This document shows, piece by piece, positions 1 to 64,000 of a DNA stretch of 64,000 bases. A program made the translations under genes and the position numbers. The notes beneath the pieces were generated by a model. It saw only the letters and a program-made list of their open reading frames with translations. It made no database searches and was not told the DNA's origin. Source of the DNA: Mya arenaria (Eukaryota > Mollusca > Bivalvia > Myida > Myidae); assembly GCF_026914265.1 (NCBI RefSeq), contig NC_069126.1, positions 37,823,725 through 37,887,724 on the forward strand, given 5' to 3'. Numbering within the stretch: the stretch's first letter is position 1; the number at the start of each line of letters is the position of its first letter.

Positions 1-589
1 GATATTTACACCCAAGGATTGATATTTCAGCCATTTTGGTTCTATTTAAGGGAATTAAACTAATATAAAATCATTTCCTAATTCCCAAAAGTCTAGACAG
101 CTTTTTCTTTTAACAGTTAATTTTCCCAATTTCAGCATTTTCACGACGCAAAATTATCCAAAATGTCTAGGGTCGTTTTCCCAAATTGGGCAGAAAAAGC
201 TCTGTTACTTAATAATGTTTTAGGAAAAATGTAATTCAAGGGACATTTTCATACACTTGAGATCTGTTTTTGTAATGATACAAAAATAGGCTGATTCTTT
301 CATCTAATACAAACACTCAATAATGTCTAAACTGTCAAATGTGAAGTTGCATCTGTAAACTTCATCTTTGTTTAGGAAATCTGTGAATATAACTTTCACC
401 ACCCAGAACAATAAGTATCAATATAAGAAGTAAAAGATATTCTAGTTACTATTTCCTCATGTCAGAGACAATTCAATTAAACAATCAATGGAAAAAACTG
501 TTAAATACTATCATGTTGTTGTTTTTTTCAACTTTTAATAATATTTATTCCCTGTGGTCGGTCGGTTTGTTGGTCAGTCCGTTGCAACT
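1..589. other. AT-rich non-coding DNA
   Basis: No open frame with protein-like composition, no recognisable exon and no tandem repeat is visible here on either strand. Confidence 0.5.
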
Positions 590-741
590 TTGTCTGGAGC
601 AAAACTTAAAAACTACTGGATGGAATTGGATTAAACTTCATACAAAGGTAGAGCATAATGAGAGGAAGTGCCGTGTACAATAACCATAACTCTATTCGTG
701 CTTAAAATTGAGTTATTGCCCTTTGTTACTTTTTTGTCTGG
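590..741 (+). repeat. dispersed repeat, one unit of the 137-bp family
   Basis: This stretch closely resembles the tandem units at 12095-12650, sharing phrases such as ACTGGATGGAATTGGATTAA and CATAATGAGAGGAAGTGC. It is a single diverged unit. It ends where the next inverted-repeat element begins, the same junction (mirrored) that is seen near 12093, so the two families travel together or prefer the same sites. Confidence 0.6.
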
Positions 742-742
742 G

Positions 743-960
743 TCCGTATTACAGAAGCATCTTATCTTTAACTTTATCCTTAATTCATACAAAAAGTCCT
801 TAAATGTACTAAAAAAATCTTATTTTTAAGAAATATTTTAAGTGATATTACAGAAACTTTTTATCTTAAAATATTCCTTAAATGGAGCGATTTCTTCCTT
901 AAATTATAAGGAAGGTCCGAACCTTCCTTAGAAGTTGAGGAAAAATTCTTAGAAGTTGAG
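743..960. mobile_element. small inverted-repeat DNA element (partial)
   Basis: The left end GGTCCGTATTACAGAAGCAT is the inverted counterpart of GATGCTTCTGTAATATGGAC at 12072-12091. The interior is rich in CCTTAA and TTAAGGA, as at 11890-12070. It looks like a non-autonomous DNA element whose right end here is hard to place. No coding capacity is seen. Confidence 0.5.
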
Positions 961-1504
961 GAAATTACAAGACCGAGGAACGCTGATCCTGTTTTTGTCA
1001 AAAACTATCGTTTGCAGACAATAATACAATCGGCGGTTTACCAAAGGTATGTATTCATATTTAGATACCGATAATACCGTATTAAAGGTTTCCATTATGA
1101 CTTGAAACGCGAATTGCGTCAGCGGAAGTAAAGAAAGAAAACATCCCCTCACGATTATTCTTTAAAAGAGTGGTGCACTTTCTTGTTTAAAACAAAAGGA
1201 TAATACTGTTTTTGCTGTCATTACATCGTTCTTTTATCGCACGAAATGTGAAGCTTCAAGTGGCAAAATATTTAATAGTCGTATAAATACTAGTTGATTA
1301 GTATAAATACGTATTCGGATGAGGCTCGGTTTCGGATTTAATTGTTTATGTAATAATGAGTGATTTAATTGTAAGCCACATGTTTGCATCTTTATGTATT
1401 GTCTGCCTTGTGATTGTAAATAGGCAGCTTTGATAAAGGTGTGTAGTATTGGCATTTAACATCACAAATTTTGGTTTGTATTATTTTTAATTATGTTTCT
1501 GCTT
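961..1504. other. non-coding DNA
   Basis: I see nothing gene-like; only short, low-complexity reading frames without splice-site support occur between the inverted-repeat element and the minisatellite. Confidence 0.4.
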
Positions 1505-2062
1505 TTTCACAGGCTTGTAGGGCTGACAAGTCCAGCATCTCTTTCTGCAAGACACTTTCAGTGACCGGTGGGGGCTGACAAGTCTAGCGGCTAGTTCTAG
1601 CCCGCTGGACACTTTCAGTGATCGGTGGGGGCTGACAAGTCTTGCAGTAGTTGTGGTTGGACACTTTCAGCGACTGGTGGGGGCTGACAAGTCTAGCGGC
1701 TAGTGCAGCTAGACACTTTCAGCGACTGGTGGGGGCTGACAAGTCTAGCGGCTGGTTATAGCCTGCTGGACACCTTCAGCGACCGGTTTGGGCTGACAAG
1801 TCTAGTGGCTAGTGCGGCTAGACACTTTCAGCGACTGGTGGGGGCTGACAAGTCTAGCGGCTAGTTCTAGTCTGCTGGGCACTTTCAGCGACCCGTTTGG
1901 GCTGACAAGTCTAGTGGCTAGTGCGGCTAGACACTTTCAGCGACTGGTGGGGGCTGACAAGTCTAGCGGCTAGTTCTAGTCTGCTGGGCACTTTCAGCGA
2001 CCGGTTTTGGCTGACAAGTCTAGCGACTAGTTCGGCGAGACACTTTCAGCAGCTAGTTCCAT
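1505..2062 (+). repeat. minisatellite, 52-57 bp unit
   Basis: About ten direct units, each reading GGGGCTGACAAGTCTAGCGG, then a variable block, then ACACTTTCAGCGACTGGT. Unit length alternates between about 52 and 57 bp depending on the variable block. The array stops about 10 bp before the ATG of the Harbinger-type transposase, so it occupies its 5' flank or leader. Confidence 0.9.
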
Positions 2063-2071
2063 CCTTCCAGT

Positions 2072-2767
2072 ATGGCAGATAGGGGCAATATCCTAAATGA
2101 ACTTACCAACCAGCAACTTGTTGATAGGTATCGCTTCAACAGGGCAGGCCTCAATTACCTTGAAACTGTGTTTGGACCAGCACTGGAGCCAGCTACAATG
2201 AGACATAAGAGTTTGTCGGCTATGGACAAACTCCTTATTACTCTAAGGTACTTAGCAACAGGGGGAATTCAGCTAAACGATGCTGACATGCACAATGTCT
2301 CATAGCCAGCAGTATCAAAAATATTGACTGAAGTGACAAATCATCTGCTGATGTTTTGGGAAGGTGCGTTTCCCACTAACAGTGAGGGAGCTTGATGCAC
2401 AGGTTCAACAGTTTTATGGACTGGCACAGTTTCCAAAGGTGGTGGGTGTCATAGATGGTACCCACATACGTATTCAGCCCCCTTCGGAGGATGAGCCGTC
2501 TTTTGTCAATAGGAAGGGTTTCCATTCAATTAACGTACAAGTTGTGTTTGATGGTTTTGACAGAATAACAAATGTGGTTGCCCGATGGCCAGGGTCTGCA
2601 CATGACAGCAGAATTCTTCAGCAGAGTGGCCTTAGGAACCTATTTGATGAAGGTCACGTACCTAATGGTCAATACCATCTTCTTGGGGACAGCGGATATG
2701 CTGGGCGAAGGTGGCTACTTACCCCATACCTCAATCCCCAGCCTGGTAGCCAAACAGCATACAACAG
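2072..2767 (+). CDS. transposase exon 1
   Basis: It starts at the ATG for MADRGNILNEL and ends at CAACAG followed by GTAAAT, leaving two bases (AG) that join exon 2 as Arg. The first two catalytic Asp residues are here. The frame is interrupted once by TAG and shifted once by one base before the GVIDGTHI motif. Confidence 0.85.
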
Positions 2768-4128
2768 GTAAATTAATTATTCTGCATGACATTGATATAG
2801 TAAACAAAGTGAACAATTATTAAAACATTTGTCAACACTGAAAGAAAATTGTAAAATTTAATCATGTAATAAGGTGATCTGTAACACTAGAAGCTTTCAC
2901 GAGACATAACTAAACCTATTTCTTCGTCAAAGTAATTAAAAACAACAATGCCCTCTTCATTATTTTCTTTCTGAACTCCTTTGAATACACTGATGCATAC
3001 ATGTTCTCACGTTGCATTTGCTTTGATATGGCAGTGGTAAGAAAATAATCTTATTTACACTCGTCAATGTATATGTAATGATATATATATATTTCTTTCA
3101 TGCTTTACGATGAAATATGGGGTTTTAACAGTGAAATAACAACAGTGAAAATATCAATTTGATATTTTCACTGCAAAATAAGGAGTGAAAATATCAATTT
3201 TCAGAACTACTTTTAAAATCCTTTGTTATTATCATACATGTACTTGTCTTGGTCAAAACAGAACACTGGACTTCAGTAAATTATGTCAAAAAATGTTAAA
3301 AAAATAAAGAAATATTTTATAAATTTAAATAAATATATAATTGGAAACTAACAACTTACCGTTTATTACCGGTTATCCCGATTATTAAACATTTTACTGA
3401 TCTTTGAAGCTGAATGTTCGAACATTTGCTTTCATTCTAAACAAATTACAGACAAAAACAACTGTTCGAACATAAATAACATTTTATAGCATCGTTCAAA
3501 TGTATTTTGAACTGTTAACCGTTGTAGTACGTAAAATGAGCTTCCTGGAGAATTCACACAACAATTTACAGATAGATCCGATATTTTTTACCCCACCCAC
3601 ATCTCAAAATGTATCAACAAACTAGTGTGGCATTTACTCTTCTGGAAAACAAACATTTTAAAGCGAAACAGACTGGTCTGTAAGATGACTGAATATTAAC
3701 TTACTATTAAAACACGCGTATATGCAGTCTTAAACTAAGAAGAATGGTTAAAATCCAATGAGTATCCACATTTGTTTTGCTAACACATTTGACCTTCCAA
3801 AGTTTCATTCCATAAATAGCGGCGTAGTAATTTGGTTAAAATAAAGTGTTTTCATTATTTTTGGAACATTTGTGCACTAATAATACTTCATTTTTTACTG
3901 TTCATAAAGCTTTGCAATAAAAAACGAGCGAATATTAAGCTATAAGAATGAATAGCAGAGAACTGTTTCTCAGCAAACTGAAAGTAGAAAAGTTGACAGC
4001 TATAATTATGCATGAGGGGCGCCCCACGGGTAGCGGTATAAAGCCCACCCTTTTCAAAAAAGGGGGTAATTCAGAAATAAATAAAAAAACAAATAAAACT
4101 CCGAAAATAAGCATAAAAGAAACAGAAA
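2768..4128. other. transposase intron 1, AT-rich
   Basis: Non-coding intron sequence. It contains a perfect 31-bp palindrome at 3143-3173 with a third arm copy at about 3183-3202; no other structure or exon is recognised. Confidence 0.6.
3143..3173. repeat. perfect palindrome
   Basis: Fifteen bases (CAGTGAAAATATCAA) are followed by a single central T and their exact reverse complement. A further arm, GTGAAAATATCAATTTTCAG, follows ten bases downstream. Confidence 0.8.
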
Positions 4129-4277
4129 ATTTGTTTATTTCAGTGTAAGATCGTATTTAATTTCACTCGTGATCATAAAAAAACTACATTTTCACTCGTG
4201 GCTTCGCCACTCGTGAAAATATGTTTTTCTATGACACTCGTGAAATAAAATACGATCTTACACTGAAATAAACAAAT
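4129..4277. mobile_element. foldback MITE, 149 bp
   Basis: The whole element is one hairpin: ATTTGTTTATTTCAGTGTAA at the left is answered by its complement ending ACTGAAATAAACAAAT at the right, with ACTCGTG motifs in both arms around a centre near 4203. It has no coding capacity. A diverged relative is at 7512-7644. It ends 28 bp before exon 2 of the transposase, so it forms part of that intron's 3' end. Confidence 0.85.
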
Positions 4278-4305
4278 ATCCTCTATATATATTTTTTTTT
4301 TTCAG

Positions 4306-4413
4306 ATCCCATAAAATTACTAGAGCCAAGGTGGAGAGAGGCATAGGCCAACTTAAAAGACGATTCGGTGTTCTCCATGGTGAAATTAGGGTGCAGCCAG
4401 AAAAAGCTTGCAG
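4306..4413 (+). CDS. transposase exon 2
   Basis: A polypyrimidine tract and TTTTCAG precede it and GTATTA follows it. Its 108 bases encode SHKITRAKVERGIGQLKRRF and continue to QPEKACR; the Glu in VERGIG is the third catalytic residue of the DDE triad. Phases fit exons 1 and 3 exactly. Confidence 0.9.
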
Positions 4414-5889
4414 GTATTAGTAATATGCAAAACAAAAATTGCATAAAAAATATACTTTTAAGTTTCATGCACTTTTTCAAACAAAAACAAAACTGATGTA
4501 TGGGCATGTGGCCATTGTCAGAAGAGTAGTTCCTAATGAAACAATGCACATGTTTGGCCCAGGAACTTGATGGACATGTTGATCATGGGTAGGTGACCCT
4601 ACTGATTTGGAGGTTTATATCAAACGTTTTATGGTGACATTGAGCTGAAAATTTTAGCTATTGTGTCCTAGACAAAATACATAGGCCAAAACTTTAGGCC
4701 AAAACTTTAAGGAAAGTTTTTAGTTAAAAAACAAGCAAGTATTTGTGTAAGCTTAATTACAGGAGCATTACTGGTACAAACATAAGCATGACACAGAAAA
4801 TTTACTGAACACATACTGTTTTATTCAACTCATTCCTGCATTTGTTATGTCCAGCAAAGTTACAGCATAACATGTCAAACATACAACTCATGAGCTCACT
4901 GTTCCAGTTATATATATATATGCAAACATATGTTAAATTAGAAAATGAAAACAACCTTTCACCGGGTGCATTAACCCTCTTAATATGATTAAAGATTCAG
5001 TTAAAAATGATTTCTTTTTACATACAAACACCCAGTACTGACATGTATTTACTATTTAACACTCAAATCCTAATACATTGAAATAACCAAAAAGCACTTA
5101 ATACTGTGTTTAGACAATGTATGGAGCCTTTTTGTTTAATGTTGTTGAAAGAACCCTTTCAAATTTACAAAATTAAATTGACAATATTTGTAAATTCAAT
5201 CCATTTAAAAAACACATTTATGGTATTATTATTATTTTTGGTCAGTGTGGTTTGTTGATTTTAATGTTTACTTACATACTGGATTAACAGACATTTTCTG
5301 AAACAATATCTGAATATACAACTGATTTTTTCATATTAGGTTTTTAATACATTTAATTTTATTAGATTCAATACATAATATGAAACAGCTTTGTTTCAAT
5401 TTTTTTTTTTTTGCTCTTTTGGTTGCAATTTACTGCCTTCTAAAGGCTCTTTACCCTCGTGTTATTCTCCCCCCTCCCCCCCACCAAAATCATATATTTT
5501 TTCCAAGTTAATTAATGAAGGCTACTTTAATAAATAAAAAAAACAATGAATTTCTTGAAAATGAACAAAATCTCTACAAGACTTACTCTTTCACATGATA
5601 ATGTATTCATAAAAAGGTAAAAACATGTATATTTGCCATGACTTAAGCCAATGTGACCTGTTTATTTTTCCCAAAGTGAACCTTTTTTCCAAATTGCAAG
5701 GCACAGGCTGTAAAAATAATCTCCCAAAAAATCACTGAAAATCTATACTATTAAAGTGTATCAATTCATTAATTCAAAAACATTAAAGAAAACAAGTTAT
5801 TTGCAGTGTTAACATAATTATTCTGAAATTGAACAGTAGTGTTCTTAAATTTCTGAATAAGAACATTCCATTGTTTCTCTAAATTACAG
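4414..5889. other. transposase intron 2, AT-rich
   Basis: Low-complexity AT-rich sequence with poly-T and poly-C tracts near 5400-5490. No exon or repeat family was recognised. Confidence 0.6.
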
Positions 5890-6052
5890 AATTGTTCTGA
5901 CCTGCGCTGTTTTGCACAATATCTGTAAAGCGCGGAACATACCAATGCCAGATGTGATTGATGACGGCGGCAATGCTAACAACATGGACAACAACATTGC
6001 TCCTCAACATGGTATGCAGTACAGAGATTACTTCGCCAACACCTACTTTTAA
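5890..6052 (+). CDS. transposase exon 3 (terminal)
   Basis: Acceptor AAATTACAG. It encodes IVLTCAVLHNICKARNIPMP and ends YRDYFANTYF followed by TAA at 6050-6052. The LHNI helix after the catalytic Glu and the aromatic C-terminus are family hallmarks. Confidence 0.9.
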
Positions 6053-6065
6053 GCAGTACATGTAA

Positions 6066-7215
6066 GTTTTTAGCTCTACTGGCAAAGGCCAGAAGAGCTT
6101 ATGCGATGGTAATGTGTACGTAGTATGTGCATCCGTGCGTCCATGCGTCCGTGCGTCTGTAAACAATTGCTTGTGAACACGATACAGTCTTCAGTTTTGA
6201 TTGTATCTCGATGAAACTTGTACAGTATCTAGATATCCATTAGAGCTCGGTTCCTTTCGAAAACCAGCCAGATCCGCCCATGCATGCCTAGATTATGGCC
6301 CTTGATAGTATAAAAAATGCTATTGTGTAAACAATTGGTTGTGAACACGATACAGTCTTCAGTTTTGATTATATCTCGATGAAACTTGTACAGTATCTAG
6401 ATATCCATTAAAGCTTGGTTCCTTTCGAAAACCAGCAAGATCCGCCCATGAATGCCTAGATTATGGGCCATGAAAGTTTTAAAGAAATGCTTTCTATTTT
6501 TAGCCAGGTCTGCATGAGCGAATTCTATTTTTAGCCAAGTTTACATGTATATGTTAATTCAAGTCTAGAGTTAAGGGAGACAATTTGCAAGTCTAGGATT
6601 TTGAGAGAAAATTTGCTTTTTGCTTCTGCAGTTGATTTTGTGAATTACTCTGCCTTGTTCTTGTTGAAAGCCCAAAGGCCATTTTTTAGCTTTAAGTTCT
6701 GTAGTTTGCGCATTCATCTTAACAAAATTGGTTGTGAATGTTTAAGTTATGCACCTGGTGTCATTACTGGCCACACCCAGGGTTCACAGGTTTGGTAAAC
6801 ATAAATCTGGAAAGGTTTGAAAATCTTTTTGTGTGTTCGTGCATCCATCTCAGCACAATTGATTGTGAATGTTTGTTCAAATTGATCAATGTTGTCCTAG
6901 GATGCCCTTGACTTTGACCTTTTGACCAACTTTTTTTAACTTTTAAAACTACAGAAAATTTTACTATGAGTACAGTTTTGAAAGCATTTTTTTTTGTCAG
7001 ATGACTTTTACTTGGCACATATTAAAATAGTTCATGCAACTAATCTGCTTACAATACTTTCTGGGCTCAGATGTTGAACGTGCTACGTTTTCAGGTAACC
7101 CAAACACAAAACATAAACTATATGTCTGTTGCCTTTTACCCATACATACATGCTCTGGATTGATATGACCACAAAAGCCATGCCAGTAGAGCATAGGCCC
7201 TTTTGGGCCTCTTGT
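6066..7215. mobile_element. non-autonomous DNA repeat with GCTCTACTGGC ends
   Basis: The left end reads TTTTTAGCTCTACTGGCAAA and the right end holds TGCCAGTAGAGCATAGGCCC, giving inverted GCTCTACTGGCA tips. The left part contains two copies of a block of about 150 bp, near 6160 and 6330 (GTGAACACGATACAGTCTTC). It is non-coding. This type of repeat is, to my knowledge, widespread in bivalve genomes. It separates the transposase from its convergent Myb-like partner. Confidence 0.65.
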
Positions 7216-7511
7216 TTTATTATATCCTCTATAATGATATATAGAGATTAACCGATGAATTGAAAAGGATATTTCAATAGGTGAAATAACATTTTGATAT
7301 CATTCTTTATTTTTTTAAATTTAACAAGCTCCTACTGAAAGGAAATGCATATACAAAATGAACGTGCAAAGTGCTGGTACACACTTTTTATGATGTCAAT
7401 TCTGAAATGACATTACATTTGCCTAAATTTTGGCCGGTTGCCTGAAAAACTTCCAATAAATTTTAATTATTTTATCTCATATATTTATGCATATAATAAA
7501 AGAAGTGTTGA

Positions 7512-7644
7512 ATTCAGTGTAAGATAGCAAAATATTTCACATTGTAAACCCAGAAGCCAATATTTCACAGATGAGCTACACCAATTGTGAAATAGAGATT
7601 TTGGTGGTCACTCCGTGAAATATATTATGATCTTATACCTGAAC
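7512..7644. mobile_element. diverged foldback MITE
   Basis: TTCAGTGTAAGATAGCAAAA at the left is answered by ATTATGATCTTATACCTGAA at the right, with TTTCAC and GTGAAA steps inside. It belongs to the same family as 4129-4277 but is older. Confidence 0.65.
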
Positions 7645-7675
7645 ATTAAAAGTACAAATGAATCCGAGGCTATAA

Positions 7676-7787
7676 TCATTCTTCGCCAAGCTGTTTTTTG
7701 AGCACCCTGATCTGGAGCCGTAGCTTCTCTTCCCGCAAACCTTGCATCACAGTATGGCAGGAACAGGTGCAGATCACTGAGTCACTG
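7676..7787 (-). CDS. Myb-like gene exon 7 (terminal, coiled coil)
   Basis: Acceptor TTGTTTGCAG. It encodes SDSVICTCSCHTVMQGLREE and ends KLRLQIRVLKKQLGEE, with the stop TGA at 7678-7676. The Leu-rich charged helix is the typical C-terminus of Harbinger Myb-like partners. Confidence 0.85.
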
Positions 7788-10700
7788 CTGCAAACAATAA
7801 GTCAGTTTTAATTACAAGTATAAAAAGAAACTTGAGCTATCACTAAAGGTGATTTGAACACCCCAAACAAAGTTACCACAGAAACAGGTTTGCCATATAA
7901 GTATAAGCATTTTGTATAAAGTTTCATTCAGTAACATATTATAAGTTAACTTGGTACTGATAAATACAGTACAAGAATTGATTGTGAGACTTTTTTCTAC
8001 TTTGTACATACATATACAGTTCATTTATTAACAGTGACAACTTTTATCCTTTGTTTTAGATTGTGCCATGGCCTGAAATCATTGGATGATGTGCTGATGA
8101 AAAGTTTACAACTTCATTTTATGAATAGACATTATTCACACAGTTTGCAGTAAAAAAATTGGCATGAATGTGTTACTTACATGTTGTATGTCTCACTGGT
8201 CACATTAAGGTCTGTCACCATCTGAACTGGGCTGAAAGAAAAAAAAATCATTACATTAAAAATGAATAGCTTGAAAAAAAATGACTTATAATATATTGAT
8301 GTATGAAGAACATAACAGCTGCAAGTTTTAACAACTACTGAAGTATAATTGTACTTCATTGTATAATATAAGTTGCAGAGATTATAAGATGACCCATTAT
8401 GGGATATACAGGGGAAAGGAAACCATATCTGGTGAGAGCAAACCCTGAAATGGTACTACATGTATATATATTTGCTGACCCAATATTGAAAAATATGACC
8501 AGCCCTGGACCAATATATATACACACACAAGTGAATTTCAGCATTAACTTGCACTCTCAAAAATTGACCGTTTTGGCAACTCCTTATAATAATAATAAAT
8601 GATACAGTCCTGAAAAGTTACCTGTAATTTGTAACCAAGTCTTCACTGGCACTAAGACTTGCATTGGAACTGGCACTTATTCCCCATGTTGATGCACTGT
8701 AATGGTTTTAGGAGATATAAATACTTGGTACAAATGATAAAATACAGATATCATTTACAATTAAAGTAGTTGGAAAAAACAACACACAATAAAATTATTG
8801 CATTTTGAATTTTGAATTTGCATTCTCAGCTTTTCACATAACCCTGTTGTTGTTGTTCTTGTGGCCTCTTCCTTTGTTCACTTGAACTAGATACAAATTT
8901 TCTATTTATTATATATAGTGATAGCTTTCATCACAATCTAAACAGAAATGTATCAGTATGAGATAACTGATAATATGTATAACCAGTTTACATATTAACT
9001 TAACTGTCAGACAGTATATTTGCAAATTGATATTGTTTCTTAATCCTAACATTTATGTTAAAAGTTGCTTTTATTATAGCCATACTTTTACCTGTTAAGA
9101 TCACTCCCATTAGTTGTGGAAATGCCTGTGGACACACTGAAAAAATATAAACAGTTTTCTGGTTTATGATTGCAATGAAATTAAAATGTTCAGTTTGTGA
9201 TACATAAAACATTTATGAAAACAGTTTAATCAATCAAGATGCATTCACTACCTGAACAATTTGTTAAAAATATGTAACTTTATTCTTTTTATAAAATTTC
9301 TTTGTATGTACAGTGTTAATACTTATTAATGCACCCACTCCTGAAAGAATGGAGTGCTTATTTATGTTTCATCTATGAGCATGTGCTGCAGGTGAACAAT
9401 TAAAAAATGATAACCCCATTAGTTATTACATGTCATTAGCTTTATTTATTTAATCTTTACAATTTTATAAGCAATAACAAACACTTGAATGAATGCATTT
9501 TTTTTATTTATCGCAGTGTTGTCTTTCTATATATGAATGATACTATAAAAATATTAGTCTGATGCACTAAGGAAACATGGATAAGAAGAGTGGTTCTAAA
9601 GTTAAGGTGTTTGCAACTCACTTAAAATGTAAGAGGCTAGAAATCAACATGGTGAAAAATCTCATATCTGATCGCAAAAGAAACCAACCCTGCTTTTACA
9701 TTAGAAATGGGTAGCGAGAAATCCCAGTATTTAGCTGTTTAATGGTAACAAAAGCAGTATCTGTTACACTCAATATGGTCGGGGGGGGGGGGGGTAACTA
9801 TTACAGCTATACATGCAACGATTAATGAGTTTACTTGTTGGATTATTACAGCATCTGTCAATAGACCAATGGTCCCAGCATTAGGTCCACCACCTGGAAT
9901 AAGTGCAGTGTAAATGATTATCATTGTGGAACATAATCGAAAAAATGGATAAACAATAGTAATTCCTTGTATTAAGATTTTTTGATACATGATCAACTGT
10001 TGCAATATTAAAATGATAAATTTGCAAACACATGACATATGCTTTTCCTTACTAGTGTCATAAATGTATTTATAAACAAATCGAACACAAATGTTCTTAT
10101 GAAGGGTACCGAGTTAAATTTGAAAGAAATAAGCATAAAACACGGTATTTCTTCTTTATGAGACTATAGTAGACCATAGTAAATCTTTAAGCGTTCACCA
10201 ATCATTAATATTGTTTTGCGCTTTCAGCTATTAAATATACGGTTAAAATCTTGTTAGGCCTTAAAAAGAAATATGTCTGTTTCGGGTAACCCGACCTTAC
10301 CTATAAAAATGTGCTGACCCTAACTATTTTTTTTCCGTTTCTGAGCAAAAAAAGTATTCGTTAGCGAAAAGAGAGTTACGAAGGGCGGAAAAATGCAGAT
10401 TTTAATCAGAATTATTGTTTATATGATGAAACAAAGTCAGGCAATGACAGTAATGTAGGAAAGACTGCCATGTGCAAGAAAACACTCTGAACTTACGACA
10501 GATTTTGAAGAAAATAAAAATCCCTACCTACCCTACCTAGAAATTTTGGGAAGGTTACCCTAAACAAACAATTTGTTTTTGGCCTTATCAGTATTTAATT
10601 TTTTCTATAAATTCATTATTTAGTAAGTAGTATAAGTTTATTATTTTTGCGCTTTCTGCTATTAAATACACGGTTATCTTGTTACCAGTATTTATTAATT

Positions 10701-13700
10701 TCCATAAATGCATTATTTAGTAAGTAGCTAAAGGTTTTTCAGTCAAAAGTGATGTATGTTTTACATGTGAATGTATTGATTTTGAATAAGATTGTCACTT
10801 CAATTATATGACACACAATATGAAGAATAAAAGTTTATATAAAGAAAAGCCATTTTGACAGCAATTTTATCCATAAAGTGCATTACTTTTGTGTACTGAA
10901 CATAGAATATGAATAGCAACAAAAATACATTTAATGAATTTAATGAATTATACCAGTTTTTTGTTGATTTTGGATGTAATCTTGGTATAAGTTATTATGC
11001 CTCTGCACCAAGTTGTCCCACTTCTTCAGAAGATCAATGGATGAGCGTGGGAACTCTGACCCAGCGTTATACATCTTTGGTATGGTTTCCTCCCACATGT
11101 GCCGCTTGGTTTTTGTTGTAATAGCTTAAACAAAAACAAAAAAACAATAAGAATAGATGAGTCTGTAGCTCTTTAAAATGCACTCAATGTGTCTAAATTC
11201 AAAACTTTCTAATACAACGCTAAAAAAAATGTATGTGAAAAAGTTTTGATACACACATAAGATCACACTAGTCTCAATATTTCGACTGTTCGGTCTGACT
11301 TTTGAACAAACCACAGGGGCAGGGTGTGTAGTTGGAATTTTGATTATCTTAACTTTGTACATTACAAAGATAACAGAATAAAAGTTCCAAAAAACATTTT
11401 TTTTGTAAGTTATCAATAGTAACAAGTTCACCATCATTATAAATGAGACTTGGATTTAAAAAAATGGGGGTGGGCCTGGTCAAAGGGGTGTGTCAAATCA
11501 ACAACGCACTCTGCTGCCTCTGTGATACAAACACTGACTACTGCTTAGATATATTTTAGTTGTACAAATATACTCACAGGGTGTGTGCTTGTTATGCACG
11601 TATTGGTAACGGGTTAGATTTTGTGTTCCGCTTGGTCCTCCCCATAACCTCTGCCAACAGCATACAATCATGCAGGGAAAAATTCGGAGAACGTTTCTTG
11701 ACCTCTTGTTTTTCCACATTTACAAAGGTAAACAATGACAAATGCCGTCTGCACGATATATTTAGTGCGCACTTCCTTATTCCGGTTCTATTTTTGTGCT
11801 GGAAAATACCGGAATTCCAGCTTCCGGTTCTATATTTAGTTGGCGAACAATTGGAATTCCAAAATCCGTTCTATATTTAGACACGGAATTACCGAAGTTC
11901 CTTAGAAACGCGGATAGATATTGATATTTTTTAAGGTTAAAAGTAAAGATAAGAAATATTTTACGAAAGATTTCCTTAAGATTTTTTAGGAATACTACTT
12001 AAGAAAATCTTTATTTTTTTCCGTACCTAAGGAAATTATTCAAGGATAAAATATTACTTAAAATAAATATTAAGATGCTTCTGTAATATGGACCCTGGAG
12101 TATAACTTGAAAAGTACTGTATGGAATTCATTGGAACTTCACACAATGGTAAAGCACAATTAGAGGAAGTGCAATGCACAAGAACCATAACTCTATTTTA
12201 GCTAATTACATAGTTATGGCCTTTAATCCTTTTTTCTTGTCCCGAGCATAACTTGAAAACTATTGGATGGAATCTAATAAAGCTTCATACAGTGATAGAT
12301 CATGATGAGAGGAAGTGCAGTGTATAGGAACCTCAATTATATTTCAGCTTATTACAGAGTTACTGCCCTTTGTTATTTTTTCTTGTCCGGATCATAACAT
12401 GAAAACTATTGGATGGAATTAAATAAAACTTCATACAGTTATTGATCATAATGAGAGGAAGTGCAGTATATAGAAACCGCAATTCTATTTGAGCCAATTA
12501 CAGAGTTATTACCCTTTGTTACTTTTTTCTTGTCCGGAGCATAACTTGAAATCTACCGGATGGATTGTAATAAAACTTTATACAATGGTACAGCACAATG
12601 AGAAGGAGTTCAGTGTACATGAATCATAACACTATTTTAGCAAATTACAATGACAGTAGTCCATAAAATAAAGTTGTCATTTATAGGTTGGCTTTCCAAA
12701 TAGTTGCAATTTCTTATCAGGGCGGCGTTCGGGGGTATTAATCCTTTTCAGTGATAGTTCTTGTTACCTTTCAGGTGGCCCCGCAGTGCCGGATAAATGC
12801 GGTGGTATTGTTTTTGCACAAAATATAGCGGGGAATGGGCATACCAAGAGTCCCTGGGGTGCCCGGGCATTTGGCAGGGATTTTACCATTTGGTCATCCC
12901 CGCAGGGCGGAGATTTTAGCCGGGGTTGGCTTGACCAGAAGTCAAAGTCCCTGCTAGTCCCCGGACCTGGGGGGGGGGGGGGTTACAATTGACTGGTGTA
13001 TAGATGCCAGCTTCACCAACCCAACTCGAAGCTAGTGAATGTCCTTATGAAAATAAGATTTTTAGTAATTACATCAACCAGGTATAGTGGACATTTTTTA
13101 GTAATCCAATTCCTTAATAACTTAATATTAATTTGTTAATGTTTGCAACAGGTTGGAGATGGGGATGATGACAGGCCAGCCAGCCGAACTCAAATTGGAT
13201 TAGACATTACTTAGTATTTCACAATCACTTCATGAAAATGTATCCAAACAGTAGCGTGTTTGATTTTTTTAAGTTTATCTTTTCTGTTTGTTTCATTCCT
13301 AAATAACATTGTTTCATGCTGTTTGTAAATTATTTCCGGTCACGGCCATGAGGTTATATCATTTTCTAATGATCTATTTTGTTTGCTTTTTTATAAATTT
13401 CAGGTTTTTGACTTATCCCTCAATACTTCTTAATACATTTTAACATTCTGTAAAAGCACAAATGTATTGGTTCTTTTTTTATAGCCACCTGGTTGCTGAA
13501 GCTCGAGAGGACCTTTATGGACAAAAAATCCTGTTCAAGATAATTCCGTCTGGAATTCCATACCACCTCCAGAGAATGGAAAATGTCTTTTTTAGCTTTT
13601 CACATAACCCTGTTGTTGTTGTTCTTGTGGCCTCTTCCTTTGTTCACTTGAACTAGATACAAATTTTCTATTTATTATATATAGTGATAGCTTTCATCAC

Positions 13701-16564
13701 AATCTAAACAGAAATGTATCAGTATGAGATAACTGATAATATGTATAACCAGTTTACATATTAACTTAACTGTCAGACAGTATATTTGCAAATTGATATT
13801 GTTTCTTAATCCTAACATTTATGTTAAAAGTTGCTTTTATTATAGCCATACTTTTACCTGTTAAGATCACTCCCATTAGTTGTGGAAATGCCTGTGGACA
13901 CACTGAAAAAATATAAACAGTTTTCTGGTTTATGATTGCAATGAAATTAAAATGTTCAGTTTGTGATACATAAAACATTTATGAAAACAGTTTAATCAAT
14001 CAAGATGCATTCACTACCTGAACAATTTGTTAAAAATATGTAACTTCATTCTTTTTATAAAAGTTCTTTGTATGTACAGTGTTAATACTTATTAATGCAC
14101 CCACTCCTGGAAGAATGGAGTGCTTATTTATGTTTCATCTATGAGCATGTGCTGCAGGTGAACAATTAAAAAATGATAACCCCATTAGTTATTACATGTC
14201 ATTAGCTTTATTTATTTAATCTTTACAATTTTATAAGCAATAACAAACACTTGAATGAATGCATTTTTTTTATTTATCGCAGTGTTGTCTTTCTATATAT
14301 GAATGATACTATAAAAATATTAGTCTGATGCACTAAGGAAACATGGATAAGAAGAGTGGTTCTAAAGTTAAGGTGTTTGCAACTCACTTAAAATGTAAGA
14401 GGCTAGAAATCAACATGGTGAAAAATCTCATATCTGATCGCAAAAGAAACCAACCCTGCTTTTACATTAGAAATGGGTAGCGAGAAATCCCAGTATTTAG
14501 CTGTTTAATGGTAACAAAAGCAGTATCTGTTACACTCAATATGGTCGGGGGGGGTAACTATTACAGCTATACATGCAACGATTAATGAGTTTACTTGTTG
14601 GAGGGCAGCTGTAGAAATCCCGAGTCCATTGGCATTCCGGCCTGGCCTGAGATTCCAATTAGGCCGCAGGCTTTTTTCCCAACTACAGATATTACAGCAT
14701 CTGTCAATAGACCAATGGTCCCAGCATTAGGTCCACCACCTGGAATAAGTGCAGTGTAAATGATTATCATTGTGGAACATAATCGAAAAAATGGATAAAC
14801 AATAGTAATTCCTTGTATTAAGATTTTTTGATACATGATCAACTGTTGCAATATTAAAATGATAAATTTGCAAACACATGACATATGCTTTTCCTTACTA
14901 GTGTCATAAATGTATTTATAAACAAATCGAACACAAATGTTCTTATGAAGGGTACCGAGTTAAATTTGAAAGAAATAAGCATAAAACACGGTATTTCTTC
15001 TTTATGAGACTATAGTAGACCATAGTAAATCTTTAAGCGTTCACCAATCATTAATATTGTTTTGCGCTTTCAGCTATTAAATATACGGTTAAAATCTTGT
15101 TAGGCCTTAAAAAGAAATATGTCTGTTTCGGGTAACCCGACCTTACCTATAAAAATGTGCTGACCCTAACTATTTTTTTTCCGTTTCTGAGCAAAAAAAG
15201 TATTCGTTAGCGAAAAGAGAGTTACGAAGGGCGGAAAAATGCAGATTTTAATCAGAATTATTGTTTATATGATGAAACAAAGTCAGGCAATGACAGTAAT
15301 GTAGGAAAGACTGCCATGTGCAAGAAAACACTCTGAACTTACGACAGATTTTGAAGAAAATAAAAATCCCTACCTACCCTACCTAGAAATTTTGGGAAGG
15401 TTACCCTAAACAAACAATTTTTTTTTGGCCTTATCAGTATTTAATTTTTTCTATAAATTCATTATTTAGTAAGTAGTATAAGTTTATTATTTTTGCGCTT
15501 TCTGCTATTAAATACACGGTTATCTTGTTACCAGTATTTATTAATTTCCATAAATGCATTATTTAGTAAGTAGCTAAAGGTTTTTCAGTCAAAAGTGATG
15601 TATGTTTTACATGTGAATGTATTGATTTTGAATAAGATTGTCACTTCAATTATATGACACACAATATGAAGAATAAAAGTTTATATAAAGAAAAGCCATT
15701 TTGACAGCAATTTTATCCATAAAGTGCATTACTTTTGTGTACTGAACATAGAATATGAATAGCAACAAAAATACATTTAATGAATTTAATGAATTATACC
15801 AGTTTTTTGTTGATTTTGGATGTAATCTTGGTATAAGTTATTATGCCTCTGCACCAAGTTGTCCCACTTCTTCAGAAGATCAATGGATGAGCGTGGGAAC
15901 TCTGACCCAGCGTTATACATCTTTGGTATGGTTTCCTCCCACATGTGCCGCTTGGTTTTTGTTGTAATAGCTTAAACAAAAACAAAAAAACAATAAGAAT
16001 AGATGAGTCTGTAGCTCTTTAAAATGCACTCAATGTGTCTAAATTCAAAACTTTCTAATACAACGCTAAAAAAAATGTATGTGAAAAAGTTTTGATACAC
16101 ACATAAGATCACACTAGTCTCAATATTTCGACTGTTCGGTCTGACTTTTGAACAAACCACAGGGGCAGGGTGTGTAGTTGGAATTTTGATTATCTTAACT
16201 TTGTACATTACAAAGATAACAGAATAAAAGTTCCAAAAAACATTTTTTTTGTAAGTTATCAATAGTAACAAGTTCACCATCATTATAAATGAGACTTGGA
16301 TTTAAAAAAAATGGGGGGGGGGCGTGGTCAAAGGGGTGTGTCAAATCAACAACGCACTCTGCTGCCTCTGTGATACAAACACTGACTACTGCTTAGATAT
16401 ATTTTAGTTGTACAAATACACTCACAGGGTGTGTGCTTGTTATGCACGTATTGGTAACGGGTTAGATTTTGTGTTCCGCTTGGTCCTCCCATAACCTCTG
16501 CCAACAGCATACAATCATGCAGGGAAAAATTCGGAGAACGTTTCTTGACCTCTTGTTTTTCCAT
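7676..16564 (-). CDS. Harbinger-type Myb/SANT-like DNA-binding partner protein, seven exons
   Basis: Seven minus-strand exons (16564-16426, 15970-15800, 14739-14595, 13902-13858 or its twin 9136-9092, 8696-8622, 8231-8181, 7787-7676) have GT-AG borders and join in phase to give 245 residues. The N-terminal half resembles the Myb/SANT-like domain of Harbinger partner proteins and NAIF1: RSPNFSLHDCMLLAEV, then TKRHMWEETIPKMYN, then LLKKWDNLVQRH (about residues 9-95), followed by the KTGGGP motif. The middle is Ser/Thr/Asn-rich. Residues about 220-245 (LREEKLRLQIRVLKKQLGEE) look like a coiled coil. Such proteins bind element ends and carry the transposase into the nucleus; that role is inferred from the family. 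Exons 1-3 of the outer duplicate are intact; those of the inner duplicate are not, so a transcript must skip the inner copies. It could also be a domesticated host gene. Confidence 0.82.
8181..8231 (-). CDS. Myb-like gene exon 6
   Basis: Acceptor TTTCTTTCAG, donor GTAAGT. It encodes SPVQMVTDLNVTSETYN. Phases match both neighbours. Confidence 0.75.
8622..8696 (-). CDS. Myb-like gene exon 5
   Basis: Acceptor CCATTACAG, donor GTAACT. It encodes SASTWGISASSNASLSASED and LVTNY, a Ser-rich linker. It is present once, just outside the duplicated unit. Confidence 0.75.
9092..9136 (-). CDS. Myb-like gene exon 4 (inner copy)
   Basis: Identical in sequence and splice borders to 13858-13902. Either copy could serve the intact transcript, because both fit exon 3 and exon 5 in phase. 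Confidence 0.72.
9835..11717 (-). pseudogene. decayed inner copy of Myb-like exons 1-3
   Basis: Exon 1 here (11578-11717) has GTG in place of the start ATG and one extra C near 11640, which shifts the frame. Exon 2 (10954-11124) is unchanged. Exon 3 (9835-9893) is 59 instead of 145 bases, an 86-base net loss that is not a multiple of three. It can no longer give the same protein, so it looks like a dying duplicate lying inside the intron space of the intact gene. Confidence 0.8.
10098..10760. repeat. dispersed intronic repeat
   Basis: The block starting TATGAAGGGTACCGAGTTAA is also found at 41639-42005 in intron 5 of the hydroxylase gene, and in the duplicate near 14944. An internal stretch (GCGCTTTCAGCTATTAAATA, then TTATTTAGTAAGTAG) is itself repeated at about 10210 and 10650. 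It is an unclassified mobile repeat. Confidence 0.6.
11885..12093. mobile_element. small inverted-repeat DNA element
   Basis: It ends GATGCTTCTGTAATATGGAC, the inverted form of the tip at 744-763, and has a TTAAG-rich interior. The duplicate copy is at about 16736-16935. Non-coding. Confidence 0.5.
12095..12650 (+). repeat. tandem 137-bp dispersed repeat, four units
   Basis: Four successive units, each with a phrase like TGGATGGAATNNAATAAAAC and AATGAGAGGAAGTGCA. The same block is in the duplicate at about 16936-17495, and a lone unit is at 590-741. Non-coding. Confidence 0.75.
12720..13004. mobile_element. GC-rich small DNA element ending TTACAATTGACTGGTG
   Basis: GC-rich block with GTGGCCCCGCAGTGCCGG and a G run before GGTTACAATTGACTGGTG. 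It shares its right end and GC-rich core with the inverted-repeat element at 22826-23043. The duplicate copy is at about 17561-17846. A short open frame here (12786-12992) is a by-product of composition. Confidence 0.6.
13152..13211 (+). other. possible terminal exon fragment
   Basis: TTTGCAACAG looks like an acceptor and is followed by an open stretch VGDGDDDRPASRTQIGLDIT and a stop; the duplicate (about 17996-18052) keeps the frame with one Gly to Glu change. The acidic-then-basic composition recalls C-termini of some Harbinger transposases, but no upstream exon in this frame was found. Low confidence. Confidence 0.2.
13858..13902 (-). CDS. Myb-like gene exon 4 (outer copy)
   Basis: Forty-five bases between TTTTTCAG and GTAAAA encode NVSTGISTTNGSDLN; phase 1 in, phase 2 out. 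It is identical to 9092-9136. Confidence 0.72.
14595..14739 (-). CDS. Myb-like gene exon 3 (outer copy, full length)
   Basis: Acceptor CTTATTCCAG, donor GTAAAC. With the preceding base it encodes GGGPNAGTIGLLTDAVISVV and continues to MDSGFLQLPSN. The Gly-rich KTGGGP start is a familiar feature after this domain in NAIF1-type proteins. The inner duplicate lacks 86 net bases of this exon. Confidence 0.83.
15800..15970 (-). CDS. Myb-like gene exon 2 (outer copy)
   Basis: 171 bases follow acceptor GTTTAAG, with donor GTATAA. They encode SITTKTKRHMWEETIPKMYN through LLKKWDNLVQRHNNLYQ, the second half of the Myb/SANT-like domain. It is identical to the inner copy at 10954-11124. Confidence 0.85.
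16426..16564 (-). CDS. Myb-like gene exon 1 (intact copy)
   Basis: The ATG at 16564-16562 opens MEKQEVKKRSPNFSLHDCML; the exon ends CACCCT before GTGAGT, leaving one base. A frame opened further upstream would add eight residues, but this Met matches the usual short lead before the Myb-like helix. Start choice is moderately certain. Confidence 0.8.
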
Positions 16565-18435
16565 ATTTACAAAGGTAAACAATGACAAATGCCGTCTGCA
16601 CGATATATTTAGTGCGCACTTCCTTATTCCGGTTCTATTTTTGTGCTGGAAAATACCGGAATTCCAGCTTCCGGTTCTATATTTAGTTGGCGAACAATTG
16701 GAATTCCAAAATCCGTTCTATATTTAGACACGGAATTACCGAAGTTCCTTAGAAACGCGGATAGATATTTTTTAAGGTTAAAAGTAAAGATAAGAAATAT
16801 TTTACGAAAGATTTCCTTAAGATTTTTTAGGAATACTACTTAAGAAAATCTTTATTTTTTTCCGTACCTAAGGAAATTATTCAAGGATAAAATATTACTT
16901 AAAATAAATATTAAGATGCGTCTGTAATATGGACCCTGGAGTATAACTTGAAAAGTACTGTATGGAATTCATTGGAACTTCACACAATGGTAAAGCACAA
17001 TGAGAGGAAGTGCAATGCACAAGAACCATAACTCTATTTTAGCTAATTACATAGGTATGGCCTTTAATCCTTTTTTCTTGTCCCGAGCATAACTTGAAAA
17101 CTATTGGATGGAATCTAATAAAGCTTCATACAGTGATAGATCATGATGAGAGGAAGTGCAGTGTATAGGAACCTCAATTCTATTTCAGCTTATTACAGAG
17201 TTACTGCCCTTTGTTATTTTTTCTTGTCCGGATCATAACATGAAAACTATTGGATGGAATTAAATAAAACTTCATACAGTTATAGATCATAATGAGAGGA
17301 AGTGCAGTATATAGAAACCGCAATTCTATTTGAGCCAATTACAGAGTTATTACCCTTTGTTACTTTTTTCTTGTCCGGAGCATAACTTGAAATCTACCGG
17401 ATGGATTGTAATAAACCTTTATACAATGGTACAGCACAATGAGAAGGAGTTCAGTGTACATGAATCATAACACTATTTTAGCAAATTACAATGACAGTAG
17501 TCCATAAAATAAAGTTGTCATTTATAGGTTGGCTTTCCAAATAGTTGCAATTTCTTATCAGGGCGGCGTTCGGGGGTATTAATCCTTTTCAGTGATAGTT
17601 CTTGTTACCTTTCACGTGGCCCCGCAGTGCCGGATAAATGCGGTGGTATTGTTTTTGCACAAAATATAGCGGGGAATGGGCATACCAAGAGTCCCTGGGG
17701 TGCCCGGGCATTTGGCAGGGATTTTACCATTTGGTCATCCCCGCAGGGCGGAGATTTTAGCCGGGGTTGGCTTGACCAGAAGTCAAAGTCCCTGCTAGTC
17801 CCCGGACCTGGGGGGGGGGGGGGTTACAATTGACTGGTGTATAGATGCCAGCTTCACCAACCCAACTCGAAGCTAGTGAATGTCCTTATGAAAATAAGAT
17901 TTTTAGTAATTACATCAACCAGGTATAGTGGACATTTTTTAGTAATCCAATTCCTTAATAACTTAATATTAATTTGTTAATGTTTGCAACAGGTTGGAGA
18001 TGAGGATGATGACAGGCCAGCCAGCCGAACTCAAATTGGATTAGACATTACTTAGTATTTCACAATCACTTCATGAAAATGTATCCAAACAGTAGCGTGT
18101 TTGAATTTTTTAAGTTTATCTTTTCTGTTTGTTTCATTCCTAAATAACATTGTTTCATGCTGTTTGTAAATTATTTCCGGTCACGGCCATGAGGTTATAT
18201 CATTTTCTAATGATCTATTTTGTTTGCTTTTTTTATAAATTTCAGGTTTTTGACTTATCCCTCAATACTTCTTAATACATTTTAACATTCTGTAAAAGCA
18301 CAAATGTATTGGTTCTTTTTTTATAGCCACCTGGTTGCTGAAGCTCGAGAGGACCTTTATGGACAAAAAATCCTGTTCAAGATAATTCCGTCTGGAATTC
18401 CATACCACCTCCAGAGAATGGAAAATGTCTTTTTT

Positions 18436-18795
18436 ACTTAGAATTACCGTGTTTGCGTACCACCTCAAATATTTTCAAAGTCCATTGACATCTGACTTTG
18501 AAACTTTGCACGCTTGTTCACCATCATGCCCCCAACCTGTACACAGGACGAGGTAACTCTATCAAGCATTCTGACAAAATTATGCCCCTTTTTCAACTTA
18601 CAATTTATGTTAAAGTTTGCGTACCACCTCAAATATTTTCCAATTCAATTTATGTAAATATCTCAGCACATCATATATTGCATTGAAATATAATATAACA
18701 GTGATCAATGCATGTTTCTCCAAAACTTTTCAGTCCATACACCGAACAGCGGCGGAATAGTCGAGCGCGCTGTCTCTGTGACAGCTCTTGTTTTT
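18436..18795. repeat. dispersed repeat, CGTACCACCTCAAATATTTT type
   Basis: The phrase GCGTACCACCTCAAATATTT occurs twice (about 18453 and 18620), and the block ends GCGCTGTCTCTGTGACAGCT. It begins exactly at the outer edge of the 4.8-kb duplication. Non-coding; family not identified. Confidence 0.5.
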
Positions 18796-19177
18796 ATTTA
18801 TTTTCTGTTTGTAACATATTCCTCAAATGCGTTTTTAGTAGTTTTACTTAAGTTAATTAAGTAGAATAACTCTAAACTTCATATAAAATATAAAGTAATG
18901 CATTATATACAATGTATACACTATTATTGAAGATTGTTGCGTACACACTAAATAAATTGCTAATAGCAACAGAACTGCTTGTTATTTAAAATGTTTTATT
19001 AACATATACACAACAAAAACGTTTCCCTTTTACTCCGAGTATGTTTCACTTAGTCATTAAGTAAACTTAAAGTGTCCGGCAATAGCACTTCAAGCCCGTA
19101 GAGGCAGCGCCTTAGTTCATATTATTATGATATGTTGACACCTTGGACTGTGTTCATAAGATATATTAAGTCATTCC
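18796..19177. other. AT-rich non-coding DNA
   Basis: No gene, tandem repeat or inverted repeat recognised. Confidence 0.4.
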
Positions 19178-19460
19178 TTAACTTAAAGGCGCTCCCTCAC
19201 AGACTGATCGTTTTGACAACCTTTATATTTATAATCCTTGAATGAGCCAAATTTTGCGTAAATGTCTAAACACCGGTGACACGGTGGGGGAACGGACACC
19301 GGAAATAGGATAAACACCGGTGATATAAGACTTTTTATAAGATAAAAAATCAGTTCGCAGTTTTTAATATTTACTTTCGAAATGATATGTTTTATGGCTA
19401 AAAGCGTTACTAATGCTTTAAGAAAAATGAAAAGTTTTCCAATTAATTGAGATCTGATTT
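19178..19460. mobile_element. partial MITE of the AAAGCTGCACTCTCAC family
   Basis: CTCCCTCACAGACTGATCG followed by TTTTGACAACC matches the left end of the element at 37077-37428, and ATGTTTTATGGCTAAAAGCG matches its interior. The right end is missing, replaced by the LINE that begins near 19480. Confidence 0.6.
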
Positions 19461-19479
19461 ATTGCGAGTTATCTTATAT

Positions 19480-21830
19480 GACTGAATTGAAAACGTTGAA
19501 AAGCACTTCAATAGTCAGCTTATCGAAGCAGCTGAATGCGATAGCAGATTGTTTTGGAGCTTAATTAAATCTAGGAAAAACAAAAGACCATCTGCCTGTA
19601 CCCATCTATTCTACAAAAACACCCCTGTTAGAGAATCAGGCGATATTTTAAAGGTATTTACAAACTATTTTCGCGATGTGTACTCACCTCTTCAATGTGA
19701 ACACTTTGATAACGATTTTAAAAAGCTTGTAGAGGAAAAAGTTAAACAACTAAAAATAAAAAAAACAGTACCGCAAATAGCATTCCAGAAATAAATCCAA
19801 CTATCACTAGCGAAACAATTAAAACGTATATTAAAACGTTGAAAAGGGGGAAGGCCTCATCATACGATGCTATTTTTAATGAACACTTAATATATGGAGG
19901 CGATGCATTGCATAAGGCCCTGGCAACGTTATTCAATACAATAATAATCTCAGGCAAAATTCCAAAAATGTGTAAAAAGGGATTAATTATTCCTGCCTAC
20001 AAAGATATTGGTAAACCAAGAAGTGACCCCGAAAACCATAGACCTATAACGTTATTACCAAATATATATAAACTATTTGAAACAGTCTTACATGACATAA
20101 TTGCAAAATGGGTAAAAGAAACCAACATTGAATTTCCAAACCGACAGCAAAACGCATACCAAAAGAATACAGGAGCAATAACTGCGTATTTTAATTTGCA
20201 AGAATCCATCTATCACAATATTGAGCTCCACAACAAAGTATACGTCGCTATGCTCGACACAAAAATGGCCTTTGACACTGTATGGTTGGATGCAATATTT
20301 TACAAGATTGCAGGACTTGGAATTCAAGGCAAAATTTGGTCGCTTAAAGTTGACACGCACAGTAATATGTATAGTTGTATTATTGCAAACGGTTTAACCT
20401 CCGAGTTCTTTCCCGTGTTGCAAGGTATACGCCAAGGGGGAATTATTTCAACTTGGATATATAATCTGTTCATAAATGGACTCTTAGATTCACTGGAGCG
20501 AAGTGGACAAGGTTTAAATGTTATAAACGTAATAACAAGTAACACTACGTTGGCTGATGACATCGCGTTAGCTGCAATTTCACCAAATGGTCTTCAAAAT
20601 CTACTGAACATTACATACGATTATATATGTAATTATAGATACATAATAAACTCGACAAAAAGTTTTGTAATGGTTTTCGGTGACACTGCCAAAAATAAAA
20701 CGAACATTAATTTCTATCTAGGGCCAAACAAAATTGAACGCACAGATAAAATAAGACATGTAGGTATACAACTAAACGACAAAATGACAGGCAATGATAA
20801 AATATCGGTAGCGTGCAAGAAAGCAGAATCATCGTTCTATTCCTTACTATCGATCAACATCGGAACGTTTCACATCAATCCCCTTACATCAGCATCGTTA
20901 GTGTCAAAAAATTGTATACCAAAACTTCTTTTCGGAACAGAACTCTGGAACAATCTAACAAAATCAAACTGCATGCAATTAGAACGTTTTATACGAATGG
21001 CAGCAAAAACCATTCAACGATTTCCCATTCGAACACGAATCGATATCTGTTTAGCGATGTTAGGCTGGAAACGTATAGAAAGCGAAATAAATTTAAAGAA
21101 GCTTATGTTCCTCGAACGGCTGTGCAATATGCCGACATCGGTGCTTACAAAACAGATCTTCAATAAAAGACTAGCCTTATTTTCTTGCAGAACTGATAAG
21201 TGTATTCAAAAAGGATTTGTTCCTGACATTATAAGAATTTTGTCAAAATACAAGTTATCTGATTTTATTATTAGATATATACAAACAGGAATGTTTCCTA
21301 AAAAGTCAATGTGGAAACGTTAATGCAAAATGTTAGTGTATAATACGGAATTAGACGACTGGAAACTAAGAGTTCAAAGTGACGCAACTTTTTGTCGCTT
21401 CATGCTCCTATATACAAGAATCGAACCGGCCATTATATGGACTTGTGCAAACGATTTTCAATCAAGGCGACATGCTCTTGAAGTTAGTAAACTTTGGATT
21501 GAACCTAGCATATACGAAAATAAGTCAGTTATGTTATGTCACGCGTGTGGCGTTATTATAAATAATGCCGTAAAGCATGTTCTATTTTCATGCAATTTAT
21601 CGTCTGATATTAAAAATAATTTTAAAAATACGCTTTCAGAAAACTTTCCTCACGACATATGTTCGTTGATTTCGTTTGGAAATGAGGAGGCAAAGTTGCA
21701 ATATTTGATTGGAAAAAACATTTAGCTTTCATAGATAAGAAGGTACACAAACATTTTTTGAGAATAGCAATTCACTTTGTCTACAAATGCTTAACTATCT
21801 TGAAAATACATTTCAATTTCAATTAGCATG
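19480..21830 (+). mobile_element. 5'-truncated LINE (non-LTR retrotransposon)
   Basis: The reverse transcriptase domain is recognisable from ASSYDAIFNEHL, ENHRPITLLPNIYKLFETVL, AMLDTKMAFDTVW (motif A), IRQGGIISTWIYN (motif B) and LADD (motif C, usually FADD or YADD). Downstream, CHACG with HVLFSC forms a Cys/His knuckle as in many LINE C-termini. The endonuclease domain is absent, so the copy is truncated at its 5' end. The frame changes at an A-run near 19758-19765, and an in-frame TAA lies at 21321-21323, with the same frame continuing to 21725. It is therefore a dead copy. The clade cannot be fixed by eye. Confidence 0.9.
19839..21323 (+). pseudogene. LINE reverse transcriptase, main open frame
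   Basis: A 494-residue open stretch covers palm and thumb of the reverse transcriptase, with motif A Asp in DTKMAFDTVW and the double Asp in LADDIALAA. The preceding frame (19549-19794, SRLFWSLIKSRKNKRPSA) belongs to the same protein but is offset by one base. The following frame (21330-21725) is in register after a single stop and holds the Cys/His knuckle. Confidence 0.88.
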
Positions 21831-22825
21831 TAAACATAAGTTAGCAAGATTTCGATGATGACTCTTGCTTGCACAACAGTTTATCGTGATAATGTAACAT
21901 TTATGCTTGTTCGCATATGCATTTTTCTCTCTTTTTTGATATAAGGCCACAACAAATTGATCATTTGTTCTACGGATTTTGCCAAAAAAAAGTAGGAGCG
22001 AGCGAGCGAAAAAAAAAAATTTTTTTTTTTTACATTTAAGGCAAATCAGAGGCGAGCGAAGAGCGAAAAATAAAAAAAAATAAATAAAAAAGTTTATTTC
22101 TTACCAAATTTATCATACAATTATGTCAAGAAATGCTTTTAAATTACAAACAAAGGTTCTCAGTTATAAATGAAAAGGTTTTGATTGTATCACATGAAAA
22201 TCTGTCTCAATATTTAACAAATGGCAATGAGATCCAGTGCTTTACTATTAACTTAAATTTAAACGTGGATATATTGTAAAGACAACATTCCTCATAGTAA
22301 CGTGCAATTATTCGAGGACCAAAAAGAAAACTATTGTATTCATTCCGTAACTTACTATCACAAAAAGCATTTTAGACTAGTAAGAGTAATTCATCATTTG
22401 AGCATTTCCAAATATTGGGTCAGGTCTATTTGACATTGACATTGCAGAAGATTGAAAAAGTAAATAACACAGAGAACATTTCTAAAAAAAGAAACACTGT
22501 GGATTGAATTGCGGGACAATATACTTGAAGCAGGATCAAACAATTCTGCAAATGTGGCACCGGTTATTATTTTAAAGCAGGTGGTGTTTCCCTTTCAAGA
22601 CCTCGCCTTGACCAAGAACCTATGCTGTATAGGTCCGTGCCTTAATAAGAATAACATGATGGCCCCATAGCTTCAATGACCGTAAGAAACAGGCCACTTT
22701 ACTACAACTCGGTCAAAGAAAAAATTGGATAAGCACAAAGAATTGAGAAAATTAAAACAGTCATTTTACTTATAAAAGGTTTTATTTTCTGATTTAACTG
22801 ATGTTATTTTCAAACTGTATGTGTT

Positions 22826-23043
22826 ATGCACTAGTCAATTGTAACCACCAGCCCCCCCCCCCCCTCCAGGTCTGGGGAATAGCGGGGACTTTCGGTCTAG
22901 CCAACCCCGCCGGGCAAATCCACCGCATTCACCCGGAACTGCGGGGCCACCTGGAAGGTTAAAACACGGTTCATTTACCCGGCTATCCTTGGACTAGAGG
23001 GGAGGGGGTTGGGGGGTGGCGTGGTTACAATTGACTGGTGCAT
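22826..23043. mobile_element. nested MITE, 218 bp
   Basis: Ends ATGCACTAGTCAATTGTAAC and GTTACAATTGACTGGTGCAT are inverted copies, with C-run and G-run next to them and a GC-rich core. It lies inside the 3.84-kb element, hence is younger than it. Related to 12720-13004. Confidence 0.75.
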
Positions 23044-25143
23044 AAATACAGAATGTTTCTAAAACATTTACAGGTCCTACTATTTTTATCTGTTTTAAAC
23101 AATTATGATTATATGAAAACTGAGACATATAAGAATTAAAAAAAAATAACTCACGAAAACATGTTCAATGGTTGTACCGTAAGTCGTGTGTTCGTGTATT
23201 TTAATATAAGTTTTGCACTCAAAATCCGATTTAGTTATTATTTAACACTAAATTTTGAGTACAAAACAATAAATTACTTAGAACACACATAAATAATTAT
23301 TGCCTTCGACGCTGTGAAACTCTTGTTGTTTACTGAAGACTATAATCCATTGACTATGACACTGATTTTCACTTAAAACCTGTATTTTACATTACAAATA
23401 CTGAAAGTAGGTCGGCCCAGTTGTCTATCCTTAATTATGATCGGACCTGCTTGAGGCCATCAGAATTATTAATATCGTTCATCTTTGTCGTGATATTTTT
23501 TTTTTTACTTTTATGTTATAAAAGGAATGGCAATATTACTATATTATAGTATATTCCATACTTTTTTAGGAGTCTATCATGAATTATTTTAATGCAACGT
23601 TTATAAATACGTTGAAACTGTTGTCTATCACAGATTATTTAGCTTGACGAATAAGCTATTGAGCAAACAGATTTTAGGCTTAAAAGTATCATGATTATGA
23701 AACTGTTGTCCGCATCTCAATAATATGTACCTTTTAATACGAAGTTGTTAGTGTCTATCAAAGAAATATTTTAATTGAAATTTATGTATGTCATACAAAA
23801 ATAACCCTATCATATACCATTTCTTTTATGGACATTTGAAGGTACATATTAACAAAATCAATTGATATATTTTAATTTTTGCATCAAATATGTTCTTTGA
23901 TAATATAAAGAAAAGTACATTGATCAAACAAGTGTAAGTGAGAAAGAAATAGAATTGTCTTCAATTACCAATCATTAATTTCTGCTCACAGTCTGCAGTC
24001 TATCACAGATCAATGAGCAATTGCAATGACCAACAGTTAACACAAACGCTTCCGTGGGAGGAGGGATAGCACACCCGGCACATGCCCCATCACTAAAGTC
24101 GTCAAAGTTTGCATTCCATCTCAAAGGAGTGGAAATTAATAAGCTACACCTTTCAAATGCCATCATGTGCAGGCGACGTGAACTCATAAAAACAACAAAT
24201 TCAAACAGCGCAATTTCCTTTAATTATGTCCACTTGATATTTCTTCATCCGTATATAAACAACAGTTTCCTCGTCTTCCAACAATTTCCAATAATGGTGA
24301 AAATGTATCCATCATCCGTGTGATATTTGTTGAAAACAAAAAAAGCATACATGCCATAAAACTGAGAAAAAAGTTATTTTCTCCAGTCTTGTAGCAGAAC
24401 GCAATCCTTGAACATGTGCAAGATATGCCATGAAGTCAATATCACCACTACTTGAAGGCCACCGATGTGTTATGTTCACTTGTATGTCTTTCTGATTTCT
24501 TCACAAATTGCTTACGTCTAGCGGACCCTTAGGGGGGAGGGGTACGCCCCTTAGGTACGTCCTCTCTTGGGGAACGGAGTACGCCCCTTAGGTATGCCCT
24601 CTCTAACATCTAATCCTGAACTCTCCCCTGCTTTTAAGATAAAATTTCATAACCAGTATCACTTATTACCATATTATAATAAAATTCATTAAACTTATCT
24701 TGAAGCCATGTGATGGTAGATAAACAATGGTTAAAGTTAAATGAACAGTAATGTTCATTTCTATTTTTTTTTATTGATAAGATTAATCCCAGTATTTTAT
24801 GATAGTTTAGTTTAGTGTTTTCATGTAATTATAAGACAAATAAGAAAAATATAAATAATTCTTATTGTCTATCATAAATTTAAAAAAACGACATATTTTT
24901 ACGATAGATAATAAGAAAAAAAATCTGGATAAACAGCTAAAGTTCAACATTTCAAGAATAATAATTTACGATAGACAAGAGGAACTGCGTTGATCATGAT
25001 AGATAATATGACAAATGAGACCACTTTTTTATGCTTCAACTACAAAATTTTCATAATTTGTTTTCAAGATAGACACCAAAAATGTGTCTCCTTTGTTGAC
25101 TTTCGTCTATAAACTAGGAGTTAGAGCAATATTAAAACATTAC

Positions 25144-25282
25144 CAAGATTTCCAAATCCTTTAGGCGAAGACCATGACACAAAACGAGTTGTCGTTTCAA
25201 TTTCATGTGTTCGAATCGCATCCAGAGCCTCTAGAATGACTACCAGAGCCTCCAGTAAACTTTTTTGCATGGTCGCCGCCAT
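25144..25282 (-). CDS. possible first exon of an unknown gene
   Basis: On the minus strand an ATG in the context ACAACATGGCGGCGACC opens 46 codons: MAATMQKSLLEALVVILEAL, then DAIRTHEIETTTRFVSWSSP, ending at a GTAATG donor. The context and helix-like composition are protein-like. A stretch near 24479-24375 (minus; HRWPSSSGDIDFMAYLAHVQ) could be a later exon, but I could not build a continuous model. Function unknown. Confidence 0.3.
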
Positions 25283-25987
25283 GTTGTTTCACCTAAAACG
25301 ACCAATTTACGGTAGTCGAGCTACTTTACATTACTTTACAGTATATTAATAATTGTGATGCCCAATAAGAGGTCGTATAATAATCTGAGATAGACAATAG
25401 CATCGACGCTGAAAGTAACCTGAAACTTAATACCGGAAATGAATAACAACGGTGCGTCCTGCAAAATATTCCCGACAAAAAAGACTGTCAACAAATATCG
25501 GCTATTTTGCGGTTACCCGGACCTTATTTTGTCCTGACACGAGGAAAGTTTGCTCGCGAAGAATGTAAAGCACGGAATTACCTTCAAAAAGGCGAGGTCG
25601 ACATTGCAGGTTTAAATTCTAAGTATAAGAATTTCAGAAAATAGAGGAAATTTAGAAGTCAACAAAAAATATAAATATGCGCGGCCAAATAGTATGTGCG
25701 GGCGCAAAAAAAAAGTTCTTTTTTTTCGTTTTTTCGAATTTTAGGTGCGGCAAATCCGACGAACAAATGATCAATTTGTTGTGGCCTAAACATATTCTTT
25801 ACAAATGCACATTTTGTCATATTGTGTTGTCTTTCTGCTTGCAAATGTATATCTGATCGGATCATTAGTATATCTTTACATGTACTTATCATGACATATT
25901 TCTTTTCGTTTATTTTGTTAACATATGCATTTATATATTTATATGTTAATTAATATATGTATCTCGATCAGAGGAAATAAAGAGCAT

Positions 25988-26078
25988 ATATAACTGATGC
26001 CAAAATCGGCTGATTCTGAGACAAAAAAGAAAAAAAAAACTGTTGTCAAAACGGATAATCTTTGAGAGTGCAGCTTTA
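25988..26078. mobile_element. right-end fragment of the AAAGCTGCACTCTCAC MITE
   Basis: TTGTCAAAACGGATAATC then GAGAGTGCAGCTTTAAG is the right tip of the element seen complete at 37077-37428; the rest is missing. Confidence 0.65.
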
Positions 26079-26321
26079 AGCTGATTTCCTAAAAAGAAAT
26101 CATAGTTAAATTAAGACAAAACTGTTTTCAACATAAAGGTATATTTATTCAATTAAATCAGTAGAATTGAAATATTGCAGTGAACTACTTAACTTAGGAA
26201 AATGACTTAAGATAGTGATGAAATGGCGCCATTCAACAGGAAGAAAACAGAAATATCTGTCATAGGGTCGATGTCGACACCAAGGACTTGACGTTAGTGG
26301 TGGCGTAACATTGGGGCGTAA

Positions 26322-27062
26322 GCTTTAGACTTGCATCCCTCTTTAGACTTGCGCCCTTCTTAAAAATTGCGCCCCTCTTTTGACTTACGCCCCTCTTTAG
26401 ACTTGCGCCCCTTTTTAGACTTGCATCCCTCTTTAAACTTGCATCCCTCTTTAGACTTGCATCCCTCTTTAGACTTGCGCCCCTCTTCAAACTTAAGCCC
26501 CTTTTAAAAATTGCGCCCCTCTTTTGACTTGCGTCCCTCTTTTGACTTGCGCCCCTCTTTAGACTTGCATTCTTAGACTTGCATTCCTCTTTAGACTTGC
26601 GCCCCTCTTTAGACTTGCGCCTCTCTTAAGACGTGTTCCCTTGTTAAGAGACTCGCGCCCCTCTTTAGACTTGCGCCCCTCTTTAGAATTGCACCTAACT
26701 TAAGACTTTCACCCCCCTTTAGACTTGCGCCCCTCATTTGCCTTGCACCCCTCTTTAGACTTGCGCCCCTCTTAAGACTTGCACCCCTCTTTAGACTTGC
26801 GCCTCTCTTAAGACGTGTTCCCTTGTTAAGAGACTCGCGCCCCTCTTTAGACTTGTGCCCCTCTTTAGAATTGCACCTAACTTAAGACTTGCACCCCCCT
26901 TTAGACTTGCGCCCCTCATTTGCCTTGCACCCCTCTTTAGACATGCACCCCTCTTAAGACTTGCGCCCCTCTTTAGACTTGCGCCCCTCTTAAAACTTGC
27001 GCCCCTCTTTTGACTTGCGCCCCTCTTAAGACTTGCACCCCTCTTTAGACTTGCGCCCTCTT
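26322..27062 (-). repeat. minisatellite, 18-bp unit
   Basis: About forty units of ACTTGCGCCCCTCTTTAG with many substitutions. A longer block (GACGTGTTCCCTTGTTAAGA) recurs at about 26630 and 26812, a higher-order step of roughly 180 bp. Because 18 is a multiple of three, the minus strand stays open as a six-residue repeat (KRGASL); I regard that as a by-product. Confidence 0.9.
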
Positions 27063-27200
27063 TCTGATCAGAAATTTATATGTCGGCAGGGGTGTTGGGA
27101 TTAACTCACCACATATTTTTTATCAAATTGTAGTCCAAAATTGGGCATTTTGGGTGTAATGTATTACTGCTTTATATTTATTGAAATGAAAAAAAAATAT

Positions 27201-27380
27201 ATAGACTTGGACCCCGTTAGCTCGAATTCACATGGACAGGCGGAAATACCTCGAGCCTGGCAACATTTAAGCGAAGCGAAGTGCTGACATTCATTATAAA
27301 GAAATCGGTCCTTTCTATCAAGTTCGAGCCAATGATGTATTCGAGTTAAGCGAATTCGAGCCAACAGGGTTCGATTGTAT
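27201..27380. mobile_element. MITE with GGACCCCGTTAGCTCGAATT ends
   Basis: The left end is answered at the right by GCGAATTCGAGCCAACAGGG and TTCGATTGTAT, inverted. Same family as 44161-44331. Non-coding. Confidence 0.7.
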
Positions 27381-28434
27381 ATGTATATATAAGTGATTTG
27401 AAGGTGTCTTCTACATAGTTAGAGAGGTCTCTAAGGATTTTGAGAGCTCTTCAATTCAGTTTATTTGCGACATTTTCATTTGTCGGAATTGTTGATCTGA
27501 GAGGTCTATATATACTTGGAAGAGCTCTCCAAATGATATGGAGAGCAATCTTATTTAACTGATGCTATCATTAATTGGAGAGGTCTATTATTATTTGAAG
27601 CGCTCTTCAGATATATGAGTTTACTTCAATTTTGTGTACCATATTCACTGAATATCGATAACATCAACAACGATAGTGTTAAGCGGCTTAGACCCAAACA
27701 AATATGTTTGTTAAGAGTTACACCCACAAACTTACTAGCTATGGCAGGTAGGGTTTTGTTTTCTTATTCTTCAAATATACTTTATTTCAAGATATTTTCT
27801 TGCAAATAGCGATACTTTTTGCAAATGTCACTATTGTATTGCTGTTGTTATGGAGCTTTATTCTGTCAAATATTAATGACAGTTACTGTTTGATTTTTTT
27901 TATTGTTTTTACAGTAGGAAGACCGGTTTTTTTTTTTTTTGTTTTTTTTGTTTCATTTTTTATATATACTATGGTTGTCGGCTTTCTTAAGGTCGGATCA
28001 GGCTACCAGAAATAAGCAATGTTTTAGGCCTTATCGTCGCCATCCATCTTAATGATCACCACAGATATTATCTGCAAAAACTTCATTATATATTCGATCT
28101 ATTGATTATTTATTCCTCTGTATTCAAAAGTTCTTCGCATGAATCAATATGCGCCAAAGATACTACGAAATGTATCTCAAAACTGTCATATCGACAACCA
28201 TTTCAAACACATCGTTTGTATATACATGTACGGGAAATAAACGTTTTTCCTCTTCTATCAGCGGTCAAAAACGATAAAACCATTCGGCATAAAAAGTACT
28301 TCCGGTTCCGGTTACCCGACCCTACCTATACGAAGTACGCGCCGACCATACAGTTTTTATAGCCCGTTAGTTTAAACAAATAATGAATTTTTGTATTATT
28401 TTTGTTTGTGATTTAGAATGTAGTTTAAAAACCT
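27381..28434. other. AT-rich non-coding DNA
   Basis: Contains recurrent GAGAGGTCT and GAGCTCT phrases at 27420-27610 in a loose repeat, and T-rich stretches; no exon recognised. Confidence 0.4.
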
Positions 28435-28799
28435 TTAAAGCTGCACTCTCACTGATTTACCTTTTTGACAATGGTTTCAGTTTTTGTCTGGGCACAATAA
28501 ACCAATTTTTGTGTAAATATCTGCAAGCCATATATATATATATACACACACACAGCTGCTGACAAAATGTCAGATCGAAAAAATAATGTGTTATGGCTAA
28601 AAGCATTTCTAACGGTTTAAGAAAACTGCATAATACATCAATTTTTGAACTTAAATATGAAAATCAACGATCTGATTTTTTTGTCTGCAGTCTTATATAA
28701 CTGGTTTCCATGCATGTTCGCATAAATTGGCAAGTTCGTTCCAAGACAAAAAATAAAAATAAGTTGTCAAAACGTTCAATCTGTGAGAGTGCAGCTTTA
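28435..28799. mobile_element. MITE, AAAGCTGCACTCTCAC family, complete
   Basis: It starts TTAAAGCTGCACTCTCAC and ends GTGAGAGTGCAGCTTTA, with TTGACAA and TTGTCAA next to the tips and a palindromic interior (TGACAAAATGTCAGATCG against GATCTGATTTTTTTGTC). The TTAA at the left tip may be a target site. Copies or fragments are also at 19178, 25988, 32173 and 37077. Confidence 0.8.
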
Positions 28800-28860
28800 T
28801 ACAGAAGTGAACTCTAATGTCATTTCCCAATGATGACAAAAACGTTTCACATATTACAAG

Positions 28861-28928
<68 letters not shown>

Positions 28929-28972
28929 TAATAATAATAATAATAATAATAACAATAATGATTATAATACAC
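28861..28972. repeat. (AAT)n microsatellite
   Basis: Nearly pure ATA/ATT trinucleotide run with a few interruptions. It creates long poly-Ile frames on both strands that are not genes. Confidence 0.97.
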
Positions 28973-29109
28973 CTACATACCTTACCTGATTTTGGACAAG
29001 ATTTAATCATAATCAAACATTTGTTTGAGCCTTATGGCCGGCTGCCCTTTTTACAAAAAACTTGTTTTAAATATTAAACGCGTTAGTTGTTGTCGGATTA
29101 ACCTTTCTT

Positions 29110-29345
29110 GCATACCGGACGTGTGTTTCCGGTCATGTGACCAGTGCTGGAAAAAAAACTTCTAGAACACCGGATTGATAATATATGTCATGTGTTTCCG
29201 ATCCGGATAGAAAAATCCGACCCGAGGGCACCTGCGTTGCCAGGTAACGAGGCTTGCCGAGTTACCGGCAACGCAGCGTGCCAGAGGGTCGGAGTTTTCA
29301 ATCCGGAACGGACACACATGATAGATATTTTTTCTAGCATACCTT
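29110..29345. mobile_element. palindromic GC-rich MITE
   Basis: CATGTGTTTCCGATCCGGAT on the left faces TCCGGAACGGACACACATG on the right, and the core GGTAACGAGGC/TTGCCGAGTTACC and GCGTTGCC/GGCAACGC can fold. Related sequence recurs at about 30345-30410 and 30745-30880. Confidence 0.65.
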
Positions 29346-29389
29346 AAATCACATTGTTTTGTGAAGAAAATACATATATAGCGCACTTT

Positions 29390-29980
29390 TATTCATTTTA
29401 CCAAAATATGATGATGTTTACTGACGTCATGACGCTTAGTAATTTGTATATACTGCATACGCCAATAAGTTCCTACAATATCACGTCTTTTAAGGGTTAT
29501 TTTGGTTTGTCTTGAAAATATATTTTTGTCAAGTGAATGTTTATGGAAACTTATCTATTGAAATCGCATAAGTATGGTTACATAAAGTGTATAATAAAAT
29601 AAATAAAAAGTATTACGTCACAGCGCGTGACTCATCTGGCATAGGGGGTGCCAGATGGAATTTTCCAGCACCGGAAATCACCGGAAATGCCTATCCGGTG
29701 TGCTAGAAAAGGATTTTCGGGGAATTCAGCCGTGCTTGAAAATTCCATCTGGCATCCCCATGCAATATGAGTGACGCGCTGTGACGTTATATTTCTTATG
29801 TCACCATCATTATGAGATTTTATAACACGAGTTCCATAAACATTAATTTTACAAAAATATATCTTAGAAAACACCCTTAAAAGACGTGATACTGAAGAAA
29901 CTTCTTGACGTGTGACGTAAAAAAAAATACTGCGCGTCATGACATCAGTAGACATTATCGCACGCGCTTTTTGGTGAACT
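29390..29980. mobile_element. long foldback element with TGACGTCA motifs
   Basis: The outer arms ACTGACGTCATGACGC and GCGTCATGACATCAGT, the middle arms TCACGTCTTTTAAGGGT and ACCCTTAAAAGACGTGAT, and the inner arms ACGTCACAGCGCGTGACTCA and ATGAGTGACGCGCTGTGACG are successive inverted pairs around a centre near 29690. A half element with the same motifs is at 30480-30680. Confidence 0.7.
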
Positions 29981-29992
29981 GTACAAAAGTGC

Positions 29993-30328
29993 CATTCGGA
30001 GCTCCTCGGTCATTTTTATCGAAAACAACCTCGGATGTATTTGAACGATTTGCAAAGTCAAAAAGTGGTACGTTTAAGTCCGCTGCAAGTAGATTGCATA
30101 GTAACTTTATTTAGCAGTTAAACTTTATGACTTAACTCTTGGGAATCTAAATTATGTTTGCAATAATTCACTTCACTGTCTATCAATTTAAACTTAGATC
30201 AATATATACAAGCTTAAACAGTATATTTTATTAATGATATAATTCAAAAAATTACAAACTACTTCAACTGATGTACTAGCATACATCCGTGAATGTTTTC
30301 GATAAAAATGGCCGAGGAGCTCCGAATG
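29993..30328. mobile_element. 336-bp TIR element
   Basis: CATTCGGAGCTCCTCGGTCA (continuing TTTTTATCGAAAAC) at the left is matched by the inverse ending GCCGAGGAGCTCCGAATG at the right, over about 34 bases with one mismatch. No coding capacity. Confidence 0.8.
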
Positions 30329-30329
30329 C

Positions 30330-31042
30330 AAAAATACAAGCCAAGTTACCTGGTAACGCAGGTGCTCTCGAGTCGGATTATTCTATCCGGAATGGGAACA
30401 CATGAAAGATCGATATTATTAGTCCTACACCCCCATGTAAGATGAGTCACGCGCAACAACGCGCCTCTTCTTATTTATTGTAGCGTTTATGAAAAGTGTA
30501 TTATGTCAACTTAATAAAGTGCAATCAAATATAAATATGCAAGACTTTCAATTAAAATAAATAATTATAATAACGCGATTTTTAGTGGAATAATTTGACG
30601 TCAATAGTGATTTAAGATTACTGCGCTTTATGACGTCAGTAAACAACGTCGCACGAGCTTTTTGGTGAAATGTACAAAAGTGCGTTTTAAACTTCAATTT
30701 TTCAACGAATTGATAATTTTAGATATGCAAGAAAAAATATATATCGTGTTATTGCGGTCCGGTTCCAAACACCTGATCCCCAGGCACGCTGCGTTGCCGG
30801 TAGCTCGGCAAGCCTCGTTATCGGCTTATGCACGCGCCTTGGGTCGGATTTTGAGATCCGTACCGGAAACACATGATAGGTATTTATAAGATTTAACACA
30901 GCTGAGCAATAGTTTCCAATTTCTCGAAAGTTATTAAGCTTAAACTCAAGTAGCTTAGGTCGTTGAGCAAACACATGTATGCTACTTAATCTTGATTTTA
31001 CTAAATCAAAATAGGTTTATTATGATTATTATTAAGATAATA
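30330..31042. other. mosaic of partial palindromic elements
   Basis: Holds fragments of the GC-rich palindromic family (30345-30410, 30745-30880) and a half copy of the TGACGTCA foldback (30480-30680). No gene seen. Confidence 0.5.
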
Positions 31043-31345
31043 TAATTTGAAACTCTAAAACCACTAAGGAAAGTCAATATTACACTAATATACCATTACA
31101 AAATAGCGACCTTAGCGTTATTCTGTATTAAGGGACTTAAGATTTTTCAAGAAATTGTGGCCAAGCCATTTTGGTGATCGATGTATAAATATTATTGTAA
31201 TTGAAACTCAAAACCACTTAAGATGGCAATACTAAGAATTTCAATATTACACAGAATATACCATAATAAAATTAGTTACTTTAGCATTATAAGATTTTTC
31301 GAGAAAATTAGGCCAAGCTATTTTGGTGATCGATGCATAAATGTT
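31043..31345 (+). repeat. direct repeat, two units of about 150 bp
   Basis: The unit from TTTGAAACTCTAAAACCACT to TTTTGGTGATCGATGTATAA recurs once with moderate divergence (second copy from about 31199). Non-coding. Confidence 0.65.
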
Positions 31346-31353
31346 AAAAAAAT

Positions 31354-31980
31354 GACGTTGCGTACGATGTTGGCGTAACCGACGTTATCGTCATTGTTAA
31401 CCGTTTTAACGTTACATAGATAACTTGAGAGGTGTTTTTCGATAGTATGCTATTTTTTCTGCTCCAGTTTCGAACTTCATCTTAATAGTGGAGATGAAAG
31501 TATTTATACATTATTCATTTTAATTTAATTCTAAACAAATACGTTATGAGTGAATTATATTGCAATGTTCGGATATAATCGTAACTTGATAGGTCTTTTG
31601 CTTGCCGTTTTCTACCGAAAGTCTTTAACTGCATATGATTAAAACTACGGCATATATAGTTGACGTCACGTCACCGAGTCTTCTTTTTTGGCAGAAAAAA
31701 ATAATTTTATTAATTTACCAAGCCGTTAAACAATGCGCATTGGTAAATTATGTTACATCTTACTTGACGTTTTTGTGATGATTTCTATTGTTATATGTCG
31801 AATTAAATTTATACTAATTAATAAACCTACATGCAATCCCATTTACTATTTGGGCGACAGTTTTGCCTTTCTTGTCATATAAAAATATAAACAATCGTAT
31901 TTCTATTACAAATTTCATGAAGCATTGAGTTGTAAAAAACTAACAAATTCCCGATGTACGCCAACAACGTACGCAACGTC
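31354..31980. mobile_element. 627-bp TIR element
   Basis: Left tip GACGTTGCGTACGATGTTGG and the inverse of the right tip (GACGTTGCGTACGTTGTTGG) match at 19 of 20 bases, with GCGTA following in both. The interior is AT-rich and non-coding. Confidence 0.75.
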
Positions 31981-32172
31981 TATATTGTAATTGATCATAC
32001 AATTGGCCTGGTGACCCAAATAGATATGTAATTTGTGTATCCTCAAAGGGTATTATCTACTGTTTACCTACACATAATAAACATGACTGATATAGTTATT
32101 GCAGTATATTTTTTGTTTGTTTTTGATTTCAGATGGATTCAGTGAAATGAACAGTTTTTCGATGTTTCAAGG

Positions 32173-32650
32173 TTAAAGCTGCACTCTCACAGATCGACCG
32201 TTTTGACAACTTTGTTTATTTTTTGGAATTGGAAATATTTTGCTTAAATATCTGATGACCAGTGATATAAGACTTCTGACAAAAGATCAGATCGCCGTTT
32301 TTCATGTTTCCGTTCGAAAAGTAATGTTTTATGACTAACGCTTTCTAAAAACGCATAAAACATCTTTTTGGGACATAAATATGAAAACCTGCAATTTTTG
32401 GGTTGTCCGGTAAGCACAGTGGCTAGCGCACTCTCTTCTCACCTAGGCGACCTGGGTTCGATTCCCGGCCTTGGCGCATGTGAGTTTGGTTAGTGGTCAA
32501 CAAGCTGGATAAGTGGGTTTCTCCGGGTACTCCGGTTTCCCCCACATCACAGCTTTCTTTACAATCGTTGTAAAATATATATCTGCAATCTGATTTTTTT
32601 GTCAGCAGTCTTATATCACTGTGACCAGTTTGAACGCTTGCTCCGGGTGA
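32173..32650. mobile_element. MITE of the AAAGCTGCACTCTCAC family, split by a SINE
   Basis: The left tip TTAAAGCTGCACTCTCAC and interior (GATCAGATCGCCGTTTTT) run to 32395. Family sequence resumes after 32583 (CTGATTTTTTTGTCAGCAGT). The right tip is lost near 32640. Confidence 0.75.
32396..32582 (+). mobile_element. tRNA-derived SINE
   Basis: Pol III promoter boxes are visible: an A-box-like GTAAGCACAGTGGC at 32410-32423 and a B box GGTTCGATTCC at 32455-32465. A conserved-looking body follows (GGGTTTCTCCGGGTACTCCG). CTGCAAT occurs on both sides (32389-32395 and 32583-32589), a 7-bp target duplication inside the MITE. Confidence 0.85.
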
Positions 32651-32691
32651 AGCAGATATTTATAATGATAATAACACTGAACTTATTTCAG

Positions 32692-32829
32692 ATCAAAAAC
32701 GACAATGCCACGTCAAGCGTCAGCCGATCTTCGTAAGATGACGTTTTCTGAGTGCAGTCTGACGTCATCATCGGAAGCATCTCCAGGATCTGAAATAGTG
32801 ACGTCACCAGCTGGCCACTGCAGTCAGAG
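32692..32829 (+). CDS. hydroxylase exon 1 (putative, contains start)
   Basis: Acceptor TTATTTCAG implies an upstream untranslated exon. The ATG at 32705-32707 opens MPRQASADLRKMTFSECSLT and a Ser-rich tail, ending CAGAG before GTAAGA. It leaves two bases, while exon 2 needs one, so a missing microexon, a one-base error or a wrong assignment are all possible. Confidence 0.45.
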
Positions 32830-35800
32830 GTAAGAATGGCATATATATTTTGATAAGGTAAAACACATGATTAAATCAGACTTCAAGTTACAATATTTTG
32901 CCCACACAGTGAAACGATCGTGTCTCGCTTATGAATAAACTATAAACGATTTTAATTTCACATCTATTTCTATGGAATTGGCTGGTACACAGACTATATC
33001 GAACTATACGATACCGATTGTCTTTTAGCTTACATGAGCATCAAGTGCTCAAGGTGAGCATGTTTGGTCGCCCAATGTCCGTCGTCCAGCGTCAACATTT
33101 TAAAACTTTAAATTTCTTCGGCCCAGACCTTTGGTTTTCAGGTTAACGTTTAAGGGCCACAGTGGCACTCTTGTTAAAAGTATGTCATCATTCCCGCATA
33201 GGCGAATGGCTATTATTCATTGTCTACCTCGGTCGAGATAAACTTCAGTCGCTGCTGGGCCATGCGGAAGCGGGTAACTCGACGCACGTCACTTCCGCCG
33301 GGATGCTTGAGCGCCTGGGGCTGCGGGACCTGCATTTTTACGTGTTGTTCGCACTGTTTGTTTCGTTCTCGCTGTACTGGGGCATCGGGCTGACTTTTGA
33401 CATGTACTTCTATAAGAACGGGAAACACATGGTAAGGGTCGCAACGAAAATATTCTAACTAGCAATGAATAACGTGGTACATGTATCTAAATACGCTACC
33501 ATCAATCGTCGATTCTTACGCCCCTGCAGCATAGGCGATGTGCCGATATTTCAGTTGTCGGTCACCAGACGCGTCGAATAGGTTCGGTCATACACGCCCA
33601 AGGCATAGGGTACCGGTTGTATTAACACTAGTCTAGAGGAATATTCTCTTGCATAAGGATGCCGTGTCGACATGCTTGACTATTTATTTACGATTAAACT
33701 CTTCAGGCAGACACATGGAAGTGCCAGCCAGAGCGGTGGCTGACTCGCGCTCCAACGAGTGGCACGAGTTTCTCTTGGGCTCCTTCAACATGATGCTTGG
33801 CTCAGTGATCTCTGGGATCATCTCGTGTTACATCATGAATGGAGGTACGCTCTTGTGTGTTGAGAATGTTGGATTGGTCAGGGTCGGGGAGTGGAGGGGG
33901 TCATCATGACCGGAGGTACGCTCTTGTGTGTTGAGAATGTTGGAAGGGTCAGGGTCGGGGAAGGGGGGTGCGACATCATAATCGGAGGTAAGCTCTTGTG
34001 TGTTGAGAATGTTGGAAGGGTCAGTGTTCGGGGAGAGGACGGGGGGGGGGGGGGTGTTACATCATTAATGGAGGTACGCTCTTGTGTGTTGAGAATGTTG
34101 TAAAGGTTAGAGTTCTGGGAGGGGTGGGGGGCTGGGCGTCGGTTGTTATATCATGAATGGTGCTACGCGCTTGTGTGTTGAGAATGTTGGAAGGGTCAGG
34201 GTTCGGGGATGGGGGATGCGAGTGTTACATTATGAATGGAGGTACGCGCTTGTGTATTGAGAATGTTGGAAGGGTCAGAGTTCGGGGAGGGGGAGGGGGC
34301 GCGGGTGTTATATCATAACTGGAGGTACGCTCTTGTGTGTTGAGAATGTTGGAAGGGTCAGGGTTCGGGGAGAGAGGAGGCGGGTGTTATATCATGAATG
34401 GAGGTACGCTCTTGTGTGTTGAGAATGTTGGAAGGATCAGGGTTCAGGGTGGGGGATGCGAGTGTTACATCATTAACGTAGGTACACTCTTGTGTGTTGA
34501 GAATGTTGGAAGGGTCAGGGATCGGGGAGGGGGATGCGAGTGTTACATCATGAATGGAGGTATGCTCTTGTGTGTTGAGAATGTTGGAGGGGTCAGAGTT
34601 CGGGGAGGGGGGATACGAGTGTTTCATTATAAATGGAGGTACGCTCTTGTGTGTTGAGAATGTTGGAAGGGTCAGGGTTCGGGGAGGGGGATGCGAGTGT
34701 TACACCATGAATGGAGGTACGCTCTTGTGTGTTGAGAATGTTGGAAGGGTCAGGGTTCGGGGAGGGGGGATACGAGTGTTACATCATTAACGGAGGTACG
34801 CTCTTGTGTGTTGAGAATGTTGGAAGGGTCAGGGTTCGGGGAGGGGAATGCGAGTGTCACATCATGAATGGAGGTACGCTCTCGTGAGTTGAGAATGTTG
34901 GAAGGGTCAGGGTTCGGGGAGGGGGGATACGAGTGTTATATCATTAACGGAGGTACGCACTTGTGTGTTGAGAATGTTGGAAGTGTCAGGGTTTGGGGAG
35001 GGGGGTGCGAGTGTTACATCATGAATGGAGGTAAGCTCTTGTGTGTTGAGAATGTTGGAAGGGTCAGGGTTCGGGGAGGGATGATACGAGTGTTACATCA
35101 TTAACGGAGGTACGCTCTTGTGTGTTGAGAATGTTGGAAGGGTCAGGGATCGGGGAGGGGGATGCGAGTGTCACATCATGAATGGAGGTATGCTCTTGTA
35201 TGTTGAGAATGTTGGAAGGGTCAGGGATCGGGGAGGGGGATGCGAGTGTTACATCATGAATGGAGGTATGCTCTTGTGTGTTGAGAATGTTGGAGGGGTC
35301 AGAGTTCGGGGAGGGGGGATACGAGTGTTTCATTATAAATGGAGGTACGCTCTTGTGTGTTGAGAATGTTGGAAGGGTCAGGGTTCGGGGAGGGGGATGC
35401 GAGTGTTACACCATGAATGGAGGTACGCTCTTGTGTGTTGAGAATGTTGGAAGGGTCAGGGTTCGGGGAGGGGGGATACGAGTGTTACATCATTAACGGA
35501 GGTACGCTCTTGTGTGTTGAGAATGTTGGAAGGGTCAGGGTTCGGGGAGGGGAATGCGAGTGTCACATCATGAATGGAGGTACGCTCTCGTGAGTTGAGA
35601 ATATTGGAAGGGTCAGGGTTCGGGGAGGGGGGATACGAGTGTTATATCATTAACGGAGGTACGCACTTGTGTGTTGAGAATGTTGGAAGTGTCAGGGTTT
35701 GGGGAGGGGGGTGCGAGTGTTACATCATGAATGGAGGTAAGCTCTTGTGTGTTGAGAATGTTGGAAGGGTCAGGGTTCGGGGAGGGATGATACGAGTGTT

Positions 35801-38800
35801 ACATCATTAACGGAGGTACGCTCTTGTGTGTTGAGAATGTTGGAAGGGTCAGGGATCGGGGAGGGGGATGCGAGTGTCACATCATGAATGGAGGTATGCT
35901 CTTGTATGTTGAGAATGTTGGAAGGGTCAGGGTTCGTGGGGGGGGGGGGTGTTATAACATGAATTAAGGTACCCTCTTGTGTGTTGAGAATGTTGGAAAG
36001 GTCAGGGTACAAGGGTCGTGGGTGGTTGTTAAGACGTATAAGTTATCCAGTCAAAGAGCGACAGATGATTTTACGATTAGACGTCAGCTCAAGCGACGAC
36101 GTAAGCGGATTTAAGCCTTGAAAATAAAACAAAATTAAATTTAAGTGACGGTGTACGGGCTACGTGTATTAAGGGGTTGGCGGGGGTGGGTAAGGGGGTA
36201 TTTGGTTACTGAGTTGTTATATAGAGGCGTTGCTTTAGCTTTGGGACTGGATTGCTCCGCTTATGATTGTTTTTTTTACTTGACTGATTATGTGAATGAA
36301 TTAATGTGTAAATGATAGCATTGAAATATTGAACACATATGCATATATAGGTGATGAATACATTGATAACGCGGCTCATGTCGAAGTAAATGAGGACGCC
36401 GATGACAATCAAAAGCTTATTTAACGTAACGCTAGTAGTTACGTTTTCCAACCCATTTCTAAATGTTACAGGCCGGTGCACCCTATACATGGATCCTGGT
36501 CAGTACGGCTGGGCATACCTTCTGCTCTCAATTCCTGTTTTGTTTATGTATGGTGAGGCTGTCAGCTACTATCCACACAGGTTTGTGAACAGGGAAAACA
36601 ACTGTGTGTGCGGTAAAATATGTGCTTCGAATATTTGGTTTTACTAGTATATTGATTTTTGTAGCATTTTCACCCAAGAAGACTTTTGATGAGCAGTGTA
36701 TGTTACAATTTTCAGTCACATCATGTATACATTGTAGCTATAAACTTACTTTATCAAAAAGGAAACTGACGACGAAGCGTGCTGACATCGGCATGAGCTA
36801 CTCGAGGCACGCCTCGAATCCATGTTTATCACATACCCCAAAACCCACATACCTAAACCTTGTTTTACACAGGCTGTTCCACTATCCCTGGTTGTACAAG
36901 AACGTCCACAAGATCCATCACCGGTACGGGAGCCCTACCCTTTACAGCGCGGTAGCCATGCATCCGCTCGATTTCCTGATGTATCAGACCTTTCTTGGCC
37001 TGCCCGCGTTCATCATCCCCCTTCACGCAGGTGAGATCTCGTACTCGTATATCCATGCTACCCGTCACTGTTTCAGTTAAAGCTGCACTCTCACAGTTTT
37101 ACCGATTTGACAACTTTTTATTTATTCGTGTTTGAATGAGCCAATTGTTGCGTCAATATCTGAATACAAGTGATATAAGACTGCTGACAAAAGATTATAT
37201 CGCAGTTTTTTCATACTTCTGTTCGAATGTTTTATGGCTAAAAACGTTTCTAACACTTTTAGAAACATACATCAAACAACAATTTTTGAACAAAAATGTG
37301 TGATCTGATCTTTTGTCAGCAGTCTTGTATCATTGATTTCAAGACATTTACGCAAAATTGGCTCATTCGAAAATAAAAAAAATAAAAAAAAGTTTTAAAA
37401 CGGTCAATCTGTGAGAGGGCAGCTTTAATCCGTGTGACTTAAAGGGTGCAATATACACACTCGCATGTAAGGTGTAAATTTGTAAAAGTCTTATGTGCTT
37501 AGTCCAAAATGTCACGTTTTAAATGTGACCAGGGTGTTGTTGCTATTAAAAGAACATGCTTAGCTTGAAATTGCAATGGTTCAACGTTTTTGGTCAATCA
37601 CGGTGAGTTTGAACAAACGGGTCTCGACTGTATATCATACTTCCGACATGGGCACCATGTGTTAAATTCGTTGGTTACCGTTTATTGAATGATTCAATGG
37701 GACCTGCTTTGTTAATGCTTGCCACGCCTGTGTCAAAGGTACCATGTGTATAAGCTTGTCATGTCTGCACCAAAGGAACCATGTGTAAACCTTATCATGT
37801 CTGCTTCAAATGTAATCATGTGTATAAGCTTGTCATTTCTGCACTATTGATACCATGTGTAAAACTTGTCATGTCTTCACCAAATGTAACCGTGTTTATA
37901 AGCATGTTATGTCAGTGTTGAAAGTAATATGTTTATAAGCTTGTCATTTCTGCACTATTGGTACCATGTGTAAAACTTGTAATGTCTTCACCAAATGTAA
38001 CCATGTTTATAAGCTTGTTATGTCAGTGTTGAAGGTAATATGTTTATAAGCTTGTCATTTCTGCACCAAAGACACCATGCGTATAGATTTGTCACGTCTG
38101 CCATAAAGGAACTATGTGTATAATCTTTGCACCAATGATGTTTAAGGTTGCCATGTCAGCACTATAGTTACCATGCTTGTAAGCTTGTCATCTGTGTGTT
38201 GAAGGTACTTTTTGTATACACTTGTCATGTCTGCACCAAAGCTTCCATGTGTGTACGCTTGTCATGTCTGCATCAAAGGTACTATGTGTATACGCTTGTC
38301 ATGTCTGCACCAAAGCTTCCATGTGTATACGCTTGTCATGTCTGCACCAAAGGTACTATGTGTATACACTTGTCATGTCTGCACCAAAGCTTCCATGTGT
38401 ATACGCTTGTCATGTCTGCACCAAAGGTACTATGTGTATACGCTTGTCATGTCTGCACCAAAGGTACTATGTGTATACGCTTGTCATGTCTGCACCAAAG
38501 GTACTATGTGTATACGCTTGTCATGTCTGCACCAAAGGTACTATGTGTATACACTTGTCATGTCTGCACCAAAGGTACTATGTGTATACGCTTGTCATGT
38601 CTGCACCAAAGGTACTATGTGTATACGCTTGTCATGTCTGCACCAAAGGTACTATGTGTATACGCTTGTCATGTCTGCACCAAAGGTACTATGTGCATAC
38701 GCTTGTCATGTCTGCACCAAAGGTACTATGTGTATACGCTTGTCATGTCTGCACCAAAGCTTCCATGTGTATACACTTGTCATGTCTGCACCAAAGGTAC

Positions 38801-41800
38801 TATGTGTATACACTTGCCATGTCTGCACCAAAGGTACTATGTGTATACGCTTGTCATGTCTGCACCAAAGCTTCCATGTGTATACACTTGTCATGTCTGC
38901 ACCAAAGGTACTATGTGTATACACTTGTCATGTCTGCACCAAAGCTTCCATGTGTATACACTTGTCATGTCTGCACCAAAGGTACTATGTGTATACACTT
39001 GTCATGTCTGCACCAAAGGTACTATGTGTATACACTTGTCATGTCTGCACCAAAGGTACTATGTGTATACACTTGTCATGTCTGCACCAAAGCTTCCATG
39101 TGTATACGCTTGTCATGTCTGCACCAAAGGTACTATGTGTATGCACTTGTCATGTCTGCACCAAAGGTACTATGTGTATACACTTGTCATGTCTGCACCA
39201 AAGCTTCCATGTGTATACGCTTGTCATGTCTGCACCAAAGCTTCCATGTGTATACGCTTGTCATGTCTGCACCAAAGCTTCCATGTGTATACGCTTGTCA
39301 TATCTGCACCAAAGGTACTATGTGTATACGCTTGTCATGTCTGCACCAAAAGTACTATGTGTATACGCTTGTCATGTCTGCACCAAAGGTACCATGTGTA
39401 TACGCTTGTCATGTCTTCACCAAAGGTACCTTGTGTATACGCTTGTCATGTCTTCACCAAAGGTACCTTGTGTATACGCTTGTCATGTCTTCACCAAAAG
39501 TACTATGTGTATACGCTTGTCATGTCTTCACCAAAGGTACTATGTGTATACGCTTGTCATGTCTTCACCAAAGGTACCATGTGTATACGCTTGTCATGTC
39601 TGCACCAAAGGTACCATGTGTATACGCTTGTCATGTCTGCACCAAAGGTACTATGTGTATACGCTTGTCATGTCTGCACCAAAGGTACTATGTGTATACG
39701 CTTGTCATGTCTTCACCAAAGGTACTATATGTATACGCTTGTCATGTCTTCACCAAAGGTACCATGTGTATTCTCTTGTCATGTCTTCACCAAAGGTACC
39801 ATGTGTATACGCTTGTCATGTCTTCACCAAAGGTTCCATGTGTATACGCTTGTCATGTCTGCACCAAAGGTACTGTATGTACAAAGGTACTATGTGTATA
39901 CGCTTGTCATGTCTGCACCAAAGGCACCATGTGTATAGGCTTGTCATTTCTGCACCAAAGCTACCATGAATATAAGCTTGTCATGTCAGAAACTGTTAGA
40001 AATAGCGCCGGTATATTTATCTGTACTCATAATAGATATGATTTAAACTGGGAAACATTATGCACAGTTTTTTTAAAAGTAGAAACTCAGATGAAACAGC
40101 AACATTTTTTTATGATTGTTGCGTTTTTTTCTTTTAATCATGTAAAATAGTGTATTATTGACCTCCTACTTGGTCGCATTGACAATTCTAGGCTTGTTTT
40201 TAGGAACTACGGTATTTGCTGATTTTTGAACCATCTGGTGTCTAGTCCCTTTAAAGGGACGTACATTGACTGCATCTACTGCAGTGAAGATAATCGGCCG
40301 ATTGTTCATTGTTAAAGTTAGGGACGTACATTGATTGCATCTACTGCAGTAAAGATAATCGGCCGATTGTTCATTGTTAAAGTAAGGGACGTACATTGAT
40401 TGTATCTACTGCAGTGAAGATAATCGGCCGATTGTTCATTGTTAAAGTAAGGGACGTACATTGATTGTATCTACTACAGTGAAGATAATCGGCCGATTGT
40501 TCATTGTTAAAGTAAGGGACGTACATTGATTGTATCTACTTCAGTGAAGATAATCGGCCGATTATTCATTGTTAAAGTAAGGGACGTACATTGATTGTAT
40601 CTACTGCAGTGAAGATAATCGGCCGATTGTTCATTGTTAAAGGTAGGGACGTACATTGACTGCATCTACTGCAGTGAAGATAATCGGCCAGTTAAAGTAA
40701 GGGACGTACATTGATTGTATCTACTGCAGTGAAGATAATCGGCCGATTATTCATTGTCAAAGCAAGGGACGTACATTGATTGTATCTACTGCAGTGAAGA
40801 TAATCGGCCGATTGTTCATTCTTAAAGTTAGCAAAGTTGTTAACGGGATTTTTTTTAACTTTAAAATATTTACTGTTTGGAAAAAATAATGCACACGTGT
40901 GATTGGTTGTATTTTTAAACCTTAACAAGGTAACAACGATGTCGTTATCTGAACAACAGGCCCTTATTTAAAAAAAAAATCATTATGTTAAAACTTTTTA
41001 AAAACTTTGTGTATTATTAAACCCAAACACATACTTTATAAAACTAGGTGGAAGGTCCCCGAAGGCTCACTTTAACAACCGCAAACTGGCAATAGATAGG
41101 ATAAAATGTTTTTGCTTGATATCTTTATTATACACATTTGCGCACATTGGTCAGAAATAGGCTCAGGGAGAGCATATGCTTTGATAAGCATATAGAGAGC
41201 TGATTTTTCTACCTTCTTTCACCCTGTGCGAAGGAGTGTATAATAAAACATGAGCCTTATAGAAGGCATGTATGCACACAATACGATCTACTTCACCACA
41301 AATATTTGCAAATACCGCATATCTTATCATCAAAAATGTTTAAACCACATACATCGTGAAACGCTTAAGCCAAAAAACTGGTTTGATTCGGTTACATCCT
41401 TTTCAAGTAGGCATTTCTTATTATACTTTATATAAGAACGCTATTTTCATCATTGGAGAATGGTTTTTAACAATCTTATGTATAAAACGTTAAAGGTTTT
41501 AAACTACATATTAAAACACTTAAAGAAGCACTCTTATTTCCGAATAAGCACTCTTTATTTCCGAATAAGATGTGCCATAATTAATTCATGTTTTAATATA
41601 CCAAAAGGTTGAAAAAAAGATCGAGAACAGTGGTTTCTATGAAGGGTACCGTGTTTAATTTGAAAGAAAGGTGCAGAAAACACGGTATTTTTACCTTATG
41701 AGACGATAATTGATCACTGTAAATCTTTTAGGACCCACCAGTCATTCAATATTTGTGCGTTTTCAGCTGTTTAATACACGGTTACAATCTTGTTAACAGT

Positions 41801-44685
41801 AATTATTAGTTTCCATAAATGCAATATTAAGAAAGTAGTTAAAGGTTTATCACTCAAAATTTATTATTGTTATACATGTGTATGTAACGATTTTAAAAAC
41901 GAGTATTACTTTTTTTCCTTTTTTTAACAAATTGACTATAAAAAAATGTAGGGCCTATTTCGTAGGGAGGGTCGGGTACCCGAACCAAACGTAGTTTAGG
42001 CCTTAACACCGAGAACGGTTGGTGACTGATATAGATGTTGCATTATATTCACCCAACGTTCACTGTACTCATACTTGACAATCTTAATTAAAACTATACT
42101 CTGATAGCAAGCATAGCATACTTAAACATAACATTTCGCGCACGCATGACAGATATGAATACTCCTCTGTTTTTTGATACATTTTTTTTTCAAAAATGAA
42201 CGGTGGTCCATTCCGATATAAACAACAACAACCAAAGAGTTCTCAAATGTATATAAAATGGCAAAAACTCCACTTTCTTACCATTAATACATAATTGGTA
42301 TCAAATAATTCTTAATGTACCATTTTTATAAATAGGTTTTTTTTGCTACCAGTGTAAATCTCTTGTTTTATTGTCATGATTGTAAACAAATGGACAATGA
42401 AACAATGGACCAACGGTTATCATTATGGCATAATGATCCAATGGCAACCATTAAGGCATAATGATCCAACGGCAACCATTATGACATAATGATCCAACAG
42501 CAACCATTATGGCATAATGATCCAACGGCAACCATTATGGCATAATGATCCAACGGCAACCATTATGGCATAATGATCCAATGGCAACCATTATGGCATA
42601 ATGATCCAATGGCAATCATTAAGGCATAATGATCCAACGGCAACCATTAAGGCATAATGATCCAACGGCAACCATTATGGCATAATGATCCAACGGCAAC
42701 CATTAAGACGTAATGGACCAACGGCTACCGTTATGGCATAATGATCCAACGGCAACCATTATGGCATAATAATCCAACGGCAACCATTATGGCATAATGA
42801 TCCAATGGCAACCATTATGGCATAATTATCCAACGGCAACCGTTATGGCATAATGATCCAACGGCAACCATTATGGCATAATGATCCAATGGCAACCATT
42901 ATGGCATAATGATCCAATGACAATCATAAAGGCATAATGATCCAACGGCAACCATTAAGGCATAATGATCCAACGGCAACCATTATGGCATAATGATCTA
43001 ACGGCAACCATTAAGACGTAATGGACCAACGGCTCCCGTTAAGGCATAATGATCCAACGGCAACCATTATGGCATAATAATCCAATGGCAACAATTATGG
43101 CATAATGATCCAATGGCAACCATTATGGCATAATGATCCAACGGCAACTATTATGGCATAATGATCCAATGGCAACCATTAAGGCACAATGATCCAACGA
43201 CAACCATTGTGGCATAATGATCCAACGGCAACCATTAAGACGTAATGGACCAACGGCTACCATTATGGCATAATGATCCAATGGCAACCATTAAGACGTA
43301 ATGGACCAAGGGCTACCATTATAAGGAATGGAAGTTGAGGTGTAAATATTATGGCATAATGATCCAACAATAACCATTATGACGTAATGGACCAACGGCT
43401 ACCATTATGGCATAATGATCCAGCGGCAACTATTAAGACATAATGGACGAACGGCTACCATCATGGCACAATGATCCAATGGCAACCATATAGGCATAAT
43501 GGACTAACGGCTACCACTTTGGCATAATGGACCAACGGCAAACACTATGTTCTATGTATTGGGAAGTGCCCTTGAACACAATAATCGAGGCTGTAAGTTT
43601 GACCCAGTCTAATATTTATTTAAGTGGTGTTTGTTGGCCACTTACTCTACGGCTACTACTACGGCATGATGGACCATTCAGGAATCAAGATGGACGCCGT
43701 CTGGCCCTGGCAACCGTCTTCCATGTTTCACGACGACCATCATAGGTAAGCGGCGTAACGGCTTCCTAACATTGTGATAACGTTACGGGAGCAAACTTAT
43801 AAAACCACGTAACCTAATATTTATTTCGAAACTTTATTAGACCTTTATTGGTCAAATAGGCAACGTGTAATTATTTTTACAAGTAAAACATTTAATTTGT
43901 GAGACTCACAAAATATCTGAATTAAATTAAATTATTTACGGCTTTCAAGTGTCAACATTTCTGCCTCATGATTTATTTAAGAAAGAGCTTTCAAGATTAA
44001 CACTGTACGGATATGAATGGACCGAAAATGCACATATTGATTGCGACCATTTAGATAGTTGGTACCCCTATGTGGTAATAAAGAAATGAAAATCAAAGGG
44101 ATAAGCATAGGTGACAGTATCGATCGAGGATGTTTTAAATTGTTTATACATATATTAGTATACAGTTGAACCCCATTGGCTCAAACTCCCGCGAAAATAC
44201 CTCGAGCTTCAGGAAACTCGAGCCGAGCGAAAATGCTTTCTTTCAGTAAAAATAAATCGGTTCTTTACACTCATTGTGAGCCAACGAGGAACTCGAGCCA
44301 AGCGAGTTCGAGCCAACGAGGTTCGACTGTAAATTTGATAAGAAAATCCCCAAAACTATTTTCAAACATCTTTAATGTAAACACGTATTTTAATGTTGGT
44401 GTTTTCACCATCTCCTGACCGATACTGCCTCCTTTGTGGTCAAGCCCATTAACCGAACGAATACGGTGAGTCAAAATTACGTTATTATCTCCCCTTTTCA
44501 GACACTTCCACTGCAACTTTGGTTTTAACACACTGCTTTTTGACCGGCTACATGGAACGCTTCGGCGTCAAAACCGGAAGTACGGAGAGAAGGTGTTCGG
44601 CGGGCACGGCCGACAGGAAGTAGGGACTGGAAGTGAGGCGCCGTTTCACGAGTATTCCACCAGCAACTTGATTCCGTTCACATAA
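32692..44685 (+). CDS. fatty acid hydroxylase / sterol desaturase superfamily enzyme, seven exons
   Basis: Exons: about 32692-32829 (ATG at 32705), 33202-33431, 33707-33844, 36472-36580, 36873-37030, 43625-43745 and 44502-44685. They give about 354 residues, close to the usual 280-350. The family consists of di-iron ER membrane enzymes that oxidise lipids or sterols with O2. Three histidine boxes are present: HRLFH (split by intron 4), HKIHH and HDDHH, the last followed by HFHCNFG and FDRLHGTLR. Hydrophobic spans include FYVLFALFVSFSLYWGIG, MLGSVISGIISCYIM and AYLLLSIPVLFMY. Exons 4-7 join in perfect phase. The exon 1 to 2 join is off by one base, and exon 3 needs a one-base correction near 33745-33755, so either the assembly has small errors or this copy is decaying. 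The exact substrate cannot be told. Confidence 0.85.
33010..33110 (+). repeat. dispersed repeat fragment in intron 1
   Basis: The phrase TTACATGAGCATCAAGTGCT, then AAGGTGAGCA and GTCCGTCGTCC, is of a kind I recognise as frequent in bivalve introns. It contains a donor-like AAGGTGAGC that is probably unused. Confidence 0.4.
33202..33431 (+). CDS. hydroxylase exon 2
   Basis: Open through EWLLFIVYLGRDKLQSLLGH, LRDLHFYVLFALFVSFSLYW and MYFYKNGKHM, with a strong donor ATG/GTAAGG. It carries the first membrane span. The acceptor CCCGCATAG is the likeliest of several AGs, all of which lie in the same phase. Confidence 0.75.
33707..33844 (+). CDS. hydroxylase exon 3 (one-base frame error)
   Basis: After acceptor ACTCTTCAG the frame that fits exon 2 reads ADTWKCQPERWLTRA, a family-like WKCQP motif. 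The frame that fits exon 4 reads SNEWHEFLLGSFNMMLGSVI and ends CYIMNG. The two meet at about 33745-33755 and differ by one missing base. The exon ends GGAG before GTACGC, and that junction sequence is repeated many times in the following array. Confidence 0.8.
33845..36012 (+). repeat. 78-bp minisatellite copying a splice junction (intron 3)
   Basis: About 28 units. Each has the tail GTGTTACATCATGAATGGAG, matching the last bases of exon 3, followed by GTACGC (variants GTAAGC and GTATGC) and then CTTGTGTGTTGAGAATGTTG. A 706-bp block of nine units is itself duplicated (34358-34790 recurs at 35064-35496). The open frames here are by-products: 78 is a multiple of three. Confidence 0.93.
36013..36471. 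other. rest of intron 3
   Basis: No repeat family or exon recognised between the minisatellite and exon 4. Confidence 0.5.
36472..36580 (+). CDS. hydroxylase exon 4
   Basis: Between AATGTTACAG and GTTTGT. It encodes RCTLYMDPGQYGWAYLLLSI, PVLFMYGEAVSYYPH, and two bases of the Arg that begins the first histidine box. 109 bases, phases fit. Confidence 0.88.
36873..37030 (+). CDS. hydroxylase exon 5 (histidine boxes 1 and 2)
   Basis: Acceptor TTTTACACAG, donor GTGAGA. It encodes LFHYPWLYKNVHKIHHRYGS and AMHPLDFLMYQTFLGLPAFI, completing HRLFH and giving HKIHH, two of the three di-iron ligand clusters. Confidence 0.93.
37077..37428. mobile_element. MITE, AAAGCTGCACTCTCAC family, complete
   Basis: TTAAAGCTGCACTCTCACAG at the left and CTGTGAGAGGGCAGCTTTAA at the right. 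The interior hairpin uses GCTGACAAAAGATTATATCG and the inverse near 37300. It sits 46 bp inside intron 5. Confidence 0.85.
37720..38209 (+). repeat. degenerate units flanking the 37-bp array
   Basis: Phrases such as CATGTGTATAAGCTTGTCAT recur at irregular spacing with small indels, an older, diverged apron of the array that follows. Confidence 0.75.
38210..39985 (+). repeat. 37-bp minisatellite, about 48 units (intron 5)
   Basis: The unit begins GTACTATGTGTATACGCTTG and ends TCATGTCTGCACCAAAG. Three sub-variants (GGTACTATG, GCTTCCATG, GGTACCATG) are interspersed, with CTTCACC replacing CTGCACC toward the right. The unit has no stop in any forward frame, so three overlapping frames of about 590-640 codons stay open. 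They encode the same shifted 37-residue pattern and are not taken as genes. Confidence 0.95.
40253..40832 (+). repeat. 65-bp minisatellite, nine units (intron 5)
   Basis: The unit reads GGGACGTACATTGATTGTAT, then CTACTGCAGTGAAGATAATC, then GGCCGATTGTTCATTGTTAA. One unit is shortened near 40690. Confidence 0.93.
40833..41630. other. intron 5, non-repetitive AT-rich part
   Basis: Nothing gene-like or repetitive recognised. Confidence 0.4.
41639..42005. repeat. dispersed intronic repeat, second locus
   Basis: TATGAAGGGTACCGTGTTTA and the following 300 bp resemble 10098-10760 in the Myb-like gene, showing that the block is mobile. Confidence 0.65.
42400..43545 (+). repeat. 28-bp minisatellite resembling exon 6 (intron 5)
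   Basis: About 40 units of ATGATCCAACGGCAACCATT plus ATGGCATA; a second variant reads ACGGCTACCATTATGGCATA plus ATGGACCA. That variant matches a stretch inside exon 6 (ACGGCTACTACTACGGCATG plus ATGGACCA) at 24 of 28 bases. The array ends about 80 bp before exon 6. Confidence 0.93.
43625..43745 (+). CDS. hydroxylase exon 6 (histidine box 3)
   Basis: Acceptor TTATTTAAG, donor GTAAGC. It encodes VFVGHLLYGYYYGMMDHSGI and KMDAVWPWQPSSMFHDDHH, giving the HDDHH cluster. 121 bases with phases matching exons 5 and 7. Confidence 0.92.
44161..44331. mobile_element. MITE with CAGTTGAACCCCATTGGCTC ends
   Basis: The right end TTCGAGCCAACGAGGTTCGA then CTGTA is the inverse of the left. Same family as 27201-27380. 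It lies in intron 6. Confidence 0.78.
44502..44685 (+). CDS. hydroxylase exon 7 (terminal)
   Basis: Acceptor CCCCTTTTCAG. It encodes HFHCNFGFNTLLFDRLHGTL, RRQNRKYGEKVFGGHGRQ and a tail ending NLIPFT, with stop TAA at 44683-44685. The FDRLHGT motif after the third histidine box is a family signature. Confidence 0.93.
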
Positions 44686-44889
44686 TGAAGACCCGCCAAC
44701 TGTGATTGAAAGAATTCTTTAATTTACAAACGCTATTGTTATATAATTAACTTGTTTAGGTATTATTATTTTGCTTTATTCGTTGTTATCAATATTTTGT
44801 ATAAAAAATAATATTATAAGTTGTGAAGATAGCTCTGGTTCACTATTTAAGTATTAATTGCTAAACAAAATGTTATCTCATTAAGAACC

Positions 44890-45075
44890 CCAAAAGGCAA
44901 ATGTCAACAATAACTAAGTGCTTTGTCCCAGTTTTGGTTCAAGTTCATATGCACCCATACAGGCAACTGTCAACAATAACTTCGTGCGTTGTCCCAGTCT
45001 TGTTTCAAGTTCGAATGCACCCAAGCAGGCAAATGTCAACAATTAGTTCGTGACTAGTCGAAATTTTGTTTCAAA
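44890..45075 (+). repeat. short tandem repeat, three units of about 65 bp
   Basis: GGCAAATGTCAACAATAACT, then GTCCCAGTTTTGGTTCAAGT, then CATATGCACCCA recurs three times with decay, shortly after the hydroxylase stop codon (possible 3' UTR or flank). Confidence 0.75.
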
Positions 45076-45198
45076 GTTCATAGTTTCTATCATTACCATT
45101 ACTTTACCATCATTGATTAGTTTTGCGCTTTATATAGTAATATAGGACTCAATTTGTTTTACATGAATATCATTGATAGGAAGCACAAATGCAATTGT

Positions 45199-45290
45199 TA
45201 CGAAGCTAGCTTAAGTCTTGGCACTTCTGGTTGTACGGGCTATGACAATTTTTGCAAGAATTTATTCGAGCCTACCAGAAACTGAATGTG
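45199..45290 (+). repeat. dispersed hairpin unit, copy 1
   Basis: Contains GTACGGGCTATGACAATTTT and TTCGAGCCTACCAGAAACTG, shared with 46868-46985 and 47104-47217. The outer arms here are diverged. Confidence 0.65.
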
Positions 45291-45300
45291 TCATATTTAA

Positions 45301-45416
45301 GTTGGCATCACGTGTTTTAAGTTGGCATCACGTGGTTTAAGTTGGCATCACGTGGTTTAAGTTGGCATCACGTGGTTTAAGCTAGCATCACGTGTTGAAG
45401 TTGGCATCACGTGCTT
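45301..45416 (+). repeat. 20-bp CACGTG array, six units
   Basis: GTTGGCATCACGTGGTTTAA repeats six times, the last units with small changes. Each unit has an E-box CACGTG palindrome. Whether any factor binds is unknown. Confidence 0.93.
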
Positions 45417-45939
45417 GAATAGTAAAATTAGTTAATTGTAGTGTTTAAATATTTAATATGTGTTACTAAGTTCAAATTGATTTTCAGTGATGTGGTTAAT
45501 TGCACAGGGGCAGGGTTCATATAGAATAATAGTATAAACAATGTTGTTAGTTATTTCTAGTAACAATTCCCACGTCATTGTTAATAAGCCTTGGAATATT
45601 TATTTATCTTGTTTGGGCGGAAGGGGCGTAGTCATGGGGTGTAGCATTACTACGCACCCTGTCCCTGTTGTTAACCGCATATGAATAATTTATTTATGTC
45701 TTTTTTGTTGGAAAATATTTGTTTCCAGTGAATTTATTTGCACGTATGTTGTATTACTATGTGCATCTGCTCAACGTTAGATAATTTAAGGTATAGATAT
45801 ATGTAAAATAGGTTAGTTAGGGCCCAACCAAAAGTGTCCTATAGTGATTACCCTGTTCGTCCGTCTGTACTTCCGTCTGTCTGTCCTTTCGAAAAAAAAT
45901 AGGTGGTAGAGGAAATGCTATCTCATAGTAATGTAATCT

Positions 45940-46380
45940 CTATCAGGTAGTAGGGTAATTCGCTTTTAGGTGTCAGGGCAATTTGCCATCGGCAGGTAGG
46001 GCAATTTGCTATCAGGTGGTAGGGTAATTTGCTATCAACTAGTAAGGGATTCTGGTATCTAGTAGTAGGGTAATTTGCTATCAAGTAGTAGGGTAATTCG
46101 CTATCAAGTAGTAGGGTAATTCGCTATCAAGTAGTAGGGTAATTCGCTATCAAGTAGTAGGGTAATTCGCTATCAAGTAGTGTGGGAATTCGCTATCAAG
46201 TAGTAGGGTAATTCGCTATCAAGTAGTGTGGGAATTCGCTATCAAGTAGTAGGGTAATTCGCTATCAAGTAGTAGGGTAATTCGCTATCAAGTAGTAGGG
46301 TAATTCGCTATCAAGTAGTAGGGTAATTCGCTATCAAGTAGTAGGGTAATTCGCTATCAAGTAGTTGGGGAATTAGTTTT
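45940..46380 (+). repeat. 23-bp minisatellite
   Basis: The unit GGTAATTCGCTATCAAGTAG plus TAG is nearly perfect at 46080-46370 and diverged at the left. A GTGTGGGAATTC variant recurs. Confidence 0.93.
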
Positions 46381-46552
46381 TAGATGGAAGGGGAATCTAC
46401 AATCAGGCTGTACGTGTTTTTTTATATTTAATTATTTTTTTTAATAAATAACTTATCAGTCTATCGAGATATCCAGTTAATATTTCTAAATAATGTATAT
46501 TGCAAATATGTGTCTCAATTGTATTTTATTTTGTATTTGATATATTCACAAA

Positions 46553-46818
46553 CGGATTGAATCATGCTGTAATGTTACATGGACTCTATCCACACGGATT
46601 GAATCATGTTGCAATGTTACATGAACTATTACCATACTGATTGAATCATGTTGCAATGTTACATGTACTATACTCAAATGGATTGAATCATGTTGCAAAG
46701 TTACATGTACTGTAACCATACTGATTGAATCATGTTATGATGTTACTTGTACTATACCCACACGGATTGAATCATGTTGCAATGTTACATGTACTATACA
46801 CATACTGATTGAACCATG
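46553..46818 (+). repeat. 42-bp minisatellite, about six units
   Basis: ATTGAATCATGTTGCAATGT then TACATGTACTATA recurs with alternating CCACACGG and CCATACTG joints. Confidence 0.9.
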
Positions 46819-46867
46819 TTTTATTATCACATGTATATGCCAGTTAATCTAGTATGCAAGCAAAATG

Positions 46868-46985
46868 CAATTTCAATTAGCCGGTTTAAGTTCGGACAGT
46901 TCTGGGTGTACGGGCTATGACAATATCTTCGCAAGAATATGTTCGAGCCTACCAGAAAACGGAACGTGCCCAACTCTAGTACCGT
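46868..46985 (+). repeat. dispersed hairpin unit, copy 2
   Basis: GGTTTAAGTTCGGACAGTTC at the left pairs imperfectly with GGAACGTGCCCAACT at the right. The core GTACGGGCTATGACAATATC and TTCGAGCCTACCAGAAAACG is shared with the other two copies. Confidence 0.7.
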
Positions 46986-47103
46986 TTGTATTTGCCAGTA
47001 TTGTTTCATGTGTGTGTGTGATGTATGATTTTTTTAGTGGTTTATGTTTAAGCGTGAATTATTTTAATGTTATATGCCAGTAGATAAATATAGCAAGTAA
47101 AAT

Positions 47104-47217
47104 GCAATTTAAATTACCCAGTTTAAGTTCGGGCAGTTCTGAATGTACGGGCTATGACAATATTTTTGCCAGAATACATTCGAGCCTACCAGATTACGGA
47201 ACTTGCCCAACTTAACA
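47104..47217 (+). repeat. dispersed hairpin unit, copy 3
   Basis: AAGTTCGGGCAGTTCTG at the left and CGGAACTTGCCCAACTT at the right are near-perfect inverted ends around the shared core. It could be a tiny MITE or a structured RNA-like repeat. Confidence 0.7.
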
Positions 47218-47759
47218 ACTGGTTTGATTTTGTTCTTGCCGTTAATTAGTTCACTGTGACACAATGCAAGATTTTCTTCATTTTTTTGTTAAATGTATAT
47301 GCGTAAAAAAATGTGTTCAAGAAAAAATATATTCAGTCAATGCATAACTATTAGTCTTGATAGGGTAACTTTAACAGTTTAAAATACCGTTTCTCCTTTT
47401 AAATGATATGTTTTCTCCTTTTAAATGATATGTATAACAAAGTTTTAATTAAATACTTGTTATAAGATATCCCTTATGTATGTGATGTTTGAATGCCTAA
47501 TGTAGACTTCACATTCAAATAAAGACCACCTGTATCCCATGTTTACATCAATTCAGCATCATTGATTAAAGCTTATGCTTAAATGCTTAATTAACAACCA
47601 ATCAAATAATAATAAAATATTCAAATGTATGTCATTCATTCTATTTGTGATTGAGTTTTTGTGTTCCGTGCTGTTGTTGGCAGGCCACACTATGTTACCA
47701 CCAAAGGTATTTTTTACATAAAAAATGATTATCAGTATATATTATATAAAAAAGAAAGT
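47218..47759. other. AT-rich non-coding DNA
   Basis: No gene or repeat family recognised. Confidence 0.4.
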
Positions 47760-50700
47760 TTTTGACATAGCGGAGTGAAGTTATTGGCCTTGCGGCCTAG
47801 CTATATGTAGTCAGCGTACTAGCGGCCTAATGGCCTAGTGATGCAAAGTTTTTGACATAGCGGGGTGATATCATTGGCCTTGCGGTCTAGCTGTATGAAG
47901 TCAGCCTACTAGCGGCATAATGGCCTACCGGTGTAAAGTTTTTGACATACCGGGATGAAGTAATTGGCCTTGCGGCCTAGCTGTATGAAGTCAGCCTACT
48001 AGCGGCCTAATGGCCTAGCGGTGTAAATTTTTTGACCCAGCGGGGTGAAGTTATTGGCCTTGCGGCCTAGCGGCCAAGCTGCGTGAATGCAGCGCGCAAG
48101 CCACCAAATGGCCTAGCACTGTGTGAAATGTGTGACTTAGCGGGATGAAGTTATTGGCATTAAGCTACGAACAAGCGGCTTCATGGCCTATCGGTGTAAG
48201 GTTTGTGACCTAGCGGGGTGAGGTTATTGGCCTTTGCGGCCTAGCGGCCTACCTGCATGAAGTCAGCTATATAGCGGCTTCATGGCCTAGCGGTGAAATG
48301 ATTTTGAACTAGCGGGGTGAAGTTATTGGCCTTGCGGCCTAGCTGCATGAAGTCGGCGAACTAGCGGTCTAATGATCTAGCGGTGTAAGTTTTTGACCTA
48401 GCGGGGTGAAGTCATTGGCCTTGTGGCCTAGCAGCATGAATTCTGCGAACTAGCGGCCTAATGGCTTAGCGCCGTAAAGTTTGTAACGGAGTCATTGGCC
48501 TTGTGGCCTAGCGGCCTAGCTGCATGAAGTTGGCAAACTAGCGGCCTAATGGCCTAGCGGCGTAATGTTTGTAACTCATTTATTGGCCTTGCTGCCTAGA
48601 GCCCTGGCTGCATGAAGTCAGAGATTTAGCGACCTAATGATCTAGTGGTGTGAAGTTTCTGACCTAGCGGGGTGAAGTCATTAGCCTTGCGGCCTAGCTG
48701 CATAAAGTTGGCAAACTAGCGGCCAAATGGCCTCGCGTCGTAAAGTTTGTAACTCAGTTTTTGGCCTTGCGGCCTTGCTGCCTAGCTGCATAAAGTCGGC
48801 GAACTAGCGGCCTAGTGATCTATTGGCGTACAGTTTTACTGAGTTATTGGCCTGGCGACCTTGTGGCCAAGCTGCATGAAGTCTACGAACTAGCCGCCTA
48901 ATGGACTAGCGGCGTAAAGTTTGTAACTGAGCCATTGGCCTTGCGGCCTAGCTGCATGAAGTTTGCAAACAAGCGGCCTTATGGCCTGGCGGCGTAAAGT
49001 TTATAACGGAGTCATTGGCATTGCGGCCTTGTGGCCTAGCTGCATCAAGTCTGCGAACTAGCGGCCTAATGGCATAGCGGCGTAAAGTTTGTAACTGAGT
49101 CATTGGCCTTGCGGCCTAGCTGCATGAAGTCTGCGAACCACCGGCCTAATGGCCTAGCGGCATAAAGTTTGTAACTGAGTCATTGGCCTTGTGGGCTAGC
49201 GGCCTAGCTGCATGAAGTGTGCGAACTAGCGAACTAGCGGCCTAGCGGAGTAAAGTTTGTAACTGAGTCATTGGCCTTGCGGGCTGGCGGCCTATCTGCA
49301 TGAGGGCTGCTGACTTGCGGCCTAATGGCCTAGCGGCGTAAAGTTTGTAACTCAGTTATTGGCCTTGCGGCCAGGCTGCATGACGTCGGCGAACTAGCGG
49401 CCTAATGGCCTAGCTGCATGAAGTAATCGTACTAGCGGCTTCATGACCTAGCGGTGTTTAGTTTGTGACCTAGCGGGTGAAGTTATTGGCCTTTGGGCAT
49501 AGCGGCCTACCTGCATGAAGTCAGCGATATAGCGGCCTAATGACCTAGCGGTGAAATGATTTTGACCTAGCGGGGTAAAGTTATTGGCCTTGCGGCCTAG
49601 CTGCATGAAGTCGGCGAACTAGCGGCCTAATGATCTAGCGGTGTAAGTTTTTGACCTAGCGGGGTGAGGTCATTGGCCTTGTGGCCTAGCGGCGTAAAGT
49701 TTGTAACTCAGTTATTGGCCTGGCGGCCTAGATGCATAGAGTTTGCGAACTAGCGGCCTTATGGCCTGTCGGCGTAAAGTTTGTGAGTCAGTTTTTGGCC
49801 TTGCGGCCTAGCTGCATGCAGTCTGCGAACTAGCGGCCTAATGGCCCAGCGGCGTAAAGTTTGTTACTCAGTTATTGGCCTTGTGGCCTAGCTGCATGGA
49901 GTCGGCGAATTAGCGGCCTAATGGCCTAGCGGCGTAAAGTTTGTAACTCGGTAATTGGCCTAGCAGCCTAGCTGCATGAAGTCTGCGAACCAGCGGCCTA
50001 ATGGCCTAGCGGCATAAAGTTTGTAACTGAGTCATTGGCCTCGTGTGCTAGCGGCCTAGCTGCATGAAGTCTGCGAAATAGCGAACTAGCTTCCTAGCGG
50101 CGTAAAATTTGTAACTGAGTCATTGGCCTTGCGGGCTGGCGGCCTAGCTGCATGAGGTCTGCGGACTTGCGACCTAATGGCCTAGCGGCGTAAAGTTTGT
50201 TACTCAGTTATTGGTCTTGCGGCCTGGCTGCATGACGTCTGCAAACTAGCGGCCTAATGGCCTAGCGGCTTAAAGTTTGTAACTCAGTTATTGGCCTGGC
50301 GGCCTAACTGCATAGAGTTTGCGAACTAGCGGCCTAATGGCCTATCGGCGTAAAGTTTGTGAGTCAGTTTTTGGCCTAGCGGCCTAGCTGCATGCAGTCT
50401 GCGAACTAGCGGCCTAATGGCCCAGCGGCGTAAGTTTTTGACCTAGCGGGTGAAGTCATTGGCCTTGTGGCCTAGCGGCGTAAAGTTTGTAACTCAGTTA
50501 TTGGCCTGGCGGCCTAGATGCATAGAGTTTGCGAACTAGCGGCCTAATGGCCTGTCGGCGTAAAGTTTGTGAGTCAGTTTTTGGCCTTGCGGCCTAGCTG
50601 CATGCAGTCTGCGAACTAGCGGCCTAATGGCCCAGCGGCGTAAAGTTTGTAACTCAGTTATTGGCCTAGCGGCCTAGCTGCATGGAGTCGGCGAACTAGC

Positions 50701-51694
50701 GGCCTAATGGCCTAGCGGCGTAAAGTTTGTAACTCGGTAATTGGCCTAGCAGCCTAGCTGCATAAAGTCTGCGAACCAGCGGCCTAATGGCCTAGCGGCA
50801 TAAAGTTTGTAACTGAGTCATTGGCCTCGTGGGCTAGCGGCCTAGCTGCAAGAAGTCTGTGAAATAGCGAACTAGCGGCCTAGCGGCGTAAAGTTTGTAA
50901 CTGAGTCATTGGCCTTGCGGGCTGGCGGCCTAGCTGCATGAGGTCTGCGGAATTGCGACCTAATGGCCTAGCGGCGTAAAGTTTGTAACTCAGTTATTGG
51001 TCTTGCGGCCTGGCTGCATGACGTCTGCGAACTAGCGGCCTAATGGCCTAGCGGCGTAAAGTTTGTAACTCAGTTATTGGCCTGGCGGCTTAACTGCATA
51101 GAGTTTGCGAACTAGCGGCCTAATGGCCTATCGGCGTAAAGTTTTTGAGTCAGTTATTGGCCTGGCGGTCTAGCTGCATAGAGTTTGCGAACTAGCGGCC
51201 TAATGGCCTATCGGCGTAAAGTTTGTGAGTCAGTTTTTGGCCTTGCGGCCTAGCTGCATGCTGTCTGCGAACTAGCGGCCTAATGGCCCAGCGGCCCAGC
51301 GGCGTAATGTTTGTAACTGAATCATTTGCCTCGAGGCTTTCTGGCCTAACTGCATGAAGTCTGAAAACTAGCGGCCTAATGGCCTAGCGGCGTAAAATTT
51401 TGTATTTCAGTTATTGGCTTAGCTGCATGAAGTCTGCGAACTAGCGAGCTAATGGCCTAGCGGCGTAAGGTTTGTAACTGGGTCATTGGCCTTGTAATAT
51501 TGGCCTAGCGGCCTAGCTGCGTGGAGTCGGCGAACTAGCGGCCTAATGGCCTAGCGGCGTAAAGGTTGTAACTCGGTAATTGGCCTAGCAGCCTAGCTGC
51601 ATGAAGTCTGCGAACCAGCGGCCTAATGGCCTAGCGGCATAAAGTCTGTAACTCAGTTATTGGCCTTGTGGCCTAGCTGCATTAAGTCTGCGAA
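47760..51694 (+). repeat. 80-bp satellite-like array, about 50 units
   Basis: The unit contains GGCCTAATGGCCTAGCGGCG, TAAAGTTTGTAACTGAGTCA, TTGGCCTTGCGGCCTAGCTG and CATGAAGTCTGCGAACTAGC. The left end (47760-48350) uses an older variant with TTTTTGACATAGCGGGGTGA. A higher-order block of 786 bp is seen (49682-50467 recurs from 50468). The sub-motif GGCCTAG is repeated inside each unit. Confidence 0.95.
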
Positions 51695-51755
51695 CTTCAC
51701 GCCGCTAGGTCGCTAGGCTACTAGGCCGCTAGGCTGCCAGGCCGCTCTCTTCCTG
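51695..51755 (-). repeat. array end in inverted orientation
   Basis: CGCCGCTAGGTCGCTAGGCT then ACTAGGCCGCTAGGC is the opposite strand of the array's CTAGCGGCCTAG motif, so the array ends in a short inverted piece able to fold back on it. Confidence 0.75.
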
Positions 51756-52049
51756 TGCGTCTATTAAGTTAGGATATATTTGCTTAATCTTCAATAACGG
51801 TGTGTAGGACCTTAATTATTATTCCAAGATCATATTCTTCACAGGTCTATGAAAAATAGGATCCTAATCTTTACAGTTTTCATATTTATCACTGACCAAA
51901 ATGGTGGTTTAAGAGAATCATATTCTTCATAGATTTTGTCGATCACATTGCTATTTGATAATTTGATAATACAAATATAATAATAAAAAAAAATAAAAAA
52001 TAGTAGTTATATAATTATATAAAAAATGGTAATGATAATACTATGATAA

Positions 52050-52056
52050 ATATAAT

Positions 52057-52111
<55 letters not shown>

Positions 52112-52112
52112 T
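52050..52112. repeat. (ACA)n microsatellite
   Basis: Pure ACA/CAA trinucleotide run. Confidence 0.97.
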
Positions 52113-52124
52113 GAGTGCTTATAA

Positions 52125-52290
52125 GTTGTGGTAGTAGTAGTAGTATGAGAAGGAGGAGGAGGATCAGCAACAGCAGCAGCAAGTGGTGTTGGTGGTGGTA
52201 ATGGCGGTGGGGGAGGCGGAAATGGCAGCAGCAGCAGTAGCAGTAGTAGTAGTATTAATAGTCGTAATAGTAGTCGTAATAGTCGTTTAA
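52125..52290. repeat. compound trinucleotide repeat
   Basis: Runs of TAG, GAG, AGC, GGT and AGT follow each other. The long minus-strand frame here (poly-Leu, poly-Pro, poly-Thr, poly-Cys) is a by-product. Confidence 0.95.
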
Positions 52291-52299
52291 AGGGCTGGT

Positions 52300-54813
52300 T
52301 CTGGAAAAGTTTTGCAGGTCGCATATTGAAGGTAAATACTCACTACACGGCTTAACTGATGTTAAAGCGCTTGTTGAATATAACATATTGTAAGATAATC
52401 TTATACTACCTTCTCTCTATTTCGAAAATGAACTAATTGAATTTGAAAGTTTAACCTATACCCAGTTGAGTTCAAGCTGTTGAGAAGCTCCCCCATTCCA
52501 AATAGTATTCCATGCTTATTTTATAGTGCAATGTTGCAAACTATAGTCATAAATCGCCTCGGTCAATGACAATATCTTTATTAAGTCTGCTCTTTAAAGT
52601 TATACCTGATCAACTTATTGAAAATCAACGAGTCTTGTTATGTTATGGCTATGGCAGATAGAAATACATAAGAAACGACAAAATAATAAAAAGTACCCCT
52701 TAACGATCATTACTCTAGTTAAAGTTATACCAGCAATACAATATGTCAATCTATCGTAGGAGTAAGCAAGTTAATATTAGTTGAAGTTAACCATTTATTA
52801 TCTATATGACGTAGGCAAGCTGATAACGATTGGACTTTGGACCAAAGACCATGGTCGTCGTAATTTTCTATACAACCACACGCACTTGACTCTTGGGCTC
52901 TATACAGCCAGACGAAAATGTCGTAAAATAGTACAATCTTCAAAATAATTATGTTGCACGGATATAATTATGTATTTGGGTTCAAAACATATACTTTTCC
53001 AGCTGAAAATTATGGCCAATAGGACAAGCATTGGACTCGAAACAGTTACAAAATTGAACAGATATCAGGCAAAATTTGTCAGAAAATAGACTCTTACATC
53101 AAATTACCCTCTACACAGTGTATTTGCCACTTTACAGACGTGCCATAGGACAACTATTGGACTCTATACAGCTAAATGTATGACATAAAAGCAACAACAA
53201 AATATTTAGATATAAAATATTAAAAAACAACATTAAATATTTGTATGATTTTTATATATGATGCATTCATGTACTTTAATTTGTATTCTTTAACCGCCAA
53301 CAAGGTCTGGTTCATATAAAAAGGTATCAAAGTATTTCAGACAATTTTGTTATTAACATTTCTACAACCAATGCCATCATTTAAAAAGCAATCCCATACC
53401 AGTCGGCGAGTAGTTCTCGGAAATTAAATCAATCAGGTGTTTGAAAATTTTCAGCAGTTACCATTAATGGATTACGTATATTATTGGAATGAAAACGATA
53501 ATCATCATACTTCCAGAGGATGCAAAGACCCTGTAACGTGACAGCTTTTCCTAGCACCAAATACCTATAAATGTAAATATTTATGCGAAAATCTACAGAA
53601 ACAAGCTCAGTAGCAAAAAGTTTAAACATAAACCCGGTTTAATGGCACTGGGTAAACGCCAAAGACGTAGAACTTGAAATCACAAACAAGAAACATGGAA
53701 GAAAGTACATGTATGAAAACTCCACAAACAGCACAGTGCATACATACTATGTAAGTTATATCAATATACTCCATACTTGTATAATAATGCTCTACATATT
53801 TCAGAATGTAAGAGGCTCACAGCAACTAATCATCAGAAACAAAGTTCGTTCTTCTGAAACACAAACTGGTGGTACAAATATTCATCTATTCAGAAACATT
53901 TTTTTTTATCTGATATTTCATTACATAGAAAAATGACATAATACTCAATATTAATAATTGTAAATTTGAATATAATATATCTTCATTTTTTTTTTGCTGG
54001 TACCCAGCGTACTCTGCATGACAAGACAATGAAATTGTAAGGGCAGGTAACCCATGCCATACGTAATAGAGCAGACAACTGGCTGCAGTCAACAGATTCA
54101 AGATTTACTTTACGGTAAACTTACTGGCTGTATAGAGTCCAATCAAGAGTTCTTGTCGCAGTATAGAGAATAATGACAGATCATACTTCATGCTTCCGCT
54201 ATGGCTGACAAAACTTAATCTTAAGGTAATTTAATCGTTTTCTTCTCAGTTACAGTTTGCATTTACCTAAAGCAAAGGAATGAAATATATCGTTAGATTT
54301 AATAACATTATAATATATATAACTGGGCGTTCAATTGCGATAGATGACACTGATAACTGAAAACTAAATTCTACTTTCGTTTTCATTAACACATTCAGTG
54401 AAGTAAATTAATTCTTGGAATTTACACTCTTAACTTATGTACCTGAGTAAGCATAGTTATGTTACCTTATTATACAAAGCATCGTGCAGCGTTTTGTTAA
54501 ATATGAATGTCAATTATGACTATATTAATGTCAATTATGACTCAAATGTTTTTCAACTTTCGGTTTCTATTCACGTACAACTAGTAGTGCTCACTAGTTA
54601 CGTGCTTTTCAAAAACACCACCCTACGTACGAGGGCCTTCACATGTCAACCTTTACTATAAACAATAGTAAATATTGGGGGGAAAAAATTTAGTTGAATT
54701 TTTGGTTGATATTTATGTTTTTATGATAAATGATCATGTTCCAATCATTTTTGGTCTTGATTTTTTTTTTAATAATTGTTTTTAGAGGGGGTGGCCATAG
54801 GGTGGGTCCTGTC
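52300..54813. other. AT-rich non-coding DNA
   Basis: No exon, domain or repeat family recognised on either strand. ATTGGACTCTATACAG at about 53155 and its exact inverse CTGTATAGAGTCCAAT near 54128 could be ends of an old element, but nothing else supports it. Confidence 0.4.
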
Positions 54814-54814
54814 A

Positions 54815-57800
54815 ACGTAACTGCTGCCTGTCGTGCTCACAGGCGTCTGACTAATTTAGGCTAAGTAGCACTACGACAGGCGTCTGACTCATATAGGCTA
54901 AGTAGCCCTACGGCAGGCGTCTGACTCATATATAGGCTAAGTAGCACTACAACAGGCGTCTAACTCATATAGGCTATGTAGCACTATGACAGGCGTCTGA
55001 CTCATATGGGATAAGAAGCACTACGACAGGCGTCTGACTCATATAGGCTTAGTAGCACTACAACAGGCGTCTGACTCATATAAGCTATGTAGCACTACGA
55101 CAGGCGTCTGACTCATATAGGCTAAGTAGCACTACGACAGGCGTCTGAGTAGCACTATGACAGGCGTCTGACCCATATAGGCTAAGTAGCACTACGACAG
55201 GCGTCTGACTCATCTAGGCTAAGTAGCACTACGACAGGCGTCTGACTCATAGGCTAAGTAGCACTACGACAGGCGTCTGACCCATATAGGCTTAGTAGCA
55301 CTACGACAGGCGTCTGACTCATATAGGCTAAGTAGCATTACGACAGGCGTCTGACCCATATAGGCTTAGTAGCACTACAACAGGCGTCTGACTTATATAG
55401 GCTAAGTAGCACTATGACAGGCGTCTGACCCATATAGGCTAAGTAGCACTACAACAGGCGTCTGACTCACATAGTCTAAGTAGCAGTACAACAGGCGTCT
55501 GACTCACATAGGCTTAGTAGCACTTCGACAGGCGTCTGACTCACATAGACTAAGTAGCACTACAACAGGCGCCTGACTCATATAAGCTATGTAGCACTAC
55601 GACAGGCGTCTGACTCATATAGGCTAAGTAGCACTACGACAGGCGTCTGACCCATATAGGCTAAGTAGCACTAAGACAGGCGTCTGACCAATATAGGCTA
55701 AGTAGCACTATGACAGGCGTCTGACCCATATAGGCTAAGAAGCATAGGCTAAGTAGCACTACGACAGGCGTCTGACTCATATAGGCTAAGTAGCACTACG
55801 ACAGGCGTCTGACTCATATAGGCTAAGTAGCACTACGACAGGCGTCTGAGTAGCACTACGACAGGCGTCTGACTCCTTTAGGCTTAGTAGCACTACAACA
55901 GGCGTCTGACTCATATAGGCTTAGTAGCACTATGACAGGCGTCTGACTCATATAGGCTAAGTAGCACTATGACAGGCGTCTGACCCATATAGACTAAGTA
56001 GCACTACGACAGGCGTCTGACTCATATAGGCTAAGTAGCACTACGACAGGCGTCTGCCCATATCGGCTAAGTAGCACTACTACAGGCGTCTGCCCCATAT
56101 AGGCTAAGTAGCACTTCGACAGGCGTCTGACTCATATAGGCTATGTAGCACTATGACAGGCGTCTGATTCATATAGGCTAAGAAGCACTACGACAGGCGT
56201 CTGACTCATATAGTCTATGTAGCACTATGACAGGCGTCTGACTCATATAGGCTAAGAAGCACTACGACAGGTGTCTGACCCATATAGGCTAAGAAGCACT
56301 ACGACAGGCGTCTGACTCATATAGGCTTAGTAGCACTACGACAGGCGTCTGACTCATATAGGCTAAGTAGCACTACGGCAGGCGTCTGACTCATATATAG
56401 GCTAAGTAGCACTACAACATGCGTCTGACTCATAAAGGCTAAGTAGCACTACGACAGGCGTCTGACTCATAGAGGCTAAGTAGCACTACAACAGGCGTCT
56501 GACTCACATAGGCTAAGTAGCACTACGACATGCGTCTGACCCATATAGGCTAAGTAGCACTACAACAGGCGTCTGACTCACATAGTCTAAGTAGCACTAC
56601 AACTGGCGTCTGACTCACATAGGCTTAGTAGCACTTCGACAGGCGTCTGACTCACATAGACTAAGTAGCACTACAATAGGCGCCTGACTCATATAAGCTA
56701 AGTAGCACTACGACAGGCGTCTGACTCATATAGGCTTAGTAGCACTTCAACAGGCGTCTGACACATAACGGCTAAGTAGCACTACGACAGGCTTCTGACT
56801 CAGATAGGCTAAGTAGCACTACGACAGGCGTCTGACTCATATAGGCTAAGAAGCACTACGACAGGCGTCTGACCCATATAGGCTAAGTTGCCCTACGACA
56901 GGCGTCTGACCAATATAGGCTAAGTAGCACTATGACAGGCGTCTGACCCATATAGGCTAAGTAGCACTATGACAGGCGTCTGACTCATATAGGCTAAGTA
57001 GCACTACGACAGGCGTCTGCCCTTATCGGCTAAGAAGCACTACGACAGGCATCTGCCCCATATAGGCTAAGTTACAGCACTACGACAGGCGTCTGACTCA
57101 TATAGGCTAAGAAGCAATACGACAGGTGTCTGACCCATATAGACTAAGAAGCACTACGACAGGCGTCTGACTCATATAGGCTTAGTAGCACTACGACAGG
57201 CGTCTGACTCATATAGGCTAAGTAGCACTACGGCAGGCGTCTGACTCATATATAGGCTAAGTAGCACTACAACAGGCGTCTGACTCATATAGGCTAAGTA
57301 GCACTACGACAGGCGTCTGACTCATAGAGGCTAAATGGCACTACAACAGGCGTCTGACTCACATAGGCTAAGTAGCACTACGACAGGCGTCTGACCCATA
57401 TAGGCTAACTAGCACTACAACAGGCGTCTGACTCACATAGTCTAAGTAGCACTTGAACAGGCGTCTGACTCACATAGGCTTAGTAGCACTTGGACAGGCG
57501 TCTGACTCACATAGACTAAGTAGCACTACAACAGGCGCCTGACTCATATAAGCTAAGTAGCACTACGACAGGCGTCTGACTCATATAGGCTTAGTAGCAC
57601 TTCAACAGGCGTCTGACTCATAACGGCTAAGTAGCACTACGACAGGCGTCTGACTCATATAGGCTAAGTAGCACTACGACAGGCGTCTGACTAATATAGG
57701 CTATGTAGCACTACGACAGGCGTCTGACCCATATAGGCTAAGTTGCCCTACGACAGGCGTCTGACCAATATAGGCTAAGTAGCACTACGACAGGCGTCTG

Positions 57801-60800
57801 ACCCATATATGCTAAGTAGCACTATGACAGGCGTCTGACTCATATAGGCTAAGTAGCACTACGACAGACGTCTGACTCATATAGGCTAAGAAGCACTACG
57901 ACAGGTGTCTGCCCCATATAGGCTAAGTTACAGCACTACGACAGGCGTCTGACTTATATAGGCTATGTAGCACTATGACAGGCGTCTGACTCATATAGGC
58001 TAAGAAGCACTACGACAGGTGTCTGACCCATATAGGCTAAGAAGCACTACGACAGGCGTCAGACTAATATAGGCTTAGTAGCACTACGACAGGCGTCTGA
58101 CTCATATAGGCTAAGTAGCACTACGACAGGCGTCTGAGTAGCACTACGACAGGCGTCTGACTCCTATAGGCTTAGTAGCACTACAACAGGCGTCTGACTC
58201 ATATAGGCTTAGTGGCACTATGACCGGCGTCTGACTCATATAGGCTAAGTAGCACTATGACAGGCGTCTGACCCATATAGGCTAAGTAGCACTACAACAG
58301 GCGTCTGACTCACACAGTCTAAGTAGCACTACAACAGGCGTCTGACTCACATAGGCTTAGTAGCACTTCGACAGGCGTCTGACTCACATAGACTAAGTAG
58401 CACTACAACAGGCGCCTGACTCATATAAGCTAAGTAGCACTACGACAGGCGTCTGACTCATATAGGCTTAGTAGCACTTCAACAGGCGTCTGACTCATAA
58501 CGGCTAAGTAGCACTACGACAGGCGTCTGACTCATATAGGCTAAGTAGCACTACGACAGGCGTCTGACTCATATAGGCTTAGTAGCACTACGACAGGCGT
58601 CTGACTCATAGAGGCTAAGTGGCACTACCACAGGCGTCTGACTCACATAGGCTAAGTAGCACTACGACAGGCGTCTGACCCATATAGGCTAAGTAGCACT
58701 TCAACAGGCGTCTGACTCACATAGTCTAAGTAGCACTACAACAAGCGTCTGACTCACATAGGCTTAGTAGCACTTCGACAGGCGTCTGACTCATATAGAC
58801 TTAGTAGCACTACAACAGGCGCCTGACTCATATAAGCTAAGTAGCACTACGACAGGCGTCTGACTCATATAGGCTAAGTAGCACTTCAACAGGCGTCTGA
58901 CTCATAACGGCTAAGTAGCACTACGACAGGCGTCTGACTCATATAGGCTAAGTAGCACTACGACAGGCGTCTGACTCATATAGGATAAGTAGCACTACGA
59001 CAGGCGTCTGACCCATATTGGCTAAGTTGCCCTACGACAGGCGTCTGACCAATATAGGCTAAGTAGCACTATGACAGGCGTCTGACCCATATAGGCTAAG
59101 TAGCACTATGACAGGCGTCTGACTCATATAGGCTAAGTAGCACTACGACAGGCATCTGCCCCATATAGGCTAAGTTACAGCACTACGACAGGCGTCTGAC
59201 TTATATAGGCTATGTAGCACTATGACAGGCGTCTGACTCATATAGGCTAAGAAGCACTACGACAGGTGTCTGACCCATATATGCTAAGAAGCACTACGAC
59301 AGGCGTCAGACTAATATAGGCTTAGTAGCACTACGACAGGCGTCTGACTCATATAGGCTAAGTAGCACTACGACAGGCGTCTGAGTAGCACTACGACAGG
59401 CGTCTGACTCCTATAGGCTTAGTAGCACTACAACAGGCGTCTGACTCATATAGGCTTAGTAGCACTATGACCGGCGTCTGACTCATATAGGCTAAGTAGC
59501 ACTATGACAGGCGTCTGACCCATATAGGCTAAGTAGCACTACAACAGGCGTCTGACTCACACAGTCTAAGTAGCACTACAACAGGCGTCTGACTCACATA
59601 GGCTTAGTAGCACTTCGACAGGCGTCTGACTCACATAGACTAAGTAGCACTACAACAGGCGCCTGACTCATATAAGCTAAGTAGCACTACGACAGGCGTC
59701 TGACTCATATAGGCTAAGTAGCACTTCAACAGGCGTCTGACTCATAACGGCTAAGTAGCACTACGACAGGCGTCTGACTCATATAGGCTAAGTAGCACTA
59801 CGACAGGCGTCTGACTCATATAGGCTTAGTAGCACTTCAACAGGCGTCTGACTCATCAAGTCTAAGTAGCACTATGTACAACAGGCGTCTGACTCATATA
59901 GGCTAAGTAGCACTACGACAGGCGTCTGACTCATATAGGCTAAGTAGCACTACGACAGGCGTCTGACCCATATAGGCTAAGTTGCACTACGACAGGCGTC
60001 TGACCAATATAGGCTAAGTAGCACTATGACAGGCGTCTGACCCATATAGGCTAAGTAGCACTATGACAGGCTTCTGACTCATATAGGCTAAGTAGCACTA
60101 CGACAGGCCTCTGCCCTTATCAGCTAAGTAGCACTACGACAGGCATCTGCCCCATATAGGCTAAGTTACAGCACTACGACAGGCGTCTGACTCATATAGG
60201 CTATATAGCACTATGACAGGCGTCTGACTCATATAGGCTATGAAGCACTACGACAGGTGTCTGACCCATATAGGCTAAGAAGCACTACGACAGGCATCTG
60301 ACTCACATAGGCTTAGTAGCATTACGACAGGCGTCTGACTCATATAGGCTAAGTAGCACTACGACAGACGTCTGACTCATATAGGCTAAGAAGCACTACG
60401 ACAGGCGTCTGAGTAGCACTACAACAGGCGTCTGACTCCTATAGGCTTAGTAGCACTACAACAGGCGTCTGACTCATATAGGCTTAGTAGAACTATGACA
60501 GGCGTCTGACTCATATAGGCTTAGTAGCACTATGACAGGCGTCTGACTCATATAGGCTAAGTAGCACTACGACTGGCGTCTGCCCATATTGGCTAAGTAG
60601 CACTACTACAGGCGTCTGACCCATATAGGCTAAGTAGCACTACGACAGGCGTCTGACTCATATAGGCTATGCAGCACTATGACAGGCGTCTGACTCATAT
60701 AGGCTAAGTAGCACTACGACAGGCGTCTGACCCATATAGGCTAAGAAGCACTACGACAGGCGTCTGACTCATATAGGCTTAGAAGCACTACGACAGGCGT

Positions 60801-63800
60801 CTGACTCATATAGGCTAAGTAGCACTACGACAGGCGTCTGACTCATATAGGCTAAGTAGCACTACGACAGGCGTCTGACTCATATAGGCTAAGTAGCACT
60901 ACGGCAGGCGTCTGACTCATATATAGGCTAAGTAGCACTACAACAGGTGTCTGACTCATAAAGGCTAAGTAGCACTACGACAGGCGTCTGACTCATAGAC
61001 ACTAAGTGGCACTACAACAGGCGTCTGACTCACATAGGCTAAGTAGCACTACGACAGGCGTCTGACCCATATAGGCTAAGTAGCACTACAACAGGCGTCT
61101 GACTCACATAGTCTAAGTAGCACTACAACAGGCTTCTGACTCACATAGGCTTAGTAGCACTTCGACAGGCGTCTGACTCACATAGACTAAGTAGCACTAT
61201 GTACAACAGGCGTCTGACTCATATAGGCTAAGTAGCACTACGACAGGCGTCTGACTCACATAGGCTTAGTAGCACTTCCACAGGCGTCTGACTCACATAG
61301 ACTAAGTAGCACTATGTACAACAGGCGTCTGACTAATATAGGCTAAGTAGCACTACGACAGGCGTCTGACTCATATAGGCTAAGTAGCACTACGACAGGC
61401 GTCTGACCCATATAGGCTAAGTAGCAATACGACAGGCGTCTGACCAATATATGCTAAGTAGCACTATGACAGGCGTCTGAGCCATATAGGCTAAGTAGCA
61501 CTACGACAGTCGTCTGACTCATATAGGCTAAGTAGCACTACGACAGGCGTCTGCCCATATAGGCTAAGTAGCACTACGACAGGCGTCTGCCCCATATAGG
61601 CTAAGTAGCACTACGACAGGCTTCTGACTCATATAGGCTATGTAGCACTATGACAGGCGTCTGACTCATATAGGCTAAGAAGCACTACGACAGGCGTCTG
61701 ACCCATATAGGCTAAGAAGCACTTCGACAGGCGTCTGACTCATATAGGCTTAGTAGCACTACGACAGGCGTCTGACTAATATAGGCTAAGTAGCTCTACG
61801 ACAGGCGTCTGACTCATATAGGCTTAGTAGCACTATGACAGGCGTCTGACTCATATAGGCTAAGTAGCACTACGACTGGCGTCTGCCCATATTGGCTAAG
61901 TAGCACTACTACAGGCGTCTGACCCATATAGGCTAAGTAGCACTACGACAGGCGTCTGACTCATATAGGCTATGCAGCACTATGACAGGCGTCTGACTCA
62001 TATAGGCTAAGAAGCACTACGACAGGCGTCTGACCCATATAGGCTAAGAAGCACTACGACAGGCGTCTGACTCATATAGGCTTAGAAGCACTACGACAGG
62101 CGTCTGACTCATATAGGCTAAGTAGCACTACGACAGGCGTCTGACTCATATAGGCTAAGTAGCACTACGACAGGCGTCTGACTCATATAGGCTAAGTAGC
62201 ACTACGGCAGGCGTCTGACTCATATATAGGCTAAGTAGCACTACAACAGGCGTCTGACTCATAAAGGCTAAGTAGCACTACGACAGGCGTCTGACTCATA
62301 GACACTAAGTGGCACTACAACAGGCGTCTGACTCACATAGGCTAAGTAGCACTACGACAGGCGTCTGACCCATATAGGCTAAGTAGCACTACAACAGGCG
62401 TCTGACTCACATAGTCGAAGTAGCACTACAACAGGCTTCTGACTCACATAGGCTTAGTAGCACTTCGACAGGCGTCTGACTCACATAGACTAAGTAGCAC
62501 TATGTACAACAGGCGTCTGACTCATATAGGCTAAGTAGCACTACGACAGGCGTCTGACTCACATAGGCTTAGTAGCACTTCGACAGGCGTCTGACTCACA
62601 TAGACTAAGTAGCACTATGTACAACAGGCGTCTGACTAATATAGGCTAAGTAGCACTACGACAGGCGTCTGACTCATATAGGCTTAGTAGCACTACGACA
62701 GGCCTCTGACCCATATAGGCTTAGTAGCACTACGACAGGCGTCTAAGTAGAACTACGACAGGCGTCTGACTCATATAGGCTAAGTAGCACTACGACAGGC
62801 GTCTGACTCATATAGGCTAAGAAGCACTACCACAGGCGTCTGACTCATATAGGCTAAGAAGCACTACCACAGGCGTCTGACTCATATAGGCTAAGAAGCA
62901 CTACAACAGGCGTCTGACTCAAATAGGCTTAGTAGCACTACAACAGGCGTCTGACTCATATAGGCTAAGTAGCACTACAACAGGCATCTGACTAATATAG
63001 GCTTAGAAGCACTACAACAGGCGTCTGACTCATATAGGCTTAGTAGCACTACAACAGGTGTCTGACTCATATAGGCTTAGTAGCACTACGACAGGCGTCT
63101 AAGTAGAACTACGACAGGCGTCTGACTCATATAGGCTAAGTAGCACTACGACAGGCGTCTGACTCATATAGGCTAAGAAGCACTACCACAGGCGTCTGAC
63201 TCATATAGGCTAAGAAGCACTACCACAGGCGTCTGACTCATATAGGCTAAGTAGCACTACGACAGGCGTCTGACTCATATAGGCTAAGTAGCACTATGAC
63301 AGGCGTCTGACTCATATAGGCTATGTAGCACTATGACAGGCGTCTGACTCATATAGGCTAAGTAGCACTACGACAGGCGTCTGACTCATATAGGCTAAGT
63401 AGCACTACGACAGGCGTCTAGCTCATATAGGCTAAGTAGCACTACGACAGGCGCCTAACTCATATAAGCTAAGTAGCACTACGACAGGCGTCTGACTCAT
63501 ATAGGCTTAGTAGCTCTTCAACAGGCGTCTGACTCATATAGGCTAAGAAGCACTACGACAGGCGTCTGACCCATATAGGCTAACAAGTACTACGACAGGC
63601 GTCTGACTCATATAGGCTTAGTAGCACTACGACAGGCGTCTGACTCATATAGGCTTAGTAGCACTACGACAGGCGTCTGACCCATATAGGCTAAGTAGCA
63701 CTTCAACAGGCGTCTGACTCACATAGTCTAAGTAGCACTACAACAGGCATCTGATTCACATAGGCTTAGTAGCACTTCGACAGGCGTCTGACTCACATAG

Positions 63801-64000
63801 ACTTAGTAGCACTACAACAGTCGCCTGACTCATATAATCTAAGTAGCACTACGACAGGCGTCTGACTCATATAGGCTTAGTAGCACTTTTACAGGCGTCT
63901 GACTCATAACGGCTAAGTAGCACTACGACAGGCGTCTGACTCATATAGGCTTAGTAGCACTACGACAGGCGTCTGACTCATATAGGCTAAGTAGCACTAC
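54815..64000 (+). repeat. 37-bp satellite, about 245-250 units, continues past window
   Basis: The unit reads CGACAGGCGTCTGACTCATA then TAGGCTAAGTAGCACTA. Sub-variants (ACCCATA, TTCAACAGG, GGCTTAG, ATAACGGC, TTACAGCAC, TATGTACAAC) recur in the same order, giving higher-order periods of 1247 bp (57921 to 59168, 58061 to 59308) and 1303 bp (60581 to 61884, 60991 to 62294). Stops in all frames rule out coding. Confidence 0.97.

Follow-up and report, generated by a model that had tools for sequence, protein, structure and literature searches.

A minisatellite in intron 3 of a fatty acid hydroxylase family gene of Mya arenaria repeats the end of exon 3 and its splice donor

How does an intron come to hold copy after copy of its own 5′ splice site, and what would these copies mean for the gene that carries them? 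Both questions are raised by intron 3 of a hydroxylase gene of Mya arenaria, which lies within a window of 64 kb (the whole stretch of DNA analysed). The explanation that we favor, and consider probable, is that the intron holds a selectively neutral minisatellite that was born by tandem duplication across the exon 3/intron 3 junction and has no evident role in the protein.

Results

The host gene and its sibling loci

The host gene of the array was assigned to the fatty acid hydroxylase family by a match to PF04116 above the curated Pfam cut-off (48.5 bits versus 31, with exons 2–5 mixed from the W and C loci). The window's own genome, the one eukaryote genome searched, contains three sibling loci: the copy in the window (W), one 4.5 Mb upstream (B) and one 115 kb upstream (C). 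The exons in W are:

32705–32829, + strand: exon 1, 125 bp versus 208 bp in B and C, with 83 bp missing and a frameshift
33202–33431, + strand: exon 2, of 230 bp; in W it is read out of frame following the exon 1 deletion
33707–33844, + strand: exon 3, 138 bp versus 136 bp in B and C, with 2 extra bases at about 33746–33747
36472–36580, + strand: exon 4, absent from sibling B
36873–37030, + strand: exon 5, first histidine boxes; window 36868–37030 alone matches PF04116 (FA_hydroxylase) at 41.5 bits
43625–43745, + strand: exon 6 (MDHSG...HDDHH), ends placed by eye from splice signals
44502–44685, + strand: exon 7, the last, with the stop codon, ends placed by eye from splice signals

The deletion in exon 1 and the 2-bp insertion in exon 3 are lesions of W relative to both siblings. 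Sibling B is also broken; besides the missing exon 4, neither exon 6 nor exon 7 was found there. Sibling C encodes an open frame and alone of the three loci looks intact.

Extent and units of the array

The array and the elements within it are:

33825–36008, + strand: minisatellite, 28 units including unit zero
33825–33844, + strand: unit zero: the final 20 bases of exon 3, which supply the exonic portion of the repeat unit
33845–33850, + strand: true donor of intron 3, GTACGC, with weak predicted U1 pairing
33880–36008, + strand: G-rich tracts in the units
33907–33909, + strand: first in-frame stop past the true donor, 62 nt downstream and ahead of every decoy donor

Tandem Repeats Finder called the array at these limits, and its units were defined by a donor scan and a unit alignment. 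The scan, which was anchored on the donor plus the following core and allowed at most 9 mismatches in 32, identified 28 donor positions between 33845 and 35969, namely the true donor and 27 decoys. GT was kept in 26 of the 27 decoys, the exception at 34163 reading CT. The initial annotation, which had described an intron 3 minisatellite that multiplies a 5′ splice site into more than two dozen decoys, was borne out by these counts. Each unit is composed of approximately 20 exon bases and 58 intron bases. With its 28 head-to-tail units of mostly 78 or 79 bp, the array lies within the 6–100 bp unit range by which minisatellites are defined in PMC12771815. The unit length of 78 bp given initially applied to 11 of the 27 donor-to-donor steps but was not fixed, as 10 steps were of 79 bp and 6 had other values.

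The donor counts in W, B and C were 28, 16 and 2, respectively; these are unit numbers at three paralogous loci of one genome. This array was not found in the genome beyond the three sibling loci. All of the unit matches listed there (43/43, the counts being lower bounds) were at these loci. A dispersed satellite or mobile element was rejected as the source of the array, since the unit was found at the three sibling loci only. For the exon-end residues, sought in distant relatives, pattern scans of prokaryote and viral sequences gave 14 and 3 matches, none of them confirmed as a relative, and the four matches among PDB sequences (E 0.5–2.1) included none named as a hydroxylase.

Relationship of the array to the exon 3 end

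At all 20 positions, the final 20 bases of exon 3 agreed with the consensus drawn from the 27 decoy units (20/20). By comparison, the best of the 3562 20-mers preceding a GT on the + strand outside 33701–36100 reached 12/20. The ten exon bases before 33825 matched the array at 3 of 10 positions, and hence the copied part begins at about 33825. We also compared 14 junctions with nine arrays (four within the gene, including that of intron 3, and five outside), using the first 1200 bases of each array. Among these 126 pairs the intron 3 array and the exon 3 end scored 105 (z 42), and four other pairs with z above 3 had scores of 21–26 (z 3.3–4.5). These data upheld the earlier proposal that the exon end at 33844, which is the real exon 3/intron 3 junction, is unit zero, and they agree with the proposal that the exon 3 end seeded the units. 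The further proposal of slippage or unequal exchange across the junction held to the extent that the junction is included in the array, the array begins there, and it has grown by tandem duplication.

Consequences of decoy use for the reading frame

The initial annotation had noted a stop early in the first unit, and this agrees with the in-frame stop listed above. It had also taken the unit length as a multiple of three, such that decoys would often add whole 26-residue steps and might make splicing length-variable. These steps failed: 9 of the 27 decoys add a multiple of three, and none of the 27 W decoys, nor the single C decoy, gave a frame that was open through exon 5. The frame test covered the decoys of W and C; B was left out because it lacks exon 4. 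Because the spacing is mostly 78 or 79 bp and the frame was lost with every decoy tested, we rejected the idea that decoys change protein length in steps. As predicted from these frames, the look-alike donors cannot give a useful longer protein.

The true donor was the weakest among the five W donors of exons 1–5, with a predicted U1 pairing of −5.7 kcal/mol. Some GTAAGC decoys had been described as nearer to consensus, and the three of them, at 33988, 35031 and 35737, were indeed predicted to pair better with U1 (−9.6 kcal/mol).

G-quadruplex motifs

A G-quadruplex motif was present in 20 of the 28 W units, in 14 of 16 B units and in one of the two C units; W unit zero had none. Of the 21 motifs of this kind across the whole window, 20 lie in the array; when the array was shuffled 200 times, the mean was 2.19 and the maximum 7. 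This G-rich, quadruplex-capable tract probably promoted the tandem duplication.

History of the expansion

Each of the three loci has unit zero and also a unit 1 whose left part is similarly altered; unit 1 matches the exon end only in part. Several units of W and B were reciprocal best matches in the same order (W4/B2, 94%; W5/B3, 93%; W6/B6, 94%; W27/B15, 87%), indicating that the expansion was under way before W and B separated. The second unit of C has a unit-1-like left part joined to a last-unit-like right part. For this reason the C array could be contracted rather than ancestral, the three loci being unrootable without an outgroup. Within W, a further duplication was identified:

34527–35938, + strand: head-to-tail duplication of nine units (706 bp), copies at 34527–35232 and 35233–35938, identical at 703 of 706 positions (99.6%)

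Read from the sequence, this block duplication is very recent.

Discussion

The origin of the array

We propose that the array arose when a short piece of the hydroxylase gene, reaching across the exon 3/intron 3 junction, was duplicated in tandem. A G-rich tract about 30 nt inside the intron is copied with the units and probably favored slippage or unequal exchange. The initial duplication would predate the separation of the three sibling loci, the large expansion would be common to W and B, and growth by whole multi-unit blocks would have continued recently. The decoy donors would then be by-products that, where tested, lead only to frameshifted or stopped messages, and the two long-array copies are damaged genes.

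The donors could instead have a function, if they bound U1 and diverted splicing to unproductive messages so that array length tuned expression. Such a role would fit the GT kept in 26/27 W decoys and all 15 B decoys, the weakness of the true donor beside three stronger decoys in W, the stop that follows every W decoy and the C decoy, and the coincidence of the two long arrays with the two broken copies. However, donor bases were no better preserved than the adjoining intronic core (mean departure from consensus in the unit alignment, 0.039 versus 0.034), the intact gene C has one decoy, the long-array copies carry breaking lesions in other parts of the gene as well, and three loci do not suffice for a correlation; we regard this function as unlikely. 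A bolder version, to which we give very little credence, is that the array is a self-enlarging splice poison, each unit adding a decoy beside a weak true donor and helping to silence its gene copy. If true, array length would track the death of paralogues, with 2 donors in the intact copy and 16 and 28 in the broken ones.

The direction of copying, which we infer to be from exon to array, could be the reverse, in that an intronic minisatellite came first, the donor moved into it and exon 3 came to end in its first unit. In its favor, the exon end is identical to the array consensus, and position −5 of the exon end is T in W, as in the consensus, and a C base in siblings B and C. A reversal is nonetheless very improbable given that C, with two units only, has the same exon 3 end in frame with exon 4, and that the exon end, read by eye, continues one hydrophobic stretch (FNMMLGSVVSGIISCYIM). 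Compared at this exon end, family members of the window's own genome on C3, C8 and C13 have diverged too far to be informative or are without the exon in the stretch covered. It is also unlikely that the copy numbers reflect an assembly artefact or uncollapsed haplotypes rather than separate loci. Assembly of long arrays and G runs is difficult, W resembles C closely in its 3′ part, and other family members occur as pairs that are 97–99.9% identical in aligned pieces and 0.2–2.2 Mb apart. Against this, W, B and C differ by 6–14% in introns 1–2, their unit variants differ, the lesions of W and B are different, and the loci lie 115 kb and 4.5 Mb apart.

Comparison with known systems

The closest known case is the minisatellite of human IFI6 (6-16, G1P3), an array that sits at an exon–intron junction and has a shorter unit. 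Its multiple splice donors were reportedly described by Turri, Cuin and Porter in 1995 (NAR 23:1854). Of the properties that mark the IFI6 type, the present array has its start at an exon–intron junction, a GT in 26/27 decoys and the 20/20 exon match. The IFI6 minisatellite likewise has units offering splice donors; according to a paper that cites the 1995 work (PMC4526556), two downstream units act as donors to give three mRNA species. Repeat donors are thus reported as used in IFI6, whereas here the decoys are candidate donors known from genome sequence, no tested decoy yields a message that is readable through exon 5, and the window copy is damaged.

According to an excerpt on human segmental duplications (PMC2812944), minisatellite number differs between recent paralogues, as it does here, and repeats at exon–intron boundaries change gene structure. 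The human variable internal tandem repeats described in it were deduced from transcript data and comprise gains of coding sequence as well as new introns; our evidence is genomic and implies no new intron. Cases of intron gain by tandem duplication (ATP2A1 and a 24-bp duplication in fission yeast) similarly involve a duplication that crosses an exon–intron boundary and multiplies splice signals. In contrast, the unit alignment showed that the units here hold the exon 3 end and intron 3 start only. The exon 4 acceptor is therefore not copied, and duplication of the donor side alone gives no additional intron with an acceptor of its own. CEB1 is also a tandem array of G-rich units with quadruplex motifs, whose instability and quadruplex formation were shown in yeast and in vitro (PMC2673046), whereas quadruplexes here are predicted from motif counts. 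The excerpted account of intronic repeats in sea bream myostatin-2 (PMC3045353) describes no copied donor.

The same donor at 2, 16 and 28 copies behind the same exon constitutes a natural series in one genome. It is suited to asking how the spliceosome picks among identical donors, and whether a gene suffers when a minisatellite grows across its splice junction. If the decoys are ignored, exon context or first-donor choice would override donor number; if they are used, repeats would have a simple route to silence duplicated genes. As for the window copy itself, an ATG in exon 3 starts a frame that stays open through exon 5, and exons 4–7 differ from those of C by 0–1.8%; an N-truncated protein may therefore still be expressed from W.

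Probable Junction Origin of the Intron 3 Array

Tandem Repeats Finder, together with direct reading of the sequence, placed a tandem array at 33825-36008, reaching from the end of exon 3 into intron 3 of the window copy of a fatty acid hydroxylase gene (W). A donor-anchored scan that also took in the core downstream located 28 donors: the true one at 33845, then 27 decoys between 33916 and 35969. Of the decoys, 26 begin with GT, and the remaining one, at 34163, with CT. The final 20 bases of exon 3 were identical to the consensus drawn from the 27 decoy units (20/20), and the top match outside 33701-36100, among 3562 GT-preceding 20-mers of the forward strand, was 12/20. These comparisons exclude chance as the source of the match and uphold the proposal that the end of exon 3 is unit zero of the array. 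The copied segment starts at about 33825, because the ten exon bases directly before that position match the array at just 3/10. The array is a real finding, and a sharper one than first described since a single genome holds three sibling genes with 2, 16 and 28 donors. W carries T at 33840, position -5 of the exon, in agreement with the array consensus, and both siblings (B and C) have C; this synonymous T (AAT/AAC) is possibly a single-base conversion from array to exon.

Host Gene and Sibling Loci

The host gene lies on the forward strand at about 32705-44685 and has seven exons. A query mixed from W and sibling C matched Pfam PF04116 (FA_hydroxylase) across exons 2-5 with 48.5 bits (cut-off 31), and 36868-37030 by itself scored 41.5 bits. 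A search of the animal's own genome (G000) identified two sibling loci that carry exon 3, both on contig C5 with W:

C5:37857431, W itself
C5:33337010, sibling B
C5:37741524, sibling C

In sibling C the reading frame runs without a break as far as the end of exon 5. Exons 6 and 7 of C each have one open frame, and how they join to exon 5 and to each other was read by eye. Compared with both B and C, W is 83 bp short in exon 1 and carries two additional bases in exon 3, such that reading from its first ATG ends at a stop within exon 2. W is open from an ATG in exon 3 through exon 5, so an N-truncated product is conceivable and W may produce a protein starting there. Sibling B is missing exon 4, and neither exon 6 nor exon 7 turned up for it within 33.32-33.37 Mb. 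The array is long in both damaged copies (W and B) and short in the intact copy (C). An additional exon 7 match, 91% identical, lies 16 Mb off at G000:C5:21746097-21746192 (reverse strand), with no further exon of the gene nearby among the matches listed.

W is a mosaic. In a comparison of the W gene (32705-44685) with the sibling C locus (G000:C5:37740371-37749440), introns 1-2 and the intron 3 tail of W proved closer to B, and its 3' part lies much nearer to C. Substitutions between W and C amount to 5.8% in the remainder of intron 3, well above the 3' part (exon 4, 1.8%; intron 4, 1.7%; exon 5, 0.6%; exon 6, 0%; intron 6, 0.7%; exon 7, 0%); BLAST of 41162-46374 gave 95.7% identity with arrays counted in. 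Based on this low divergence, exons 4-7 of W may have been recently homogenised with C, a pattern such as gene conversion or a further duplication would leave.

Growth of the Array

A 150-base query of the array consensus had at least 43 matches in the genome, and 43/43 of those listed were in the W, B and C loci. The number of donors is 28 in W, 16 in B and 2 in C. Unit zero is common to the three loci, as is a unit 1 whose left part is altered in a similar way. Several units of W have a reciprocal best match in B, and the order of these pairs is preserved (W4/B2, 94%; W5/B3, 93%; W6/B6, 94%; W27/B15, 87%), which indicates that expansion started before W and B split, and many middle units of either locus have no one-to-one partner. 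Within W, a head-to-tail duplication of nine units (34527-35232 and 35233-35938) is identical at 703/706 positions and therefore recent.

The two donors of C could be read in either of two ways. Unique changes in introns 1-2 and the intron 3 tail (C 61, B 31, W 19) fit C as the earlier branch, given equal rates, and on that basis C may show the original two units. Alternatively, C may have contracted from a longer array, given that the left part of its unit 1 is of the unit-1 type and the right part of the last-unit type. In exons 1-3 the unique changes (W 23, B 9, C 5) fit relaxed constraint in W.

Simple G-quadruplex motifs occur in 20/28 units of W, 14/16 of B and 1/2 of C; unit zero has one in B and C and none in W. 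Across the 64-kb window there were 21 motifs on the forward strand and none on the reverse, the sole one outside the array being at 36173, and the W array, when shuffled 200 times, averaged 2.19 (maximum 7). We infer that the G-rich tract of the units may have driven growth of the array. According to PMC2673046, CEB1 arrays that form quadruplexes are unstable in Pif1-deficient yeast.

Consequences for Splicing

The 78-bp unit initially described accounts for 11 of the 27 steps between W donors but is not constant, with 79 in 10 steps and other values in 6. Nine of the 27 W decoys would add a multiple of three, and an in-frame stop, already noted as early in the first unit, lies 62 nt past the true donor and ahead of all decoys. 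After decoy use the frame stayed open through exon 5 in 0/27 cases for W and 0/1 for C (B, having no exon 4, was left out), so that none of these decoys would give a readable message. The suggestion of stepwise longer proteins is thus excluded for W by reading frame and unsupported in C.

Predicted U1 pairing was -5.7 for the true donor GTACGC, weaker than for any of the other four donors that follow exons 1-5 in W (-9.6, -8.5, -7.2 and -11.1). Three W decoys are GTAAGC (-9.6), which agrees with the observation that some decoys are closer to consensus; no B or C decoy went beyond -5.7. Use of decoys in W is physically plausible because the true donor is predicted to pair weakly and three decoys better, and could only lower output. 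Over all 46 units, mean departure from consensus was 0.10 in the exon-like part and 0.20 in the G-rich remainder, with 0.039 at positions -3 to +6 of the donor and 0.034 at the 29 intronic positions that follow. Donor bases were kept no better than their neighbours, and so this comparison gave no sign of selection on donors. The most economical account of the array is a neutral, G-rich minisatellite born at the junction.

Comparison with Known Systems

The title of Turri et al. (1995) presents the human IFI6 minisatellite as giving multiple splice donor sites. Its likeness to the intron 3 array is one of anatomy. In IFI6 two downstream repeat units serve as donors, as stated in PMC4526556, whereas W and C decoys would give no readable product; the likeness is not claimed to extend to function. 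Two other papers describe variable minisatellites at exon-intron boundaries of human paralogues in segmental duplications (PMC2812944) and intron gain by tandem duplication across an intron-exon boundary (PMC4974935). Among the matches listed from titles and abstract openings of open-licence papers, none described this gene or array.

Other Repeats and Loci

Three further minisatellites in intron 5 of the host gene and one satellite-like array were recorded:

37734-39987, intron 5 minisatellite, 37-bp unit
40254-40828, intron 5 minisatellite, 65-bp unit
42410-43549, intron 5 minisatellite, 28-bp unit
54839-64000, satellite-like array, 37-bp (111-bp) unit, more than 9 kb, up to the window's right edge

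The intron 5 minisatellites resemble exon junctions weakly at most (21-26 where z > 3, compared with 105 for the intron 3 array). A 525-residue open frame at 19746-21323 resembles, by eye, the reverse transcriptase portion of a non-LTR retrotransposon. Other FA_hydroxylase loci on contigs C3 and C8 form pairs (L058/L059, L065/L066, L068/L069 and L070/L071) spaced 0.2-2.2 Mb apart and 97-99.9% identical in aligned pieces, which would represent either recent segmental duplication or uncollapsed haplotypes.
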